A DNA stretch of 64,000 nucleotides from contig NZ_CP146022.1 in NCBI RefSeq assembly GCF_036967205.1, positions 806,001-870,000 on the forward strand. The letters are read 5' to 3'. Shown piece by piece: positions 1-64,000 of the stretch. Source of the DNA: Streptomyces sp. Q6. Its GTDB lineage: Bacteria > Actinomycetota > Actinomycetes > Streptomycetales > Streptomycetaceae. Position 1 is the first letter of the stretch. Every line of letters starts with the position of its first letter. The notes under the pieces are model-generated. The model searched no databases and was not told the DNA's origin. It saw only the letters and a list, made by a program, of their open reading frames with translations. A program made the position numbers and the translations under genes.

Positions 1-2
1 CC

Positions 3-929
3 GAGCGGGAGGCGCGGCTCCAGTTCGTGGTCGTGGGCGGCGGGTACGCGGGGACCGAGACGGCCGCGTACCTCCAGCGCCTGACGGCGGCCGCGGTCAA
101 GCGGTACCCGGGGCTCGATCCGACCGCCATCAAGTGGCATCTCGTCGACGTGGCGCCGAAGCTGATGCCCGAGCTGGGCGCGCGGCTCGGCGACAAGGCG
201 ATGGCGATCCTGGAGCGGCGCGGCGTGCACGTGTCGCTCGGGGTGTCCGTGGCGAAGGCCACCGAGGACACCGTGACGCTGACCGACGGGCGGGAACTGC
301 CCTGCCACACGCTGATCTGGACGGCCGGTGTCGCACCGAGTCCACTGATCGCGACGCTCGGCGCGGAGACCAACCGGGGCCGGCTCGTCGTCACGCCGGA
401 GCTGACCGTTCCGGGGCTCGACGGGGTGTTCGCGCTCGGTGACGCGGCGGCGGTGCCGGACGTCGTCAAGGGCGGCGACGCGATGTGCCCGCCGACCGCG
501 CAGCACGCCATGCGGCAGGGCTGGGCGGCGGCCCGCAATGTGCTCGCGGCGCTGCGCGGTACGCCGCTGACGCCGTACCGCCACAAGGACCTCGGGCTCG
601 TCGTCGACCTCGGCGGCATCCAGGCCGTGTCGAAGCCGATGGGCGTGCAGCTGACCGGCCTCCCGGCGCAGATCGTCGCGCGCGGCTACCACCTGGGGGC
701 GCTGCGCACGCTGACGGCCCGGTTCCGTACGGCGGCGAACTGGGGCCTCAACGCGGTCGCCGGTGACGACTTCGTGCGCACCGGGTTCCAGCGGCACCGG
801 CCCGCCACCCTCAAGGACTTCGAGATGACGGACGCGTATCTGTCGCCGGAGGAGATCCAGAAGGTGGTCAGCGCCGAGGTCGCGGGGCGGTCGATGGCGC
901 CGGAGAAGCCCGAACTGCCCCTGCACTAG
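3..929 (+). CDS. ndh: Type II NADH dehydrogenase (NDH-2), 5'-truncated by the window edge
   Basis: The reading frame is open from the first bases, so the N-terminal FAD-binding part lies outside the window. What remains begins just before a second Rossmann motif (VVVGGGYAG), which binds NADH. It continues through LIWTAGV and FALGDAA, the FAD-contacting motifs of the pyridine nucleotide-disulphide oxidoreductase fold. The C-terminal part (RTAANWGLNAV) resembles the membrane-anchoring tail of NDH-2 enzymes. NDH-2 is a single-subunit, non-proton-pumping enzyme that passes electrons from NADH to menaquinone at the inner face of the membrane. The gene runs convergently towards the MarR gene. A related FAD oxidoreductase is possible but less likely given the C-terminus. 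Confidence 0.85.
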   Translation, partial: EREARLQFVVVGGGYAGTETAAYLQRLTAAAVKRYPGLDPTAIKWHLVDVAPKLMPELGARLGDKAMAILERRGVHVSLGVSVAKATEDTVTLTDGRELPCHTLIWTAGVAPSPLIATLGAETNRGRLVVTPELTVPGLDGVFALGDAAAVPDVVKGGDAMCPPTAQHAMRQGWAAARNVLAALRGTPLTPYRHKDLGLVVDLGGIQAVSKPMGVQLTGLPAQIVARGYHLGALRTLTARFRTAANWGLNAVAGDDFVRTGFQRHRPATLKDFEMTDAYLSPEEIQKVVSAEVAGRSMAPEKPELPLH

Positions 930-936
930 GCCGCGC

Positions 937-1512
937 TCAGGCCCGCGGGCCGCCCAGGCGCCCTTCCAGTTGCGACAGCAGCTCGCCCAGCAGGGCGCTG
1001 AGTTCGCTGTCGCGCCCGCCTTCGAGGCCCGCGAGGACCGTCGACTCGTACGCCAGCTGGCGCGGCAGGATCTCGTCGACGAGGGTGCGGCCCTCGTCGG
1101 TGAGGCTGAGGTGCGACACGCGCCGGTCGCGGGTGTCGCCGCGCCGCGCGACCAGCCCCCGCGCCTCCAGCTGCTTGAGGCGCTTGGTGACGGCCGCGCC
1201 GGAGGAGAACGTCTCGCGGGCGAGGTCTCCGGGGGTCAGTTCGCGGCCGGTGCGCCGCAGGGTGCCGAGCAGGTCGAACTCGGCGCGGGTCAGGCCCGCG
1301 TACCGCAGCGGGGCGTCCTCCGCCTGCTGGAGCAGCGCGGCGCACCGGTTGATCCGGCCGATGATCTCCATCGGGCCCGTGTCGATGTCCGGCCGCACGG
1401 CCTGCCACTGCCGGACGACGGACGACACGGTGTCGAGCGGCCGCGCTGCCGCTCCCGCCGTGTCTCGCTGCGTGCTCATGCCTGCCTGACCGGACCTTCC
1501 CTCGACCGTCAT
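937..1512 (-). CDS. MarR-family transcriptional regulator, translationally coupled to the FUSC gene
   Basis: This 191-residue protein has a winged helix with recognition segment SSGAAVTKRLKQLEARGLV, followed by the DTRDRRVSHLSLT wing typical of MarR proteins. The start at 1512 is preferred because its ATG overlaps the TGA of the upstream FUSC gene as ATGA, which implies translational coupling. A second ATG at 1479 is possible. MarR proteins usually repress an adjacent transporter or oxidoreductase gene and release DNA on binding a small phenolic ligand. Here the target is probably its own operon with the FUSC transporter. The perfect palindrome upstream of the FUSC gene (3231-3246) is the obvious operator candidate. 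Confidence 0.9.
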   Translation of the reverse strand: MTVEGRSGQAGMSTQRDTAGAAARPLDTVSSVVRQWQAVRPDIDTGPMEIIGRINRCAALLQQAEDAPLRYAGLTRAEFDLLGTLRRTGRELTPGDLARETFSSGAAVTKRLKQLEARGLVARRGDTRDRRVSHLSLTDEGRTLVDEILPRQLAYESTVLAGLEGGRDSELSALLGELLSQLEGRLGGPRA

Positions 1513-3212
1513 CCGTGGGCGGCGCTGGGCTCCTCCGCCGTCCTGCCTCCAGTGTCGCCGACGGCGCCGGCCGCCTGGCGCCGCACCGTCGCCGCGAGCG
1601 TACGGTGTCCGGCCTGCTCGGCGGCGAGCACCCGCTCCTCGGGCAGGGCCCGCTGCCACCACTCGCCCGCGGCGGTGTCGGCGGCGGCGCGCAGCTCCAC
1701 CAGGGCGCCGACGAGCGTCCGGCGGGCCGTCTCCAGGGCGGCGTGGCCGGGCGCGGCCAGGGCGAGCGTGCGCTCGGCGGCGTCGCGCGCGGTGGTCGTG
1801 CGCTCCAGGGACCGCTCGATCTGGTCGCCGGCCCGCCGGTTCGTCACGGCGACGGCGGCGACCACGCCGACCAGCGCGCCGACCAGGGTGTCCACGACGC
1901 GGTCGGTGATCAGCTCACCGGGCTCCTGGAACCGGGCGAACTCGGTGACGAGCAGCGCCATCGGCGTGACGCAGAGGCTGCCGAGCCAGTAGTTGCGGGT
2001 GATGAGCGCCTCGGCCCCGAAGTTGAAGGCGAGGCAGAACAGGACCAGGGCGGCCTGGCTGAGGTGCGCCACGGGGGCGACGGCGGCGAAGACGAGCACG
2101 CCGCCGAGGTTGCCGACGACGCGCTGGACGCCGCGGCTCCAGGTCAGCGTCACGTTGGCCTGGTAGAGCGAGGCGGCGGTGACCAGGGCCCAGTACGGCT
2201 TCCCGATGCCGAGGGCCAGCGAGACGTACCCGGCGAGGGCGCAGCCGACCACCGTGCGCAGAGCGACGGGGAGCAGGGGCGAGCCGGGGCCGATCCGGCG
2301 CCACAGGGACGGCTTGCCGTCGGCGAGTTCGGCCTCGACGCCGAGCAGTTCGTCGTCCATCCCGGCGATCGGGGCGGGCCGCGGCACGGCGCCGGAGCCG
2401 AGCAGGCCGGTGGCCCAGCCGCGCAGCTGGGCCACGTCGGTGTCGCCCGGCGCGGCGATGGCGACCTCGGCGCGCACGACGAGGCGCTCCAGGGCCCGGC
2501 GGGCCTCGGTGCGGGCGCCGGTGGCGAGCAGCGACTGCCAGGCGGCGTGCACGGCGGCCGCGGCGGCGCCGCGGGCCGGGGCGTGCTCGGGCCGCTCGGC
2601 GTACGCGGCGGCGGCGTTCAGCGCGCGGGCGGTGGCGCGGCGTTCGGGGCCGTACGGGCGGACGAGGACGGGCGCCATGCCCACGAGCCAGGCGAGGGCG
2701 CCGGCGCCGATCATGAGCGCGAGGTGCCCCGGCACCTGCCCGATGGTCTGCGGCGCGAACAGCGACGCGGAGCTGATGAACGTGAAGATCAGGTGCCCCG
2801 GCGGACCGATGCGTGTCGCGTCGCACAGGGCCTTCTGCGCCGCGGCGAGCACCGCGCCGACCGCGACGAGAATGACGGCGGACGAGGTGAGCGAGGCGCT
2901 GACCAGGGCGACGGCGACGCTCGCGAACATGCCGAGCACCACCCGGGCCAGGGCGCGGGCGCGAGCGGCGTAGGGGAGGTTGTGGCCGTACAGGGCGCAC
3001 AGACTGCCGGCCATCGTGTACATGACCAGATCGAGCCGGCCGAGGGCGAGCAGCGTGAGGTTGGGGATCGCGGTCGCGACGACGACGCTGGTGGCGGGCT
3101 TGAACCAGATGTCGACGGGCTTGTTCGGGCGCAGCACGCCGGTGAGCGGGAGACGACGTACGGACAGGGAGCGCGGGGACGGGGGTGCGGTGCTCGGAGG
3201 TGTGCTGCTCAT
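1509..3212 (-). CDS. FUSC-family membrane transporter
   Basis: The 567-residue protein has two blocks of hydrophobic segments (about residues 35-180 and 320-460), separated by and followed by alanine/arginine-rich cytoplasmic helices. This is the layout of the fusaric acid resistance/aromatic acid exporter family (FUSC). The GKPYWALVTAASLYQANVTLTWSRGVQRVVGN stretch contains the conserved FUSC signature with WSRGVQR. Such proteins export aromatic acids or related toxic compounds across the cytoplasmic membrane. The start at 3212 follows the palindromic promoter region, and the gene shares its last bases with the MarR gene. It is only distantly similar to the two FUSC genes at 32-36 kb. Its substrate cannot be told from sequence. 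Confidence 0.85.
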   Translation of the reverse strand: MSSTPPSTAPPSPRSLSVRRLPLTGVLRPNKPVDIWFKPATSVVVATAIPNLTLLALGRLDLVMYTMAGSLCALYGHNLPYAARARALARVVLGMFASVAVALVSASLTSSAVILVAVGAVLAAAQKALCDATRIGPPGHLIFTFISSASLFAPQTIGQVPGHLALMIGAGALAWLVGMAPVLVRPYGPERRATARALNAAAAYAERPEHAPARGAAAAAVHAAWQSLLATGARTEARRALERLVVRAEVAIAAPGDTDVAQLRGWATGLLGSGAVPRPAPIAGMDDELLGVEAELADGKPSLWRRIGPGSPLLPVALRTVVGCALAGYVSLALGIGKPYWALVTAASLYQANVTLTWSRGVQRVVGNLGGVLVFAAVAPVAHLSQAALVLFCLAFNFGAEALITRNYWLGSLCVTPMALLVTEFARFQEPGELITDRVVDTLVGALVGVVAAVAVTNRRAGDQIERSLERTTTARDAAERTLALAAPGHAALETARRTLVGALVELRAAADTAAGEWWQRALPEERVLAAEQAGHRTLAATVRRQAAGAVGDTGGRTAEEPSAAHG

Positions 3213-3230
3213 ACAAAAACCTTAGCAGGT

Positions 3231-3246
3231 GTTTTACTCGTAAAAC
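3231..3246. promoter_or_regulatory. Perfect palindrome, candidate MarR operator
   Basis: GTTTTAC-TC-GTAAAAC has 7-bp arms with no mismatch. It sits 18 bp upstream of the FUSC start codon in an AT-rich patch, against a GC-rich background. A weaker related inverted repeat (AAAACCT...AGGTGTTTT) lies just beside it. The position fits an operator for the MarR protein encoded in the same operon. Confidence 0.6.
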
Positions 3247-3363
3247 ATGCACGCGCCACCACCCCGCGCGACCACCAGTGCTCCCCTGCGCCGCCTTACG
3301 CACCCGCGCGCCCGGGCATCTAGACCGGGGACGGAGACCGGAGCCGACGACAAGGGGGACCCG

Positions 3364-3735
3364 GTGCACGGACCGATGTCGGCCGCCTGGCTGCTCGTCG
3401 CGCTCTGCGCGGCGACCGGCGCCTACTGCCTGCTGCGGATGCGCAGCGGCGTCGAGGAGCAGCGCCGCACCGCGGGCGGCGAGGCCCTGATGGGATTCGG
3501 CATGGCGCTGATGGCGGTCCCGGCCGCGGTCGTCGCGCCGCCCGACTGGGCCTGGCTGCTGTACGCCGTGGTGTTCGGGGCCTCCACGCTGCGCGCGCTG
3601 TGGGCGTCGCGGAGCGGGGCGCACCATCTGCACCATCTGGTGGGCACGTTCGCGATGGCCTACATGGCGGTGGCGATGGCGGTGCGGCCCGCGGCGCACG
3701 CGCACCACGGCGGCGGGCGGGCGCCCCGCTCGTGA
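3364..3735 (+). CDS. DUF5134 membrane protein, N-terminal part (apparent frameshift at its end)
   Basis: The GTG start at 3364 follows a strong ribosome-binding site (AAGGGGGAC). The frame encodes about three membrane helices and a histidine-rich stretch (GAHHLHHLVG, then HAHHGGG), as in the DUF5134 family common in Streptomyces. The family usually continues in one frame for 180-200 residues. Here the frame stops at 3735, while the expected continuation (TGLLLVYFAGYVLWSG) lies in the next frame. A single missing base near the G/C-rich run at about 3712-3728 would restore one gene of 3364-3917. The role is unknown, and the family often neighbours an M56 peptidase as here. Confidence 0.7.
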   Translation: MHGPMSAAWLLVALCAATGAYCLLRMRSGVEEQRRTAGGEALMGFGMALMAVPAAVVAPPDWAWLLYAVVFGASTLRALWASRSGAHHLHHLVGTFAMAYMAVAMAVRPAAHAHHGGGRAPRS

Positions 3736-3917
3736 CCGGACTGCTGCTCGTCTACTTCGCCGGGTACGTGCTGTGGTCGGGGGCGCGCCTGGTGCCCGTC
3801 GCGCAGCCGGCGGGCGGCGCGGTGGCGGGCGTGGGCTGGGGCGACCGGCCGGAACTGGCGCGGGCCTGCCGCCTGTCGATGGGGATCGGCATGCTCGCGA
3901 TGCTGCTCACGATGTGA
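3732..3917 (+). CDS. DUF5134 C-terminal part in the shifted frame
   Basis: This short frame carries the conserved C-terminal half of DUF5134: a membrane helix, then RPELARACRLSMGIGMLAMLLTM. A GTG at 3732 overlaps the TGA of the preceding part as GTGA, so a genuinely split, coupled pair is conceivable. However, families with this tail normally have it fused to the N-terminal part. I read the two pieces as one gene broken by a one-base deletion, either real or a sequencing error. Confidence 0.55.
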   Translation: MTGLLLVYFAGYVLWSGARLVPVAQPAGGAVAGVGWGDRPELARACRLSMGIGMLAMLLTM

Positions 3918-4041
3918 GGGCACGCGGCCGCGCGGGACGGGGACGCGCGGGCCCGTGGAGCAGATCGCGAAACCGTGGCGTGCGTCACTTGACGCCCCGG
4001 GCCATACCGCCGGGCAGCGAGCGGCTCATAGGGTGACGGCC

Positions 4042-4979
4042 ATGACGGTCCCCGTAGCGCTGTTGCTGCTCGGCACCCTTCTCGCTGTCGTCGCCCCGCG
4101 GTTGCTCGCGCGGGCCGACTGGCCCGAGCGGGAGCCGATCGTCGCTCTGTGGGTGTGGCAGTGCGTGGTGGCGGCCGTCCTGATGTGCTGCGCGCTGTCG
4201 ATGACGGTCAGCGCGGCGGCCGCGTGGCAGGCCGTGCGCGGCCATGTCTTCGCGCCCGCCCCGCACGCCGTGGTGGAGGCGTACGCGCTGCGCGCCACCG
4301 GGGCTGGGCCGCGGCCGTCGCCGTGACGCTCGCGCTCGGCGGGGTGTGGACGGCGGCGATGCTGGTGCGCGAGGTGCGCAGGTCGCGCGCGCGGCGCAGG
4401 CAGCGGCGGGCCGAACTCCTGGTGCGGGCGCCCCTGTTGCCCGGCGAGGAGCCCCGCTCCGACCGGCTCGTGGTGCTCGAGGGCGAGCGCCCCGACGCAT
4501 GGTGGCTACCGGGCACGACGCCTCAACTGGTCATCACCACAGGCGCGTTGCGGCGCTTGAAGGGGCGTCAGCTCGACGCGGTGCTCGCCCACGAGATGGG
4601 GCACGCGCGCTGGCGGCACGACTGGCTGCTGCACTGCTCGGGCGCGCTCGCCGGCGGGTTCCCGCAGGTCCCGGTGTTCGCCGCGTTCCGCGACGAGATG
4701 CACCACCTGGTCGAGCTGGCCGCCGACGACGTGGCGTCACGGCGGTTCGGGCGCCTGACGATCGCGCTGGCCCTGGTGGAGCTGAACGAGGACCGCGGAG
4801 TGTTCGGCGGGCCGTGCCCCACACCGCAGGCCCATCTGCCGCACCGCGTGGACCGGTTGCTCGCTCCCCCGTCGCGGCTGACCCCGGCGCGCCGGCTGCG
4901 CCTGACGGCGGCCGCCGCACTGGTCCCACTGGTTCCCCTTCTGGTGACGTTCGTTCCGGGATTGCGGGCACTCGGGTAG
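4042..4979 (+). CDS. M56-family membrane metallopeptidase, frameshifted
   Basis: The N-terminal membrane part (MTVPVALLLLGTLLAVVAPR) reads from ATG 4042 to a stop at 4326. The rest, including the zinc motif AHEMGHARWRH and the second zinc ligand region (LVELAADDVASRRFG), is in the next frame and ends at 4979. Joining them across the GGGGCTGGG run at about 4301-4310 by adding one base gives a normal M56 (BlaR1/HtpX-like) peptidase of about 312 residues. Related peptidases in Streptomyces usually pair with a BlaI/CopY repressor, but none is in this window. The same type of one-base loss hits the preceding gene, which suggests a local sequencing problem. If real, the protease is inactive. Confidence 0.75.
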
Positions 4980-5042
4980 AGCCTGTCCCGACGACCAAGT
5001 CCCGCCGGCCCGCAGCACGGCCGATGGGCGAGGATCCTTCCC

Positions 5043-5726
5043 ATGCACCCGGCACGACTCGACACCCCGACCCGCCCCGGCCACCGCCCCCGCACCGCCC
5101 TCACGGCGGCGCTCGCGGTCCCCTGCGTCCTGTTGATCGCCCTGGTGGCGCTCCGCTGGAGTCCGCTCATGGAGGTGGACACCGACATCGTGCGCGCGCT
5201 GCACCGGGGTGCCGTCGACGAACCGGGCGTCACACGGACCAGCCGGATCCTCACGGACTGGGTGTGGGATCCATGGGCGATGCGCCTGCTGATCACCGTG
5301 GTCGTACTGGGCCTGGTGTGGCGGCTGCGCGCGTGGGCGCTCGCGGGGTGGCTGGCGGCGACCTGCCTGGTCGGCTCCCTCGTCCAGCAGGGCCTCAAGG
5401 CGGTGGTGGACCGGCCGCGGCCGCGGTGGCCCGATCCGGTGGACTCGGCGCACTACGCGGCGTTCCCCTCGGGGCACGCGATGACGGCGGCCGTCGTGTG
5501 CGGCCTGGTCCTGTGGCTGCTGCGGCGTTCCGGCGCGGGCCGGGCCCTGTGGCGTACGGCGCTGGCCGTGGCGGTGGTCTCGGTGCTCGGCGTGGGCCTG
5601 ACCCGGCTGTGGCTGGGCGTGCACTGGCCATCGGACGTGCTCGGCGGCTGGCTGCTCGGGGCGCTGCTCGTGACCGTGTCCACGTCCGCGTACGAGAAGT
5701 GGCGTGGCCCGTACGAGCGCCCTTGA
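5043..5726 (+). CDS. PAP2-family membrane phosphatase
   Basis: The 227-residue protein carries the three-part PAP2 active site. These are K119-to-R126 (KAVVDRPRP, the KX6RP motif), PSGH at 142-145, and TRLWLGVHWPSD at 187-198, which supplies the catalytic His and Asp. The first residue of the third motif is Thr rather than the common Ser. Four to six hydrophobic segments surround these motifs. PAP2 membrane enzymes dephosphorylate lipid phosphates such as undecaprenyl or phosphatidylglycerol phosphate on the outer face of the membrane. The gene starts 63 bp after the M56 gene. Confidence 0.9.
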   Translation: MHPARLDTPTRPGHRPRTALTAALAVPCVLLIALVALRWSPLMEVDTDIVRALHRGAVDEPGVTRTSRILTDWVWDPWAMRLLITVVVLGLVWRLRAWALAGWLAATCLVGSLVQQGLKAVVDRPRPRWPDPVDSAHYAAFPSGHAMTAAVVCGLVLWLLRRSGAGRALWRTALAVAVVSVLGVGLTRLWLGVHWPSDVLGGWLLGALLVTVSTSAYEKWRGPYERP

Positions 5727-5759
5727 CCTGCGAGTTGGGGGCCGCGCAGGATCGACCGT

Positions 5760-6455
5760 ATGGCGATCAAAGCGGTGCTCTTCGACTTCTCCGGGACCCT
5801 CTTCCGTATCGAGTCCACCTCGTCCTGGCTGCGCGCGGTGCTCGACGCGAGTGAACTGACGCTGTCCGACGAGGAGTTCGAGCGCGCGGCGCGCGGCCTG
5901 CACGAGGCGGGCGCGCTGCCCGGCGGCACGACCGACCACGTCGCCGTGCCGGACCATCTCACGGAACTGATCGCGGTCCGCGACGTGGACGCCTCGCGGC
6001 ACCGCGCCGCGTACACGGGCCTCGCCCGCACCGTGCCGCTTCCGGACGAGCGGCTGTACGACGCCCTGTACGACCGCCATATGGACCCGGCGGCCTGGCG
6101 GCCCTACCCGGACGCGCTCGACGTCCTCGTCGGCCTGCGCGAGCGCGGCGTCCCGGTCGGGGTCGTGAGCAACATCGGCTGGGATCTGCGGCCGGTCTTC
6201 GTGGCGCACGGCCTCGATCCGTACGTGGACACGTACGTGATGTCGTACCGGCACGGCGTGACGAAGCCCGACGCGCGGCTGTTCGCGACGGCGTGCGAGG
6301 CGCTCGGGGCGGCGCCGGGGGACGTCCTGATGGTCGGGGACGACCGGCGCGCGGACGCGGGGGCCGCGGTGATCGGCTGTGCGGTGCACTTCGTGGACCA
6401 CCTGCCGGTGGACGAGCGGCCCGACGCGCTGCGGCCGGTGCTCGACCTGGTGTGA
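5760..6455 (+). CDS. HAD-superfamily hydrolase with a non-canonical DxS motif
   Basis: The 231-residue protein shows the haloacid dehalogenase plan: nucleophile motif FDFSGTLF (Asp9), motif II VVSNIG, motif III lysine in VTKPDARLF, and motif IV MVGDDRRAD. In most HAD phosphatases the second residue after the nucleophile is Asp, the general acid. Here it is Ser11. That variant occurs in some dehalogenase-like and phosphonatase-like members, so a plain phosphatase assignment is uncertain. The helical cap lies at about residues 15-90. The gene begins 34 bp after the PAP2 gene on the same strand. Confidence 0.85.
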   Translation: MAIKAVLFDFSGTLFRIESTSSWLRAVLDASELTLSDEEFERAARGLHEAGALPGGTTDHVAVPDHLTELIAVRDVDASRHRAAYTGLARTVPLPDERLYDALYDRHMDPAAWRPYPDALDVLVGLRERGVPVGVVSNIGWDLRPVFVAHGLDPYVDTYVMSYRHGVTKPDARLFATACEALGAAPGDVLMVGDDRRADAGAAVIGCAVHFVDHLPVDERPDALRPVLDLV

Positions 6456-6468
6456 CGGGCCGCGCGGT

Positions 6469-6873
6469 TCAGGCGGCTCCGCAGGGGCCCGCGTGATCGC
6501 AATAGGGCTGGTTCCCACTGCGGCCGCAGCCGCACAGGGTGGCCCGGACCTCCGCGGTCTCGTCGCCGTCCGTGGTGCGGATCCGCAGGTCGCCGCGCAT
6601 CACGAGGCGTCCGTCGGGTGTGCGCTCGATGGAGGTGGCCGCGGGCGGCACCTCCACGGTGCCGTCGACGAGTTCGTAGCGCAGCGCGCCGGAGGGGCAG
6701 CGCCGTACGACCTCCGCGACCTCGTCGGCGGGCGCCGCGTCGGGCTGGATCCACGGCCGCCGCTCCGTGTCGAAGACCTGCGGCAGCCCGCGTACGCACG
6801 CGGCGGCGTGCAGGCACCGCTCTCCGTCGAAGGAGACGGTGACCAGATGTCCCGAGTAGGCCTTGCGCGTCAC
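6469..6873 (-). CDS. Small iron-sulphur protein: ferredoxin-like domain plus CDGSH zinc-finger-type domain
   Basis: From GTG 6873 this 134-residue protein has an N-terminal 4Fe-4S mono-cluster domain (CLHAAACVRG ... RRCPSGALRYE). Its C-terminal CDGSH-type motif (CGCGRSGNQPYCDHAG) carries the 3Cys-1His ligands of a 2Fe-2S cluster. Proteins of this pairing (YjdI-like) are small cytoplasmic electron carriers or Fe-S stores with poorly known partners. A start further upstream would read through the promoter region and is not favoured. The gene converges on the HAD gene, with 13 bp between the two stops. Confidence 0.85.
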   Translation of the reverse strand: MTRKAYSGHLVTVSFDGERCLHAAACVRGLPQVFDTERRPWIQPDAAPADEVAEVVRRCPSGALRYELVDGTVEVPPAATSIERTPDGRLVMRGDLRIRTTDGDETAEVRATLCGCGRSGNQPYCDHAGPCGAA

Positions 6874-7050
6874 GCCCCCACTGTAAGAAGGCTCCCGGCC
6901 GGGCGCGCGGCGAGGCTCATCGAACGCGGCCACGGCTGAGGCTCGCCGCAGGCATGCGGCGCCGGAGCCGCCGGGTCCGCGAGGCGGCTCTCTGATCAGC
7001 CGGGCGCGGCCAAGAGGCGCATACTCGAAGAAAGCCAGATCGGAGGAGCC

Positions 7051-7206
7051 ATGCTCATTCTCGGTCTCATCCTTCTCGTCATCGGACTGATCACCGGCAT
7101 CTCGGTGCTGTGGACCATCGGCATCGTCCTGGTGGTCGTCGGCGCCGTGCTCTGGGTCCTGGGAGCAGCCGGACACGCGGTCGGCGGGCGCAAGCACTAC
7201 TGGTAG
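7051..7206 (+). CDS. DUF6131-like 51-residue membrane protein
   Basis: The ATG follows a clean ribosome-binding site (CGGAGGAGCC). The product is almost entirely two hydrophobic helices, ending in AAGHAVGGRKHYW. This matches the small DUF6131-type membrane proteins found throughout Streptomyces. No function is known. It is transcribed on its own, and a strong hairpin directly follows its stop codon. Confidence 0.75.
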   Translation: MLILGLILLVIGLITGISVLWTIGIVLVVVGAVLWVLGAAGHAVGGRKHYW

Positions 7207-7216
7207 GACATCGTCA

Positions 7217-7251
7217 GCGCCCCACCACTTCATGGTGCGGTGGCGGGGCGC
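7217..7251. terminator. Bidirectional hairpin terminator
   Basis: Twelve-base arms (GCGCCCCACCAC and GTGGCGGGGCGC) pair with one mismatch around an 11-nt loop. The hairpin lies between the convergent ends of the DUF6131-like gene and the small membrane protein gene. There is no clear U-tract, as is common in Streptomyces terminators. Confidence 0.6.
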
Positions 7252-7263
7252 CGCTCCGGACCG

Positions 7264-7434
7264 TCAGGTGGACTGCCGGCGGTCGGCGACCACGACGGCC
7301 ACGGTGCCGACGGCGAGGATTGCCCATGCTGTCCACCACGCCCATGCCGGGCCGATGCCCGCGGTGGTGACGGCGACGGCCGCGATCAGGCTCGACGTGG
7401 TGGAGACCACGAGGGCCTTCACAGAGGTGTTCAT
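7264..7434 (-). CDS. Small two-helix membrane protein of unknown function
   Basis: From ATG 7434, preceded by GGGAGACAGG, the frame gives 56 residues with two predicted membrane helices (LVVSTTSSLIAAVAVTTAG and AWWTAWAILAVGTVAVVVA) and a short basic end. I do not recognise a family. The good ribosome-binding site and shared terminator with the neighbouring small gene support it being real. Confidence 0.55.
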   Translation of the reverse strand: MNTSVKALVVSTTSSLIAAVAVTTAGIGPAWAWWTAWAILAVGTVAVVVADRRQST

Positions 7435-7730
7435 CCTGTCTCCCGTCCTCGGGTCGGGGAGGGCTGACCTGGGCTCGTCGGGGATGCTGCCCGTGCCCAC
7501 GGTGAACATTCGCCTCCGGATGCCTCGTACGGGTCGAGGATCTCGGCGGTGCGGATGCGCGCGGTGTTCTCCGTGCTGGTGAACCCGGCCTCCGGGCGGC
7601 GCCGACTCCGTCCGGAGGCCGGTTCATGGGGCGGCCGTATCGGACGATCCCCCGCGTCGCCCGATACGGCCGCTCCGCCCCTGCGCACCGCGCCCTGGAG
7701 GGCGGGCGGCCTGGACGCGCTGAGTATAGT

Positions 7731-7743
7731 TGGCTGCGAGCCA
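7731..7743. promoter_or_regulatory. Candidate TetR operator
   Basis: TGGCTGCGAGCCA is a perfect 5-3-5 palindrome within the broader GTTGGCT...AGCCAGTCAAC. It lies 20 bp before the TetR start codon and probably overlaps the promoter, which suits autoregulation. Confidence 0.45.
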
Positions 7744-7762
7744 GTCAACGCAGGAGTCAAGG

Positions 7763-8473
7763 ATGTCCCCCCGCAGCGCATCGGTCAATGAGGAATTGCG
7801 ACGGCGTTCGCGCGAGCGGCTTCTCCAGGCGACGCTGGAGCTCGTCGGGGAGCGGGGATACGACGCGACGACCCTCGGTGACATCGCGGACCGTGCGGGG
7901 TCGGCACGCGGTCTGGTCTCGTACTACTTCCCCGGCAAGCGGCAGTTGTTGCAGTCGGCGGTGCACCGGCTGATGAACCGGACGTTGCAGGAGGCCCTGG
8001 AGCGGGAGCCGCGGCCGGCCGAGAGCGACGGGGACGAGCGGCTCGCGCGGGCCATCGACGCGATCCTCGGGCTCGCCCGCGATCAGCCCGTCCTGATGCG
8101 GACGCACATGGCGGGGATCCTCCAGGCCGAGGGGTTCGTGCAGTGCCCCGAGCAGCAGCGGCTCGCGGCGCTGCTGCGCGACACCGTCGTACGGCACGGG
8201 ACGCTGGACGTCGACAAGGACTATCCGCTGCTGCGCGCCGTGCTGATGGGCGCCGTGTTCGCGGTGCTCGTGCCGGGCGCCCCGATGCCGACGACGGTCA
8301 TGCGCGCCGAGCTGTTCCAGCGCTACGACCTGGCGTGGGAGCGGGGTTTCCCGCCGGGCGGCGCTGCTGACGCGTCACCCGGCGGGGACCCCGAACACGG
8401 CCGTGCGGCCGATTTCTCACGCTACTTCGAACCGCTGCGGCCCCTGGCCGCCGACGGCGATCAGTCGAAGTAG
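7763..8473 (+). CDS. TetR-family transcriptional regulator
   Basis: The 236-residue protein starts at ATG 7763, after AGGAG. A start at 7730 would place the leader across the likely operator. The helix-turn-helix spans about residues 20-60 (DATTLGDIADRAGSARGLVSYYFPGKRQLL). The C-terminal ligand domain is of ordinary TetR size with a Gly/Asp/Pro-rich tail. Its ligand and targets are unknown. The nearest candidate is itself, through the palindrome at 7731-7743. Its 3' end overlaps the convergent LVIVD gene by 13 bp. Confidence 0.9.
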   Translation: MSPRSASVNEELRRRSRERLLQATLELVGERGYDATTLGDIADRAGSARGLVSYYFPGKRQLLQSAVHRLMNRTLQEALEREPRPAESDGDERLARAIDAILGLARDQPVLMRTHMAGILQAEGFVQCPEQQRLAALLRDTVVRHGTLDVDKDYPLLRAVLMGAVFAVLVPGAPMPTTVMRAELFQRYDLAWERGFPPGGAADASPGGDPEHGRAADFSRYFEPLRPLAADGDQSK

Positions 8474-9966
8474 TCCGGCTGGGTCTGGACGTTGAGCTCG
8501 TTCAGGTGGATCTTCTTGGCCGGGTCGGTGCGCCGGTCGCTGAGCTTCAGGACGTCGAAGCCCTTGGCGATGTCGTTCGAGTAGATGTAGCCGTTGTAGT
8601 AGTACGCCGACCAGGAGCCACCCACGGTGAGGGCGTCGGTGGTCAGCGGGCCGCGCTCGAAGTAGCCGATCTCCTTGGGGCTGGTGGAGTCGGTGAAGTC
8701 CCAGACGGAGATACCGCCCTGGTACCAGGCCTGGACCATGATGTCCTTGCCCTTGACCGGGATCAGCGAGCCGTTGTGCGCGACGCAGTTCTCGGTGGCG
8801 GCCTGGTGGCGCGGGATCTTGAAGTAGCTCTTGAAGACGAGCTTGCTCTTGTCGCCCTTGCCGACGATGTCGTAGATGCCGTCGGCGCCACGGTTCGGGC
8901 CGATGGTGGCGTTGCAGGTGGCCGCGCCGCCGCCGCCCAGCTCGTCGGTGAAGACGACCTTGTTCGCCTTCTGGTTGAAGGTCGCCGAGTGCCAGAACGC
9001 GAAGTTCACGTTGTCCTGGACCTGGTCGATGACCTTCGGGTTCTCCGGGTCCGCGATGGAGAACAGGATGCCGTCGCCCATGCACGCTCCGGCCGCCAGG
9101 TTCTTCGAGGGCAGGACCGTGATGTCGTGGCAGCCGGTGGTCTTGGAGACGCCCGGGTTGGTGGGTCCGCCCGGGTTGCCGCCGCCGTCCGGGCCCTCAC
9201 CGGGGAACAGGACGGGGAAGTTGACGACCGCCGCCTTCTGCGGAGCCTTGCGCGGCACCTTGATGACGGAGATGCCGTCGTGCGGGGGCTGGCAGTCGGG
9301 GAACGTCGCGCTCGGCGAGTACGAGGAGACGTACACGTAGACGTTCTTCTTCTGCGGCACCAGGGTGTGCGTGTGCGAGCCGCAGGCGGTCTCGACGGCG
9401 GCGACGTACTTCGGGTTCGCCTTGTCGCTGATGTCGAAGACCTTCATGCCCTCCCAGGACGACTTCTCGGTCGCCGGCTGGGTGGTGGAGGAACAGGAGT
9501 TGTCACTCCGGGAGCTGTCCGTGGACAGGAACAGCAGGTTCCCGGAGACGGAGATGTCGTTCTGGGAGCCGGGGCACAGGACCTGGGCGACGGTCTTCGG
9601 CGCCTTCGGGTCGCTGAGGTCGTAGATGCGGAAGCCGTCGTAGTTCCCGGCGAAGGCGTACTTCCCCTGGAACGCGAGGTCCGTGTTGAGGCCGGGGAGC
9701 ACGTCCTTGGGGATGTTGGTGAGGTGCTCGATGTTGTCCGAGTGGACGATCTCGTCCTTGCCGGGTATCTCACCGGCGGCTATCGCCTCGCGCGCCTCGG
9801 CCTCGGCGCTCCGCGAGACGCTCTTCGGCGCCGTGGACTTGTCGCCCGGGTCGGGCGTCGCCGACACGGGGCCCGCGGCGAGCAGCGCGGCGAGCAGTCC
9901 GGCCGCCGCGGTGGCAACTCCCAGGCGTCTGCGACGCGTTCGGGCGGAGTTCTGCAACAGGGTCAC
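8461..9966 (-). CDS. Secreted LVIVD-repeat beta-propeller protein
   Basis: The 501-residue protein opens with a Sec signal peptide: basic RTRRRR, a hydrophobic core, then a probable cleavage after GPVSA. The mature part holds several LVIVD-type blades with the pattern FRIYDLSDPKAP, MKVFDISDKANP, ISVWDFTDSTSPKEI. It has cysteine pairs and Gly/Pro-rich loops. Such proteins are extracytoplasmic propellers of unknown substrate, probably protein- or metal-binding. It is divergent from the DUF305 lipoprotein gene, and this pairing suggests a shared extracytoplasmic job. Confidence 0.85.
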   Translation of the reverse strand: MTLLQNSARTRRRRLGVATAAAGLLAALLAAGPVSATPDPGDKSTAPKSVSRSAEAEAREAIAAGEIPGKDEIVHSDNIEHLTNIPKDVLPGLNTDLAFQGKYAFAGNYDGFRIYDLSDPKAPKTVAQVLCPGSQNDISVSGNLLFLSTDSSRSDNSCSSTTQPATEKSSWEGMKVFDISDKANPKYVAAVETACGSHTHTLVPQKKNVYVYVSSYSPSATFPDCQPPHDGISVIKVPRKAPQKAAVVNFPVLFPGEGPDGGGNPGGPTNPGVSKTTGCHDITVLPSKNLAAGACMGDGILFSIADPENPKVIDQVQDNVNFAFWHSATFNQKANKVVFTDELGGGGAATCNATIGPNRGADGIYDIVGKGDKSKLVFKSYFKIPRHQAATENCVAHNGSLIPVKGKDIMVQAWYQGGISVWDFTDSTSPKEIGYFERGPLTTDALTVGGSWSAYYYNGYIYSNDIAKGFDVLKLSDRRTDPAKKIHLNELNVQTQPDYFD

Positions 9967-10040
9967 TGTTGTCTCCCTGGTTGACGGTGACGTCGTACAT
10001 ACGTGAACGGTTCACGGATCCCCCGAGTATCGTCTTCCTC

Positions 10041-10709
10041 ATGCACAGATCAATAGATGGCAACGTGATCGTCACGAAAGTTGCTGTTCCCGCGCTGATC
10101 ATGGCGGCGGCGCTGGGGTTGACCGGGTGCGACGCAGGCGGGTCCGACGGCGCCGACTCGCCCGCGTCGAGCGGGCCTTCGGTCATCGCGCCGGGCAAGC
10201 CCGGGGAGGCGGCCGAGACGCTGTCGGCGAAGGACGCGCAGGCGCGGGGCGGCGACGAGGGGCCCAACTCGGCGGACGTCCGGTACGCGCAGATGATGAT
10301 CCAGCATCATGAGCAGGCGCTGGTGATGACCGAACTCGCCCCGGAACAGGCCGAGTCGACGCAGGTGAAGCGGCTCGCCGAGCGTATCTCGGCGGCGCAG
10401 GCGCCGGAGATCGACACCATGCGCGGCTGGCTGAAGAACCACGGCCGCAAGGAGTCCGCGTCGGGGCACTCCGCGCACGAGGCGATGCCGGGCATGGCGA
10501 CCGAGGCGCAGCTCAAGAAGTTGCGGGCCGCCCATGGCAAGGCTTTCGACGCCCTGTTCCTGAAGTTGATGATCACCCATCACCAGGGCGCCGTGACCAT
10601 GGCGACCGAGGTCAAGAGCGACGGGAACGACGTGCAGGTGGAGGAGATGGCCGACGACGTGATCGCCCAGCAGACCACCGAGATCAGCCGGATGCGGGAC
10701 ATGTCCTGA
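10041..10709 (+). CDS. DUF305 lipoprotein
   Basis: An N-terminal lipoprotein signal ends in the lipobox LTGC, so the mature protein is tethered outside the membrane. A low-complexity Gly/Ser/Asp linker follows. Two DUF305 repeats come next, marked by YAQMMIQHHEQALVM and LMITHHQGAVTMATE. Their paired histidines and methionines suggest metal (possibly copper) binding in a ferritin-like helical fold. The start could also be GTG 10065, which leaves a more typical signal length. The gene is transcribed away from the LVIVD gene, and the AT-rich region between them must hold both promoters. Confidence 0.85.
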   Translation: MHRSIDGNVIVTKVAVPALIMAAALGLTGCDAGGSDGADSPASSGPSVIAPGKPGEAAETLSAKDAQARGGDEGPNSADVRYAQMMIQHHEQALVMTELAPEQAESTQVKRLAERISAAQAPEIDTMRGWLKNHGRKESASGHSAHEAMPGMATEAQLKKLRAAHGKAFDALFLKLMITHHQGAVTMATEVKSDGNDVQVEEMADDVIAQQTTEISRMRDMS

Positions 10710-10721
10710 GCATCGCGCGCC

Positions 10722-11333
10722 TCAGCGCCTGTTGTGCCGGGGCGCGAGGAAGCCCGCGTCCCGCGCGCCCGAGATCAGCCGCAGCGACCTGCGCCGGCTG
10801 TGGCCGGTCGCGTACATGACCGCGAGGACGGGGTCACGGCCCTCCTCCTGCGCGGCGCGGTAGGCCTCGGCGGCGACGCGGCGGCCCTCCGTGCCGCGCG
10901 GCCAGGCGGGGCGGGCGCGACGGCCCGCGGGTTCCCCGGCGGCGGTGACGAGGCCACCGCGGGGTCCCAAGTCGGCCTGGAGGAGGCCCTGTTGTTCGGC
11001 GGCGCCCCGGCACGCCTCCTCCAGCGGGCCCTCGATCCACCGGGCGAGGGCGGCGAACTCGTCGGCGGAGAGCGGTGGCTGCACGCGCACGTCCTCGATC
11101 GCGACGCGGCCGTCCGCCACCACGGCGAGCACGTCCGCGTGGGCGCCGTCGCCGAGGGCGAGCCGGACGTGGAACCACGGCGGCGGGCAGTCCTCCCCCG
11201 GTGCGGCGTCCCGGTCGGGCTCCGGTCGGCGCGTGGTCGGGTCGGGCCCGTGGATCTCCCACCGCGGCCCCGCAGAGACGGTGCTTTCCGGTCGAAAATG
11301 ATCAGAAACGTCAAAGAATGAACTCTCCAGCAC
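10722..11333 (-). CDS. DUF6214-like protein of unknown function
   Basis: This protein of up to 203 residues has WFHVRLALGDGAHADVLAVVADGRVAIEDVRVQPPLSADEF in the first half and a basic C-terminal half (SRRRSLRLISGARDAGFL). The second half looks like a helix-turn-helix-type segment. The pattern fits the DUF6214 family, largely confined to streptomycetes. No membrane segment is evident. The start may be internal, since the first 20 residues are not typical. It converges on the DUF305 gene with 12 bp between the stops. Confidence 0.6.
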   Translation of the reverse strand: MLESSFFDVSDHFRPESTVSAGPRWEIHGPDPTTRRPEPDRDAAPGEDCPPPWFHVRLALGDGAHADVLAVVADGRVAIEDVRVQPPLSADEFAALARWIEGPLEEACRGAAEQQGLLQADLGPRGGLVTAAGEPAGRRARPAWPRGTEGRRVAAEAYRAAQEEGRDPVLAVMYATGHSRRRSLRLISGARDAGFLAPRHNRR

Positions 11334-11465
11334 GGACGAACGGTAACCCTGTCATCACATTTGGTTGCTGATGGCGCGCAGACGACCACTCCCCCGCCGC
11401 ACCGCGCGGTGCCATGCTGAGAGCAGCCGGTCACCAGCGCCGCGCGCCAGCGGAAGGAGCCGCCC

Positions 11466-12806
11466 GTGCCGCACATCGCCGTCATCGGTTCGGGGCCGAG
11501 CGGGGTCTACACCGCCCAGAGCCTCGTGCAGCAGGTCCGCGTCCCGGACGTCCGGGTCGACGTGCTCGACCGGCTGCCCTGCCCGTACGGCCTGGTGCGC
11601 TACGGCGTCGCGCCCGACCACGAGAAGATCAAGTCGCTCCAGAACAACCTGCGCGCCGTGCTGGAGGACGAGCGGGTGCGATTCCTGGGTGGTGTCGCGA
11701 TCGGCCCCGATCTGCCGCCGGCGAAGCTCCTCGAGCTCTACCACGCGGTCGTCTACTGCGTGGGCGCGGCGGCCGACCGGCGGCTCGGGGTGCCCGGCGA
11801 GGACCTGCCCGGCAGCTGGTCCGCGACCGACTTCGTGGCCTGGTACAGCGCGCATCCGGACGCCCGCGACGACGGTTTCGTACGCGACGTGCGCACGGCC
11901 GTGACCATCGGCGTCGGGAACGTGGCGGTGGACGTGTCACGGATGCTGGCCCGCGGCGCCGCCGAACTCGCGCCCACCGACATCCCGCAGGCCGCGCTCG
12001 GGACGCTCGCCGCCAGTCAGGTGCGGGACGTGTACATGGTGGGGCGGCGCGGCCCGTCGCAGGCCCGCTTCACCACCAAGGAGCTCCGCGAGCTCGGATC
12101 GCTTCCCGGGGTGCGCGTCGTCGTGGACGAGAGCGAGTTGATGCTGGACCCCGCGTACACCGATCCGTCGGCGCTGCCCCCGGCCGCCCGGCGGAACGTG
12201 GAGGTGATGCGCGCCTGGGCCGCCGAGCCGGAGCGGGACGCGGAGCGCCGGATCCATCTGCGGTTCTTCCTGCGTCCTGTGGAGCTCGTGGAGGGTGCGG
12301 GGCGGGTGGCCGGGGTGCGGTTCGAGCGGACGCGGCCCGACGGGCACGGCGGGGTGATCGGCACGCGGGCGTACCAGGAGATCGGGGCTCAGCTGGTGCT
12401 CCGGTCGGTGGGGTATCGCGGAGTGCCGCTGGAGGGGCTGCCGTTCGACACCGCGACGGGGACGGTGCCGCATGCGGCGGGGCGGGTGCTGCGCTCCGGG
12501 GTCCCGTCGCCCGGCGAGTACGTCGCGGGGTGGATCAAGCGCGGCCCGACCGGCGTCATCGGCACCAACCGGCCCTGCGCCAAGGAGACGGTGACCTCCC
12601 TGCTCGACGACGTCCCGGCGCTCGTACACAAGGAGTTGACGCGGGATCCGCTGGCCGGACTTGTCGCCGCCGGGGTGCGGCCCGTGGCGTGGGACGGGTG
12701 GCGGGCGATCGAGCGGGCCGAGGCGGAACTGGGGCGGTCGCTGGGGCGCGGGTCGGTCAAGATCCCCGACTGGGCGGGGCTGTTGGCCGCGGCGGGCGCG
12801 TCGTAG
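11466..12806 (+). CDS. FprA-like ferredoxin-NADP+ reductase
   Basis: The GTG start follows GGAAGGAG. The 446-residue protein has the FAD motif IAVIGSGPSGVYTA at the N-terminus and PCPYGLVRYGVAPDH, which is diagnostic for adrenodoxin-reductase-type enzymes. It also carries an NADPH-binding VTIGVGNVAVD motif, MVGRRGP, and the GWIKRGPTGVIGTN C-terminal motif. The enzyme moves electrons between NADP(H) and ferredoxins, and in actinomycetes often serves P450s. It could supply electrons to P450s elsewhere, but it is 30 kb from the P450 in this window, which has its own reductase. Confidence 0.9.
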   Translation: MPHIAVIGSGPSGVYTAQSLVQQVRVPDVRVDVLDRLPCPYGLVRYGVAPDHEKIKSLQNNLRAVLEDERVRFLGGVAIGPDLPPAKLLELYHAVVYCVGAAADRRLGVPGEDLPGSWSATDFVAWYSAHPDARDDGFVRDVRTAVTIGVGNVAVDVSRMLARGAAELAPTDIPQAALGTLAASQVRDVYMVGRRGPSQARFTTKELRELGSLPGVRVVVDESELMLDPAYTDPSALPPAARRNVEVMRAWAAEPERDAERRIHLRFFLRPVELVEGAGRVAGVRFERTRPDGHGGVIGTRAYQEIGAQLVLRSVGYRGVPLEGLPFDTATGTVPHAAGRVLRSGVPSPGEYVAGWIKRGPTGVIGTNRPCAKETVTSLLDDVPALVHKELTRDPLAGLVAAGVRPVAWDGWRAIERAEAELGRSLGRGSVKIPDWAGLLAAAGAS

Positions 12807-12928
12807 CCGGTCGGCGACGGCGACACGTCCCGGCAACACACGCGAAATCAACAAACCGTTTAAGCGGATTACGGTCTCGTGCTGCCGCCTCCCTCAGTCC
12901 CCGTGACTTTCCAGGCCTTGGAGCACGT

Positions 12929-14299
12929 ATGACACACCCCGTGGATCAGGTCCCGCCCGCACGCCAGTTGGCCGCGTTCGGGTTGCAGCACGTCCTCGCG
13001 ATGTATGCGGGCGCGGTCGCCGTCCCGCTGATCGTGGGCGGGGCGATGAAGCTGTCGCCCGCCGACCTCGCGTATCTGATCACCGCCGATCTGCTGGTGT
13101 GCGGCATCGCGACGCTCATCCAGTGCGTGGGCGTGTGGCGGTTCGGCATCCGGCTGCCGATCGTGCAGGGCTGTACGTTCGCCGCCGTGTCGCCGATGGT
13201 GCTGATCGGCACGACGGGCGGCGGGCTGCCCGCGATCTACGGGGCGGTGATCGTCGCGGGGCTCGCGATGATGCTGCTCGCGCCGGTCTTCGGACGGCTG
13301 TTGCGGTTCTTCCCGCCGCTGGTGACCGGCACGGTGATCCTCATCATCGGGGTCTCCCTGCTGCCCGTGGCGGGCAACTGGGTCGCGGGCGGCGCGGGCG
13401 CGAAGGACTTCGGTGAGCCGAAGAACATCGGGCTCGCCGCCTTCGTGCTGGTCGTGGTGCTCGCGGTGCAGCGGTTCGCGCCCGCGTTCCTGAGCCGGAT
13501 CGCGGTGCTCGTCGGCATCGTCGTCGGCATGCTCGTCGCGATACCGGCCGGGTTCACGGACTTCGGGGGCGTCGGGGACGCGGACTGGGTGGGGATCAGC
13601 ACGCCGTTCCACTTCGGGGCGCCCGAGTTCCACGGCGCCGCGATCGTGTCGATGCTGGTCGTGGCGCTGGTCTCCATGACCGAGACCACCGGCGACTTCA
13701 TCGCGGTCGGCGAGATCACCGAGCGTCCGGTGACGCCGCGCGCGCTCGGCGACGGACTGCGCGCCGACGGCTTCTCGACACTGCTCGGCGGGGTCTTCAA
13801 CACGTTCCCGTACACGGCGTTCGCGCAGAACGTGGGTCTGGTCGGCATGACGCGGGTCCGCTCCCGCTGGGTCGTCGCGACGGCGGGCGGCATCCTCGTC
13901 CTGCTCGGCCTGCTGCCGAAGCTCGGCGCGGTCGTGGCCGCGATCCCGGCGCCGGTGCTCGGCGGGGCGGGCCTGGTGATGTTCGGAACGGTCGCCGCGA
14001 GCGGTCTGCGCACCCTCGCCAAGGTAGACTTCCAGGGCAACCACAACCTGACGATCGTCGCCGTGTCGGTCGCGCTCGGCGTCCTGCCGGTCGGCGTGCC
14101 GGACATCTACGCGCGGTTCCCCCACTGGTTCCAGACGATCATGGACAGCGGGATCAGCGCGGGCTGCATCACCGCGATCGCGCTGAACCTGCTCTTCAAC
14201 CACCTTCCACAGAAGGAGAGTTCAGCCCCCGAGCCGCTGGACCTGCCGGGCAGCCGCGTCGAGAACGGTGTCGAGCAGGCCGGGGAACAGCGCGTCTAG
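12929..14299 (+). CDS. NCS2 uracil/xanthine-type nucleobase permease
   Basis: The 456-residue protein has 12-14 hydrophobic segments and the NAT/NCS2 signature QNVGLVGMTRVRSRWV near residue 300. An acidic motif (MTETTGDFIAVGE) in the preceding helix holds substrate-contacting residues. These symporters take up xanthine, uric acid or uracil with protons. The last 26 residues, after NHLPQKE, run through the end of the convergent ArsR gene, an unusual 78-bp overlap that may reflect loss of an earlier stop. It lies 4 kb from the nucleobase-catabolism cluster but has no visible shared regulation. Confidence 0.9.
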   Translation: MTHPVDQVPPARQLAAFGLQHVLAMYAGAVAVPLIVGGAMKLSPADLAYLITADLLVCGIATLIQCVGVWRFGIRLPIVQGCTFAAVSPMVLIGTTGGGLPAIYGAVIVAGLAMMLLAPVFGRLLRFFPPLVTGTVILIIGVSLLPVAGNWVAGGAGAKDFGEPKNIGLAAFVLVVVLAVQRFAPAFLSRIAVLVGIVVGMLVAIPAGFTDFGGVGDADWVGISTPFHFGAPEFHGAAIVSMLVVALVSMTETTGDFIAVGEITERPVTPRALGDGLRADGFSTLLGGVFNTFPYTAFAQNVGLVGMTRVRSRWVVATAGGILVLLGLLPKLGAVVAAIPAPVLGGAGLVMFGTVAASGLRTLAKVDFQGNHNLTIVAVSVALGVLPVGVPDIYARFPHWFQTIMDSGISAGCITAIALNLLFNHLPQKESSAPEPLDLPGSRVENGVEQAGEQRV

Positions 14300-14584
14300 G
14301 TCGGCCCTGCGCAGCCCGTTCATCTTCGCCGTCCCGCGATAGACCTGCTCGATCACCCCGCTCTCACGCAGCACCCGGAAGTGGTGCGTGGAGGTGGACT
14401 TGGTGACGGGCAGGTCGATCTGCGAACAGGACAGTTCGGCGGCTCGCGACGCCGCGATCTCGCGTACGACCGCGAGCCGCATCGGGTCGGACAGCGCGTG
14501 CAGCACCGCTTCGAGGCGGATCTCCTCGCGGGCCGGGTGCTCCAGGGCGCGGCTTCCGGCGGTGTGCGGTGCTGCGGTCGACAT
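14222..14584 (-). CDS. ArsR-family winged-helix regulator
   Basis: The 120-residue protein has the ArsR core: LHALSDPMRLAVVREIA, then a recognition region (TKSTSTHHFRVLRESGVIEQV). It lacks the metal-binding CxC pair of ArsR/SmtB, so it probably senses an organic or redox signal. It starts at ATG 14584 after GGGGAG and is divergent from the Old-Yellow-Enzyme gene. Two near-identical inverted repeats lie between them and are its likely operators. Small ArsR repressors of this kind often control the adjacent flavin oxidoreductase. Confidence 0.88.
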   Translation of the reverse strand: MSTAAPHTAGSRALEHPAREEIRLEAVLHALSDPMRLAVVREIAASRAAELSCSQIDLPVTKSTSTHHFRVLRESGVIEQVYRGTAKMNGLRRADLDALFPGLLDTVLDAAARQVQRLGG

Positions 14585-14648
14585 GAGGCTCCCCTTTGTG
14601 TACGGCCACGTGCGGCCCGTGCGGCGTTCCTGCGCCCCGGCTTCATTG

Positions 14649-14698
14649 TACGAGAACTATCGTAGTTTGACAGGTGCCGTACTACGATGCCTATCGTA
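14649..14698. promoter_or_regulatory. Twin operators, probably for the ArsR regulator
   Basis: TACGAGAACTATCGTA (14649-14664) and TACGATGCCTATCGTA (14683-14698) are two copies of TACGA-N6-TCGTA, spaced 34 bp (centre to centre). The second is a perfect 6-4-6 palindrome. They occupy the space between the divergent ArsR and OYE genes, so one protein can repress both promoters. Confidence 0.65.
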
Positions 14699-14762
14699 CG
14701 AAGGAGCGCACCGGCCGATCCGGGCCGTGTGCGACGTCGAACCGTACCGAATGGAGTCCGCC

Positions 14763-15845
14763 GTGAGCGCGCTGTTCGAGCCCTACACCCTCAGGTCGCT
14801 GACCGCTGCGAACCGCGTCTGGATGCCGCCGATGTGCCAGTACAGCGCGGCCCCCGAGGGCCCGCTCACGGGCGCGCCCACGGACTGGCACTTCCAGCAC
14901 TACGGAGCTCGCGCGGCCGGCGGCACCGGCCTGATCATCGTCGAGGCGACGGGTGTCTCGCCCGAGGGGCGCATCTCCCCCTACGACCTCGGCATCTGGA
15001 ACGACGCGCAGGTGGAGGAGTTCCGCCGGATCACGTCGTTCCTGAAGTCGCAGGGCACGGTGCCCGGCATCCAGCTCGGGCACGCGGGCCGCAAGGCCTC
15101 CACCGACCGCCCCTGGAAGGGCGGCGGCCCGGTCGGCGCCGACGCGCACGGCTGGCAGGCGGTCGCGCCCAGCGCGCTCGCGTTCGACGAGCGGCACGCG
15201 GTGCCGACCGAGCTGACCGTGGACGGCATCAAGGAGGTCGTCCAGCAGTTCGCCGACGCCGCCCAGCGCTCGCTGGACGCCGGGTTCGAGGTCGCCGAGA
15301 TCCACGGCGCCCACGGCTACCTGATCGGCCAGTTCCTCTCCCCGCACTCCAACCGGCGCACCGACGAGTACGGCGGCTCCTACGAGAACCGCACCCGGTT
15401 CGCCCTGGAGGTCGTCGACGCGGTGCGCGCCGTGTGGCCCGACGAACTGCCGCTGTTCTTCCGGATCTCCGCGACCGACTGGCTGGCGGACGGGGAGGGC
15501 TGGAGCGCCGACGACACCGTCCGCTTCGCCGGTGAGCTCAAGGCCCACGGAGTGGACCTGATCGACGTGTCGACCGGTGGCAACGCCTCCGGTGTGCGCA
15601 TTCCGGTCGGCCCCGGCTACCAGGTGCCCTTCGCCGCCCGGGTCCGCAACGAGGCCGGGGTCCCGGCCGCCGCCGTCGGCCTGATCACCGAGGTCGACCA
15701 GGCGGAGAAGATCCTCGCCAACGGTGAGGCGGACGCGGTCCTGCTCGGCCGCGAGCTGCTGCGCGACCCGTCCTTCGCCCGGCACGCGGCGCGCGAGCTC
15801 GGCGCGGACGTGCATGTGCCGGAGCAGTACCACCGGTCCGTGTGA
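14763..15845 (+). CDS. NADH:flavin oxidoreductase, Old Yellow Enzyme family (YqjM-like)
   Basis: GTG 14763 is preferred because GGAG lies six bases upstream, though ATG 14751 is in frame. The 360-residue TIM barrel shows the thermophilic-like/YqjM features: the FMN-modulating cysteine in PMCQYS, the substrate-binding pair in EIHGAHGYLIGQFLSPHSN, and DEYGGSYENR. These enzymes use NAD(P)H and FMN to reduce alpha,beta-unsaturated carbonyls and related electrophiles. Divergent control by the ArsR protein suggests induction by such electrophiles or a quinone. Confidence 0.92.
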   Translation: MSALFEPYTLRSLTAANRVWMPPMCQYSAAPEGPLTGAPTDWHFQHYGARAAGGTGLIIVEATGVSPEGRISPYDLGIWNDAQVEEFRRITSFLKSQGTVPGIQLGHAGRKASTDRPWKGGGPVGADAHGWQAVAPSALAFDERHAVPTELTVDGIKEVVQQFADAAQRSLDAGFEVAEIHGAHGYLIGQFLSPHSNRRTDEYGGSYENRTRFALEVVDAVRAVWPDELPLFFRISATDWLADGEGWSADDTVRFAGELKAHGVDLIDVSTGGNASGVRIPVGPGYQVPFAARVRNEAGVPAAAVGLITEVDQAEKILANGEADAVLLGRELLRDPSFARHAARELGADVHVPEQYHRSV

Positions 15846-16204
15846 CCCGGAGGTGACCCGGCGCGGGACCGCCGGCCGTGGCTCCGGCCCGGACGGCGGT
15901 CGCGCCCGTGACGCGCCCGCCGCCATGGTGACGCCGGTGCGCCACGCTTCCCAGATCTATGGAAATCCCAGGTCAGTGGCTCTTCCGATCAACCGTGGAT
16001 TGCTCTTACCATCCTGACCGAGGCGGAGGAGCGGACGTCGTGTCGACACCGGCGCCGTACCCGCCCGGCCCGGGTCCGCCCGACCTGGGGCCGACGAACC
16101 GCGCAGGGACCTGCTGGGGTCGCGTCGCCGACGCAAGCGCCTCCAGCCGCCGTCCTCCCCTGAGCGGAGGGAACTCCCGCGATCCCTCCCGGCGGAGGAC
16201 ACCC

Positions 16205-16276
16205 CGCGCGAGGAGCTGACGAGGGGAGATCCGCTCCTCGCGCGACCGGCGGCCGCCGCCGCGTGCGGCGGCGGCC
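16205..16276. terminator. Two strong hairpins between convergent genes
   Basis: The first hairpin (16205-16244) has perfect 12-bp arms CGCGCGAGGAGC/GCTCCTCGCGCG. The second (16251-16276) has 10-bp GGCCGCCGCC/GGCGGCGGCC arms. They lie in the 517-bp gap between the OYE stop and the PucR-gene stop and probably terminate both transcripts. I see no gene in the rest of that gap. Confidence 0.5.
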
Positions 16277-16362
16277 GTCCCACAGCGCCGCGAGCCCACG
16301 TCCGCGGCGGCCACGGTGACCGTACTCCCGGACCGACCACGTGGCCCCGGCAGGCGCATGCC

Positions 16363-17930
16363 TCACGCCGGGCGGGTGGCGGCGGGTCGTGCGGGGCCGT
16401 CGATACCGAGCGCCAGCAGGAAGTCGACGCGGTCGCGGAGCGTGCCGAGGCCGTGCCCGGTGAGCTGCTCCACGCGCTGGAGCCGGTAGCGCAACGTGTT
16501 GACGTGGACGTGGAGTTGCTCGGCGCAGCGCTGCCACGACCCCGACGCGTCGAGGAACGCGGCGAGGGTGGCCACGAGATCACTGCCGTGCTCGGCGTCG
16601 TACCGCTCGACGACGCCGATGAGCCGGTCCCGGTACAGGCGGCGGACGTCCTCGGGCACGGCGGCGAGCAGGAGTTGGTGCGAGGAGAGTGCGGCGCTGC
16701 CCGCGCTGCGCACCGTGCCGGTGCCGAGCGCGGCGACGCGGTGCGCGTGCCGGGCCTCCTCGATCGAGCGGCGCAGAGCGGCCGCGCCGACGGCGGGGCT
16801 GCCGGTGGCGAGTGCCGCCCGGCCTCCGGCGAGCAGCGGCGCGAGGCGTTCCGCGGCGTCGGCGGCGCCCAGGTCGTCGTCCGGACGCTGTCCCGGTACG
16901 AGCATCAGGTACGCGCCGTCGTCCAGGCCGATCGGCACCGAGCAGCCGGGGACGCGCTCGGCGACGTCCTCCAGGACGAGGGCGGCGAGTCCGGGTCCGT
17001 ACGGGCTGCCGGTCGTGCTCACGTACAGGGCGCGGCGCGCGGTGTCGGGGGTGAGGCCGAGGCTGTCGAGCCGGGCCTGGGCCGGCTCCTCCTTCCCCGC
17101 CGTCAGCAGATCGACGGCCTCGCGCAGGAAGCGGGCCTCGATGCGGCGGCGCTCCTGGACGGCGGCCCGGTCGAGCGCGAGCAGGGCGCACACCTCCCAC
17201 GCGGCGTCGGCGACGCCGGGCGCCCAGTCGCGGAAGTCGCCCGACGCGGCGAGGTATCCGGCGGGCGGGCGGTGCGCGACGGGCGACTGCACGGGGAACA
17301 GGCTGAGCGCGCCGCCGCCGGTGAGCGGGCGTACCGAGGGAAGCCGCCCGCGGCGAGCGCGTCCCGGTGGGCGCGGGTGAGCTGCTGCTCCGTCACGTCG
17401 GGGACGCCGCCCGCGCGCAGCCGCCCGGTCGCCGACAGGACGGCGCACCACACGCCGGTGGCGCGGGCGAACACGTCGACGAGCCCTTCGGGGCCGGCGC
17501 CCGAGGCGACGCTGGCGACCAGACCGCGGTGCAGTCCCGCGGACGGCATGCGCCGGTGGCCGCCGTCGAGCGCGGCGAGCACCGTCTCGGTGAGGGCGGC
17601 GAACGACACCTCGTCGCCGACGGCGAGCAGCGGGAGTCCGTGCCGGGCGCAGGCCTCGGCGAGCGCGTCCGGCAGCACGCCCACCCCGGCCGTGCCCGCG
17701 ACGAGCGCGGCGACGCCCGCGCCGGACAGCGCCGCGACGAACACGTCGGCGTCACGCGGCTCGTGGTACCAGGTGGTGCTGGTCAGGACGAGTTCGCCGC
17801 CGTCGAGATAGCGGCCGGGATCGGGCAGGTCCGTGGTGTAGACGCCGCGGATGGGCGGGGAGCCGGCGGGCGGCGGGACGACGGGTGTCAGCCCGAGCCG
17901 GGACATCGCGAGCAGTTCGGTGAGCTGCAC
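16363..17930 (-). CDS. PucR-family regulator of purine/nucleobase catabolism, frameshifted
   Basis: From GTG 17930 the first frame encodes the purine-catabolism regulator domain (LTELLAMSRLGLTPV ... GELVLTSTTWYHE) to about 17345. The second frame continues with LPSVRPLTGGGALSLF and ends with the PucR-type helix-turn-helix (SWQRCAEQLHVHVNTLRYRLQRVEQLTG). Adding one base to the GGGCGG run near 17346 joins them into a normal protein of about 520 residues. The gene is divergent from the NCS1 permease, deaminase and amidohydrolase genes, which it presumably controls. It is the third one-base loss of this kind in the window, so a sequencing artefact is plausible. Confidence 0.75.
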
Positions 17931-18247
17931 CGGTCGGCCTCCTCGACTGCGCCCGGCGCTCCGGAGACCCGGCGGGCGGCGTGTGTTACGGGCATGCACG
18001 CCGGTGTGCACGGGGTTTGGAGAATAGTACGGGCCCCCTCGCCGCGGACACCCTCCCATCTGGAGAGATGTGCAGTCCCGCCGGGCGCCCGCCACCGGTT
18101 CACTGGACCCCACGCACCCCCCGTGGCCGCCGTCCCGGCCGGGGAGTGCGCTCCGAGCCGCATGCCCCGCACCGCCTCGTCCGTTCGGTCACCCCTGCCC
18201 GTGCGGTCGCCCTGTCCGTTCGGTCACCCCTGCCCGAGGAGTCCGTC

Positions 18248-19663
18248 ATGCGCGCCGATCCCGAACGCCCCTTCCCCGTCGAGCGGTTGGGTGCCGAACC
18301 GGTGCCCGCCGACCGCAGGCACGGCCGGCCCTGGTCCCTGTTCACGCTGTGGTTCGGCGCGAACGTGCAGTTTGCGACGCTCAGCGTGGGCGCCCTCGCG
18401 ACCTCGGTGTTCGGTCTCGACCTGCTGCCCGCGGTCCTCGCGATCATCACCGGCACGCTGCTCAGCTCGGCGCTCGTCGGTCTGTTCTCCACGCGCGGCC
18501 CGCTGACCGGGGTGCTGCAACTCGTGCAGTCCCGCGGCCCGTTCGGACGGCTGGGCAATCTGCCGTCGGCGGCGTTCACGGTCGTCAACGGTGTCGGCTG
18601 GTGCGTCGTCGACTCGCTGCTCGGCATCTTCATCCTGCGCGACCTGACGGGCATGGGCTTCGGACCCGCGCTCGCGGTCATGGCGGTGGCGCAGATGGGC
18701 GTGGCCGTGGTCGGCTACCGGCTCATCCACACCGTGGAGCGGGGCCTCGCCGTCCTCCTGGTGGTCGTCTTCGCGGTGATGTCGGTGTACGGGTTCGGGG
18801 AGGCGCGGGCGGCCGCGCCGGTCGCACCGGCCGACGGCTCGACCGCGGCTTTCCTGCTGGTCGTCGCCGTCACCGCGGCCCGCGTCCTCGGCTGGTCCGC
18901 GTACGCCTCCGACTACAGCCGCTATCTGCCCGCCACGAGCCGGCCGCGGCGGGTGTTCCTCGCGGCGGGCGGCGGCAGCGCGGTCGCCGGGGTGTGGATC
19001 GGGGCGCTGGGCGCGGCGCTCGGCACGGCGGGCGCGCTCGACGACCCGAGCCACATGGTGAGCGGGCTGCTGCCGCACGCGCTCGGCACGGTCGTGCTGC
19101 TCTCGCTGCTGCTGTCCACGCTCGCGTCGACGGTCATCGACCTGTACTCGGGGGCGATGGCGGCGCTCGTCGCCGGGTTCACGATCCCGCGCTGGGTGTC
19201 GGTGCTCGTCGTCGGCTCGCTCGGCACGGCGCTCGCCTGGTACGCGGGGCACGGCGACTTCGCGACGCACCTCAACGACTTCCTGCTGATGACGGGGTAC
19301 TGGCTGGCGCCGTGGGCCGCGGTGATGATCGCCGCGTACTGGGGCCGGGGGCGGCGCAACGTCGCGGACCCGTACGACCCGGGCCACCGGTTCGGCGCCG
19401 GTCTGCCGTGCGTGGCGCTGGCGCTGGCCGTCGAGATCCCGTTCATGAACCAGTCCCTCTATACGGGGCCGCTGGCGGCGGCACATCCCGCGCTCGGGCC
19501 GTTCGGTCTCTTCGTCGGCTTCGCGGTGGCGGGTGCGGCGTACACGGCCGCGACGGCACTGCGGCGCCCGGCCCCGGCCGCGCCCGGACGTCCCCCTGTT
19601 TCCGACACGTCGTCCGGCACCTCGCCGGACACGTTCTCCGACGAGTTGAGGAGTACCCGATGA
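18248..19663 (+). CDS. NCS1-family cytosine/purine permease
   Basis: The ATG at 18248 follows GAGGAG. The 471-residue protein has 12 hydrophobic segments and NCS1 motifs, including TLWFGANVQFATLSVG in the first helix and SDYSRYLP near the middle. NCS1 symporters import cytosine, purines, allantoin or hydantoins with cations. The TGA overlaps the ATG of the deaminase gene (ATGA), so uptake and deamination are translationally coupled. The divergent PucR gene is the obvious regulator. Confidence 0.9.
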   Translation: MRADPERPFPVERLGAEPVPADRRHGRPWSLFTLWFGANVQFATLSVGALATSVFGLDLLPAVLAIITGTLLSSALVGLFSTRGPLTGVLQLVQSRGPFGRLGNLPSAAFTVVNGVGWCVVDSLLGIFILRDLTGMGFGPALAVMAVAQMGVAVVGYRLIHTVERGLAVLLVVVFAVMSVYGFGEARAAAPVAPADGSTAAFLLVVAVTAARVLGWSAYASDYSRYLPATSRPRRVFLAAGGGSAVAGVWIGALGAALGTAGALDDPSHMVSGLLPHALGTVVLLSLLLSTLASTVIDLYSGAMAALVAGFTIPRWVSVLVVGSLGTALAWYAGHGDFATHLNDFLLMTGYWLAPWAAVMIAAYWGRGRRNVADPYDPGHRFGAGLPCVALALAVEIPFMNQSLYTGPLAAAHPALGPFGLFVGFAVAGAAYTAATALRRPAPAAPGRPPVSDTSSGTSPDTFSDELRSTR

Positions 19664-20157
19664 CGACCACGACCGCCCCCGCCGTCCCGACGGCCGAGGA
19701 CGAGGCTTTCCTGCGCGCGGCGATCGCCGCGGCCGCCGCGGCACGGGCCGGTGGCAACCACCCGTTCGGCGCGCTGCTCGTCCTCGACGGCGAGGTGGTG
19801 CTGGAGGCGGGCAACACGGTCGTCACCGAGCGGGACGCGACCGGGCACGCCGAGACGAACCTGGTCCGCCTCGCGACCCGCGCGTACGGCCCCGAGGACC
19901 TCGCCCGCGCGACCCTCTACACGTCGACGGAGCCGTGCGCGATGTGCACCGGCGCCGTGTACTGGAGCGGCATCGGGCGCGTGGCGTACGCGCTCGGCGA
20001 GGACGAGCTGCTCGCGCTGACCGGGGCGAATCCGGAGAACCCGACGATGGCGCTGCCGTGCCGCGAGGTGCTGGCGCGGGGGCAGCGGGCGGTCGACGTG
20101 GTGGGGCCGTGTCTGCACGCGGAGGCCGCGCGGGTGCATGCGGGGTTCTGGGACTGA
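19660..20157 (+). CDS. Zinc-dependent nucleobase/nucleoside deaminase (guanine-deaminase-like)
   Basis: The 165-residue protein has the cytidine-deaminase-fold zinc site: GHAETNLV (zinc His plus catalytic Glu) and PCAMCTGAVYW (two zinc Cys). The C-terminus (RVHAGFWD) resembles GuaD-type and TadA-like nucleobase deaminases. Its likely substrate is guanine or another aminated base imported by the coupled permease, giving xanthine and ammonia. TadA itself is unlikely because the gene sits inside a catabolic operon. Confidence 0.85.
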   Translation: MTTTTAPAVPTAEDEAFLRAAIAAAAAARAGGNHPFGALLVLDGEVVLEAGNTVVTERDATGHAETNLVRLATRAYGPEDLARATLYTSTEPCAMCTGAVYWSGIGRVAYALGEDELLALTGANPENPTMALPCREVLARGQRAVDVVGPCLHAEAARVHAGFWD

Positions 20158-20268
20158 CGTCCCCACCCCGGGGCCGCGCCCTGGACTCCGCCCGCTCGAT
20201 CGCCGCAGGGGCGTGAACCGCCTCCTCTGCCGCGCCTTCTCGTGCCGCTTGAACCGCTTCACCTGCTT

Positions 20269-20307
20269 CCCGCTTCACCTGCTTCACCTGCTTCACCTGC
20301 TTCGACT
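20269..20307 (+). repeat. Short tandem repeat upstream of the amidohydrolase gene
   Basis: About four copies of the 9-mer GCTTCACCT occur in a row, with degraded copies on each side (20255-20318). They end just before the ribosome-binding site GAAGGAG of the amidohydrolase gene. The array is probably replication slippage, and its effect on leader structure is unknown. Confidence 0.6.
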
Positions 20308-20331
20308 GCTCGACCTGAAGGAGCTGCCCCC

Positions 20332-21660
20332 GTGTCCCGCACCCGCACCCTGATCCACAACGGCATCGTCATCCCCTGCGACGGCACACGCGCCGTCCTC
20401 GACCCCGGCTCGGTACTCATCGAGGACGGCCGCATCACGGCGATCGGCCACCCGGACGCCTTCGCCGGGACCGACGCCCGCGTCGTCGACGCCACCGGGC
20501 ACGCCGTGATCCCCGGTCTCCACAACACCCATCTGCACTCCGGGCTGCTGCGCGGCACCGCCGAGTCGAAGTCGCTGTGGGACTGGCTGCGCGACTACGT
20601 CGACCCGGCCCACAAGGCGCTCACCCCCGAGATCGCCCAGGCGGCCTCGCTGCTCTGCTACACGGAGTCGCTGCGCGCGGGCACGACGTCCGTGATGGAC
20701 ATGTGGCGTCACATGGAGGGGTCGGCGCACGCCGCCGAGCAGGTCGGGATCCGCGCGACCCTCGTCCCGTACGTCGCCGACCTGCCCGGCTACGACTACT
20801 TCGAGACACTCGAAACGAACCGTCGTCTGCTCACCGAGTACCGCACGTACGCCGACGACCGGGTCCGCTCCTGGGTGGGTCTTGAGCACCTCTTCTACTG
20901 CAGCGAGGACGCCTTCCGCGCGGCCGCCGCGCTCGCCGACGAGTTCGACACGGGCCTGCACGCCCACTCGTCGGAGACGACCTGGGAAGTCGAGGAGTCG
21001 GTACGGCAGTTCGGCCGCCGGCCCATCGAGGAGTTCCACCGTCGCGGGATCCTCGGCCCGCGCACCGTGGTGGCGCACTGCGTCTGGCTCGACGACCGGG
21101 AGATCGACCTGCTCGCCGCGACCGGGACGAGCGTCGCCCACTGCCCCTGCTCGAACATGAAGCTGTCGTCGGGTCCGGCCCGGGTCGCCGAGATGCGACG
21201 CAAGGGCATCGCCGTCGGGCTCGGCAGCGACGGGGAGAAGGAGAACAACAACCTGGACCTGCTGGAGGAGATGAAGTTCGCGTCGCTGTTGCAGAAGGTG
21301 ACGTCCCTCGACCCGACGACGGGCGACCCGTGGGACATCCTGACCATGGCCACCATCGACGGCGCGCGGGCCCTCGGACTCGACGGCGACACCGGCTCCC
21401 TGGAGGCGGGCAAGAAGGCCGACGTCGTCACCGTCGACCTGCGCAAGCTGCACACCACCCCGCTGCTGCACGGCGACGACTTCAACGCGGTCGCGCACCT
21501 GGTCTTCTCCGCGTCCTCGGCGGACGTCGCCCACGTGTGGGTCGACGGTGAACTCCTCGTCGACGGCGGCACGGTGCTCAGCGTGGACACGGAGAAGGTA
21601 CGCCTGGAGGCGCAGAGCGCGGCGGAGGAACTGTTCCGGCGCCGGGCGGCCCTGGCGTAG
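20332..21660 (+). CDS. Amidohydrolase-family aminohydrolase (SsnA/TrzN/MTA-SAH-deaminase type)
   Basis: The GTG start follows GAAGGAG. The 442-residue protein has the composite beta-sandwich/TIM-barrel amidohydrolase plan. Metal ligands are in LHNTHLHSGLLRGT, GLHAHSSET, VVAHCVWLDD and VGLGSDGEKENNN. The HSSETTWEVEESVRQFGRRPIEEFHRRGIL stretch is shared with MTA/SAH deaminases and chlorohydrolase-type relatives. It removes an amino group, or another leaving group, from a purine- or triazine-like ring. With the permease and small deaminase it forms a nucleobase-degrading operon. The exact substrate (8-oxoguanine, isoxanthopterin, MTA or other) cannot be told. Confidence 0.82.
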   Translation: MSRTRTLIHNGIVIPCDGTRAVLDPGSVLIEDGRITAIGHPDAFAGTDARVVDATGHAVIPGLHNTHLHSGLLRGTAESKSLWDWLRDYVDPAHKALTPEIAQAASLLCYTESLRAGTTSVMDMWRHMEGSAHAAEQVGIRATLVPYVADLPGYDYFETLETNRRLLTEYRTYADDRVRSWVGLEHLFYCSEDAFRAAAALADEFDTGLHAHSSETTWEVEESVRQFGRRPIEEFHRRGILGPRTVVAHCVWLDDREIDLLAATGTSVAHCPCSNMKLSSGPARVAEMRRKGIAVGLGSDGEKENNNLDLLEEMKFASLLQKVTSLDPTTGDPWDILTMATIDGARALGLDGDTGSLEAGKKADVVTVDLRKLHTTPLLHGDDFNAVAHLVFSASSADVAHVWVDGELLVDGGTVLSVDTEKVRLEAQSAAEELFRRRAALA

Positions 21661-21664
21661 CGGG

Positions 21665-22639
21665 TCAGTAGGCGACGGGCCATCCGGAGCTCCAGTTCAG
21701 CAGGTTGATCCCGAGCTTCGGAGTCCCGTTGTCGTCGCCGTCGTAGTAGTGGTAGACGATCAGGTCGCCGTCGGTGTCGTTCATGACCGACTGCCCGCCG
21801 GGGCCGATGACGCTGCCGTGCGACTCCAGGACCGGGGTGCCGCCGTTGCTCATGAGGGCGACGCCGCTCTTGTCGTAGTACGGCCCGGTGACGCTGGTGG
21901 CGCGGCCGACCTTGACCTTGTACGTGGAGCTGGTGCCCGCGCAGCACGTGTCGTACGAGGCGAAGAGGTAGTAGTAGCCGTTGCGCTTGACGATGTACGG
22001 GGCCTCGACGGCCTTGGTGCCGGTCGGGCGGGAGGCGAGCGAGTAGCGGGTGGTGTTCGAGGAGAGCTGCTTGCCGGTCGACGGGTCGATCTGGATCATC
22101 TTGAGGCCGGTCCACCAACTGCCGAACGACAGCCACCACGTGCCGTTGTCGTCGACGAAGAGGTTCGGGTCGATGGCGTTGTAGTCGCTGGACGTGGTGG
22201 ACGTGTAGACGACTCCGTAGTCGGACCAGGACCCGGGCAGACCGGTCGTCGAACCGGCCACGCCTATCGCGGACTTGTTGGACCCGAAGGTCGAGACGGC
22301 GTAGTACATCAGGTACTTGCCGCCGTGGTAGGAGATGTCGGGCGCCCATGCCTCGGTCGCGTACGAGGACCACCACGACGGCTTCGTGGTGAAGGCGTCG
22401 CTGCCCGCGCTGAAGGCGGTCCGGTCGGTGGAGGTGCGGTAACCGAGGCCGCCGCCGGTCGCGTAGAGGAGGTAGCGGCCGCCCGAGGTGCGGACCATGG
22501 TGGGGTCGTGGACGACGGTGGCGCCGGTGACCGTGCCGGGGTTCGGGTAGGCGGACGCGGTCGACGGGATCAGGGCCAGCAGGGCTGCGGCCGGCAGGGC
22601 CAGGAGGGCGGTTCTGGTGCGGTGGGTGCGGCGGCTCAC
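21665..22639 (-). CDS. Secreted GH43 arabinan endo-1,5-alpha-L-arabinosidase
   Basis: The GTG start follows AAGGAGAACC. A signal peptide (basic SRRTHRTRT, hydrophobic core, cleavage after TASA) precedes a five-bladed GH43 propeller. The catalytic base is Asp45 in VHDPTMV, the pKa-modulating Asp is in AIDPNLF, and the acid Glu is in KAVEAPYIV. The 324-residue length is normal for GH43 subfamily 5-type arabinanases. It would cut 1,5-linked arabinan of plant pectin outside the cell. A GAAGCGCTTC palindrome 110 bp upstream suggests LacI-type sugar control. It is convergent with, and functionally unrelated to, the amidohydrolase gene. Confidence 0.88.
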   Translation of the reverse strand: MSRRTHRTRTALLALPAAALLALIPSTASAYPNPGTVTGATVVHDPTMVRTSGGRYLLYATGGGLGYRTSTDRTAFSAGSDAFTTKPSWWSSYATEAWAPDISYHGGKYLMYYAVSTFGSNKSAIGVAGSTTGLPGSWSDYGVVYTSTTSSDYNAIDPNLFVDDNGTWWLSFGSWWTGLKMIQIDPSTGKQLSSNTTRYSLASRPTGTKAVEAPYIVKRNGYYYLFASYDTCCAGTSSTYKVKVGRATSVTGPYYDKSGVALMSNGGTPVLESHGSVIGPGGQSVMNDTDGDLIVYHYYDGDDNGTPKLGINLLNWSSGWPVAY

Positions 22640-22748
22640 GCGGTTCTCCTTCGAGGGTCTCGCGGGGCGATCTCACGGGAACGGAAGAAGGGATGACATG
22701 TCCGTGATTTCGAACGGCGGTCGCGACTTCGGACGGGAACGTAGAGTC

Positions 22749-22758
22749 GAAGCGCTTC
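22749..22758. promoter_or_regulatory. LacI-type palindrome upstream of the arabinanase gene
   Basis: GAAGCGCTTC is a perfect 10-bp palindrome with the central GCGC-type core common to LacI/GalR operators. Regulators of that family control many glycosidase genes in Streptomyces. No LacI gene lies in the window, so the regulator would act from elsewhere. Confidence 0.4.
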
Positions 22759-22798
22759 CGCGTCAATGGCTTCAGCACGCCCCACCGACACCACGCCT

Positions 22799-22821
22799 AA
22801 TTTGCATTTCAGATGTCACTA
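22799..22821. promoter_or_regulatory. nsrR: Weak NsrR box upstream of nsrR
   Basis: A 23-bp 11-1-11 element centred on C22810 contains GCATTTCAGATGT, matching the core of the stronger site upstream of hmp, but only 6 of 11 arm positions pair. It ends 16 bp before the nsrR start codon, so autorepression is likely. Confidence 0.5.
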
Positions 22822-22837
22822 TTTATAGCGTGCGCCC

Positions 22838-23281
22838 ATGCGGCTGACGCGATTCACGGACCTGGCTCTGCGGGTCCTCATGCGCCTCGCGGTCGAGGAG
22901 GGTGAACTGCCCACCACGCGCGAGGTCGCGGGCGCCATGGAGGTGCCCTACACCCACACCGCGAAGGTGGTCGCGAAGTTGCAGCACATGGGCCTGATCG
23001 AGGCACGGCGCGGCCGGGGCGGCGGGCTCGCGCTCACCGCGGCCGGGCGGGCGGCCTCCATCGGAGGGCTCGTACGGGAACTCGAAGGCCCGGGGGACGT
23101 GGTGGACTGCGACGGCACGACACCGTGCCCGCTGCGGTCGGCGTGCAGGCTGCGCGGAGCACTGCGAGAGGCGCAGGAGGCGTTCTTCGCCTCGCTCGAC
23201 CCGCTCACCCTCACCGATCTCGTCAAGGCGCCGACCGGCCCTCTTCTCGTGACCCTTTCGCCCTCGCCCCCGACGGGCTGA
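22838..23281 (+). CDS. nsrR: NsrR, Rrf2-family nitric-oxide-sensing repressor
   Basis: The 147-residue protein starts MRLTRFTDLALRVLMRLA and has the Rrf2 winged helix with TREVAGAMEVPYTHTAKVVAKLQ. Three cysteines (CDGTTPCPLRSAC, near residues 93-105) are the Fe-S cluster ligands expected of NsrR. NsrR carries a 4Fe-4S cluster that NO destroys, which releases its DNA sites. The neighbouring flavohaemoglobin gene and two candidate boxes make the assignment firm. The C-terminal tail is Pro/Ser-rich and unremarkable. Confidence 0.92.
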   Translation: MRLTRFTDLALRVLMRLAVEEGELPTTREVAGAMEVPYTHTAKVVAKLQHMGLIEARRGRGGGLALTAAGRAASIGGLVRELEGPGDVVDCDGTTPCPLRSACRLRGALREAQEAFFASLDPLTLTDLVKAPTGPLLVTLSPSPPTG

Positions 23282-23322
23282 TCCCGCCACCATGGAACGA
23301 CCACGCCCCACCCGCACCGTTA

Positions 23323-23345
23323 AATATGAGTCTCAGATGCATATT
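23323..23345. promoter_or_regulatory. hmpA: Strong NsrR box upstream of hmp
   Basis: This is an 11-1-11 inverted repeat with arms AATATGAGTCT and AGATGCATATT around a central C. Nine of eleven positions pair. This length and symmetry are what Streptomyces NsrR recognises. The site ends 59 bp before the hmp start, where it would block transcription in the absence of NO. Confidence 0.75.
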
Positions 23346-23404
23346 ACGTCGACGATCTCGACGACGATCTCGACGCAGCGTCCATCCTCGAAGGAGTCCT
23401 GCTG

Positions 23405-24598
23405 ATGCTCACCGCCCAGTCCGCCACCGTCGTGCGTGCCACGCTCCCCGCCGTCGGAGCCGCCATCGAGGACATCACCGGGCTGTTCTACGAGAAGCTC
23501 TTCGCCGCCCACCCCGAGCTGCTCCGCGACGTCTTCAACCGTGGCAACCAGGCGGCGGGCACCCAGCGACAGGCGCTCGCGGGCTCCATCGCGGCGTTCG
23601 CCGGGTACCTGGTGGACCACCCGGACGACCGGCCCGACGTGATGCTGAACCGCATCGCGCACAAGCACGCCTCGCTCGGTGTCCGCGCCGACCAGTACCC
23701 GGTCGTGCGCCAGCACCTCTTCGCGGCGATCGCCGAGGTGCTCGGCGACGCGGTCACGCCGGAGGTGGCGCAGGCATGGGACGAGGTGTACTGGCTGATG
23801 GCGAACGCCCTCATCGCGATCGAGGCACGGCTGTACGCCGGGCAGGGCGTGGCCGAGGGCGACGTGTGGCGCGAGTGGGAGGTCGCCGCCCGCACCGAGG
23901 AGACCGCCGAGGTCGCCTCCTTCCTGCTCCGCCCGGCCGACGGCGCGCCCGCGCCCGCGTTCAAGGCGGGCCAGTACGTGTCCGTCCAGGTCGAACTCGC
24001 CGACGGCGCACGGCAGATACGCCAGTACAGCCTGACCGGCGCGCCGTCCGCGGCGACCCGTTCGATCGCGGTGAAGCGGGTCCCCGGCACCGCGGGCACG
24101 CCCGACGGCGAGGTCTCGCACCATCTGCACACGCATCTGCGCGAGGGCGACCGGGTGCGCGTCTCCGCCCCGTACGGCGATCTGGTCCTGGAGGCCGGGG
24201 ACGCGCCGCTGCTGCTCGCTTCGGCGGGCATCGGCTGCACGCCGATGCTGGCCATGCTGGAGGACCTGGTGGCGGCGCGGCACGAGGGCCCGGTCACGGT
24301 CGTGCACGCCGACCGCTCCCCCGCGACGCACGCGCTGCGCATCGCCCACGAGGGGCTCACCGCCAAACTCCCGGACTGCGCAGCGCACTTCTGGTACGAG
24401 CGGCAGGCGGGCGCCGGCCACCGCTCCGGCCTCGTCGACCTCACGGACGTCGCGGTGGCGCCCGGCACGCGGGCCTACCTGTGCGGTCCGCTGCCCTTCA
24501 TGCGCGCGGTGCGCGAGCAGCTGCTCGCCAAGGGGGTCGCCCCGGCCGACCTCCACTACGAGGTGTTCGGCCCCGACCTGTGGCTGGCGGCCGCGTGA
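23405..24598 (+). CDS. hmpA: Flavohaemoglobin, nitric oxide dioxygenase
   Basis: The ATG follows AAGGAG. Residues 1-140 are a globin with the proximal haem His88 in IAHKHASLG. Residues about 150-260 form the FAD domain (RQYSLTGAPS). The remainder is the NAD domain (ASAGIGCTPMLAML and YLCGPLPFMRAV). The 397-residue length is normal. The enzyme uses NADH, FAD and haem to convert NO plus O2 to nitrate in the cytoplasm. It is controlled by NsrR through the adjacent box. A strong hairpin follows at 24668-24701. Confidence 0.95.
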   Translation: MLTAQSATVVRATLPAVGAAIEDITGLFYEKLFAAHPELLRDVFNRGNQAAGTQRQALAGSIAAFAGYLVDHPDDRPDVMLNRIAHKHASLGVRADQYPVVRQHLFAAIAEVLGDAVTPEVAQAWDEVYWLMANALIAIEARLYAGQGVAEGDVWREWEVAARTEETAEVASFLLRPADGAPAPAFKAGQYVSVQVELADGARQIRQYSLTGAPSAATRSIAVKRVPGTAGTPDGEVSHHLHTHLREGDRVRVSAPYGDLVLEAGDAPLLLASAGIGCTPMLAMLEDLVAARHEGPVTVVHADRSPATHALRIAHEGLTAKLPDCAAHFWYERQAGAGHRSGLVDLTDVAVAPGTRAYLCGPLPFMRAVREQLLAKGVAPADLHYEVFGPDLWLAAA

Positions 24599-24667
24599 CG
24601 GCCGGAGCCCGCCGTCGGGCCGCGCGATCGGGGAACGGTCGCCGGCCCAGGTGACGTCGGTGCACCT

Positions 24668-24701
24668 GTGCGCCGCCCGGTCGGGAGAACGGGCGGCGCA
24701 C
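24668..24701. terminator. Hairpin terminator after hmp
   Basis: Perfect 12-bp arms GTGCGCCGCCCG and CGGGCGGCGCAC enclose a 10-nt loop, 70 bp after the hmp stop and before the BNR-repeat gene. There is no T-run, as is usual for high-GC actinomycetes. Confidence 0.6.
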
Positions 24702-24840
24702 GGCGTTGCCCCCCGGAGGGGACCCTGCACCGGGACAGACCGTGTGACCTGGGGTGATGCCGGTGCGGCGGCCATTGTCAGTGGTGGGGTGCAGACTGGC
24801 CGGTACCTGGAGAGACAACGATGTTTCGGAGGTGTTCGGC

Positions 24841-25944
24841 ATGGCTGATGTGCTGCTGGCGGTGGGCACACGCAAGGGTCTGTTCCTGGGCCGAAGGCGC
24901 GGTGGCGCGTCCTCGGGGGCCTGGACGTTCGACTTCGACGAGAGTCCGTACTTCAACGCGCAGGCGGTCTACGCGGTCGCCATCGACACCCGCGGCGACA
25001 CCCCGAGGCTCCTCGTCGGCGGGGACAGCGCGCACTGGGGCCCGTCCGTCTTCCACTCGGACGACCTCGGCCGCACCTGGACTGAGCCGTCCTCCCCCGC
25101 CGTCAAGTTCCCCAAGGACACCGGGACTTCGCTGGAGCGGGTGTGGCAGCTCCACCCGGCCGCGGCCGAACCGGACGTGGTGTACGCGGGCACGGAGCCG
25201 GCGGCGCTCTACCGCTCGGCGGACCGCGGCGAGACGTTCGAGCTGTGCCGCCCGCTGTGGGAGCACCCGACGCGGTCCCAGTGGGTGCCGGGCGGCGGCG
25301 GGGAGGGCCTGCACACGATCCTGACCGATGCCCGCGATCCCCGGGCGCTGACGGTGGCGGTGTCGACGGCGGGCGTGTTCCGCTCGTCGGACGGCGGCGC
25401 GAGCTGGGCGCCCTCGAACTCCGGGGTGTCGGCGGTGTTCCTGCCGGACCCCGACCCCGAGTTCGGCCAGTGCGTGCACAAGGTGGCGCGGGACGCGGTC
25501 GACCCCGACCGGCTGTACCTCCAGAACCACTGGGGTGTGTACCGCAGTGATGACGGCGGCGCCCGCTGGACCGACATCGGCGAGGGCCTCCCGTCGACGT
25601 TCGGCTTCGCGGCGGCGGCGCACCCGCACCGCGCCGACACGGTGTACGTCTTCCCGATCAACGCGGACGCGGACCGGGTCCCCGCCGACCGCCGCTGTCG
25701 TGTCTTCCGTACCCAGGACGCGGGCAAGAGCTGGGAACCCCTCACGAAGGGCCTGCCGGAGGGCGACCACTACGGCACGGTGCTGCGCGACGCCCTGTGC
25801 ACGGACGACGCGGACCCGGCCGGTGTCTACTTCGGGAACCGCAACGGCGAGGTGTACGCGTCGGCCGACGACGGTGACTCCTGGCGCCAGTTGGCGTCGC
25901 ATCTGCCGGACGTGCTGTGCGTGCGCGCGGCCGTGGTGGGGTGA
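24841..25944 (+). CDS. BNR/sialidase-like beta-propeller protein, cytoplasmic
   Basis: The ATG at 24841 follows GGAGGTG. The 367-residue protein lacks a signal peptide and holds repeated blades with Asp-box motifs (SDDLGRTWTEP, SADRGETFEL, SSDGGASWAP, SDDGGARWTDI, TQDAGKSWEPL, SADDGDSWRQL). These are the hallmark of BNR/sortilin-type propellers annotated as exo-alpha-sialidase-like. Catalytic sialidase residues are not evident, so enzymatic sialidase activity is doubtful. Function and ligand are unknown. Confidence 0.8.
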   Translation: MADVLLAVGTRKGLFLGRRRGGASSGAWTFDFDESPYFNAQAVYAVAIDTRGDTPRLLVGGDSAHWGPSVFHSDDLGRTWTEPSSPAVKFPKDTGTSLERVWQLHPAAAEPDVVYAGTEPAALYRSADRGETFELCRPLWEHPTRSQWVPGGGGEGLHTILTDARDPRALTVAVSTAGVFRSSDGGASWAPSNSGVSAVFLPDPDPEFGQCVHKVARDAVDPDRLYLQNHWGVYRSDDGGARWTDIGEGLPSTFGFAAAAHPHRADTVYVFPINADADRVPADRRCRVFRTQDAGKSWEPLTKGLPEGDHYGTVLRDALCTDDADPAGVYFGNRNGEVYASADDGDSWRQLASHLPDVLCVRAAVVG

Positions 25945-26139
25945 CAGCGGCGGCGGTCCGCACACTCCTCGGCATCAGCGGCCGGTGCCGGCCGGCCGCC
26001 TCCCCTGGGTGTCGGCGCGCTTCTCCGTGTCGCTCCGGGGTGGGTCGGGGACGTCGCGGCGAAGCAACGGCCCCGGCTGCCGCCCTGACGACCCGCCACC
26101 GGTTGAAGTGCCGCGCGTGTACGGCAGTAGGGTGACGCC

Positions 26140-26817
26140 GTGGCACCACGACCTTTGCATGAAATCGTCGAAGCGGGCTGGGCGAAGGCCCTGGAACCCG
26201 TGGCCGGGCAGATCGCCGCGATGGGGGACTTCCTGCGCGCGGAGATCGCCGCGGGACGCACCTACCTCCCGTCGGGGGCGAACGTGCTGCGCGCGTTCCA
26301 GCAGCCCTTCGACGACGTGCGGGTGCTCATCGTCGGACAGGACCCCTACCCCACGCCGGGGCACGCGGTGGGCCTGTCGTTCTCGGTGGCACCCGACGTA
26401 CGCCCGCTGCCGGGCAGCCTGATCAACATCTACAGGGAGCTCGGCTCCGACCTCGGGCTCCCGCCGCCGTCCAACGGCGACCTCACCCCGTGGACGCGGC
26501 AGGGTGTGCTGCTGCTCAACAGGGCGCTCACCACGGCCCCGCGCAGCCCCGGCAAGCACCGCGACAAGGGCTGGGAGCCGATCACCGAGCAGGCGATTCG
26601 CGCGCTGGCCGCGCGCGGCGGACCGCTCGTGTCCATCCTCTGGGGACGCGACGCCCGCAACCTGCGGCCCATGCTCGGCGACCACCCCGCGATCGAGTCG
26701 CCGCACCCCTCGCCCATGTCGGCGGACCGCGGCTTCTTCGGCTCGCGCCCCTTCAGCCGGGCCAACGACCTTCTCGTACGGCAAGGCGCGCAGCCCATCG
26801 ACTGGCGGCTGCCGTGA
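26140..26817 (+). CDS. ung: Uracil-DNA glycosylase, family 1
   Basis: The 225-residue protein has the water-activating Asp68 in [19 protein letters not shown] and the catalytic loop HPSPMS with its His near residue 189. It removes uracil from DNA as the first step of base-excision repair. The start is GTG 26140. Its TGA overlaps the GTG of the next gene (GTGA), so the two are translated together, although their functions are unrelated. Confidence 0.95.
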
Positions 26818-27767
26818 GCCGCGTCCTCGGGGTGGACTCGGGAGGCTCGGGCCTGCGGGTCACGCTCGCCGACACCGACGACCTCACCCGCGCCACCATG
26901 ACCGTCTCGCGGGAACCGGTGCGGACGTCGGCGGCGGGGATCGACGCCGGACATCTCCTGGAACAACTCCTGCCGATGGCGCGGGAGTTGCTGGCCGCGT
27001 CCGAAGGGTCCGCGCTGTCCGCCGCGGTCGTGGGCGCCGCCGGGATGGCGACGCTGGGCGACGACCTGCGGGCCGAGCTGCCGGACGCGTTCCGGCGTGA
27101 ACTGGGCGTCGAGCGGCTCGCGTTGGCCGGGGACGCCGTCACCGCGTACGCGGGCGCGCTCGGGCAGCGGCCCGGCGCGGTCGTCGCCGCGGGCACCGGC
27201 ATGATCGCCCTCGGTACGGGCCTGGACGGCTGGCGTCGGGCCGACGGCTGGGGGCACCTGCTCGGCGACAGCGGCGGCGGCGCGTGGATCGGCCGGGCCG
27301 GGCTCGACGCGGCGATGCGCGCGCACGACGGACGGCGCGGCGGCAGCAGGGCGCTGCTCACCGCCGCCGAGGAACGGTTCGGCCCCGCGGGCGAGCTGCC
27401 GAGCCGCATCTACCCGCGCACCGACCGCCCGGCCGCCCTCGCCTCCTTCGCGCCCGACGTGGCACGCTGCGCCGCCGACGACCCGGTCGCGGACGGCATC
27501 CTGCGGGACGCCGCCCGGCACATCGCCGAGGCGGCCGCCGCCGTCTGTCCGCCGCACGGCGGCGAAGTCGCGCTCACCGGCGGCCTGTTCAAGATGGGCG
27601 AACCGCTCCTCGACCCGCTCCGCGTGGAACTCGCGGAGCAACTCCCCTACGCCACGGTGGTGAGCGCCACCGGTGACCCCCTCCACGGGGCCCTGGTGAT
27701 CGCCGGCGCGCTCGCCGCGGACGAGCTGCGCCTGCCGTGCGACGGGCGGCTCCTGTACGTGCCGTAG
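26814..27767 (+). CDS. N-acetylglucosamine-kinase-like protein (BadF/BadG ATPase family)
   Basis: The 317-residue protein shows the ASKHA fold: phosphate-1 motif [13 protein letters not shown], a central [12 protein letters not shown], and [15 protein letters not shown]. This set is typical of the BadF/BcrA-type family that includes N-acetylglucosamine kinase. It probably phosphorylates an amino sugar recovered from the cell wall or chitin. The GTG start overlaps the ung stop. Confidence 0.8.
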
Positions 27768-27908
27768 AGCGTGCTCATCTCTCCCTCACACCCCTGCGGA
27801 CCAGGACACTTGGACCATCCGTAACTGAACGGACAATCAAGGACGGATACCGCTCAGCTGGCCCCTGACCGAACAAGGGAGCCCGTCGAGCCAGTAGCAT
27901 GCGGCCGC

Positions 27909-28844
27909 ATGAGCTCCCCCACTGGGCCTGGTTCCGGCCTGCCCGTACGAATGCCGCGCCCCCGTCAGCCCGGACGCCACCGTCGCCCGGAACCCGTCGC
28001 TGCCCCTGAGGGCGCGCCGTCCCTTGTCCTCGCCGTGCCCGGTGCGCCCAGCGCCGCCACGCGCATGCTCGCCGACGAGGTCGTGAGCATCGCCCGTTCC
28101 GAGCTGCCCGGTCTCGACGCGCGGGTCGGTTTCGTGGACGGAGAGGCCACCGACTTCCCGGTGTCCGCCGAATTCCCCTCCCTCGCCTCCGTGCTCGCGC
28201 ACGCCGCGAAGGAGCGCACCGCCCGCTACGAGCAGGCGATCGCCGCCGGTGTCGAGGCCAAGGAGCCCGAGGGGCCGGTCGCCGTCGTCGTGCCGCTGCT
28301 CGCGGGGCCCGACAACGCGCAGATCCGGCAGATCCGGCAGGGCATCACCGACAGCCGTGTCGCCGCCGAGCTGACCGACGTCCTCGGCCCGCACCCGCTG
28401 CTCGCCGAGGGCCTGCACGTGCGGCTGTCGGAGGCCGGTCTGGCCCGCGCCGACCGTGCCCGGCTGTTCACCGTGGCGACGGCCGCGGACGGCATCATCC
28501 TCGTCACCGTCGGCGGTGAGGAGGCGGTGCAGGCCGCCGGGATCACCGGCATGCTGCTCGCCGCGCGCCTCGCCGTGCCGGTGATGGCCGCCGCGCTCGA
28601 CGCGGAGGGCGCGGTCACGGCGGTCGCCGAGCAGCTGCGGGGCTCCGGCTCGCAGCAGCTGGCGCTGGCGCCGTACCTGATCGGCCCCGAGCTGGACCCG
28701 AGCGTGCTGGAGGCTGCCGCCAAGGATGCGGGGTGCGCCGCCGCCGAGCCGTTGGGGGCGTATCCGGCGATGGGGAAGCTGGCGCTCGGCAAGTACACGG
28801 CGGCGCTGGGGATCACGCCCCAACCGGTTGCCTCCGGCGGGTGA
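27909..28844 (+). CDS. CbiX/sirohydrochlorin-chelatase-like protein
   Basis: The 311-residue protein has two halves of similar length (about 40-165 and 170-290), as in the two-lobed chelatase fold. The N-terminal 35 residues are Pro/Arg-rich. The conserved chelatase histidines are not obvious: the expected SHGSR-like start reads VPGAPSAA here. It may therefore have lost metal-chelating activity. Streptomycetes carry many such CbiX-like proteins near sulphite or nitrite reductase genes, but none is adjacent here. A good terminator follows. Confidence 0.6.
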   Translation: MSSPTGPGSGLPVRMPRPRQPGRHRRPEPVAAPEGAPSLVLAVPGAPSAATRMLADEVVSIARSELPGLDARVGFVDGEATDFPVSAEFPSLASVLAHAAKERTARYEQAIAAGVEAKEPEGPVAVVVPLLAGPDNAQIRQIRQGITDSRVAAELTDVLGPHPLLAEGLHVRLSEAGLARADRARLFTVATAADGIILVTVGGEEAVQAAGITGMLLAARLAVPVMAAALDAEGAVTAVAEQLRGSGSQQLALAPYLIGPELDPSVLEAAAKDAGCAAAEPLGAYPAMGKLALGKYTAALGITPQPVASGG

Positions 28845-28854
28845 ACGGTGCGCA

Positions 28855-28888
28855 CGAGAGGCCCGGGGCTGTCGCCTCGGGCCTCTCG
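28855..28888. terminator. Bidirectional terminator hairpin
   Basis: Perfect 11-bp arms CGAGAGGCCCG and CGGGCCTCTCG with a 12-nt loop lie between the convergent CbiX-like and lactonase genes. Confidence 0.65.
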
Positions 28889-28967
28889 TCGTTGCCGCTC
28901 CTGTCGCCGGCTCGCCCCGCGGTCTCGGTCGTCGCCCCGCGAGCTGTTCGGCCGCAGGGCGGGATGG

Positions 28968-30002
28968 CTACTCGAACGTGACGCAGGATGCCCCTGGGGC
29001 CGGGATCGAACCGGCTCGGGCGGGGATTCCGGTGTCCTGGTCGAGGGTGAACCAGGTGACGTCGCCGGAGCGTTCGTTCGCCGCGTAGAGGAAGCGGGAC
29101 GAGGGGTCGAGGGCCAGGTCTCGGGGCCAGTGGCCGCCGCACGGGACGGTGGCCGTCAAGGTGGGGGTCTCGCCCGTCGGGTCCAGAGAGAGGACCGAGA
29201 TGACGTCCTCGCCGCGGGTCGCCGTCCACAGGTGGCGGCCGTCGGGGGCCACGACGACCTCGGAGGGGTAGGCGTCGCCGCGCGGCGTGCCGACGAGCAC
29301 CGGGGTCTCGGTCAGCGGCTTGAGGGTGCCCTCGGTGGCGTCCCAGCGGCAGACCGTCAGCGTGGGGGCCAGTTCGTTGAGGACGTACGCGTACTCGCCC
29401 GACGGGTGGAAGGCCAGGTGGCGGGGGCCCGAGCCGGGGCGCAGCGGCGCCTCGCGGTGCAGGGTGAGGCGGCCGTCCGTGAGGGCGCAGACGCGGACCG
29501 AGTCGGTGCCGAGGTCGACGCTGAGGGCCCAGCGGCCGCTCGGGTCCGGCACGACCTGGTGGGCGTGCGGAGCCTGCTGGCGCTGCGGGTGCGGGCCCGA
29601 ACCGGTGTGCCGCAGCACGTCGCGGCCCGCCGCGTCCGGGGTGCCGTCGGCGCGCAGCCGCACCGCGGTGACGCTGCCGGAGCCGTAGTTGGCCGTCAGG
29701 ACGTGTCCGCCCCACACCGAGACGTGCGTGGGGCTCGCGCCGCCGACCAGCGTGGGCGGCGCGGCGAGGGTCGGCGGCACGGTGTCCGTGCGGAACGCGG
29801 CGACCGCTCCTTCCGGCGTCTCGCTGACCGCGTAGAGCAGGCCGCCCGCGAACGCCAGGTACGAGGGGTCGGGCAGCGCGTCCGTCGCGCCGAGGATCGT
29901 GAGGGCGCCGTTCCCGGGGTCGGCGTCCGCCGTGACGATGCCGCGGCCGCCCGCCGCCGTGAACGATCCGATGTGGACCCGCCCTGACTGACTGCCGTTC
30001 AC
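28968..30002 (-). CDS. Lactonase-family seven-bladed propeller (6-phosphogluconolactonase-like)
   Basis: The GTG start at 30002 follows AAAAGGGG. The 344-residue protein repeats the pattern of the lactonase propeller family, for example HAHQVVPDPSGRWALSVDLG, HLAFHPSGEYAYVLNEL and DLALDPSSRFLYAANERS. The family includes 6-phosphogluconolactonase (Pgl) and carboxymuconate cyclase. Its substrate here is uncertain. It lies 58 bp downstream of the NOS gene on the same strand, so co-transcription is possible. Confidence 0.8.
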   Translation of the reverse strand: MNGSQSGRVHIGSFTAAGGRGIVTADADPGNGALTILGATDALPDPSYLAFAGGLLYAVSETPEGAVAAFRTDTVPPTLAAPPTLVGGASPTHVSVWGGHVLTANYGSGSVTAVRLRADGTPDAAGRDVLRHTGSGPHPQRQQAPHAHQVVPDPSGRWALSVDLGTDSVRVCALTDGRLTLHREAPLRPGSGPRHLAFHPSGEYAYVLNELAPTLTVCRWDATEGTLKPLTETPVLVGTPRGDAYPSEVVVAPDGRHLWTATRGEDVISVLSLDPTGETPTLTATVPCGGHWPRDLALDPSSRFLYAANERSGDVTWFTLDQDTGIPARAGSIPAPGASCVTFE

Positions 30003-30060
30003 TGCTACCCCTTTTCGGCCCGCGGGCCCGATGCCCGTGCGGCCGACGGTAGCAGTGGGT

Positions 30061-31338
30061 CTAGACCAGATCGGGCCAGGGCGTCCGGCGCCGCGCCGCC
30101 GTGGGCTCCTCCCCGCGGGCCCGCGCGTGGGCGTCGGGGTGGTGCACGTACGCGGGGGTGTGCTGCACGTCGTCGTAGGTGCGGTGGAAGACCGGTGTCG
30201 CCGAGCCGGAGATCGGTGGCACGATCCACGACCAGTCGGCGCCGACGGCCCGGCCGCGGGACTCCTCGCGGTCGAGGTGGGTGAGGAAGCGGCGGGACTC
30301 GGTGTGGTGGTCGGTGACGGTGACGCCCGCGAGGTCGAAGGAGTGCAGCACCGACCGGTTGAGTTCGATCAGGGCGCGGTCCTTCCAGAGGGAGCGGTCG
30401 CTGCTGGTGTCGAGGCCGAGCCGGTGGGCGACGTGCGGCAGGAGGTTGTAGCGGTCGGTGTCGGCGAGGTTGCGGGCGCCGATCTCGGTGCCCATGTACC
30501 AGCCGTTGAAGGGGGCGGCGCCGTAGCAGACGCCGCCGATCTCCAGGCACATGTTGGCGAGGGCGGGGACGGCGTGCCAGCGCAGGCCGAGCTCGGCCCA
30601 CCAGGTGAACTCCGGGTGCTGGAGGGGGACTTCGAGGATCGCGTCCGGGGGCAGCTCGAAGCAGCGCGGCTTCTCGTGCGGGACGGTCTGGACGATCAGC
30701 GGCAGCACGTCGAAGGGCGTGCCGGCGCCGCCGGGCCAGCCCAGCCGCCGGGCGTACGCGGTCAGGCCCGCGCCGCGCGGATCACCGACGACCTGCCCGT
30801 CGCGGCGGGTGTATCCGGCGTAGCGGATGAGCTGCTCGTTCCAGATGCGCGGTCCCGGGCGGCCCGGCGCGTCCTGGCCGAAGACGGTGATCAGGGGGCG
30901 GACCCGGCCGCCGGGCGCGGCCTCGCGCAGATGGTCGGCGCAGGCGGCGGCGATCTGTTCCGCGGTCGTGAGGTGGCGCAGGTCGCGCACGTGCAGGGAG
31001 CGCCAGTAGAGGCGGCCTATGCAGCGGTTGGAGTTGCGCCAGGCGACGCGGGCGCCGAAGACGAGCTCCTGCGGGGTGTGCGTGTACGTGCCGGTGGCCG
31101 CGAACTCGGCCGCTACTTCGGCGAGCCGGCGGGCCGGGTCGCCGAGCCGCTCCTCGGCATGGTGCTGCGTGATGAACTCGGCGGCGGCGCGGCCCCGCTC
31201 CCCGGCCTCTTCGGCGCGGCGGCGGGCGGGAGGGGCGGTCACCGGGCAGCGGTCGTGCCGGGCGGCGGCCCCGTCGGGGGCGGCGGCGAGCCAGCCCTCC
31301 GCCTCGTGCGTCCCGTTCCGGCGCAGGTCGCTTCGCAT
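30061..31338 (-). CDS. nos: Bacterial nitric oxide synthase, oxygenase domain only
   Basis: The 425-residue protein has the thiolate-haem motif WRNSNRCIGR (Cys106), the arginine-binding GWYMGTEIGARNL (Glu285), and ADWSWIVPPISGSATPVFH near the C-terminus. It lacks a reductase domain, as all Gram-positive NOS proteins do, and must borrow electrons from a flavodoxin or ferredoxin reductase. It oxidises arginine to citrulline and NO in the cytoplasm. ATG 31338 is preferred because GGGAGGTG precedes it. NsrR and Hmp lie 7 kb away, so this chromosome section holds both production and removal of NO. No thaxtomin-type biosynthetic genes are nearby. Confidence 0.93.
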   Translation of the reverse strand: MRSDLRRNGTHEAEGWLAAAPDGAAARHDRCPVTAPPARRRAEEAGERGRAAAEFITQHHAEERLGDPARRLAEVAAEFAATGTYTHTPQELVFGARVAWRNSNRCIGRLYWRSLHVRDLRHLTTAEQIAAACADHLREAAPGGRVRPLITVFGQDAPGRPGPRIWNEQLIRYAGYTRRDGQVVGDPRGAGLTAYARRLGWPGGAGTPFDVLPLIVQTVPHEKPRCFELPPDAILEVPLQHPEFTWWAELGLRWHAVPALANMCLEIGGVCYGAAPFNGWYMGTEIGARNLADTDRYNLLPHVAHRLGLDTSSDRSLWKDRALIELNRSVLHSFDLAGVTVTDHHTESRRFLTHLDREESRGRAVGADWSWIVPPISGSATPVFHRTYDDVQHTPAYVHHPDAHARARGEEPTAARRRTPWPDLV

Positions 31339-31626
31339 GGCGCACCTCCCACGGCTCGACGGCGGCACCGGCTCGCTCCCGCGCGGCCGTGTGCCCTGGC
31401 GTCCAATGGCGCGGGGTCTACCCCTGGGGCGGTCTGATCCACCCTGTACGTGCCTGGGGAACGTGCCTCATCGCGGGCCGGGCTGTCCACGCCGATGCGA
31501 GACAACCACAAGTCGGCACCGGTCGGCGGCCGGTCACGGCCGTACGGGGAGCGTGCGGAACTGTGTGGGGGCGCGAGCTTCGCTGCCCGCGCCCCGATTC
31601 ACGCGCGCCGATTCAGGCGCGCTGTG

Positions 31627-31923
31627 CGTGACGGGCCGTGCGTGACGGGCTGTTCGTGACGGGCTGTTCGTGACGGGCCGTGCGTCACGAGCCATGCGTG
31701 ACGGGCTGTTCGTGACGGGCCGTGCGCCACGAGCCGTACGTCACGAGCCATGCGCCACGAGCCATGCGTGACGGGCCGTGCGCCACAAGCCATGCGTGAC
31801 GGGCTGTGCGGCCCGTGTTGGGTGCGACGGGCCGTGCGTCGCGTCCCCCGCTTCACGCGTGCCTCGCGCTCTGTGCGTCACGTCCGCTGGCGCACGCTCT
31901 GTGCGTCGCGTCCGCTGGCGTAC
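31627..31923. repeat. 14-bp tandem repeat array
   Basis: About 14 consecutive 14-bp units fill 31627-31822. Two unit types are mixed, CGTGACGGGCYGTK and CGYCACGAGCCATG. A further 28-bp (2 x 14) unit is repeated twice at 31868-31923. The period is not a multiple of three, so it does not encode a protein repeat. It lies between the NOS gene start and the 3' end of the disrupted FUSC gene. No gene is visible in the rest of the 620-bp gap (31339-31958). Confidence 0.8.
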
Positions 31924-31958
31924 GCGTGTGGTCACGTCAGACGATGTGCGCGTGTGCG

Positions 31959-33092
31959 TCACGCGCCCAGGCTCGCGCGGTGTGCGCCGCGCAGTGGGAC
32001 GGCGAGTTCGGCGAGGGCCTGCTCCAGGGCGTGCAGGTGGGCCAGGACGGGCTCGGCGTCCGCGGCCTGCGGCGCGGTGTCGACGCGGCGCCGGTAGGGG
32101 GCGGGCGCGGTGAGGGCCTCGACGGCGGACTCCACGCGCCAGCAGGCGGCGGCGAGTCGCGCGTCGTGCGAGGCCTCCGGGTCGGCGGCGACGGAGGCGA
32201 GCCCGCGTACCTCGCGGGCGCAGTCGTCGAGCAGCGCGAGGACCTGTAGGGCGCGTCCCTTGCGGGCCTTCATCGGGCTGAGGGGATGCACGAGGGGCGC
32301 CAGCGAGAGGCGTACGCGGCCGAGGATGTGCTCCAGCTCGGCGACGAGCGGCGCGGGGTCGGCGGCCTCGTCCCCGGCGAGGCGGGCCGCCGCCTCGGCG
32401 GTGCACGCGTGCACGCGGCGCAGCGCCCGCTCGACCCAGGCGTCGGTCACGGAGTGCGTGGTCACGGGCAGGACGAGCAGGACGGCGAGCGCGGCGCCGA
32501 GGGCGCCGACGGCGGTCTCGGTCACCCGCAGCGCGAGCAGCGCCGGGTCGAGCACGCCGAGCAGCCCGTAGAGCATGCTCGCCATGACGGTGACCGCGAG
32601 CATCATCCAGGTGTAGGAGACGGCGGCGGTGTAGAAGATGCCGAAGACGCTCAGGGCGACGACCACGGCGGCCACGACCGGTTCGTGGTGGAGCGGTACG
32701 GCGACGGCGAAGCCCAGCACGATGCCGAGCACCGTGCCGAGGAACCGCCGGAATCCGCGCACCAGCGTCTCGCCGCGCGAGGTCGTGTTCACGAACACCC
32801 ACCAGGTGGCGCCGACCGCCCAGTACCACCGCTGGTCGGACAGGACCTGCCCGACGGCGAGCGCGAAGCCCGCCCCGGCGGTCGCCTGGACGGCCTGCCG
32901 CGTGGTGATGCGGGCGAGTCCCGTGCCCCCGGTCGGCGCGGCCACGGCCACCGGTGCCGGCAGTTTCCGTTCGTAGGTCCACAGGCCGAACCGGACGGTC
33001 GCGGCGGTGGCGAGGGACAGGAGTACGGCCACGTACAGCTCGGGGAGCCGGTCGGGGGTGGCGTGCAGGAACTGGGTCGCGAAGAACATCAT
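31959..33092 (-). pseudogene. FUSC-family transporter, 5'-truncated at the integrase junction
   Basis: The 377 residues correspond to the last three quarters of the FUSC protein encoded at 34367-35878. They share long blocks such as GVLDPALLALRV and RVRLSLAPLVHPL. The N-terminal membrane block is missing. Homology stops abruptly at about 33092-33098, and integrase-associated sequence begins. The remaining frame can start only at an internal Met (MMFFATQFLHA), so I treat it as a remnant. The missing 5' part is not elsewhere in the window. Confidence 0.8.
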
Positions 33093-33119
33093 GAACGCTG
33101 CTCGTTAGGCGCGGCCGCA

Positions 33120-33163
33120 GGTCAGCGCCATACTGACGCCCCCGGGGTCAGCAAAAGGTCAGC
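33120..33163. repeat. GGTCAGC direct repeats before the integrase gene, possible arm sites
   Basis: GGTCAGC occurs at 33120, 33146 and 33157, with CTGAC and GTCAG variants close by. All lie within 65 bp between the FUSC break and the integrase start. Repeats like this could be integrase or excisionase arm-binding sites, or an operator for the integrase promoter. Confidence 0.4.
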
Positions 33164-33182
33164 ACGAGCACGGAGTCAGTAC

Positions 33183-34340
33183 ATGGCGACCAAGACCCTC
33201 GCCCGCGGCATGGGCACGTTCTTCAAGGAGTGCCCTTGCAAGGCACCGACCCGGTGCCCTCACCCCTACAAGATTCGCTACAGGGACGCGACCGGCAAGC
33301 AGCGAGAGGAGTCGGGCTACGCCACACAGGACAAGGCGACAACCCGCCTCACGGAGCTGTATCAGGCGAAGAAGGGATCACAGAAGGCAGGCCCTTCGGA
33401 GGGCGAGAAGATCGGCGTCCAGACCCTGGAGGACTTCGCCTCCAACTGGATCGCCCACCGAGCACGCGGTCTCAAGGACAACAGCGTCGAGAGCTACGAG
33501 CGAGCGCTGACGCTGCACATCATTCCCCGTCTCGGGTCGCGCAAGGTCGGCACCTTCACGGCGAACGCCGTCGACAACTTCGTCGGGGACATGGTGCTCG
33601 ATGACGTCGGCAGCGCCGCGCAGACGAACGCGTACAAGGTTCTGCGGTTGGTCATCAACTCCGCGCGGCATCGAGGTGGACTGTCGCTGGACCCGTTCCT
33701 CGACACAACGCCACCGGACTACCAGCGCAAGGACATCCTGATCCCCACGCTGGAGGAGCTCAATCTGATCCGGCAGCACGCCCATGACGACGACTTGCGC
33801 CTGGTCGTGGAGATGATGTCGGGCTGCGGCCTGCGGAACGGTGAGGCTCACGCCACCAACATCAACGGCCTCGTCGCAGCGGACGTCTACCGCATCACGG
33901 ACCAGATCCATGGACGCCAACGAATACCTGCACCACTCAAGCATCGCGACTGGGGTGAATTCCGAGAGACCCCGATGCCCGCGAAGACGCGTGCGCACTT
34001 GATGCGGCACGCAGAAACACATTCCCCGGACCAACTCGGATATCTGATGACCAATGGCGGCCGAGGGGGAGCAGGCGTCGGCGGCAGCCCGTACTACAGC
34101 GGAAACGCTTTCCGCCACAAATGGCAGAAGACCCTGGGCGCTGCCGGCATCACCACGCGCTACACCATGTACAGCCTGCGCCACTTCTTCGCTTCCAACT
34201 GCCTCGCCATGGGCATTCCGATTACGGATGTGGCGGAGTGGATGGGCCACAAATCCATCGAGGTGACGTATCGCATCTACCGTCATCTGATGCCGTCGTC
34301 GATCGGGCGAGCCGCACGGCTGCTCAACGCCGGCATCTGA
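33183..34340 (+). CDS. int: Tyrosine site-specific integrase
   Basis: The 385-residue protein has an N-terminal Cys-rich zinc-ribbon-like arm domain (FFKECPCKAPTRCPHP). A SAM-like core-binding domain lies at about residues 80-180, followed by a catalytic domain. Visible catalytic residues are Arg in GCGLRNGEA, the YSLRHFFAS box and the GHKSIEVTYRIYRH nucleophile region. The usual His before LR in box II is replaced (YSLRH). This type occurs in actinomycete integrative elements and prophages. It sits at the boundary between a broken FUSC gene and IS-rich DNA, 27 bp from the 3' end of a second FUSC gene. Confidence 0.92.
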   Translation: MATKTLARGMGTFFKECPCKAPTRCPHPYKIRYRDATGKQREESGYATQDKATTRLTELYQAKKGSQKAGPSEGEKIGVQTLEDFASNWIAHRARGLKDNSVESYERALTLHIIPRLGSRKVGTFTANAVDNFVGDMVLDDVGSAAQTNAYKVLRLVINSARHRGGLSLDPFLDTTPPDYQRKDILIPTLEELNLIRQHAHDDDLRLVVEMMSGCGLRNGEAHATNINGLVAADVYRITDQIHGRQRIPAPLKHRDWGEFRETPMPAKTRAHLMRHAETHSPDQLGYLMTNGGRGGAGVGGSPYYSGNAFRHKWQKTLGAAGITTRYTMYSLRHFFASNCLAMGIPITDVAEWMGHKSIEVTYRIYRHLMPSSIGRAARLLNAGI

Positions 34341-34366
34341 CCCACAGGATGAGCAGCCTGCGCGCG

Positions 34367-35878
34367 TCAGGCGCTCATCGGCGCCCGGTGGGACCTACGG
34401 AGCGGGACGGCGAGTTCCAGCAGAGCCTGCTCCAAGGCGTGCAGGTGAGCGAGTACGGGCTCCGCGTGCGCAGGCTCCGACGGCGCCGCTTCGTGCAGCT
34501 GCTGACGAATGCTGCCGGTTGGCACATCGGTGAGGGCTTCGACGGCAGCTTCCACCCGCCAGCAGGCAGCGGCCAGTCGGGCGTCGTGGGAGGCTTCCGG
34601 GTCGGCGGCGACCGACGCGAGGCCGCGCACCTCGCGCGCGCAGTCGTCGAGCAGCCCGAGCACCTGCCGAGCTCGGCACTTACGGGCCTTCATCGGAGCC
34701 AGCGGGTGAACGAGCGGGGCGAGCGAGAGCCGTACGCGGGCGAGGATCGCCTCGAGCTCGGCAACGCGCGGTACCGGATCGGCGTCTGCGTCTCCGGCGA
34801 GCCGAGCAGCTGCCTCAGCCGTGCACGCATGTACACAGCGCAGCGCCCGCTCGACCCAGGCATCGGTGACCGCATGCGTGCTGACCGGCAGGACCAGAAG
34901 TACCGCCAGTACGGCACCGAGCGCACCGACCGCCGTCTCCCCCACCCGCAGCGCGAGCAGCGCCGGGTCAAGAACGCCAAGGAGTCCGTAGAGCATGCTG
35001 GCCATCACGGTCACGGCGAGCATCATCCACGTGTACGAGACGTGGGCGGTGTAGAAGATCCCGAAGACGCTCACCGCGACAACCACCGCGGCGGCAATGG
35101 GCTGCGTGTGCAGCGGTACGGCGATCAGGTAACCGAGTCCGATACCGAGCACCGTCCCCAGGAACCGGCGGAAGCCCCGCACCACGGTCTCCCCGCGCGA
35201 GGCGGTGGCTACGAACACCCACCACGTCGCGCCCACAGCCCAGTACCAGCGCTGATCGGACAGCGCCTGCCCGATCGCCAGCGCGAAGCCTGCCCCCACG
35301 GTCGCCTGCACGGCTTGCCGTGTAGTGATCCGCTTCAGGCCCGACCCGCCGGTCGGAGCGGGGACAGGTGCGGCAGGCGGCAGTCGCCGCTCGTAGCACC
35401 ATGCGCCGAAGCGGACCGTTGCGGCGGAGGCCAGCGACAGCAGCACTGCCGCATACAGCTCGGGCAGCTGGCCCGGCACGGTGTGCAGGAACTGGGCGGC
35501 GAAGAAGGTCATAAAGGCGAAGACGCCGAGGGAGTGCCCGCGCGGTCCCCAGCGGCGCGCATACACACCGGCGCCGACCGTGCCGAGGAACGCCAGGTCA
35601 CGGGCCACGGGCACATCGTGCAGCGCGGCGGCCAGGGCGAGCACCGGGAGGCCGACGGCCGGCAGCAGCGCGGTCGTCACCGCCTGGCCGCGCACCGTCG
35701 GGTCGGCCACCGTGAACAGGGCGAGCAGCGCGGCGAGACCACCGGTGATGGCCGCCACCAGCGAGTGCCCGACCGCCCCGCACACGGCGACGGCGAGCCC
35801 GATCCCGAGCACGGCCCGGCTCGCGAACCGCAGCCGCATCCGTCCCGGATCCGGCGCCGTGAACGCCCTCTTCAGCAA
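34367..35878 (-). CDS. FUSC-family transporter, intact second copy beside the integrase
   Basis: From TTG 35878 the protein has 503 residues. The frame stays open to ATG 35974, but that leader looks non-native and lacks a ribosome-binding site. It has two membrane blocks and the FUSC central motif SDQRWYWAVGATWWVFVATASRGETVVRG, with an alanine-rich cytoplasmic tail. It closely resembles the truncated copy at 31959-33092 but with many synonymous and conservative differences, so it is a diverged homologue, not a recent duplicate. It may have been carried in by the integrating element and now supply the function of the broken gene. Substrate unknown. Confidence 0.82.
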   Translation of the reverse strand: MLKRAFTAPDPGRMRLRFASRAVLGIGLAVAVCGAVGHSLVAAITGGLAALLALFTVADPTVRGQAVTTALLPAVGLPVLALAAALHDVPVARDLAFLGTVGAGVYARRWGPRGHSLGVFAFMTFFAAQFLHTVPGQLPELYAAVLLSLASAATVRFGAWCYERRLPPAAPVPAPTGGSGLKRITTRQAVQATVGAGFALAIGQALSDQRWYWAVGATWWVFVATASRGETVVRGFRRFLGTVLGIGLGYLIAVPLHTQPIAAAVVVAVSVFGIFYTAHVSYTWMMLAVTVMASMLYGLLGVLDPALLALRVGETAVGALGAVLAVLLVLPVSTHAVTDAWVERALRCVHACTAEAAARLAGDADADPVPRVAELEAILARVRLSLAPLVHPLAPMKARKCRARQVLGLLDDCAREVRGLASVAADPEASHDARLAAACWRVEAAVEALTDVPTGSIRQQLHEAAPSEPAHAEPVLAHLHALEQALLELAVPLRRSHRAPMSA

Positions 35879-36127
35879 AATGCCCCGCCCCTTCCGTCGG
35901 CCTGAGCCGCGCGTACATGAGAAAGGCGCCACGGAGATCCCCGAGGGGATCCGCAGCGCCATCGACGTGCACATCTCAGCATTAGGGCGGCTGATGGTTC
36001 AACACAGGCCGAAAATCCTGGGCCATTGGCCCAGGAAGTGATGGTGCCCGTCGGCCGCGAGCGTGCCAACGGACCACTTCCCCGGCATGAGCGCTCGCGC
36101 GGCACCAGACACAACAAGTCCCCGCGG

Positions 36128-36313
36128 TCAGTGCAGCCTCTGTTGCCGAACCCACGCCTTCACTTCGGACACCCTGAACTGGATCTTGGCGTTGCGCCCC
36201 CGCCCGAACTTGTAAGGAACAAGCCCCAACACGGGCGCATCGCGGTAGACCCAGGAAACCGACATGTTCAGGTACTCCGCCGTCTCCTTGACGTCCATGA
36301 ACTCTTCGGCCAT
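36128..36313 (-). CDS. xis: Excisionase-like helix-turn-helix protein
   Basis: The 61-residue protein starts at ATG 36313 after GAGGGGTAGGG. It contains the excisionase/AlpA helix-turn-helix DVKETAEYLNMSVSWVYRDAPVLG and a basic second half, FGRGRNAKIQFRVSEVKAWVRQQ. Such proteins steer an integrase to excision, and normally lie beside it. Here a FUSC gene separates the two by 1.8 kb, so rearrangement is likely. Confidence 0.78.
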   Translation of the reverse strand: MAEEFMDVKETAEYLNMSVSWVYRDAPVLGLVPYKFGRGRNAKIQFRVSEVKAWVRQQRLH

Positions 36314-36791
36314 GCCCTACCCCTCAACCATTACGCATCGCACTACGACGTCCCAAGCGCGAAGCCGCTCGTGCAGGAATGTCCCTGGCGAACTGCGATT
36401 TGGTGAGGCTTGACTTTTCTAGTAGACGCAACCGCCCATCGTGACGACAGCTCCTTCGCAGCAGAGCTTGTACGTCAAGTACAAGGAGACGGCGCGGGGC
36501 GGGCTCGCGGTGAACATCATCGAGTGCTAGGAAAAGAGGCCCTGACCAGCGCGTTCGTTTCTTTCAGTGCTGTCAGGGCCTTCCCTGCTTACGCGGCGGA
36601 AAGTCCCTGAAACCTCCCTGGGACAGACGTGAAAGTCCCTGAAAAGTCCCTGGAACGTCCCTGTCGTGCCCCCCCTCGAAGCGGGGCACGACACCCGAAG
36701 CAAGCCACGCTGCCGCTAGGAGTTGTCGTCAAAGGCCAAGCCCACGTCGTGAGGGGGGCGAGGGTGACCGATCGGGCGGTGCCTCGGTGAC
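36314..36791. other. 478-bp region without a convincing gene
   Basis: It contains several copies of AGTCCCTGAAA-like sequence at 36601-36660. A perfect stem (GTCGTGCCCC/GGGGCACGAC) lies at 36663-36692. A 66-codon frame at 36410 lacks a start context and family features. It is lower in GC than the neighbouring genes. It may hold the original element's att-proximal DNA. Confidence 0.5.
36663..36692. terminator. Hairpin with 10-bp perfect stem
   Basis: Arms GTCGTGCCCC and GGGGCACGAC surround a 10-nt loop. No gene ends immediately before it on the plus strand, so terminator status is a guess. Confidence 0.4.
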
Positions 36792-38195
36792 ATGTCGGTG
36801 GGTGCTTCTACGCTTCCGACCATGGATATGGACGATCTTGCGTGGCAGGCGAGCAACTATCGCGGTCTATCCCCGAGAACGGTGCGTCTCCTGTTGGCGC
36901 ACGGTCGCCTGAATCTGGTTGCCCAGGTGGCAGTGGATCGTGGCGAGTGGTTTTGTGCCGAGGGGGCGGTAGAGGAGTTGTGCCAGGCGGGGGACTTTGG
37001 GCGCGCGCTATCTGTGATGGAGCCGTTCGTCGTGACGGGGTGGCGGGCCGCCTTCTATGCGAAGGCCGAGATCCTGCTCCGGGCAGGCAGGACGAAGGAG
37101 GCTTTGGATCTGGTACGCCCGGAGGAAGCCGACCGGGCCTCCACGACCGAGTGTCGTGATCTTGCTGAGGTGCTCGGCAAGGCAGGGCGAATCGACGAGG
37201 CCATCGAACTGCTCGCCCCGCACCTCGACAAGTCGTGGCTCCTGTCCGTTCTAGTGGATATCACCGATGGGCAGGGCCGTGACGAGCGGGTGCTGGAGCT
37301 GATCGCCCCGCTCGCAGACCATGCACGTCAGGCCCGCGGCGAAGCACACCGGGACTACGCCTTCTCCGACGCCCAGAAGTTGCAGGCTCGTGTGCTGGAG
37401 CGGGCGGGCCGTGCTGATGAGGCAATCCGGATCCTCGGCCAGGACATCGCCGGGCGCCGCTTCCTCGCTCAGAACACCCTCATCACCTATGCCGAACTGC
37501 TGGCACGTCACGGGCGGCTCGATGAGTTGCGCGAACTGGGTGGCGGCCAGGACGCGCGCACCGTCTTGGACGTCTATGCGGGTGCTCTGCGCAGCGACGG
37601 CCGGGTCGAGGAGGCCGAGGGCGTGATGAGAGACGCTATCGCCGCCGACGACTGGGTCGGGTACCGGGCATGGCTTTCCTCGATGTTGCTGGCAGAAGGC
37701 CGGTGGGACGACGCGATCGTCGTCGCGGACCCCGGCTTCGGCTGGTACGACTGCTCCAACCTCCTGGCACCACTCGTTCACCCGCTTCTCGACCGCCCCG
37801 AGGAACTGCTCTATCTGGTCGAGCACCCAAGGGTTGTGCCCCACCACGGTCACGAGGAGTTCCAGCACTGGTGGCGGGCCTGGGCCCTGGCCGGCCTCGG
37901 CCGCGTCGACGAGGCGATCACCGTGGCTGGTCTTGACCGTCCCTGGACCGATCCCCGTATCGTCAAGGCCGACCTCCTCAGGCGGGCCGGCCGTCTTGAC
38001 GCCGCCGCCGATGAACTGCGGGCCCTGGGCACGATTAAGGCACGCGAGGAACTGTGCGAGGTCCTAGTCCTGCAAGGGCGCGCGGATGAGGCGATCGCCA
38101 TCCACCCCACAGTGGCGGAACAGCGCGCTGCCGAACCGAAGCCCAAGTCCGTCCCTCTTGGCGAGAACGGGTACTCCCTGGAGCCACCTTTTTAG
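36792..38195 (+). CDS. TPR-like helical repeat protein of unknown function
   Basis: The protein of up to 467 residues is built from degenerate tetratricopeptide-like helical pairs. The recurring pattern is GRxDEAIxxL (AGRIDEAIEL, AGRADEAIRIL, GRVDEAITVAG, GRADEAIAIH), spread from residue 90 to the end. No enzymatic motif or membrane segment is visible. The start is uncertain: ATG 36792 and ATG 36822 both lack a good ribosome-binding site. Similar proteins occur in Streptomyces accessory regions as predicted scaffold proteins. It stands alone on its strand, flanked by IS DNA on the right. Confidence 0.65.
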   Translation: MSVGASTLPTMDMDDLAWQASNYRGLSPRTVRLLLAHGRLNLVAQVAVDRGEWFCAEGAVEELCQAGDFGRALSVMEPFVVTGWRAAFYAKAEILLRAGRTKEALDLVRPEEADRASTTECRDLAEVLGKAGRIDEAIELLAPHLDKSWLLSVLVDITDGQGRDERVLELIAPLADHARQARGEAHRDYAFSDAQKLQARVLERAGRADEAIRILGQDIAGRRFLAQNTLITYAELLARHGRLDELRELGGGQDARTVLDVYAGALRSDGRVEEAEGVMRDAIAADDWVGYRAWLSSMLLAEGRWDDAIVVADPGFGWYDCSNLLAPLVHPLLDRPEELLYLVEHPRVVPHHGHEEFQHWWRAWALAGLGRVDEAITVAGLDRPWTDPRIVKADLLRRAGRLDAAADELRALGTIKAREELCEVLVLQGRADEAIAIHPTVAEQRAAEPKPKSVPLGENGYSLEPPF

Positions 38196-38210
38196 GGATT
38201 GCCCTTCGTT

Positions 38211-39043
38211 TCACACCCACATCAGGAGTGAGGCGAGGGTGACTGCTGCTTCGTAGGACTGGGCGGTCTTGTCGTATCGGGTGGCGATCCCGCGCCACTG
38301 CTTCAGGCGATTGAAGCACCGTTCCACGACGTTGCGTCGCTTGTAGACCTGCTTGTCGAAAGCGGGCGGGCGGCCTCCTCGGCTGCCGCGTCGGTGGCGG
38401 TTTCGGGCCTAGTCGGCGCGTTCAGGGATGGTGTGTCCGATGCCGCACCGTCGGAGCCAGGCTCGGATGGCCTTGGAGCTGTAGCCTTTGTCGCCCAAGA
38501 CGTGATCGGCCCGGACACGCGGCCGTCCGGGCCCGAGCCGTGGCACACGTATCGCCTCCATCACGGCGGTGAACTGGGTGCAGTCGTTGGTGTTGCCGCC
38601 AGTGACGACCAGGGCGAGTGGGCGGCCGAGGCCGTCACAGGCCAGATGAATCTTGCTGGTCAACCCGCCTCGGGAACGGCCCAGCGCTGGGCTGCGATGC
38701 CCCCTTTTCGGGCCCCGGCGGCATGCTGGTGGGCCCGGACGATGCTGGAGTCGACCGACACCAGCCAGTCGATGTTCCCGGCAGCATCTGCTCGGGCCTG
38801 CGCGTTTTTCAGCATCCGGTCGAACGTGCCGTCCGCCGCCCAGCGGCGGAAGCGGGTGTGCAGGCTGGCCCAGGACCCGTACCGCTCGGGTACATCTCGC
38901 CAGGCCACTCCCGCCCGGAACTTCCACATGATCCCGTTGAGCATCCTCCGGTCATCGAGCCGAGGGCGACCCATCGACTTCCGGGGTAGCAACGGCTGCA
39001 CGAAGTCCCACTCGGCATCCGTCAGTTCATGGCGACGCGTCAC
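38211..39043 (-). pseudogene. IS5-family transposase (IS427-type), inactivated
   Basis: OrfA begins at ATG 39043 (HELTDAEWDFVQPLLPRKSMGRPRLDDRRMLNG). The reading passes to the OrfB frame at the GAAAAGGGG slip site near 38700, as normal for this group, with the DDE residues around VDSSIVRAHQH, LGDKGYSSKA and RNVVERCFNRLKQWRG. A TAG at about 38409-38411 interrupts the OrfB frame where a sense codon is expected (PERAD-stop-ARNRH). The right terminal repeat could not be found, so the element is broken as well. Confidence 0.8.
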
Positions 39044-39286
39044 CTGACCATGATCACATTGACGACACGGCCTAGCGTGGCCCGCACCTGGCGTCTGCAG
39101 CCAGGGATCAGATGCTCAATGCGCCGACCTCGCCGTTCTACGAACGCCCGTGAGGTATTCCAGTTCGGTCAACTTGTAGGGGCTGCTTGTCCCAATGAGC
39201 ATCTGAGTGGGTGTTCTGCGAGTCGTCGTGGCCGGTTGTCCGGTTTGAGGGGTTGCGGTTGGCCGCTTCTGCGGTGTGCTGGAGAC

Positions 39287-40144
39287 GTGGCTGATCGGCA
39301 GCCGTACCCGAGCGATCTGTCGGACGAGGCATGGGAGTTGATCCGGCCGGTCATCACGGCCTGGAAGGGGCAGCACCGTTCGGTCAGCGGCCATGAGGGC
39401 CGGTACGAGATGCGGGAGATCGTCAACGCGATCCTGTACCAGGCCCGGGTCGGCTGCCAGTGGCGCTATCTGCCGCACGACCTTCCGCCCTACACCGCGG
39501 TCTACTACTACTTCGGGCTGTGGCGCGACGACGGCACCGACCAGACCATCCACGACCTGCTGCGCTGGCAGGTCCGCGAGTCGAAAGGCCGGCGCGAGGA
39601 CCCGTCCGCGGTCGTGATGGACTCCCAGACCGTGCACGTCTCGCTCAACGCCCCGAAGGAGACGACCGGCCTGGATCCGGGCAAGAAGAGCCGGGGCCGC
39701 AAGCGGGGCATCGCCACCGATGTGCTCGGTCTGCTCATCGCGGTGATCGTGGTCGCCGCGAGCGTGCACGACAACGCCATCGGGATCACGCTGCTGGACA
39801 AGGTGGCCGCCGACAACCCCGGCGTGGTGAAGAGCTGGGTCGATGCCGGGTTCAAGAACGCCGTCATCGAGCACGGCCGGTCACTGGGCATCGACGTCGA
39901 GGTGGTGTCCCGGGATCCGCAGACCAAGGGGTTCGCCCCGGCCCCGAAACGGTGGATCGCCGAGCAGACCTTCGGCACCCTCATGCTGCACCGCCGCCTG
40001 GCCCGCGACTACGAGACCCTGCCCGCCAGTTCGGCGTCCTGGATCCGCTGGTCGATGACCGACGTCATGACCCACCGGCTCACCGCCACCACCACTCCCA
40101 CCTGGCGGGACCCGCCACCGGCCCGCCGGCCCGGACCGGCATGA
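39287..40144 (+). CDS. IS5-family transposase
   Basis: From GTG 39287, after GGAGAC, the 285-residue protein has the IS4/IS5 N-terminal domain (YPSDLSDEAWELIRPVI ... CQWRYLPHDLPPYTAVYYYF). A DDE domain follows, with MDSQTVHVS, WVDAGFKNAVIEHG and EQTFGTLMLHRRLARDYE. It is full length and shows no obvious damage. Its stop overlaps the next gene as ATGA. Confidence 0.85.
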   Translation: MADRQPYPSDLSDEAWELIRPVITAWKGQHRSVSGHEGRYEMREIVNAILYQARVGCQWRYLPHDLPPYTAVYYYFGLWRDDGTDQTIHDLLRWQVRESKGRREDPSAVVMDSQTVHVSLNAPKETTGLDPGKKSRGRKRGIATDVLGLLIAVIVVAASVHDNAIGITLLDKVAADNPGVVKSWVDAGFKNAVIEHGRSLGIDVEVVSRDPQTKGFAPAPKRWIAEQTFGTLMLHRRLARDYETLPASSASWIRWSMTDVMTHRLTATTTPTWRDPPPARRPGPA

Positions 40145-40566
40145 TCGTGTGGGAGTTGAGCATGCAGGAGTTCCTGGAACAGATCGAGATACGCGAGGCC
40201 GCCGGCCGTGACCTCGCGAACCGGCTCCGCACCCAGATCGCCGAGCTCACCGCCCAACTCACGGCCGCCGAACAGGCTCTGGAGCGACTGAAGATCACCC
40301 GGGAAACCATCCTGGAGATCGGCCCGGACCTTCCCGGCGGCCTCGCCCCGCTGCCCTCGGCCTACCGCCAGATCCTCGCCCTCTTCGAGAACACCGCGGA
40401 CGGACTGCACCCCAAGGACGTCTGCCTCGCCCTGGACACCGGCACCGAGCCCCGGCACGTCGAAGGCACCCGCGCCAAACTGAAACGCCTGGTCAGCCGC
40501 GGCATCCTCACCGAACCCGAGCCCGGCCTCTTCCAGCTACCGCAGCCAACCCCGCCCCCGGACTGA
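40141..40566 (+). CDS. Accessory protein of the IS element: coiled coil plus winged-helix-like end
   Basis: The ATG overlaps the transposase stop (ATGA). Residues about 10-55 are a charged coiled coil (RDLANRLRTQIAELTAQLTAAEQALERLK). The C-terminal 75 residues look like a winged helix (HPKDVCLALDTGTEPRHVEGTRAKLKRLVSRGIL). It lies inside the terminal repeats and is translationally coupled, so it probably assists or regulates transposition, perhaps by binding the ends. I know no characterised function. Confidence 0.65.
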   Translation: MIVWELSMQEFLEQIEIREAAGRDLANRLRTQIAELTAQLTAAEQALERLKITRETILEIGPDLPGGLAPLPSAYRQILALFENTADGLHPKDVCLALDTGTEPRHVEGTRAKLKRLVSRGILTEPEPGLFQLPQPTPPPD

Positions 40567-40691
40567 CACCCGGCGAAAGCCCACAGAACACCCACTGAGA
40601 GGCACCTCCCGAAGGATGGGCCTGGCGCAACAGTACGAGGTGTACAGAGCTCTCCTTCGCCACGCCTGGACACCAACCACGCACAAGCTCG

Positions 40692-41324
40692 CTAATGTCC
40701 GCGGGCGATCCAATCCGCCAAATATGGGGCTTCAGCACCAATGGTGGTGCTCTCCCCATGCCCTGGGTGCACCTGCGTAGTAGCGGGCAGGACGAGGAGC
40801 CGGTCCCGGATCGAGCGGATGATGGTGGGGAAATGTGAATAGGACCGTCCGGTAGCCCCAGGGCCACCGGCGAAAAGGGTGTCGCCCGTGAAGACAGTGC
40901 CGAGTGCGGGCGCGTAGAGACAGACGGCCCCAGGGGTGTGTCCCGGCGTGTGCAGTACGCGCAGTTCGGTCCCGGCGACCTCGATGCGCTGATCGTCGGA
41001 AACATAGCCGTTCGGATCACGGCCGGGATGGGTGTGTTTCCACAGCAACCGGTCGTCGAGGTGCAGGAGGATCCGGGCGTCGGTTTCTTCGGCCAGCTTG
41101 GGAGCTGCGTTGATGTGGTCGTCGTGGGCGTGTGTAGAGACGATGGCCGCCACCACCCGGGATCCCACAGTGGCCCTGATGGCGCGAGCGTCGTGGGCGG
41201 CGTCGATGACGACGACCTCGTGGTCGTCGCCGACGATCCAGACGTTGTTCTCGACGTCCCAGGTATCGCCGTCCAGGCTGAACGTCCCTGATGTGACGAC
41301 GCGTTCGATACGTGCGCCGGGCAT
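40692..41324 (-). CDS. MBL-fold metallo-hydrolase, putative S-formylmycothiol hydrolase
   Basis: The 210-residue protein has the metallo-beta-lactamase metal site STHAHDDH (His65, His67, Asp69, His70), then GHTPGAV, FTGDTLF and HPGHGE. It is glyoxalase-II-like in size. It overlaps the upstream dehydrogenase gene by one base (TGATG), and this pairing is typical in actinobacteria for mycothiol-dependent formaldehyde oxidation. There it would hydrolyse S-formylmycothiol to formate and free mycothiol. A generic thioester hydrolase is the alternative. Confidence 0.8.
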   Translation of the reverse strand: MPGARIERVVTSGTFSLDGDTWDVENNVWIVGDDHEVVVIDAAHDARAIRATVGSRVVAAIVSTHAHDDHINAAPKLAEETDARILLHLDDRLLWKHTHPGRDPNGYVSDDQRIEVAGTELRVLHTPGHTPGAVCLYAPALGTVFTGDTLFAGGPGATGRSYSHFPTIIRSIRDRLLVLPATTQVHPGHGESTTIGAEAPYLADWIARGH

Positions 41325-42409
41325 CAGAGGATCACCACCGAGCGCAGCACATCGCCTTGGTCCATGCGGGCGAAGGCGGCTTCAATGTCGTCGAGCGAGA
41401 TCGTCTCAGTCACGAACGCGTTCAGGTCCAGTCGGCCCTGGAGATAGAGGTCGACAAGCATGGGGAAGTCGCGGGAGGGCAGGCAGTCGCCGTACCAGCT
41501 CGACTTGAGCGCACCGCCGCGACCGAAGACGTCCAGGAGCGGCAGTTCCAGCTTCATCTCGGGCGTCGGGACACCGACAAGGACGACGGTTCCCGCCAAG
41601 TCGCGGGCGTAGAACGCCTGCCGGTAGGTCTCTGGGCGGCCGACGGCCTCGATGACGACGTCAGCGCCGTGACCGCCCGTCAACTCCCTTACTGCTTCTA
41701 CCGGATCGGTCTCCTTGGCGTTCACGGTGTGGGTAGCGCCCAGGGTGCGGGCCGTCGCGAGTTTCCGCTCGTCGAGGTCGATGGCGATGATTGTCGCCGC
41801 GCCCGCGAGACGGGAGCCGGCGACGGCCGCGTCACCGACACCGCCGCAGCCGATGACCGCCACGGTGTCACCGCGGCCGACGCCGCCGGTGTTGATCGCC
41901 GCGCCGATACCGGCCATCACACCGCACCCGAGCAGCCCTGCGGCGGCAGGCGAGGCCGCAGGATCCACTTTGGTGCACTGCCCTGCCGCCACCAGCGTCT
42001 TCTCTGCAAACGCGCCTATTCCCAGGGCGGGCGAGAGTTCGGCCCCGTCCAGGAGGGTCATCTTCTGTTTGGCGTTGTGGGTGTCGAAGCAGTACTGCGG
42101 GCGTCCGCGTCGGCAGGCCCGGCACCGGCCGCAAACAGCACGCCAGTTGAGGATGACAAAGTCGCCGGGCGCGACCTCGCTCACACCCGCACCGACCGAC
42201 TCCACGATTCCGGCCGCCTCGTGGCCGAGGAGGAAGGGGAAGTCGTCGTTGATGCCGCCCTGCCGGTAGTGCAGGTCGGTGTGACAGACCCCGCAGGCCT
42301 GTACGGAGACCACCACCTCTCCTGGTCCGGGATCGGGCACGACGATCGTCTCGACGCGCACGGGTTCGCCCTTGGAATGTGCGACGACGCCGCGTACGTG
42401 CTGGGGCAT
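41324..42409 (-). CDS. S-(hydroxymethyl)mycothiol dehydrogenase (mycothiol-dependent formaldehyde dehydrogenase)
   Basis: The 361-residue zinc alcohol dehydrogenase has catalytic ligands Cys42 (GVCHTDLH) and His63-Glu64. The structural zinc is held by four Cys at 93, 96, 99 and 107, and NAD binds at [11 protein letters not shown]. The sequence around [31 protein letters not shown] is characteristic of the MscR/AdhE2 subgroup. That subgroup oxidises the spontaneous adduct of formaldehyde and mycothiol to S-formylmycothiol. Lying between a demethylating P450 gene and the MBL hydrolase gene, it removes the formaldehyde that the P450 releases. Confidence 0.9.
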
Positions 42410-42464
42410 GGCTGATCCTCTCGGTCCTGATACGACTGCTGAAGGCGGAGGGCGGTGCGCGGGG

Positions 42465-43682
42465 TCACCGGGTCGGGCGGACGCGTACCGGGAGAGCTGC
42501 CCAGGAGCGGAGTGTGTTGTTGAGGTGGCGCCGGGGTTCGCCCGCGAGCTCGATGTGCTCGATGCGGCGGGCCAGGGCGGTCAGCAGTGCCTCGGCCTCG
42601 AGGCGGGCGACATGCTGGCCGACGCACTGGTGGATGCCCATGCCGAAGCCGACGTGGCCCGAGGAATCGCGGGTGAGGTCGAAGCGATCGGGGTTGTTCC
42701 AGCGGGCGGGATCTCGGTTGGCGGCGCCGAGGAACATGAGAATCTTGCTGCCCTCGGGAATCACCGTGCCGGCCACCGAGACGTCGGTGGTGGCGGTACG
42801 GAAGAAGGTCTGCACCGGCGACTGCCAGCGCACTGCCTCGTCGAACGCGACCCGCGCCAGCTCCAGCCGCTCACGCAGCCGCTGCCACTCGCCGGGGTGG
42901 GTGGCGAAGGCGTAGAGGGTGGCCGCGAGTCCGTGGACGGTGGTGTCTACGCCGGCGGTGAGCAGCGAGCGCACCACGAGCGGTGCTTGCTCGGGGGTGA
43001 GGTCGCCCCGGTCGGCCGCGGCCCAGATGGCCGCGCCGAACCCCTGCTCGCCGAGCGCCTCGCGTGTGCACTGGCCGCCCACCCAGGTCGACAGCTCGGC
43101 CGTGCGGGGCGCGTCGGCCTCGACCAGTTCGTTGCGGGGGCCGAAGGCGTTGAAGGCCATGTTGCCGTAGGGCAGGAGGTTGTCGCGCCCGTCGGTTCCC
43201 AGGCCGACGGCGTCGGGGAAAACACGCAGCGGAAAGGCTTTGGCCAACTCCTCGAAGGCGTCGAAGCGGGTGCCGTCGCCGGTCAGTACGGTGTCAACGA
43301 GTTCGTCGGCCGTCGTCTGCCAGCTCTGCCGCAGCCGACGCAGGGCGGGCGGGGCGAGAAGCTCGCGCAGGACGCGCCGTGGGGCGTCGTGGTGCGGCGG
43401 GTCGGCCTCGAGGAGCAGGCTCGGGGGGCGCCACGGCTTTTCGTGGCGGAAGTTGGCGAGGCCCACGCCGGCGGCGGACTGGAAGGTCTGCCAGTCGACG
43501 AGCGCAGCGTGCACCTCTTCGTAGCGGGCCAGGGCGTGGACGTCGTAACGGGTGAGGTGGACGACCGGGCCTGCTGCGCGCAGCGCCTGGTGCAGGGGTT
43601 CCGGATGTTCAAGGTTTTCCGGGGCGAACGGGTCGGCGTCACTGGTGGGGGTCGTGACAGCAATGTGCGACGTTTCGTTCAT
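42465..43682 (-). CDS. Cytochrome P450, CYP199A-like aromatic-acid O-demethylase
   Basis: ATG 43682 follows a GGGAG site. The 405-residue P450 has the I-helix AGVDTT (243-248), ExxR at Glu282-Arg285, and the haem-thiolate Cys353 in [12 protein letters not shown]. Stretches such as [30 protein letters not shown]-like NAFGPRNEL and [11 protein letters not shown] match the CYP199A pattern. The characterised members O-demethylate 4-methoxybenzoate. The product would be a hydroxybenzoate plus formaldehyde. Neighbouring genes supply the reductase (upstream) and formaldehyde disposal (downstream). Confidence 0.85.
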
Positions 43683-43722
43683 GCGGCGGCTCCCAGTACA
43701 CGGCGTAGCAGGTCTCGGCGGC

Positions 43723-44727
43723 TCAGATGTCCAGGACGATGCGGTCACCGCAGGAGCGGGAGACGCAGGGGAACATGCAGTCGTTGGCCGCGCGTTCGTG
43801 TTCGGCCAGAAGGGCGTCCCGGTGGTCGGGCACTCCTTCCAGGACGGGGGTCAGGCAGGTTCCGCAGGTGCCCTGCTCGCAGGAGGACAGGAGATCGACT
43901 CCGGCACGGCGGACGGCATGGAGGACCGAGACGCCGGGTTCGACGGTCACGGTGCTGCCGGTCCGGCGCAGTTCCACCTCGAAGGGCGTGCTCCGTACGG
44001 GCTCCGTCTGCTTCGCCGCCGCGAAGCGCTCGGTGCGCAGACAGTGGGGCGGCCAGGCAGTACATGCCTGCTCCACGGCGTTCAGCAGCGGCGGCGGCCC
44101 GCAGCAGTACACCTTGGTTCCCGAGGCGGGTTCGGCCAGCCAGGTCGCGAGATCCAGCAGCCCGCACTCGTCCTGCGGCACGAGACGCACGCGGTCGCCG
44201 TAGGCGCCGGACATCTCGTCACGGAAGGCCATGGACGCGCGGGTTCGGCCTCCGTAAAGCAACTGCCATTCCACGCGCATCAGTTCGGCCTGCCGAATCA
44301 TCGGCAGCAGCGGAGTGATGCCGATTCCGCCGGCGATGAACAGGTACCGCTCGGCCGGAACCAGCGGGAAGTTGTTGCGCGGGGCCCCGGCCCCGACCGG
44401 GCTCCCTAGGGCGAGCCGGTCGTGCACGTACGCCGACCCGCCTCGTCCCGCCGGTTCGCGCAGCACGGCGATCCGGTAGCTGTGGGCGTCCCAGCGATCG
44501 CCACACAGCGAGTACTGCCGGGTTGTCCCGTCCGGCAGGATCAGGTCGATGTGTGAGCCGGGCGTCCAGTCCGGCAGCCGTCCGCCGTCCGGGCGGGAAA
44601 GAGTCAGGGACACGACGCCATCGGCGACGGCGTCTTTGCTGCGGACCTCCAACATCATGGTGGACGTGCTGTGTTGAGGGCCCGCTGGGGTCAGGGTGCG
44701 TACGACCACGTTGTCGCCTCCCGTCAT
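43723..44727 (-). CDS. Phthalate-dioxygenase-type (PDR/VanB) reductase, redox partner of the P450
   Basis: The domain order is flavin-binding (RQYSLCGDRWD), NAD-binding (GGIGITPLLPMIRQ ... CCGPPPLLNAVE) and a C-terminal plant-type 2Fe-2S ferredoxin (CEQGTCGTC plus a fourth Cys in MFPCVSRS). This is the single-chain reductase of the vanillate demethylase/phthalate dioxygenase family, using NADH and FMN. The 334-residue length assumes Met at 44727. An upstream ATG at 44781 is also open, and no good ribosome-binding site decides. It lies 40 bp upstream of the P450 gene and probably feeds it directly, as a separate-chain version of the reductase module found fused in CYP116B enzymes. Confidence 0.88.
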   Translation of the reverse strand: MTGGDNVVVRTLTPAGPQHSTSTMMLEVRSKDAVADGVVSLTLSRPDGGRLPDWTPGSHIDLILPDGTTRQYSLCGDRWDAHSYRIAVLREPAGRGGSAYVHDRLALGSPVGAGAPRNNFPLVPAERYLFIAGGIGITPLLPMIRQAELMRVEWQLLYGGRTRASMAFRDEMSGAYGDRVRLVPQDECGLLDLATWLAEPASGTKVYCCGPPPLLNAVEQACTAWPPHCLRTERFAAAKQTEPVRSTPFEVELRRTGSTVTVEPGVSVLHAVRRAGVDLLSSCEQGTCGTCLTPVLEGVPDHRDALLAEHERAANDCMFPCVSRSCGDRIVLDI

Positions 44728-44790
44728 CGGAATGCAGGAAGGATGCGCGTGGCCGCAGTCACACCGCGACGCGATTCTCACTCAGCGAGA

Positions 44791-44802
44791 GAGAAATTTC
44801 TC
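44791..44802. promoter_or_regulatory. GAGAAATTTCTC palindrome, candidate IclR operator
   Basis: This is a perfect 12-bp palindrome in the 104-bp gap between the IclR gene and the reductase gene, at about -65 from the reductase start. It is AT-rich relative to its surroundings. The position suits control of the demethylation operon by the adjacent regulator. Confidence 0.5.
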
Positions 44803-44831
44803 GGGAATGCCATACGGCTGTCGCGTCCCCG

Positions 44832-45596
44832 TCACACATGTCCCGTCGAGCCGCGCACGGCGAGGGCCCTGGAGATGCCGAGAGCCGCGGTACGTACCAC
44901 GGGGACGACGACGTGGGCGTGTTCGTCGTTGGGCACGATGACCGCCAGCGCGGCGGCCACCGAGCCGTCGTCGCCGCGGACTGGGGCGGCGATACCCAGG
45001 GCATCCTCGTGCACATAGCCCGGGCAATAGGCGTATCCCTGTTGCCGTATCTCGGCGAGCAGGGCGCGCAGCCGCGAGGGCGAGACCGGGGTGCGGGAGG
45101 TGTAGGCGGTACAGGGGCCGACGAGGATGCGCTCTCTCAGTTCGGCGGAGCCATGGGCGAGGAACACCAGGCCGCTGGAGGAGGCGTGCAGAGGCAGCCG
45201 TCCGGCGATGCGGGTGTAGTTGACCACTGCTCCCGGCGCGGAGAGCCGCTCCAGGAAGAGCACATCATCGCCGTCGAGGACACCCAGCTGCACATGGTGA
45301 CCGACCACGTCGTGGACCCCTTCCATGAAGGGCATGGCCGCGTCGCGCAGGGACAGCGCGGGGGACGCACGGGTCGCCAGTTCCCACAGGCGGACCCCAA
45401 TCCGCACCTTGCGGTCGTCGTCCCGGCTCAGGAAGCCGTGGGCCACCAGTTCGGTCACGAGCCGTGAGGCTGTCGCCACGTGCAGCCCGGTGCGACGGGC
45501 GATCTCAGAGACGGCCAGTGCGGGAGCATCCTGGGTGAACGCCTCCAGGATGCGCGTCGCCCGGGAGAGTACCGACTCGCCGTGAGGTTGCTTCAT
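44832..45596 (-). CDS. IclR-family regulator of the demethylation operon
   Basis: The 254-residue protein has an N-terminal winged helix (LAVSEIARRTGLHVATASRLVTELVAHGFLSR) and a C-terminal IclR effector domain (GHHVQLGVLDGDDVLFLERLS ... GYAYCPGYVHEDALGIAAPV). IclR proteins commonly sense aromatic acids and control their degradation. It is encoded immediately upstream of, and on the same strand as, the reductase-P450-dehydrogenase-hydrolase genes. ATG 45596 follows GGAAG. Confidence 0.88.
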   Translation of the reverse strand: MKQPHGESVLSRATRILEAFTQDAPALAVSEIARRTGLHVATASRLVTELVAHGFLSRDDDRKVRIGVRLWELATRASPALSLRDAAMPFMEGVHDVVGHHVQLGVLDGDDVLFLERLSAPGAVVNYTRIAGRLPLHASSSGLVFLAHGSAELRERILVGPCTAYTSRTPVSPSRLRALLAEIRQQGYAYCPGYVHEDALGIAAPVRGDDGSVAAALAVIVPNDEHAHVVVPVVRTAALGISRALAVRGSTGHV

Positions 45597-45945
45597 GCCG
45601 CGCCGCTTCCAGCCGTCCTACGAACTGCCGAACACAAGAGTGCCATGGCTGAACGACTCGGCCAGTTGCACCCGTTGGAATGAATCCGAAAGCACTCGGA
45701 CCCCCGCCCACCCTGGCAGGGCGGCACGAGTCACGCTGCCGCGTGACGTTATGTCCGGCACTTCCCGGAGTTTGGCCGCACGCCAAAGGAGACCCCTCCC
45801 TGACCTCATCGCCGGCCGGACTCCCGTATCTGTCCCCCTCATCTGATGGACGCCACTCCTACGTCATTTGTCGCGCACGCGACCAGGCAAACGGCCGGAT
45901 AAGCAGAGTCATCCGGTCATTCCGTGGCCGCCGCATCCGGGCCTA

Positions 45946-46843
45946 GGGCGTGTCTTCAAAGTGGGTGGAGCCAGAGGAGCGTTGATGCGAGGGTGACCGC
46001 GGCTTCGAAGGAGGTCGCGGTCTTGTCGTATCGGGTGGCGATGCCGCGCCATTGCTTGAGGCGGTTGAAGCAGCGCTCGACGACGTTGCGGCGCCGGTAG
46101 GCAGCCTTGTCGAAGCCGCATCGCCGTTCACGGCGTCGTGCTCGCCCGGCGAGTTGGTCGACCCGTTCGGGAATGGTGGCCTTGATGCCGCGTCGGCGCA
46201 GATGGGTGCGGATGGCCCGGGACGAGTAGCCCTTGTCCGCGACCACCCGGTCGGGGCGAGTGCGGGGGCGACCGGGGCCGAGTCGAGCGACGCGAATACC
46301 CGCCATGACCTGTTCGAACTGGGTGCAGTCATTGCGGTTACCGCCAGTGAGAGTGAACGAGAGCGGGCGGCCGCGGCCGTCACAGGCAAGATGGATCTTG
46401 GTGGTCAGTCCACCTCGGGATCGACCGAGGGCGTGATCTGCCGGTTCGTCCCTCGACCTGCCCCCCTTTTCGCGCCGGCCGCGTGTTGATGGGCACGGAC
46501 CACAGTGGAGTCGACGGCCACCAGCCAGTCCACGTCCGCGTTCGCGTCGCGGTCGGCCTGGACCGCGGCAAGCATGCGGGTGAACGTGCCGTCCAGGGCC
46601 CACCTGCGGAAACGTGTGTACAACGACTGCCACGGCCCGTACCGGGCTGGCACATCCCGCCAGGCGGCGCCCGCACGGATCTTCCATACGATCCCGTTCA
46701 ACATCGTCCGGTCGTCCGCCCGCGGGCGACCGAACGATGCCGCCGGTAGGAACGGGCGTAACAACTCCCATTCCTCATCGGTCAGTTCATAGCGGCGACT
46801 CACAAGACCCATCATCCCGCACCGCTACTTTGAAGACAGGCCC
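45946..46843 (-). mobile_element. Complete 898-bp IS5-family (IS427-type) element
   Basis: Terminal repeats GGGCGTGTCTTCAAAGT and, inverted, GGGCCTGTCTTCAAAGT differ at one base. A TA duplication flanks both ends (45944-45945 and 46844-46845). This is the target preference of the IS427 group. The transposase is encoded on the minus strand. Confidence 0.88.
45956..46815 (-). CDS. IS5-family transposase made by -1 frameshifting
   Basis: OrfA (SRRYELTDEEWELLRPFLP ... VDSTVVRAHQHAAGAKRG) and OrfB (GGLTTKIHLACDGRGRPLSF ... VERCFNRLKQWRGIATRYDK) overlap around GCGAAAAGGGGGG near 46468. One backward slip fuses them into a full DDE transposase. The stop codon lies inside the left terminal repeat. 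No disabling mutation was seen, so the element may be active. Confidence 0.82.
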
Positions 46844-46846
46844 TAA

Positions 46847-47893
46847 CGAGCTCGTGCACGGTAGGCGGTGAGACGTCGAGCCTGGATGGTTGATCATGGT
46901 CGGGTGGTGGGGAACTCGACGCGCGCGGTGATCATCGGCAATCGGCGGATCACGGGGCTGACTGCCGGAGTGATTGCTGAACTCGTCGAGGAGATCGGAC
47001 CGTTGTGGCATGAGCGTCATCAGGCGAGGCTTGCCGCTCGCCCGCGGCAGAGGGCTGTGGGCGCAGGCGCGAAGTACCGGCTGGTGTTCGTCGACCGGCT
47101 GCTGGCCACGCTGGTCCATCTTCGTCACGGGGTCACCCATGATGTGCTGGCCTGCTGGTTCGGAGCGGACCGTTCCACCGTCACCCGGGCCATCGGTGAG
47201 GTGCGGCCCCTGCTCGCCGAGCGGGGCTGCACCGTCAGCCCCGACGTGCGGCTGCGGTCTCTCGCTGAGGTTGTCGACCATCTCGGCGCGAGCGGGGCGA
47301 CCGGCATCGTCGACGGCACCGAGATCCGGGTCCGCCGGCCCGCTGCCGGACGCAAGGACCGCGACAAGTTCATCTCCGGCAAGAACAAGCAGAACGCCGT
47401 CAAGTCCATGGTGGTCACGGACGGCGAAGGCCGCGTGCTGTGGTGCAGCCCGGCCCGTCCCGCAAGCTGCGCGGACATCACCCATGCCCGCCAGTTAGGG
47501 CTGGTCAACCTCTTGGCCGACGGGCCTGCAGTCGAGATCCTGGCTGATGCCGGCTACCAGGGACTGGGCGCCCAGACCGGTGGCCGGGTGGTGACACCAC
47601 CGCACCGCAAGTTCAAGAAGAACGCCCCGGACTGGTACGAAGAGATGCACGAGCGCCAGCGCAAGGCGCACTCATCACGACGTATCCGTGTCGAGCACGG
47701 CATCGCCCATCTGAAGAACTGGCGGGCCCTGGCCCGCCACCTCGGCCGCCGCGAGCACATGAGCGACACCGTCCAAGCCATCGCCGGCCTGCTGTCCCAC
47801 CAGCAGACCGCGGACCTGAACCCGACATGGCAGATGTGAAGCTGGGTCGCACCGAAGTTCGCGACGTCTCACCGCCTACCGTGCACGAGCTCG
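46847..47893 (+). mobile_element. 1047-bp IS with 32-bp perfect terminal repeats, copy 1
   Basis: The ends share 32 bp of perfect inverted repeat beginning CGAGCTCGTGCACGGTAGG and are flanked by a TAA duplication (46844-46846 and 47894-47896). It abuts the previous IS on its left and another IS on its right. A second copy at 58972-60018 is nearly identical. Confidence 0.9.
46868..47839 (+). CDS. Transposase of the 1047-bp IS (DDE_Tnp_4 type), copy 1
   Basis: The 323-residue protein has a helix-turn-helix N-terminal region (CWFGADRSTVTRAIGEVRPLL). The DDE triad appears in IVDGTEIRVRRP, EILADAGYQG and RVEHGIAHLKNWRALARHL. It is intact. It differs from the copy at 59 kb by two amino acids (Ala/Gly in ADAGYQG and Asp/Gly near the end). 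The HARBI1-like DDE_Tnp_4 domain places it among IS5-related transposases. Confidence 0.88.
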   Translation: MRRRAWMVDHGRVVGNSTRAVIIGNRRITGLTAGVIAELVEEIGPLWHERHQARLAARPRQRAVGAGAKYRLVFVDRLLATLVHLRHGVTHDVLACWFGADRSTVTRAIGEVRPLLAERGCTVSPDVRLRSLAEVVDHLGASGATGIVDGTEIRVRRPAAGRKDRDKFISGKNKQNAVKSMVVTDGEGRVLWCSPARPASCADITHARQLGLVNLLADGPAVEILADAGYQGLGAQTGGRVVTPPHRKFKKNAPDWYEEMHERQRKAHSSRRIRVEHGIAHLKNWRALARHLGRREHMSDTVQAIAGLLSHQQTADLNPTWQM

Positions 47894-48768
47894 TAAAGCG
47901 TGTTGCACAAGGCGGTGTTCGGGCAGGTCAGGGTTAGTGAGGGCAGTCCTCTGGTCATGAGGCGAGGGCGAGGTTGTGCATCTGGGCGACGGCTTGGACG
48001 GCGTGGTGAAGGCCGTCGCCGTGCTGCCGGCAGTCGCGGAGGATCTTGTAGTTCTTCATCCGGCCGATCACATGCTCCACCCGGGCCCGCACCGTGCGAT
48101 GGGCGGCGTTGTCGGCCTCCTCGCCCGCCAGCAGCTCGCGTCGGGGGCGTTTGCGGTGCGGGGTGACCATCCCGCAGTTGAGGTAGGCGCCGTCGGCCAG
48201 CATGGTCACGCCCTGGCAGTGCTGGGCCAGGCCGGAGGCCCGCCAGGCGTGCGCGTCCGCGGTGGTGCCCGGCACCGGCCGGGCCGCGGCGATCACGAGA
48301 CGGGTGTCGGCATCCACAATGACCTGCACGTTTGCGGAGAACCGGTAGTTGCGTGAGGAGGAGCCGACGTGCCGGTCGCGGACCGGGATGAGGGTGCCGT
48401 CCACGATCCACAACCGGTCCGCCGCGTCGGCCGGACGGGCCACCGGCTCCAGCGCGAGCAGCGGGCCGAGCTTCTGGATCACCCGGCACACGGTCGAGGA
48501 AGAGGTCCCGAACAGCGGCCCGAGCTGCCGCATGGTCAGGTTGGTGCGGTAGTACACGGCCACGATCAAGACCCGTTCGGCCAGCGGCAGACACCACGGA
48601 CGGCCCCGCAGCGTGCCGTTGCCGCCTCGGTCACGGACCACCCTCAGCAGCCGCCCGAACTGCTCCATCGACAGCCCCGTGAACGTCTCCACCCACACCC
48701 GTTCAGCCCTCAACACCCCAGCCATACACCGGATATGCCCAGTTCACGGCCTTGTGCAACACGCTTTA
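47894..48768 (-). mobile_element. IS5-family element inserted against the end of the NACHT gene
   Basis: Inverted repeats TAAAGCGTGTTGCACAAGGC (left, from 47894) and its exact complement (right, ending 48768) bound the element. It begins at the last base of the preceding IS's target duplication and ends within the stop codon of the NACHT gene. Coordinates are good to about one base. Confidence 0.8.
47955..48725 (-). CDS. IS5-family transposase (DDE_Tnp_4 with HTH_Tnp_4)
   Basis: The 256-residue protein has an N-terminal helix-turn-helix (TNLTMRQLGPLFGTSSSTVCRVIQKL) and DDE residues in LWIVDGTLIPVRDRH, TMLADGAYLNCG and RARVEHVIGRMKNYKIL. It is undamaged by eye. It is unlike the neighbouring IS transposases in sequence, so three different elements lie side by side here. 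Confidence 0.87.
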   Translation of the reverse strand: MAGVLRAERVWVETFTGLSMEQFGRLLRVVRDRGGNGTLRGRPWCLPLAERVLIVAVYYRTNLTMRQLGPLFGTSSSTVCRVIQKLGPLLALEPVARPADAADRLWIVDGTLIPVRDRHVGSSSRNYRFSANVQVIVDADTRLVIAAARPVPGTTADAHAWRASGLAQHCQGVTMLADGAYLNCGMVTPHRKRPRRELLAGEEADNAAHRTVRARVEHVIGRMKNYKILRDCRQHGDGLHHAVQAVAQMHNLALAS

Positions 48769-51700
48769 GGACAACCGGCGCCGGGCGGTGTCCACGAGGC
48801 CGGGGTAATGGCGGTCGAGTACACGTCGCAGGCGGTCCCGGACGTCGGCGGACACGGTGTCGTCGGAGGAGCGCGCCATCAACGGCATTTCCTCGCGCAG
48901 CAGTTGGTCGAGTGGTCGGCGGACCTCCGCGGGCAGGCGGTGCCGGTCACGGTCCCGCGCCGTCGCCAGGAGGTCCACCAGCCGGTCGAGGTGCGCATAC
49001 CGCGGACCCAGCTCCGCGATCCCCCGCATGACCCGGGTGTACCGGTCGGCCAGCTCGGCCCGCGGCAGATCCGTTGTGTCGGCCAGTATCAGGGTCAGCG
49101 CATCATGGGCGAGGGACGTGGCGCGCTCCCCGGGGACGGCGACGAACGTGGTCAGCGCCGCGCCCAGGTTCGCGAGGACCGGGTCGAGCGCGTGGCGGGT
49201 GATGCCGTCCGACGTCGGACCCGACACCGCCGACTTGTGCCAGAGCTCGTCCCAGTACGTGCGCTGCCAGCAGCCGTCCTGCCCGCGGCCGCGCCCGAAC
49301 AGCCAGTTAGCGTCGAGCGGGTCCGGGACGAGGGGCGGGCCAGGGGTACGCAGCCGGATCTCGAGGCGGCGTCGGCCTGCCTCGTTCCAGCGGTGGTGGG
49401 TCTCCAGCGACAGGGCGAAGTCCGTCCACTGCGCCTCGTCCATCGACGCGCGCCACAGCAGGCAGTGCCGCAGCCATGCGTCGGCCGCGGCGTCGTCGGC
49501 AGCGTCGGGGAAGAGGTCGGCGGCGGTCGCCGCGTCGTAGAGGGCGACGATCACGAGGACCAGGTTGGAGCCGTAGATGCCGTGCCGGGACGAGGTCGGC
49601 AGCGGCTGCGGACAGTACGCGGCGTGCTCGTCGCCTGTGCGGGTCCGGTGTCGGTACAGAACCTGCACGAGCCGTGCCGCCAGCCGCCGCCGTTCCCCGT
49701 CGGACATGCGGCCCAGCAGCTCCCGGGCGAATCCCAGCATCTGGCGCGAGGCCAGGGACGCGTACGAGAGCAGGGCGTAGGCAAGGTCGTCGTCCGCTTC
49801 GTCGTCCGGGGCTGGCGTGTTCGAGGCCGCGAGGTCCCGGAGCAATCGCACGGCGAGCCGCACCGCCAGGTACTCGCCGAAGGTGGCGTGCAGGAACTCA
49901 TAGGTCGCCAGGTCCTCCTCTCTCCATTGGGAGCGCGCCCGGTGCACGAAGAAGAAGCGCCCCAGAGCGATTTCCCCCTCCTTCAGCAGGGCACCAGTTC
50001 CGGTCGGGCCGGCGGCGGGTCGGTGCGGGAGGGCGGTCAAGTCCTGGTCGAGTTCGCCGGCGGACACCCATTGCCGCCGCCGGTTGACCGTGGCGAAGGC
50101 GACGAGCGACAGACGGTGCAGTTCCCGTTCAACGAGGTCGCTCGTTACATCGTCGGGGACGGCACCGCGGGTGGCCTTGCCGACCTCGCGCCGGGCGAAG
50201 GATGACAGGAGCTGCTCGTAAAGTTCCGTGACGGCCAGCGGCTCGGCGTCCTCACGGGGCAGACCGCCCTCCGTCGCGTCGTACAGCGCAAGCATCGTCA
50301 ACAGCAGCGGCTGGGTGGCGAGTTCGGTGTGCCGGGCGACGGTCTGCCAGGACAGCGGGCGCGCAGCCGACGCGTTGGTCCGGTTCCAGATGGCGAGCCA
50401 TGTCCTGACCTGTTCCGGACGGAACGGCTCGAGGCGGAGGGCGACCGTGCCCTCGGGGAAGCGGGCCCGGTCCGCAACGGCGGTCCGGCTCGTCACGAGC
50501 ACCACGACCGGGCGTCCCTGCTCGCTCTCGCGCCGCTGGAAGCGTGCGACCCGCGTCAGGTAGTCCTGGTGGTGTGTTCCGGTGGTCTGGAGGAGTTCGT
50601 CGAAGCTGTCGAGGAGCAAGACAGGGGTCGAGCCACCGGCGGCTCGGACCAGGTCCGGCCATGTGGTGCGTTCGCCGGTGGCGATCCTGATGGCCTGTTC
50701 GATCTGGTCCTGGAGGTCGCTGTCCGCCCGTACCTCGCGCAGTGGCACCCGTACGGGCAAGAAGCCGGCGCCCGGCAGACGCGCGGCCAGGACGCGGGTC
50801 AGCACCGACTTGCCGGCGCCGGGCTGGCCGAGGACGAGGAGCGGCGCCTCGGTCAGCACCGGGTTCGTCAGGGCGCCCACCAGGTACCGCGTCAGGTCGC
50901 CCCGTACGGCGTGCCGCTCCCACCAGGTCTCGTCGGCCGGGCCCGCGCGCCCCTGGGGCTGCGCGACCCGGAAGTCGGGGTCGATGTACAGGGCGCCCAG
51001 CGAGGGGACGCTGACTCCCTCGGGGGTGGTGGAGGCGTCCAGGACGGGGTGGTCCAGGGCCGCGGTGTGCGCCCGGCAGAGCCGGTCGGCCACGTCAACG
51101 GGCCGGTCGAGGGCACGGGTCGTCGCCGCCAGCAGCGCGTCGATCCCGTCGAGCGCGCGGCGCACCGCGGCCCGGGTGGACTGGTGCTCGGCCTGCGTCA
51201 CCCAGAAGGCGAACTCGGGAGCGGTGACGCACAGTTGGGAGAAGAGGCCCTGGTACTTGGCTTGGGCGGCCGACGTCATCCGGGACAACTCCAGGTGGGC
51301 CGCTGCCTGTTGGTAAGGGGGCAGCGCTTCCCACATGGCGAGGCCCTGGAGGAAGGCGATGAACCGGGTCGCGTACTGCTCGTACCGGGACCGGAGCGCC
51401 GCCGAGATTTCCTCGGGCGGGGTGTGCGGGGTCGGGTACGGCAGGCCCGTCGCAAGCAGCGACGCGACGAAGTCGGCGTCGTGCCCCTCGGCGAGCCGGA
51501 GCTGTTCGGATCGGGTCAGTTCCACGTCGTCCAGGGAGAACGGCAGCACCACCTCCTCCAGCGCCTGGAACCAGGCCACGAGGACGATGACCGTATGGGC
51601 CGCGCGCAACACATCGGTGCGGTCGGCACGGCGGGGCGTCCGGCCCAGCCGGCCCCCCGCGTTGCGCAGGGCGTCCCGGCCGAGGCCCACGATCCGTCCG

Positions 51701-51870
51701 CGCTCGGACACCATGCCCAGCACCGTGCCGCTCACCCCGCCTGTCGCCACGTTCAGCACGCCCCCCAGGGCACGGTCCAAGGCCGCGATCCGCGCCGAGT
51801 CCACCCCCAGCAGATCCAGGGCGTCCGTGAACGACAGCAGTCTTCCCGCCCCCACCTTGTCCCCCGTCAC
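48766..51870 (-). CDS. NACHT-domain NTPase, STAND-type, possible anti-phage defence protein
   Basis: GTG 51870 follows CGGAGC. The 1034-residue protein has a helical N-terminal domain (about 1-250), resembling the NACHT N-terminal helical (NNH) domains of actinobacteria. A NACHT NTPase follows: Walker A GQPGAGKS at 348-355, Walker B VLLLDSFDELL near 417-427, and VTSRTAVADRARF sensor region. A long alpha-helical C-terminal region follows without recognisable leucine-rich or TPR repeats. Bacterial NACHT proteins of this architecture include experimentally shown anti-phage proteins; that role here is inferred. The stop codon falls in the repeat of the adjoining IS, so the natural C-terminus may be lost. 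Confidence 0.78.
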   Translation of the reverse strand: MTGDKVGAGRLLSFTDALDLLGVDSARIAALDRALGGVLNVATGGVSGTVLGMVSERGRIVGLGRDALRNAGGRLGRTPRRADRTDVLRAAHTVIVLVAWFQALEEVVLPFSLDDVELTRSEQLRLAEGHDADFVASLLATGLPYPTPHTPPEEISAALRSRYEQYATRFIAFLQGLAMWEALPPYQQAAAHLELSRMTSAAQAKYQGLFSQLCVTAPEFAFWVTQAEHQSTRAAVRRALDGIDALLAATTRALDRPVDVADRLCRAHTAALDHPVLDASTTPEGVSVPSLGALYIDPDFRVAQPQGRAGPADETWWERHAVRGDLTRYLVGALTNPVLTEAPLLVLGQPGAGKSVLTRVLAARLPGAGFLPVRVPLREVRADSDLQDQIEQAIRIATGERTTWPDLVRAAGGSTPVLLLDSFDELLQTTGTHHQDYLTRVARFQRRESEQGRPVVVLVTSRTAVADRARFPEGTVALRLEPFRPEQVRTWLAIWNRTNASAARPLSWQTVARHTELATQPLLLTMLALYDATEGGLPREDAEPLAVTELYEQLLSSFARREVGKATRGAVPDDVTSDLVERELHRLSLVAFATVNRRRQWVSAGELDQDLTALPHRPAAGPTGTGALLKEGEIALGRFFFVHRARSQWREEDLATYEFLHATFGEYLAVRLAVRLLRDLAASNTPAPDDEADDDLAYALLSYASLASRQMLGFARELLGRMSDGERRRLAARLVQVLYRHRTRTGDEHAAYCPQPLPTSSRHGIYGSNLVLVIVALYDAATAADLFPDAADDAAADAWLRHCLLWRASMDEAQWTDFALSLETHHRWNEAGRRRLEIRLRTPGPPLVPDPLDANWLFGRGRGQDGCWQRTYWDELWHKSAVSGPTSDGITRHALDPVLANLGAALTTFVAVPGERATSLAHDALTLILADTTDLPRAELADRYTRVMRGIAELGPRYAHLDRLVDLLATARDRDRHRLPAEVRRPLDQLLREEMPLMARSSDDTVSADVRDRLRRVLDRHYPGLVDTARRRLS

Positions 51871-52009
51871 TCAAGCTCCGGTCAGCCCCGCGCATCCCCA
51901 CACTACGAGCACGTCGCAGGAGCCGTAACGGCTTCTCCGGCGCAGACCGCCTGGGGAGCAGACCCGCATCGCGCTGGATGCCCACCCCCGGGAGGAGATC
52001 AGTAGGTGA

Positions 52010-52380
52010 GCAGTGGGCGCCCAGTCGCACCTCGGTCCGGATCTCGCCCCGGCGCACCGCGACGTAGGCGCGGACCATGCCGTAGGAGATGCCGTCGGCG
52101 TGATGCGCTTCCAGCAGTCGGTCGAAGATCGCGGTGCGCCGCTGCTTGCGCGGCGCATTCAAATCCGCCCGCAGCATCTCTCCACCAGCGACTTGAACGG
52201 ATCGAGTCTGGTCGGCCGAGGCGGGAGCTACTTCCGCGGCTGCGGTCACGGGGACGTCAGCGCCTGCTGCACTGTGGGATGGCCGACCCCGTAATTGCGC
52301 ATCAACGCGCGCTTGCTCAGTCCGGCACGGTGGTCACGGCGGATCGCCGCGTACAGACCGGTCCTCGACTTCGGCGTCAT
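52010..52380 (-). pseudogene. Remnant of an IS21-family transposase (istA)
   Basis: The first frame from ATG 52380 encodes a short helix-turn-helix (LYAAIRRDHRAGLSKRALM) and stops after 44 codons. A shifted frame then gives LNAPRKQRRTAIFDRLLEAHHADGISYGMVRAYVAVRRGEIR, which is the IstA pattern. No DDE domain follows, and the NACHT gene begins 140 bp beyond. It is a decayed fragment. Confidence 0.65.
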
Positions 52381-52758
52381 GAGCGGCCCCCAGCAACATG
52401 AAGCATCCCCATGCTCCCACCGCAACCCCTCGGGTGTTGCTGGAACTTGTCAACACCGTTCCCCGCGAACTCCCGGTGTTGTCAACGCTGAGCGACAAAC
52501 GTTGCTGGGACCCGGGATACGCGCGACGGTCACCCACGCCCATCGCGTACCGCCGATTCTGAGCGCGCGCCCAGGCGCGCAGTTGCCCCTGTGGGCACAG
52601 AGCCGATGTCTCGCCACCTTCACGCTCGGGCATCGGTGAGGAAACCGAACAGGGTGATCGATCGCGGGTACCAGCCGAGGGGCAGAGCGCAGGCTGGCCT
52701 GTGAGTCCGATGACGCCCACCTGGTCTGCGCTGCTCACGTCCTGACTACATTGACGGC
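52381..52758. other. 378-bp gap with terminal-repeat-like sequence
   Basis: Two copies of TTGTCAAC (52447 and 52484 region) in CTTGTCAACACCG and CGGTGTTGTCAAC context may be the end repeats of the decayed IS21-type element. I see no gene in the remainder. Confidence 0.45.
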
Positions 52759-53076
52759 ATGAACCCCTCGCTGCCGCTCCACATAGCCGATCTGCTGGCG
52801 AAGACACCCAAGATCAGAGTCATCAAGGAACTGCGATCGTTGACCGGCTTCTCCTTCGAAACTGCCAAGGGATTCTGCGACGCCGTGGAAAGCCGACGTT
52901 TCCTCCAGGAGCAGGTACCACCCGAGTTCGGAGGCGGCAGCCTCGTGACACGGGTCCGGCTGATGCAGTCCGACGAGAACAGCGTTGAGGCCGTCAGGCT
53001 GGTGCAGGACGAAACCGGCATGACCATGATGGAGGCTCGCCGGTTCATCGCTTCCCTGGACCACCCCGCCAGCTGA
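52759..53076 (+). CDS. Small protein resembling the ribosomal bL12 C-terminal domain
   Basis: The 105-residue protein twice shows the pattern of the bL12 C-terminal fold: KIRVIKELRSLTGFSFETAKGFCDAVE and AVRLVQDETGMTMMEARRFIASL. Each repeats the basic-helix-LTG-x-EA/ETA-K layout. True bL12 is longer and has an N-terminal dimer domain, so this is not the ribosomal stalk protein. It may be a stand-alone domain or stress-type relative. Function unknown. It sits between two IS-damaged stretches with no partner gene. Confidence 0.6.
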   Translation: MNPSLPLHIADLLAKTPKIRVIKELRSLTGFSFETAKGFCDAVESRRFLQEQVPPEFGGGSLVTRVRLMQSDENSVEAVRLVQDETGMTMMEARRFIASLDHPAS

Positions 53077-53237
53077 GAGTCTCCAAGACTGGATCTGCAA
53101 CCCCCCTCACCCGAAACAGATACCTGCCCCCACCGCGCAGAAGCCATGACCAAGATGGCCATGGTCGGCTTGATAAGCCGTCGACTCAGCCGCAAGTCGA
53201 CCCAGAACTGGCGCGACACCTGACCGCCCACCGACAG

Positions 53238-53633
53238 TCAGACCTCGTAGGGCCAGACCGTGACGTTGCCCGGTGCCACGCGGACCTCGACCCACGACCC
53301 ATCGACACCATCCGGCAGAGGCGGGTTGGCAAGATCGAACAGGATCACCGAGCCGCCCACGTCCAGGGCCGCCCCTCCGTCCTCATCGAGACGCAGCTGG
53401 CCACGCAAGACGATGCGGTCGCCGTCTTGCCACAGTCCAGGCGTTCCAGCAGTGCTTGGCCGGGCGTTCTCCGTCCAGACGATGTCCTCATCCACGGTCC
53501 ACTCGACGCGGTGCTCTCGCCCCACCGCCTGGGGCCCCCGCCAGAGCACCACAGCAGTGCCCACTGCCGAGTCCACTCGGACGAATATGGGCCCCGACCG
53601 GTCCGGCTGCACTGCCTCTACCTTGACCAACAC
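53238..53633 (-). CDS. Hypothetical protein
   Basis: From GTG 53633 (preceded by GAGG) the frame gives 131 residues, mostly beta-type (VLVKVEAVQPD ... IVLRGQLRLDEDGGAALDVGGSVILFDL ... VEVRVAPGNVTVWPYEV) with no Cys and no membrane segment. The frame is open upstream to 53783 without a good start. I do not recognise a family. It lies 56 bp downstream of the small kinase gene on the same strand, so the two may be co-transcribed. Confidence 0.45.
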   Translation of the reverse strand: MLVKVEAVQPDRSGPIFVRVDSAVGTAVVLWRGPQAVGREHRVEWTVDEDIVWTENARPSTAGTPGLWQDGDRIVLRGQLRLDEDGGAALDVGGSVILFDLANPPLPDGVDGSWVEVRVAPGNVTVWPYEV

Positions 53634-53689
53634 CCAGCCATCATCCTCGACGGGCTTACCAAACACCTTCGCCAGAACGAAACACGCTT

Positions 53690-54235
53690 TCAGTCCCGCG
53701 AGGTGGGCAGGCGGTTGAGCCCGGTCTCGGTCATGATGCGCTCGACCGTCTCCTCCAGCGGGCTGTCGACACCGATCACGCACTCCAGAGCGCCGGGCAG
53801 CAGATCACGCTCGCGATACCACTCCCGCAGGTGCCCCTCGTTCACCTGCGCCAGATACACCGCATCGGCTTTCGAGGCATGCCGCTCAAAGGTCTCCTCC
53901 AGCCCGACATCGAGGTAGTAGCAGCGGGAGATGCCGCAGTGGTCGGCCACCAGACGCCCGAGCATGTCCCCGTACCGGTCCGCGTACAGGATCCCCTCGA
54001 CCACCACGTGATAGCCGGCATCCAGGGCGTAGCGGGCCACCGCGTCGATCAACCCGATGTTCTTGCCGCCCGGTACATCCCGTTCCCGCAGCACGGTCCG
54101 CCGCAGATTGTCCTGCCCCACCAGGGCCAGGCCGCGGCCGAACCGGTCCCGGATCCCTTGCGCCACAGACGACTTGCCCGACGCCGAGTTGCCGCGCACC
54201 ACCACGAGCCGCGTCTCATTCGTTCCCACACTCAC
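53690..54235 (-). CDS. P-loop kinase/ATPase (AAA_33-like)
   Basis: From GTG 54235 the 181-residue protein has a Walker A loop GNSASGKSS near residue 16, VGQDNLRR, GLIDAVARYALDAGYHVVVEGIL in the second strand, and the REWYRERDLL lid region. It is a small nucleoside-kinase-type P-loop protein, related in form to zeta-toxin-like and AAA_33 kinases. The substrate is unknown. No antitoxin gene is adjacent. The frame extends upstream to 54313, but that leader reads into the decayed regulator region. Confidence 0.7.
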   Translation of the reverse strand: MSVGTNETRLVVVRGNSASGKSSVAQGIRDRFGRGLALVGQDNLRRTVLRERDVPGGKNIGLIDAVARYALDAGYHVVVEGILYADRYGDMLGRLVADHCGISRCYYLDVGLEETFERHASKADAVYLAQVNEGHLREWYRERDLLPGALECVIGVDSPLEETVERIMTETGLNRLPTSRD

Positions 54236-54260
54236 CCGCGTCACCGTAGCCACCTTTAAC

Positions 54261-54960
54261 GTGGCGGCGGTCTCCTGGATGGACGAACGCCACGGCGGGC
54301 AGCACGGCCGCACCGCCCTGATCGCCTACCTGCGCGGCGGTGTCGCCCGGCTGTGCCGGGGCCGATTCCGCACCGGCGAGGTCCGCGCCCAGACGCTGTC
54401 GGCAGCCAGCCGGGGCGTGCTCCTCTCCCGTTGAAAGGCGTAGGACGCAGGCGACCCGGTCCCTCGCACCGCGGCTACTACCCGCAGTCCTACGCCCCGG
54501 CCATCAAGTCCGGGGTGCGCGAGCACAACGGGTCCGTCATGCGGACCATGGCGATGAAGAGACTGGAACTGCACCGGCCCGAGCACAGCCAAAGCCTGGC
54601 CGAGACCGGACTGAACCGGGCCAATGGCCACGTCGGCGCCCAGACCAAGGCTTGTTGCGAAGCGTGCACGCCCACACGCTCGCCGGGACCAGGCAACCCA
54701 TGGCAGCGATCGCCCAGACCCGGCAGGCCCACCAACTGCTCGCCGACGGCGCACGCCGCGGGGACGAGGTTCCGTTCTGGGCACTGACCTGGGGACCACC
54801 GGTCGGCTCGCTGCACTAGCGGGCGACGAAGGTCCTCGAAACGCTCGGCGATCACCAGGAGGCCGCCGCCGAGTACGCACGCGCCGCCGTGCGAGTCGTC
54901 GGCGAGACAGTACCCGGCTGTTGCCCGTATCCGTGGGGAGAAGCCGCAAATGCTCTTCGC
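54261..54960 (+). pseudogene. Decayed regulator with TPR-like C-terminal region
   Basis: Pieces in different frames resemble the C-terminal sensing domain of Streptomyces XRE-type regulators: SWMDERHGGQHGRTALIAYLRGG, then MKRLELHRPEHSQSLAETGLN, and later ARQAHQLLADGARRGDEV-like sequence. Several stops and frame changes separate them. No helix-turn-helix survives. I treat the region as one decayed gene. Confidence 0.5.
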
Positions 54961-55037
54961 CTATCACAAAGCGTCATGCCGGCAGCCTCGCACGGCAACT
55001 TCCCAGACGGCCACCGCCACTGCGTAAAGTTCTCCCG

Positions 55038-55694
55038 GTGATTGAGTCGATTGATGTGAACCTGCGCGTTCTTCTTGAGCAGTGGCACGGTGCACCCACG
55101 CTTCCTGCCGGCCCCGCGTTGCCGGAGCACGCCTGGCTTCCACCGGCCCTCGCGGAATGGTATGCGCTTGCTTCACAGTGGCAGGATCACTTGATCACGC
55201 TGAAAGAAATACTGCCGCCGGAGCAGATTCAATCCGAAGGCGGAGTCTGCATTTTCATGCAAGATTTCGGCGACCAAGCGTGGGCTTTCGATATCGCCGA
55301 GCCAACAGTTGTACTGGAGGGGCAATCTGACGGGTCATGGGTGAAGTCTTCGGAAGGTTTTGAAGAATTTTTGGTCCACAACGCGGTGCACGACGCCGCC
55401 TACAGTGCCCCGCATCGGCGCTCAAGCACCTCCGTACCCAACTCGCTGATCCCAGATGTCGTATCCCCCCTCCAACGGGTCAACTTCGGCGGCTGGCATT
55501 GGCCTCGCCCAGGGCACCAGATCTTCCTCGGCAAAGATCTGATCGCTGACATCGGGCCAGCGATGGAGGATGAAGCGCCGTGGGGGAACCGTGACGGGTA
55601 CAGCGAGGTGCAGGTAGGCGCGCTCAGCGCTGGACGCCTCGATTATTTGGACTCTATCGATGAGATCTCGTGGACGAGGTCTCCGCTTGGATAG
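55038..55694 (+). CDS. SUKH/SMI1-KNR4-like protein
   Basis: The 218-residue protein has a Trp-rich, acidic make-up and the layout LPPALAEWYALASQWQ ... GGVCIFMQDFGDQAWAFDIAEPTVVL ... GFEEFLVHNAVHD. This resembles the SMI1/KNR4 (SUKH) superfamily, many members of which are immunity proteins against polymorphic toxins. No toxin gene is adjacent. GTG 55038 is used, and the ribosome-binding site is weak. Its 3' end is 35 bp from the next IS. Confidence 0.5.
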   Translation: MIESIDVNLRVLLEQWHGAPTLPAGPALPEHAWLPPALAEWYALASQWQDHLITLKEILPPEQIQSEGGVCIFMQDFGDQAWAFDIAEPTVVLEGQSDGSWVKSSEGFEEFLVHNAVHDAAYSAPHRRSSTSVPNSLIPDVVSPLQRVNFGGWHWPRPGHQIFLGKDLIADIGPAMEDEAPWGNRDGYSEVQVGALSAGRLDYLDSIDEISWTRSPLG

Positions 55695-55795
55695 CCGCAA
55701 ACATGCTTGGGCACCGGCAATCCGCTTAGAACTCCTAACGAAATGATCTTCAAGGTGGTTGGATCACTCCAAGGCTGTTGATCTGGGGGTGCGCA

Positions 55796-56631
55796 GTGGC
55801 TCGGCGGAAGCCGTGGGATGTCGATGACGAGCTGTGGGCGGTGATCGAGCCGCTGCTGCCGATGGTTGAGCGTCGGTACCGGCATCCGGGGCGGAAGCGG
55901 CATCCGGACCGGCAGGTGTTTCAGGGCATCTTGTTCGTGCTGCACACCGGGATCGCCTGGGAACACCCGCCGCAGGAGCTCGGCTTCGGTTCGGGCATGA
56001 CGTGCTGGCGCCGCCTGGCCGAGTGGACCGAGGCCGGCGTGTGGCCCCGGCTCCATGAAGCACTCTTGGCCAAACTCCGGAGCGCGGACGCCCTGGACTT
56101 CTCGCGGGCGGCCGTGGACGGCTCCCACATCCGGGCGTTAAAGGGGGCTCCAAGACGGGACGAAGCCCTGTTGACCGGGGCAGGACGGGCAGCAAGCACC
56201 ACCTGATCACGGACGCCACTGGCATCCCGCTCGCCGTCACCCTGACCGGCGGCAACCGCAACGACGTCACCCAGCTCATTCCACTGCTCCAGGCAGTGCC
56301 GCACGTACGGGGTCAGCGCGGCAGACCTCGACACTGCCCCGACGTCGTGCTCGGTGACCGCGGCTACGACCACGACAAATACCGTCGCCTCGTCCGCGCG
56401 CTCGGTGTGAAGCCACTGATCGCACGACGCGGCACCGAGCACGGCTCCGGACTCGGAACCCAACGCTGGGTCGTCGAGCGCGCCTTCGCCCACCTGCACT
56501 GGTTCCGCCGCCTGCGGATCCGCTGGGAGATCCGCGACGACATCCACGAAGCCTTCCTCACTCTCGGGTGCGCACTCATCTGCTGGCGACGCCTGTCACA
56601 GGCGGCCCGGGCCCTCGCCCTCCCGCAGTAG
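55796..56631 (+). CDS. IS5-family transposase made by frameshifting
   Basis: OrfA starts at GTG 55796 (ARRKPWDVDDELWAVIEPLLP ... AVDGSHIRALKG) and overlaps OrfB (KTGRSPVDRGRTGSKHHLITD ... RWVVERAFAHLHWFRRLRIRWE) around TTAAAGGGGGC near 56140. One backward slip joins them into a DDE transposase. No other damage was seen. Its last 36 bp overlap the antisense passenger gene. Confidence 0.82.
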
Positions 56632-57000
56632 CCATTCCCGCACCGAAGGAGCACGGTCAAGGAGCCGCCTGACCTGCATGCCCTCTTCGCGTGAGGTCAC
56701 TTTCGGCAGCGGGGCGAAGTCGTCGGGGATCACATCCAGCAGGCTCAGCACACGGTCTCCCGTACGCAGAGTGATCAGCAGTTCCCACCGCACGTGACGT
56801 GGTACGTCCGGGCGGTGGGACAAGGTGTGCCACAGGGCCGGCCACAGATAGTGGGTGCCGTCAGGCGCCGCATTCGCGCGCACCCACGCCGGGTCCAACC
56901 GTTGACTCAGGCCGAGGTCACACGCCCGCTCCTCCAGCCTGAACAGCGAGGCCGAATCGACAGCCTTCAGCTCGCGAGGCAACGGCTGTTCCAAGTCCAT
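56596..57000 (-). CDS. Passenger gene of the IS, unknown 134-residue protein
   Basis: From ATG 57000 the frame encodes a Leu/Arg-rich, mostly helical protein (ELKAVDSASLFRLEERACDLGLSQRL ... HVRWELLITLRTGDRVLSLLDVIPDDF) without Cys or membrane segments. I recognise no family. It lies between the transposase and the right terminal repeat, so it moves with the element. It could be a regulator of transposition or true cargo. Confidence 0.5.
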   Translation of the reverse strand: MDLEQPLPRELKAVDSASLFRLEERACDLGLSQRLDPAWVRANAAPDGTHYLWPALWHTLSHRPDVPRHVRWELLITLRTGDRVLSLLDVIPDDFAPLPKVTSREEGMQVRRLLDRAPSVREWLLREGEGPGRL

Positions 57001-57093
57001 CGCCCCATGCTGCCCGACGGCATCCCACGACGAGGAGCCGACCCCAAAGTGTCATTCCGTTAGGAGTTCTAACGAGCTCGTTAGGCTCCGTCC

Positions 57094-57894
57094 ATGTCTG
57101 AGTCCACCTCCGATCCCCGTCTACAAGCCTTGATCAATCGACTGCAACCGGGCCCGGTAGAGAAGGCGGTCATCGTCGGCTTCGACGGCTCTGATGCCCT
57201 CGTGACCTTTGAGGACGAGGTCGGGCGAATCGATCGACAAGAGTTGTCGATGCGTCGTGTCGAGCATCCCTCGGAAATCTTCAGGGTGGGCCAGGAGATC
57301 GAGGCCGAGGTGATCGGACGTTGGCGTGGAGAGCTGCATCTGTCCGCAAGGGCGTGCGAGAACCCCGAACTGAGAGCCTTCCTGCTCGGCATTCGGCCGG
57401 GGCAAATCCTGACCGGAACCGTGTCGGCGGTCCACAACTTCGGGGTCTTCGTCCATATGGATGGCGAGCCTGATGGACTCTGCACTGGGTTCATCCGCGT
57501 CGTCGACCTGACGTGGTCGCGAATCAACCACGCCTCCGAGGCCGTCGAGGTCGGGCAGCGCGTCACCGGGGAGGTGATCACGTCCGAGACGCGCCGGGGA
57601 CAGGTCACCGTGTCCTTGAAGGCCCTGCAGGAAGACCCGCTCCTTCGATTCGCCGATCACGTTGACCAGGTTATTTGCGGTCCGATCACGAAGATCATCC
57701 CGTTCGGTATCTTCGTGCAACTCGCTGACAGCGTGGAGGGCTTCCTGCACCTGTCGGACCTGACCGAGGAGCCTGTTGAGAGCCCTGACCTGCTCGTTCG
57801 CGAAGGTGAACTGATCACCGTGCGGGTCTCCGAGGTCGACCTTCAGCGTCACCGGGTCAGACTCTGCTCAGCCAGGACTGGCGACGACGTCTGA
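57094..57894 (+). CDS. Protein with three S1 RNA-binding domains
   Basis: The 266-residue protein holds three S1-type beta-barrels at about residues 20-88, 100-175 and 188-262. The second and third are clear (GQILTGTVSAVHNFGVFVHM; GPITKIIPFGIFVQLADSVEGFLHLSDL), the first degenerate (AVIVGFDGSDALVTFEDEVG). Proteins with S1 repeats bind single-stranded RNA on ribosomes or in RNA decay. This is much shorter than ribosomal S1. The ATG is 25 bp beyond the IS end, so its native promoter may have been displaced by the insertion. Confidence 0.82.
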   Translation: MSESTSDPRLQALINRLQPGPVEKAVIVGFDGSDALVTFEDEVGRIDRQELSMRRVEHPSEIFRVGQEIEAEVIGRWRGELHLSARACENPELRAFLLGIRPGQILTGTVSAVHNFGVFVHMDGEPDGLCTGFIRVVDLTWSRINHASEAVEVGQRVTGEVITSETRRGQVTVSLKALQEDPLLRFADHVDQVICGPITKIIPFGIFVQLADSVEGFLHLSDLTEEPVESPDLLVREGELITVRVSEVDLQRHRVRLCSARTGDDV

Positions 57895-57989
57895 CTCCTC
57901 GTCCGTTCATTCCCGCCACAGCCCGTTGAGTGAGGTCACAGCTGTGCGCGAGGACAGGTGCTCGCGCAGAGCCTCGTTGTCGTGGTGGA

Positions 57990-58606
57990 GGGCCGCGATC
58001 ACGGTGGCCGCAGCGTCGAGACGCTCGTGGAGCTGGGTGCATCTGCCGGCCCCATCAGCACGCGGCTGGGGCTGTGCAAAAGGGGCTGCGCGACGATCAG
58101 AACCCGACGATCACGCACTCGGACGTTCTCGTGGCGGCCTGAGTACGAAAGTACATCTGGCCAGCGACAACCGGGCACGGCCGTTGGCCTTCTACGTCAC
58201 CGCCGGCCAGGCGGACAATGCTCCCGCATTCGAGGCCGTCATGGCCAGGATCCGCATCCCCCGACGCGGACTCGGCAGGCCCCGGACTCGGCCGGAGACC
58301 GTCCTCGCGGACCGCGCGTACTCTTCCCGCGCGATCCGCGACCATCTCCGACGGCGGGGGGGCATTCGCGCCGTCATCCCGCAGCCTGCCGACCAGGTCG
58401 GACACCGCCTGCGCAGAGGGCGAGCCGGAGGTCGCCCGCCAGGTTTCGATGCGGAGGCATACACGCAGCGCAACACCGTCGAACGGTGCATCAACCGCTT
58501 GAAGCAATGGCGTGGTCTGGCGATGCGCACGGACAACCTCGCCCTGGCCTACGAGGCTGCTTTGCACTTGGCAGCCATCCTGATCTGGTCTCGCTCGACG
58601 CGGTGA
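57990..58606 (+). pseudogene. Degenerate IS5-family transposase fragment
   Basis: The OrfB part is well preserved (DDHALGRSRGGLSTKVHLASDNRARPLAFYVT ... RNTVERCINRLKQWRGLAMRT). The OrfA part survives only as RPHQHAAGAVQKGL-like scraps around the slip site, with no proper start. The element's ends are not recognisable. It stops directly against the barstar gene. Confidence 0.75.
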
Positions 58607-58912
58607 TCAGAGCAGCTCGTGCACGACCAGGCGCGAATGCTTCCCCGAAAAGGCGCCTCGCAGGGCTCGGGCCTCACGGTTCCGGGCAGCGAAGACTCCT
58701 CGCTTGTCCACGTGCACGACCACCACGTCATAGCTATCGATGACCTCGGAGATGCCCCGCGTCTGGATGGTGTCCCGCCAGGCTTCCGTGTTCCGGCCGA
58801 ACCACTCCGGCAGTCCGCAAGGCTCAGCCACGGCGTCCCAGAAGTCATCGAGCGTCTCGATCGGCCTACCCCGCAGGTCAACCACCAGCTCCGACTCAAT
58901 CCTCTTGGCCAT
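58607..58912 (-). CDS. Barstar-family ribonuclease inhibitor
   Basis: From ATG 58912 the 101-residue protein has the barstar core: ELVVDLRGRPIETLDDFWDAVAEPCGLPEWFGRNTEAWRDTIQTRG, with Asp and Trp residues in the barnase-binding helix and loop, then VVVVHVDKRGVF. Barstars block barnase-like extracellular ribonucleases or toxin domains. No barnase or polymorphic toxin gene is in the window. The gene is trapped between a transposase fragment and an IS, so it may be an orphan immunity gene. Confidence 0.85.
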   Translation of the reverse strand: MAKRIESELVVDLRGRPIETLDDFWDAVAEPCGLPEWFGRNTEAWRDTIQTRGISEVIDSYDVVVVHVDKRGVFAARNREARALRGAFSGKHSRLVVHELL

Positions 58913-58971
58913 CACGACAGAGTAATCGGCCCTCTTCCAAGGCGTCAGAGCTCCAAAGAGACAGGGCCTAA

Positions 58972-60018
58972 CGAGCTCGTGCACGGTAGGCGGTGAGACG
59001 TCGAGCCTGGATGGTTGATCATGGTCGGGTGGTGGGGAACTCGACGCGCGCGGTGATCATCGGCAATCGGCGGATCACGGGGCTGACTGCCGGAGTGATT
59101 GCTGAACTCGTCGAGGAGATCGGACCGTTGTGGCATGAGCGTCATCAGGCGAGGCTTGCCGCTCGCCCGCGGCAGAGGGCTGTGGGCGCAGGCGCGAAGT
59201 ACCGGCTGGTGTTCGTCGACCGGCTGCTGGCCACGCTGGTCCATCTTCGTCACGGGGTCACCCATGATGTGCTGGCCTGCTGGTTCGGAGCGGACCGTTC
59301 CACCGTCACCCGGGCCATCGGTGAGGTGCGGCCCCTGCTCGCCGAGCGGGGCTGCACCGTCAGCCCCGACGTGCGGCTGCGGTCTCTCGCTGAGGTTGTC
59401 GACCATCTCGGCGCGAGCGGGGCGACCGGCATCGTCGACGGCACCGAGATCCGGGTCCGTCGGCCCGCTGCCGGACGCAAGGACCGCGACAAGTTCATCT
59501 CCGGCAAGAACAAGCAGAACGCCGTCAAGTCCATGGTGGTCACGGACGGCGAAGGCCGCGTGCTGTGGTGCAGCCCGGCCCGTCCCGCAAGCTGCGCGGA
59601 CATCACCCATGCCCGCCAGTTAGGGCTGGTCAACCTCTTGGCCGACGGGCCTGCAGTCGAGATCCTGGCTGATGGCGGCTACCAGGGACTGGGCGCCCAG
59701 ACCGGTGGTCGGGTGGTGACACCACCGCACCGCAAGTTCAAGAAGAACGCCCCGGACTGGTACGAAGAGATGCACGAGCGCCAGCGCAAGGCGCACTCAT
59801 CACGACGTATCCGTGTCGAGCACGGCATCGCCCATCTGAAGAACTGGCGGGCCCTGGCCCGCCACCTCGGCCGCCGCGAGCACATGAGCGACACCGTCCA
59901 AGCCATCGCCGGCCTGCTGTCCCACCAGCAGACCGCGGGCCTGAACCCGACATGGCAGATGTGAAGCTGGGTCGCACCGAAGTTCGCGACGTCTCACCGC
60001 CTACCGTGCACGAGCTCG
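58972..60018 (+). mobile_element. 1047-bp IS with 32-bp perfect terminal repeats, copy 2
   Basis: It has the same ends and length as the copy at 46847-47893, with a TAA duplication at 58969-58971 and 60019-60021. I count four base differences between the copies. The target context (GGGCCTAA) resembles that of copy 1 (GGCCCTAA). Confidence 0.9.
58993..59964 (+). CDS. Transposase of the 1047-bp IS, copy 2
   Basis: The 323-residue DDE_Tnp_4-type transposase differs from copy 1 at two residues (ADGGYQG instead of ADAGYQG, and Gly for Asp in the C-terminal TAGLNPTWQM). The Gly substitution next to the second catalytic Asp could affect activity. It is otherwise intact. Confidence 0.88.
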   Translation: MRRRAWMVDHGRVVGNSTRAVIIGNRRITGLTAGVIAELVEEIGPLWHERHQARLAARPRQRAVGAGAKYRLVFVDRLLATLVHLRHGVTHDVLACWFGADRSTVTRAIGEVRPLLAERGCTVSPDVRLRSLAEVVDHLGASGATGIVDGTEIRVRRPAAGRKDRDKFISGKNKQNAVKSMVVTDGEGRVLWCSPARPASCADITHARQLGLVNLLADGPAVEILADGGYQGLGAQTGGRVVTPPHRKFKKNAPDWYEEMHERQRKAHSSRRIRVEHGIAHLKNWRALARHLGRREHMSDTVQAIAGLLSHQQTAGLNPTWQM

Positions 60019-60061
60019 TAAGGGCTGTCCCGCAAATGATCTCTGAGTGGCCTCGGGCAGT

Positions 60062-60078
60062 TGCGCGGAAACCGCGCA
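60062..60078. terminator. Hairpin downstream of the TetR gene
   Basis: TGCGCGG and CCGCGCA form a perfect 7-bp stem with a 3-nt AAA loop, 30 bp beyond the TetR-gene stop on the minus strand. Confidence 0.45.
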
Positions 60079-60107
60079 CATCGTCGTCGCCGGCCCGTTC
60101 GGCCGAG

Positions 60108-60731
60108 CTAGCCGGTCTCGGGGTCGTCATGGATGGTCAATGATCCGGCGAGGTCCAGGTCGGCGACGTTGCCGTGTGCCCCGGCGCGGACGAGCAGCAC
60201 TGCGCCGAGCGCGGTGCTCCAGAACGTCCTGGTCTCTACGTCGAGCGGTCGACGGGCCCTCCAGCCCCGACCGTCGATGAGTTGGCTCACGAAGCGCTCG
60301 GATTGCCGGAACAGCAACTGGAGGTGCTGGTCGACCACGGGGGCGAGTTCGGGCCTAGAGATCCCGGCGGCGAGTGCTCGCGCGACTGACGGGAGTGAGG
60401 GCATGGCCAGTACGGCGCGGGCGATGTTGCGCCGAAAGGTCGCCGCGTCGGGGGCTTGGCGACCGATGCGCTCAATCCGTCGGGCGTCGTGCAGCAAGCC
60501 GACAAAGGCGGCGTGCACGAGCAGCAAGTCCTTGGAGCCGAAGTAGTAGGTGACCTGATTGGGGAAGACGCCTGCCGCTTCCGCGATCTCGGCAACGCTC
60601 ACCTCGGCACCGGGCCGTTCCGTGCAGAGCCGTGCAGTTGCCTCGATCAGCCGGCGTCTCGTCGCGCGACCGCGGTCGCGCGACGAGACGCCGGCTGATC
60701 GAGCTTCGGTTCGCTTCTTCTCCATGCCCAA
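60108..60731 (-). CDS. TetR-family regulator with a rebuilt N-terminus
   Basis: The 207-residue protein has a TetR helix-turn-helix at about residues 38-65 (VSVAEIAEAAGVFPNQVTYYFGSKDLLL) and a full C-terminal ligand domain. It is divergent from the ketoacyl-synthase gene, with two near-identical operators between them. Its first coding part is unusual: a 62-bp perfect palindrome encodes about residues 11-30, so the stretch before ATRRRLIEATARL is the reverse complement of what follows. The original N-terminus may therefore have been lost or duplicated by inversion. Confidence 0.8.
   Translation of the reverse strand: MGMEKKRTEARSAGVSSRDRGRATRRRLIEATARLCTERPGAEVSVAEIAEAAGVFPNQVTYYFGSKDLLLVHAAFVGLLHDARRIERIGRQAPDAATFRRNIARAVLAMPSLPSVARALAAGISRPELAPVVDQHLQLLFRQSERFVSQLIDGRGWRARRPLDVETRTFWSTALGAVLLVRAGAHGNVADLDLAGSLTIHDDPETG
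60642..60703. repeat. 62-bp perfect palindrome inside the TetR coding region
   Basis: Two 31-bp arms, CTCGATCAGCCGGCGTCTCG... and its exact complement, meet with no spacer at 60672/60673. Such a long spacer-free palindrome is unstable in most hosts and rarely occurs inside a gene. It may be a fold-back rearrangement or an assembly artefact. Confidence 0.9.
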
Positions 60732-60732
60732 A

Positions 60733-60776
60733 TTGTATGTGATACAACAATGGCGTTCGCTTGTATCGCATACAAG
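60733..60776. promoter_or_regulatory. Twin TetR operators between divergent genes
   Basis: TTGTATGTGATACAA (60733-60747) and CTTGTATCGCATACAAG (60760-60776) are two perfect palindromes of the form TTGTAT-N3-ATACAA, 28 bp apart (centre to centre). They are AT-rich and sit between the TetR and ketoacyl-synthase genes, so both promoters are probably repressed. Confidence 0.72.
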
Positions 60777-60790
60777 AAAGGTTGAAGGGC

Positions 60791-62053
60791 ATGCCCTGGA
60801 CTGAAGTCGTCGTGACCGGACTCGGCGCGATCACGCCACTCGGCGCAAACGTGGCGTCTACGTGGGACGCCCTGCTTGCCGGCGAGTCCGGTATCCGCGG
60901 CGGCGTCCTGCAAGGCCACAACGACGTCGGCCTTCCCGATACCGCCGCGGGCACGATGGCGATCGACCCCGCCGAGTTGCTGCTGCCGGTGCAGGCCAGG
61001 CGGCTCGACCGCTCACAGCAGGCGGCCTTCGCCGCAGCGGGCGAGGCCTGGGCAGATGCAGGCACGCCGGAGGTGGACCCGGACCGGCTTGCATCGGTGA
61101 TCGGTACGGGCATCGGGGGCGTACGGACGCTGTTGAAGGAAGATGACGTACTGGAGGCGGCCGGGGTTCGGCGCGTCTCGCCACGCACGGTCCCGATGCT
61201 CATGCCCAATGCGGCGGCGGCGCTGATCAGTATCGAATATGGTGCACGGGCCGGGGTCTACACGCCCGTCTCAGCGTGCTCTTCGGGTGCCGAGGCGATC
61301 GCTCTGGGAGCCAGGCTCATCCGTGCCGGCGAGGCAGACGTGGTCATCGCGGGCGGGACCGAGGCCGCGATCACCCCGATCACTGTCGCCGGCTTCGCCC
61401 AGGCACAGGCACTGTCGCGGCACACCGCCGAACCCGCTTCAGCGTCACGGCCGTTCGCCGCGGACCGCAGCGGATTCGTCCTCAGTGAAGGCGCCGCTGT
61501 CGTGGTGCTCGAAAGCACCGAGCACGCCAGCGCCCGAGGCGCGCGCGTCCACGCGGTGCTCGCGGGCGCCGGCATCGCCGCCGACGCCCACCACATCACA
61601 GCGCCAGCTGCCGACGGCTCCGGTCAGATCTCGGCCATGCGGAAGGCTCTCGCGCAAGCCGGCCTGGCTCCCGAGCGGATCAGCCACATCAACGCCCACG
61701 CCACCGGAACTCCGGTCGGCGACGTCGCCGAGGCGCACGCGATCGGGGATGTATTCGGCCGCGCCACCGTGACGGCCCCTAAGGCGGCGCTCGGTCATCT
61801 CTTTGGGGCTGCTGGTGCGATCGAGGCCCTCATCGCCGTCCTCAGTGTGGAGCACGGCGTCATCCCGCCGACCCGCAACCTCACCGAGGTCGGCGTCGGT
61901 CCCGACATCGATCTCGATGTCGTCGCAGAGCGACGAGACGTCCCCCAGGAGGCGGTGCTCAGCAACTCCTTCGGCTTCGGTGGGCAGAACGTCTCCCTCA
62001 TCGTCACCGGCGCACGGCACCACGCGTCCCGTACGGCCTCGACCACACGGTGA
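60791..62053 (+). CDS. Beta-ketoacyl-ACP synthase (KAS II-like)
   Basis: From ATG 60791, after AAAGG, the 420-residue protein has the thiolase-fold triad: nucleophile Cys163 in SACSSGAEA, His303 in NAHATGTPVGD and His336 in KAALGHLFGAAG. Lys331 also fits the KAS pattern. It condenses malonyl-ACP with an acyl chain. It resembles FabF but stands without acyl carrier protein, malonyltransferase or other fatty-acid genes, so it may be an orphan of a lipid or polyketide set. TetR control by the twin operators is likely. A truncated IS481 gene overlaps its stop. Confidence 0.88.
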   Translation: MPWTEVVVTGLGAITPLGANVASTWDALLAGESGIRGGVLQGHNDVGLPDTAAGTMAIDPAELLLPVQARRLDRSQQAAFAAAGEAWADAGTPEVDPDRLASVIGTGIGGVRTLLKEDDVLEAAGVRRVSPRTVPMLMPNAAAALISIEYGARAGVYTPVSACSSGAEAIALGARLIRAGEADVVIAGGTEAAITPITVAGFAQAQALSRHTAEPASASRPFAADRSGFVLSEGAAVVVLESTEHASARGARVHAVLAGAGIAADAHHITAPAADGSGQISAMRKALAQAGLAPERISHINAHATGTPVGDVAEAHAIGDVFGRATVTAPKAALGHLFGAAGAIEALIAVLSVEHGVIPPTRNLTEVGVGPDIDLDVVAERRDVPQEAVLSNSFGFGGQNVSLIVTGARHHASRTASTTR

Positions 62054-62568
62054 CCCACGCGAACGCACCATTGTCCGTGGAGGGTCGCCGCCGATTGATC
62101 GAGCGTTGCAGGACTCGTCCGATCGCGCATGTCGCCGCAGAGATGGGGATTTCCCGAGCAACGGCGTCGAAGTGGGTGAACCGGCACCGTCGACACGGCG
62201 AACTCGGATTGATTGATCGAGGCTCGACGCCGCATCATCAGCCGAGTGCGACACCGGTCGACGTGGTCACACGCATTGAGGAGATGAGGCGTGCCCACAA
62301 GTGGTCGGCCACTCGCATCGCCCACGAGCTCGCCGTCGACGGGATTGCGATCTCGCGCCGTACGGTCACCCGCCACCTGGCCATCCTCGGTCTGAACCGA
62401 CGGAAGTTCATCGACCCCAACGGCAGAACCAACCGTCTTCTCGACTGGGTCGAACAGGACGTGCGCACTTACGCCGACGGCGAACCGCACGACGACGCCG
62501 CCCTGCTCGCCCTCACCTGGCTCCCCCGCCTTGGCAAGGAAGACGAAGGCGCAGCCGGCGACCACTGA
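62050..62568 (+). pseudogene. Truncated IS481-family transposase, fused to a foreign tail
   Basis: The first 115 residues (MTHANAPLSVEGRRRLIERC ... TRHLAILGLNRRKFIDPNG) are the helix-turn-helix part of an IS481 transposase. The DDE catalytic domain is missing. After NGRTNR the frame continues as LLDWVEQDVRTYADGEPHDDAALLALTW, resembling the end of a SpoIIE/PP2C phosphatase, so two gene fragments are joined. The GTG overlaps the synthase stop as GTGA. Confidence 0.7.
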
Positions 62569-62622
62569 CGGCCTCCACCGACGCCTCACACTGCGACGAA
62601 CCGCCGCCGCTCGCGAAGGCGG

Positions 62623-62835
62623 TCACGCCGCCTCATAGTGGTGCGCGCGCCCGCCCCGCCACTTCACCCACGCCGGATCATCCAAAAGCCCCTCCCCGGC
62701 CTCCAGCCCGGCACGACGCAGGAACTCGACGACATCGTGGTCCGACTGCGCGAGGCCGAGGATCTGTCCGCGCGCGGTCACCCGCCGGCCACCGGTACCG
62801 AGTGGCGGGTGCACGACTATCGGGGCGCTCGCCAT
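62623..62835 (-). CDS. Small conserved actinobacterial protein, unknown function
   Basis: From ATG 62835 the frame encodes 70 residues with the pattern VVHPPLGTGGRRVTARGQILGLAQSDHDVVEFLRRAGL ... DDPAWVKWRGGRAHHYEAA. I recall very similar small proteins in many streptomycetes, so it is likely real. It has no Cys or membrane segment and no known function. The ribosome-binding site GGAGG is very close to the ATG, so a start at the next GTG is possible. Confidence 0.6.
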   Translation of the reverse strand: MASAPIVVHPPLGTGGRRVTARGQILGLAQSDHDVVEFLRRAGLEAGEGLLDDPAWVKWRGGRAHHYEAA

Positions 62836-64000
62836 ACCTCCAGGATGCGTTCGCAGGCCAGCAAAGGCATCTAGACCTCCGCGCACACAGGAACACGCAA
62901 ACGAGCCTGAGAGTGTGCCCGCCGCGTGAAGACCGGCCGGAGATGTGCAGGATTTCGTCAACACGGGTGGACCATGGCGGAACGTGGCAGATCGCAGCTC
63001 GTTGCCTCCGCTGAGACCAGCTGCGGAACCCATCGCGCGGACGAGCGAGCGGGGAAGTGCACACCCCGCAGCCGGACTCTTCCCCCTGGGACCTGGCCCC
63101 GCTTCCTCGAACCAAGCGGGGCCAGGTACTCCCCGACCGCCGACGACCGGGGAGCGACTGCCATCGGCCCTGCACGGGGTCCCGGTGCACAGCCGACTTG
63201 CCATGAACTACCGGCTCACGCCCGCGCACGGATGCAGCGCGCAGGACTTGGTCCGTGCTCACTGCCTTGGCCTCATTCCACGGAGCGTTACGCTTCTTCT
63301 GAATCACCTATTCCGGAGGCCTACCGGGAGGCGGATTGGTCGTGCCGTGGCCGGTCTGAGGAGCGGCGTGTGTGTCTGCGGGTTCCTGAGGCGTGTGCGA
63401 GATGGCTCTCAACACTGCTCCCCTCAGCTCCGCGGGCGGGATCACCGGGCTCGGCTTGCAGCTCATGTGGCAGGTCGTGGGGCGCATTTCACCTCGGCCA
63501 CACGCACCTTGCTTCCTCCTGCCGCGGCAGGCGCGGGCCGTGAACCGGCAACCAGGCGCAGGCTCGGGCCGTACCCGCCTCATCAACGATGCGAACAGGA
63601 TGTGCACTCTCACAGCTGCTCCCCTGGAGTAGTCGACCTGGCCGCTGAAGCGGCAGGTATCACCGCTTTCCTGCGGCGGCCATTGCCTCACCTGGTCGGG
63701 CGGTGTGGTGTGGATCCGTGTGCCCTCCGGTAATCCGGCGGCCTGTGACCCGCGGCTTGGTCTTCGCACAAGCCGTCACTCTTTCGCCCCACACACTGCC
63801 CTCCAGACCGTGGAATACCGACAACCCGGCGGCGCTGCCATCAGGGACCGCACTGCTCTGCCTGCTACTGCTGTCGCATGCCCCTTCATCCCCCAATGGC
63901 GTGAACGACCAATCCAAGCGCAGCGCAAGAACGGATTCACGGACATGGACGACGACTCGACTCCCACGCCGCTGCGCGGCATGAAACGCTTCTCTTTGGG
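62836..64000. other. About 1.2 kb without a gene I can support
   Basis: Several frames are open, but none has a start context, family motif or normal streptomycete codon use on one strand. A perfect 12-bp stem (CTGGCCCCGCTT/AAGCGGGGCCAG) at 63093-63125 is the only clear structure. It may be decayed mobile DNA. Confidence 0.5.
63093..63125. terminator. Hairpin with 12-bp perfect stem
   Basis: Arms CTGGCCCCGCTT and AAGCGGGGCCAG enclose a 9-nt loop. No gene ends beside it on either strand, so terminator status is tentative. Confidence 0.4.

Follow-up and report, generated by a model that had tools for sequence, protein, structure and literature searches.

Does the five-gene locus of Streptomyces sp. 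Q6, found in a 64,000-nucleotide stretch of DNA (the window), form a unit that both demethylates aromatic acids and disposes of the formaldehyde released, and if so, which part of it is new? In lignin valorisation, O-demethylation has been described as the rate-determining step (PMC11530827), and growth may be slowed by the formaldehyde that it releases (PMC13101465). From sequence comparison, we consider it quite probable that the locus is a substrate-inducible para-methoxybenzoate O-demethylation operon with formaldehyde disposal, whose IclR regulator would act at a palindrome.

Organization of the locus

An ORF check places five open reading frames, all on the minus strand, at positions 40692..45596 of the window. 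They encode, in order, an IclR-family regulator (iclR, 44832..45596; PF01614 and PF09339), a PbdB-like reductase of the PDR/VanB type (43723..44709), a PbdA-like CYP199A P450 (42465..43682), the S-(hydroxymethyl)mycothiol dehydrogenase MscR (41324..42409) and an MBL-fold hydrolase (40692..41324). The longest reductase ORF starts at 44781, within a conserved palindrome, and translation more likely begins at the GTG at 44709, which is preceded by the conserved ribosome-binding stretch GGGAGGCGACAAC. For the P450 gene, the likely start is the ATG at 43682, with GGGAG ahead of the start codon. After this revision the gaps measure 122 bp between iclR and the reductase gene, 40 bp between the reductase and P450 genes and 55 bp between the P450 gene and mscR, while the mscR and MBL genes overlap by 1 base. 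Hence the original prediction holds for five genes on one strand in this order, but not for gaps of 1–104 bp.

A CYP199A P450 with a PbdA-like active site

P450s are assigned to the subfamily of a named member with which they share >55% identity. The Streptomyces P450 is identical to PbdA of Rhodococcus jostii RHA1 (9g9q) in 278/394 columns (70.6%), and so belongs to CYP199A, in which PbdA has been classed (PMC11530827). Its closest solved structures are CYP199 enzymes, those of CYP199A4 and CYP199A2 from Rhodopseudomonas palustris, with which it shares the subfamily by sequence, coming next after PbdA. The PbdA paper names 12 active-site positions, of which 10 were placed (Phe173 and Phe176 are not placeable with the printed numbering); all 10 are identical in the Streptomyces protein, and they hold the carboxylate-binding Arg, two Ser and hydrophobic pocket of CYP199A enzymes. 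One of them is Ala174, a residue linked by the authors to activity on veratrate (PMC11530827). The predicted CYP199A-like character of the P450 is thus borne out.

PbdA, together with PbdB and NADH, demethylates 4-methoxybenzoate, veratrate and isovanillate (PMC11530827), and we infer similar substrates here. The main substrate could instead be another para-substituted benzoate or an alkylbenzoate, with formaldehyde not the usual product: CYP199A enzymes also oxidise 4-ethylbenzoate (PMC11530827), and 70.6% identity does not settle the substrate. We regard this as very unlikely, given that every placeable active-site position matches PbdA and that a formaldehyde-disposal gene lies behind the P450 in several lineages. 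O-demethylation is the likely function of the P450 locus.

A single reductase paired with the P450

CYP199A4 and CYP199A2 of Rhodopseudomonas palustris depend on two separate redox partners, a ferredoxin and a ferredoxin reductase. The Streptomyces reductase has an NAD-binding domain (PF00175) followed by a C-terminal 2Fe-2S domain (PF00111) in the domain search, matches phthalate dioxygenase reductase (2pia) over its full length (E 1.6e-54), and counts CYP116B-type reductase domains among its relatives. This layout, a flavin/NAD module with a C-terminal plant-type 2Fe-2S domain, confirms the predicted PDR/VanB type. The reductase gene adjoins the P450 gene in 80/80 related loci, and no ferredoxin gene lies between the two in the window or in any of these loci, the same arrangement as in PbdAB.

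A pairing of P450 and flavin/2Fe-2S reductase had been predicted to be undescribed. We dropped this claim, since PbdAB, in which a single cognate flavin/2Fe-2S reductase likewise serves a CYP199A P450, has been published (PMC11530827), and since all 80 loci carry the pairing. In PbdAB, the single reductase suffices for P450 turnover (PMC11530827). The guaiacol demethylase of Rhodococcus rhodochrous also joins a P450 to a single companion reductase for aromatic O-demethylation, but differs in its substrate, guaiacol, and in having one companion gene directly downstream (PMC6411806); the word mycothiol is absent from the text of that paper. Going by the title of the report, the 4-methoxybenzoate demethylase of Amycolatopsis magusensis (Heliyon 2024) is a further two-component actinobacterial system, acting on the same substrate.

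A putative operator and two probable transcription units

Between iclR and the reductase gene lies a 21-base palindrome (44775..44795, minus strand), which is conserved in relatives together with a leader; its 18-base form, allowing ≤1 mismatch, has one match in the 8.95-Mb genome. We propose it as a putative IclR operator. The palindrome and an iclR gene in cis are weakly associated among the related loci (60 with and 11 without versus 4 and 4; Fisher p 0.038), in a count that takes related loci separately and uses a motif derived from those same loci, and in which the motif absence at L019, a locus with a partial reductase match, may be an artefact. The best NCBIfam family of the regulator is PcaR/PcaU/PobR (TIGR02431), at 122 bits below the cut-off of 284.75, and the protein is filed as IclR family only. 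It probably senses the aromatic acid, or else the product made from it.

Because the conserved palindrome and leader split iclR from the reductase gene, and because iclR lies on the opposite strand in 20/80 related loci, iclR is probably transcribed on its own and would govern an operon of four genes, the first encoding the reductase and the last the MBL hydrolase. The original prediction of a single operon thus keeps its five genes in order and loses iclR from the shared unit, and one five-gene operon is not our default reading. A promoter/terminator scan gave no match. In a defence-model search, four window proteins yielded one weak match.

The probable formaldehyde-disposal pair

MscR scores 688.8 bits against TIGR03451, above the equivalog cut-off of 512.9, and with it the predicted mycothiol-dependent formaldehyde route finds support in sequence. 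The MBL protein matches PF00753, and no specific NCBIfam family scores above its cut-off. An MBL gene lies beside 40/45 unlinked and 17/20 P450-linked mscR copies (window included); the fold and this gene neighbourhood lead us to propose the protein as an S-formylmycothiol hydrolase. The genome holds a second, housekeeping mscR-MBL pair (C1:8175418-8177129) with its two genes in like order, 85% and 72% identical to the linked ones; unlike the linked pair, it has no neighbouring CYP199A P450. Among relatives, extra mscR copies also occur beside other demethylase-like genes.

Recurrent linkage of mscR to the P450

We used tblastn for the neighbour counts, as gene clustering missed genes. A near-full-length mscR follows the P450 gene in 19/77 assessable relatives (15 Streptomyces, 2 Nonomuraea, 1 Nocardiopsis and 1 Actinoplanes), and with the constant adjacency of reductase and P450 genes this places the gene set beyond chance. 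In 19/19 cases mscR lies on the strand of the P450 gene, with alignment ends 21–77 nt apart, and in 16/19 an MBL gene comes next. The remaining 58/77 relatives are without a near-full-length linked mscR, and three loci (L020, L029 and L037) have mscR remnants only; the mscR-MBL pair is therefore dispensable.

Such a distribution could also arise if a housekeeping pair had simply landed behind the P450 gene as a functionally unconnected passenger. The second pair in this genome fits that account, as do the many relatives that manage without a linked pair and the commonness of extra mscR copies (at least two in 15/21 searched genomes that are without a near-full-length linked one). However, strand and short spacing are shared in all 19 cases across four genera, the P450 is expected to release formaldehyde, and in Nocardiopsis sp. 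N85 the linked mscR is the only copy found.

The phylogenies also bear on this point. On the mscR tree, a quick tree in which 28/62 inner branches are drawn open, one origin of all 20 linked copies was rejected (AU p 2.88e-41), and a single gain over all of them was dropped. A single origin for the 16 Streptomyces copies, a subset picked after the tree was seen, was not rejected (p 0.111), so inheritance may account for some of the recurrence, which again favours a passenger. The tree counts 6 label changes, of which the starred branches force at least 4; the Nocardiopsis copy sits on a long branch and its placement is unsure. The P450 tree, with the three remnant loci scored as linked, needs 14 changes of linkage label, at least 9 of them forced. 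Since one origin is rejected, the P450-mscR adjacency arose more than once; considering the remnants as well, the pair seems to have been repeatedly recruited and lost. Overall, we judge a passenger improbable and favour a functional link between the P450 and the pair. The linked formaldehyde pair is the part of the locus that stands out, and the case for it is stronger than originally made.

Flanking IS elements

As predicted, IS elements lie on both sides of the locus: IS4/5-type transposase genes on the left (38229..40144; PF13340 and DDE_Tnp_1; repeats D1-D3 and D5), and one IS4/5-type and two DDE_Tnp_4 transposase genes on the right (45983..48725; PF13340 and PF13359). A composite transposon with IS4/5-type ends might thus carry the operon as a mobile unit, since related IS copies flank it in direct orientation and one Streptomyces plasmid bears all five genes. 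We find this highly improbable: the ungapped matching stretches are 70–83% identical, whereas a composite transposon has near-identical copies at both ends, and relatives keep the gene order amid differing surroundings. A recent composite transposon was dropped on account of this divergence.

Proposed pathway

In the reading that we favour, a demethylation operon with its own disposal genes, the PDR-type reductase would take electrons from NADH, via its flavin and 2Fe-2S centre, directly to the CYP199A P450. The P450 would hydroxylate the para-methoxy carbon of 4-methoxybenzoate, and probably of veratrate and isovanillate, yielding 4-hydroxybenzoate (or vanillate) and formaldehyde. Formaldehyde would form an adduct with mycothiol, which MscR would oxidise to S-formylmycothiol, and the MBL hydrolase would convert this to formate and mycothiol. 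The genome contains mshA (657.7 versus a cut-off of 462.5) and a formate dehydrogenase gene. PobA and protocatechuate 3,4-dioxygenase, whose genes lie at other sites in the genome, would take over the aromatic product; pcaH is present, and a pobA-like gene scores 532.2 against TIGR02360, just below the cut-off of 538.7, and above the PRK08243 cut-off. The IclR protein would sense the acid or its product and act at the palindrome ahead of the reductase gene; under such control, disposal would be induced along with the formaldehyde source.

Discussion

The two-protein demethylase was already known from Rhodococcus, and its bundling with formaldehyde-disposal genes of its own looks like a variant with more than one origin. 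The Streptomyces locus differs from PbdA/PbdB as published in that mscR and the MBL gene directly follow the P450 gene (PMC11530827); the main text of that paper contains neither the word formaldehyde nor the word operon. A plasmid copy in Rhodococcus opacus (not RHA1) has the trio without mscR.

We give about an even chance to a broader interpretation, feed-forward detoxification, in which actinobacteria have more than once put a full formaldehyde-disposal pair under a substrate-sensing regulator, such that the source and not the poison would trigger disposal. The extra mscR copies beside other demethylase-like genes hint that private formaldehyde disposal is more widespread among pathways that release formaldehyde. 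As a natural cassette of regulator, operator, demethylase and dedicated disposal pair, the locus would offer a ready design for lignin-valorising strains. With its apparently repeated gains and losses, the pair would likewise serve as a natural experiment: when does a dedicated detoxification enzyme pay beside a housekeeping one?

Locus architecture and protein identities

To characterize the locus, we examined its gene order, gene starts and products. Five genes lie on the minus strand in the order of the original prediction: iclR (45596–44832), reductase gene, P450 gene, mscR (42409–41324) and MBL-hydrolase gene (41324–40692). The window covers C1:806001–870000 of a genome with 8.95 Mb and two contigs. 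Based on ribosome-binding stretches and comparison with relatives, the starts of the reductase and P450 genes were moved to GTG 44709 and ATG 43682, respectively. The CYP199 assignment held, since the closest solved relative of the P450 is 9g9q (278 of 394 aligned columns identical), which the accessible text of PMC11530827 describes as PbdA, the 4-methoxybenzoate demethylase of Rhodococcus jostii RHA1. Of the 12 active-site positions taken from that text, 10 are placeable, while Phe173 and Phe176 cannot be placed with the printed numbering. All 10 placeable positions, including Arg84, Ser87, Ala174 and Ser237, are identical in the window P450. The reductase shows the PDR domain layout, and its top matches are phthalate dioxygenase reductase and structures labelled as P450 chains, which we take to be CYP116B-type reductase domains. 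MscR, an S-(hydroxymethyl)mycothiol dehydrogenase, scores above its equivalog cut-off (TIGR03451); the profile search returned no specific family above cut-off for the MBL protein, and the nearest group of the IclR regulator is PcaR/PcaU/PobR, with a score below that family's cut-off. Overall, the proposed O-demethylation function is very probably right.

In the surroundings of the locus, perfect 33-nt inverted repeats (46846–47894) enclose a DDE_Tnp_4 transposase gene (46868–47839), pointing to an intact and recent IS copy. A phage-integrase-family recombinase of 684 aa (32286–34340, plus strand) is encoded ~6 kb away from the IS elements on the left flank, possibly marking an integrative element. 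The minus strand also encodes a 1034-aa STAND-like NTPase (48766–51870) that has NNH7, a NACHT N-terminal helical domain (205.1 bits), as well as weak matches to AAA, and for which PADLOC gave one weak match only.

P450–reductase pairing and pathway context

One scan of genome contigs yielded 238 P450 relatives, and the locus counts cover the best 80; the best 35 come from 34 Streptomyces and one genome labelled Kitasatospora, which points to a Streptomyces host. In all 80 loci the P450 has a PDR-type reductase gene as its neighbour (the match in L019 is partial), making this the normal form among the examined relatives, and the arrangement is already published as PbdAB in the accessible text of PMC11530827; the pairing is thus not undescribed, contrary to what had been proposed. 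In 71 of the 80 loci an iclR gene sits no more than 4.5 kb upstream, on the same strand in 51 and the opposite strand in 20. Among 150 sampled genomes of the genus, the own genome included, 11 carry the P450 (E ≤ 1e-100), seven of them with at least 77% identity; an mscR linked to it, lying behind the P450, is present in two of the 11, and for another one of the 11 the sequence ends too early to judge.

Elsewhere in the genome are a pobA-like gene (PRK08243, 639.2 bits vs cut-off 351; TIGR02360, 532.2 bits, below its cut-off of 538.7), pcaH, one VanA-type oxygenase gene, mshA and a gene for a formate dehydrogenase alpha subunit. Plasmids, too, carry the trio of P450, PDR/VanB reductase and IclR genes, as in Rhodococcus opacus (L176, 8988–12059), where there is no mscR match and an annotated 4-hydroxybenzoate 3-monooxygenase lies ~8 kb away; all five genes, mscR–MBL included, reside on a plasmid of Streptomyces sp. 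NBC_01450. In Blastococcus L064 the P450 is followed by a GcvT-type demethylase-like gene (8318–9748; 572.7 bits against syringate demethylase DesA, below the cut-off of 800), and the same cluster occurs in L061 and L077. GcvT-type O-demethylases hand the methyl group to folate, so no formaldehyde release is expected. Together, these genome genes, plasmid neighbourhoods and the Blastococcus gene fit a methoxybenzoate pathway.

Linkage and origin of the mscR–MBL pair

An mscR-like sequence lies within 400 nt behind the P450 in 22 of the best 80 loci. In 77 loci the sequence extends 1300 nt or more past the P450, and 19 of these (15 from Streptomyces, two from Nonomuraea and one each from Nocardiopsis and Actinoplanes) hold a near-full-length mscR, always on the same strand and 21–77 nt from the P450 by alignment ends; for 16 of the 19, a match to the MBL gene starts −6 to +9 nt from the mscR match. 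Only pieces of mscR remain in L020 (8280–9098), L029 (8297–8560) and L037 (8231–8488), a pattern consistent with decay of a formerly linked gene. The window's genome holds a second mscR–MBL pair, 85% (mscR) and 72% (MBL) identical to the linked one.

We also searched for mscR copies (E ≤ 1e-130) in the genomes of 41 loci, 39 of which were reached, and found at least one in every genome. Where a near-full-length linked copy is present, 17 of 18 genomes have at least two copies, the linked copy of Nocardiopsis sp. N85 being the sole one found at this threshold. At least two are likewise present in 15 of the 21 genomes without such a copy, and this frequency of extra copies speaks against a special link to the P450. 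A tree was built from 65 copies, of which 20 are linked and 45 unlinked (a subset of those found, duplicates removed). In it, linked Nonomuraea copies group with unlinked Nonomuraea copies, the linked Actinoplanes copy with an unlinked one from another Actinoplanes genome, and the L032 linked copy with an unlinked one of its own genome. A single clade for the 16 Streptomyces linked copies was not rejected (AU p 0.111). A single clade for all 20 linked copies was ruled out (AU p 2.88e-41). The simplest reading of the linkage is that the pair was recruited at least twice and lost several times.

Some extra mscR copies lack an MBL partner and neighbour demethylase-like genes of other kinds. In L147 (425–1558) the neighbour encodes a Rieske oxygenase nearest GbcA (234.5 bits vs cut-off 670), and in L135 (2–1378) and L150 (2–1498) the neighbours encode FAD enzymes whose domains (DAO, FAO_M) place them in the dimethylglycine/sarcosine-oxidising type. 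In L140 a transporter gene occupies the corresponding place.

A conserved palindrome upstream of the reductase gene

The aligned leaders share a palindrome, in strict form TCTCTCNNTNANTGAGAA. Counted from reductase residue 41 (longest frame), its best match sits exactly 135 nt upstream in 28 of the 36 loci from Streptomyces or Kitasatospora. Allowing at most one mismatch, the strict form matches the whole genome once, at 44775–44792, and its reversed control pattern gives zero matches; that the site is unique in the own genome involves no circularity. In 64 of 79 loci (one further locus is too short) a looser form occurs no more than 260 nt before residue 41, compared with 13 matches in 1,099,329 other same-strand bases; the locus count is descriptive because the motif derives from these same loci. 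Eight Geodermatophilaceae loci carry a related form at the divergent iclR–reductase junction. We read the palindrome as a putative IclR operator of a proposed reductase–P450–mscR–MBL operon.

As for earlier work, the accessible texts report that strain GD02 on acetovanillone up-regulates genes assigned to a putative mycothiol-dependent pathway for formaldehyde (PMC13101465), describe a guaiacol P450 system (PMC6411806) and review formaldehyde routes (PMC8879981). Titles and abstract openings of the matches listed from the open literature contain no CYP199/P450 O-demethylation linked to mscR–MBL. Novelty had been claimed for the wrong part of the locus: the P450–reductase demethylase pair has been described before, and what appears to be new is the formaldehyde-disposal pair with its repeated linkage, together with the one conserved operator-like site.
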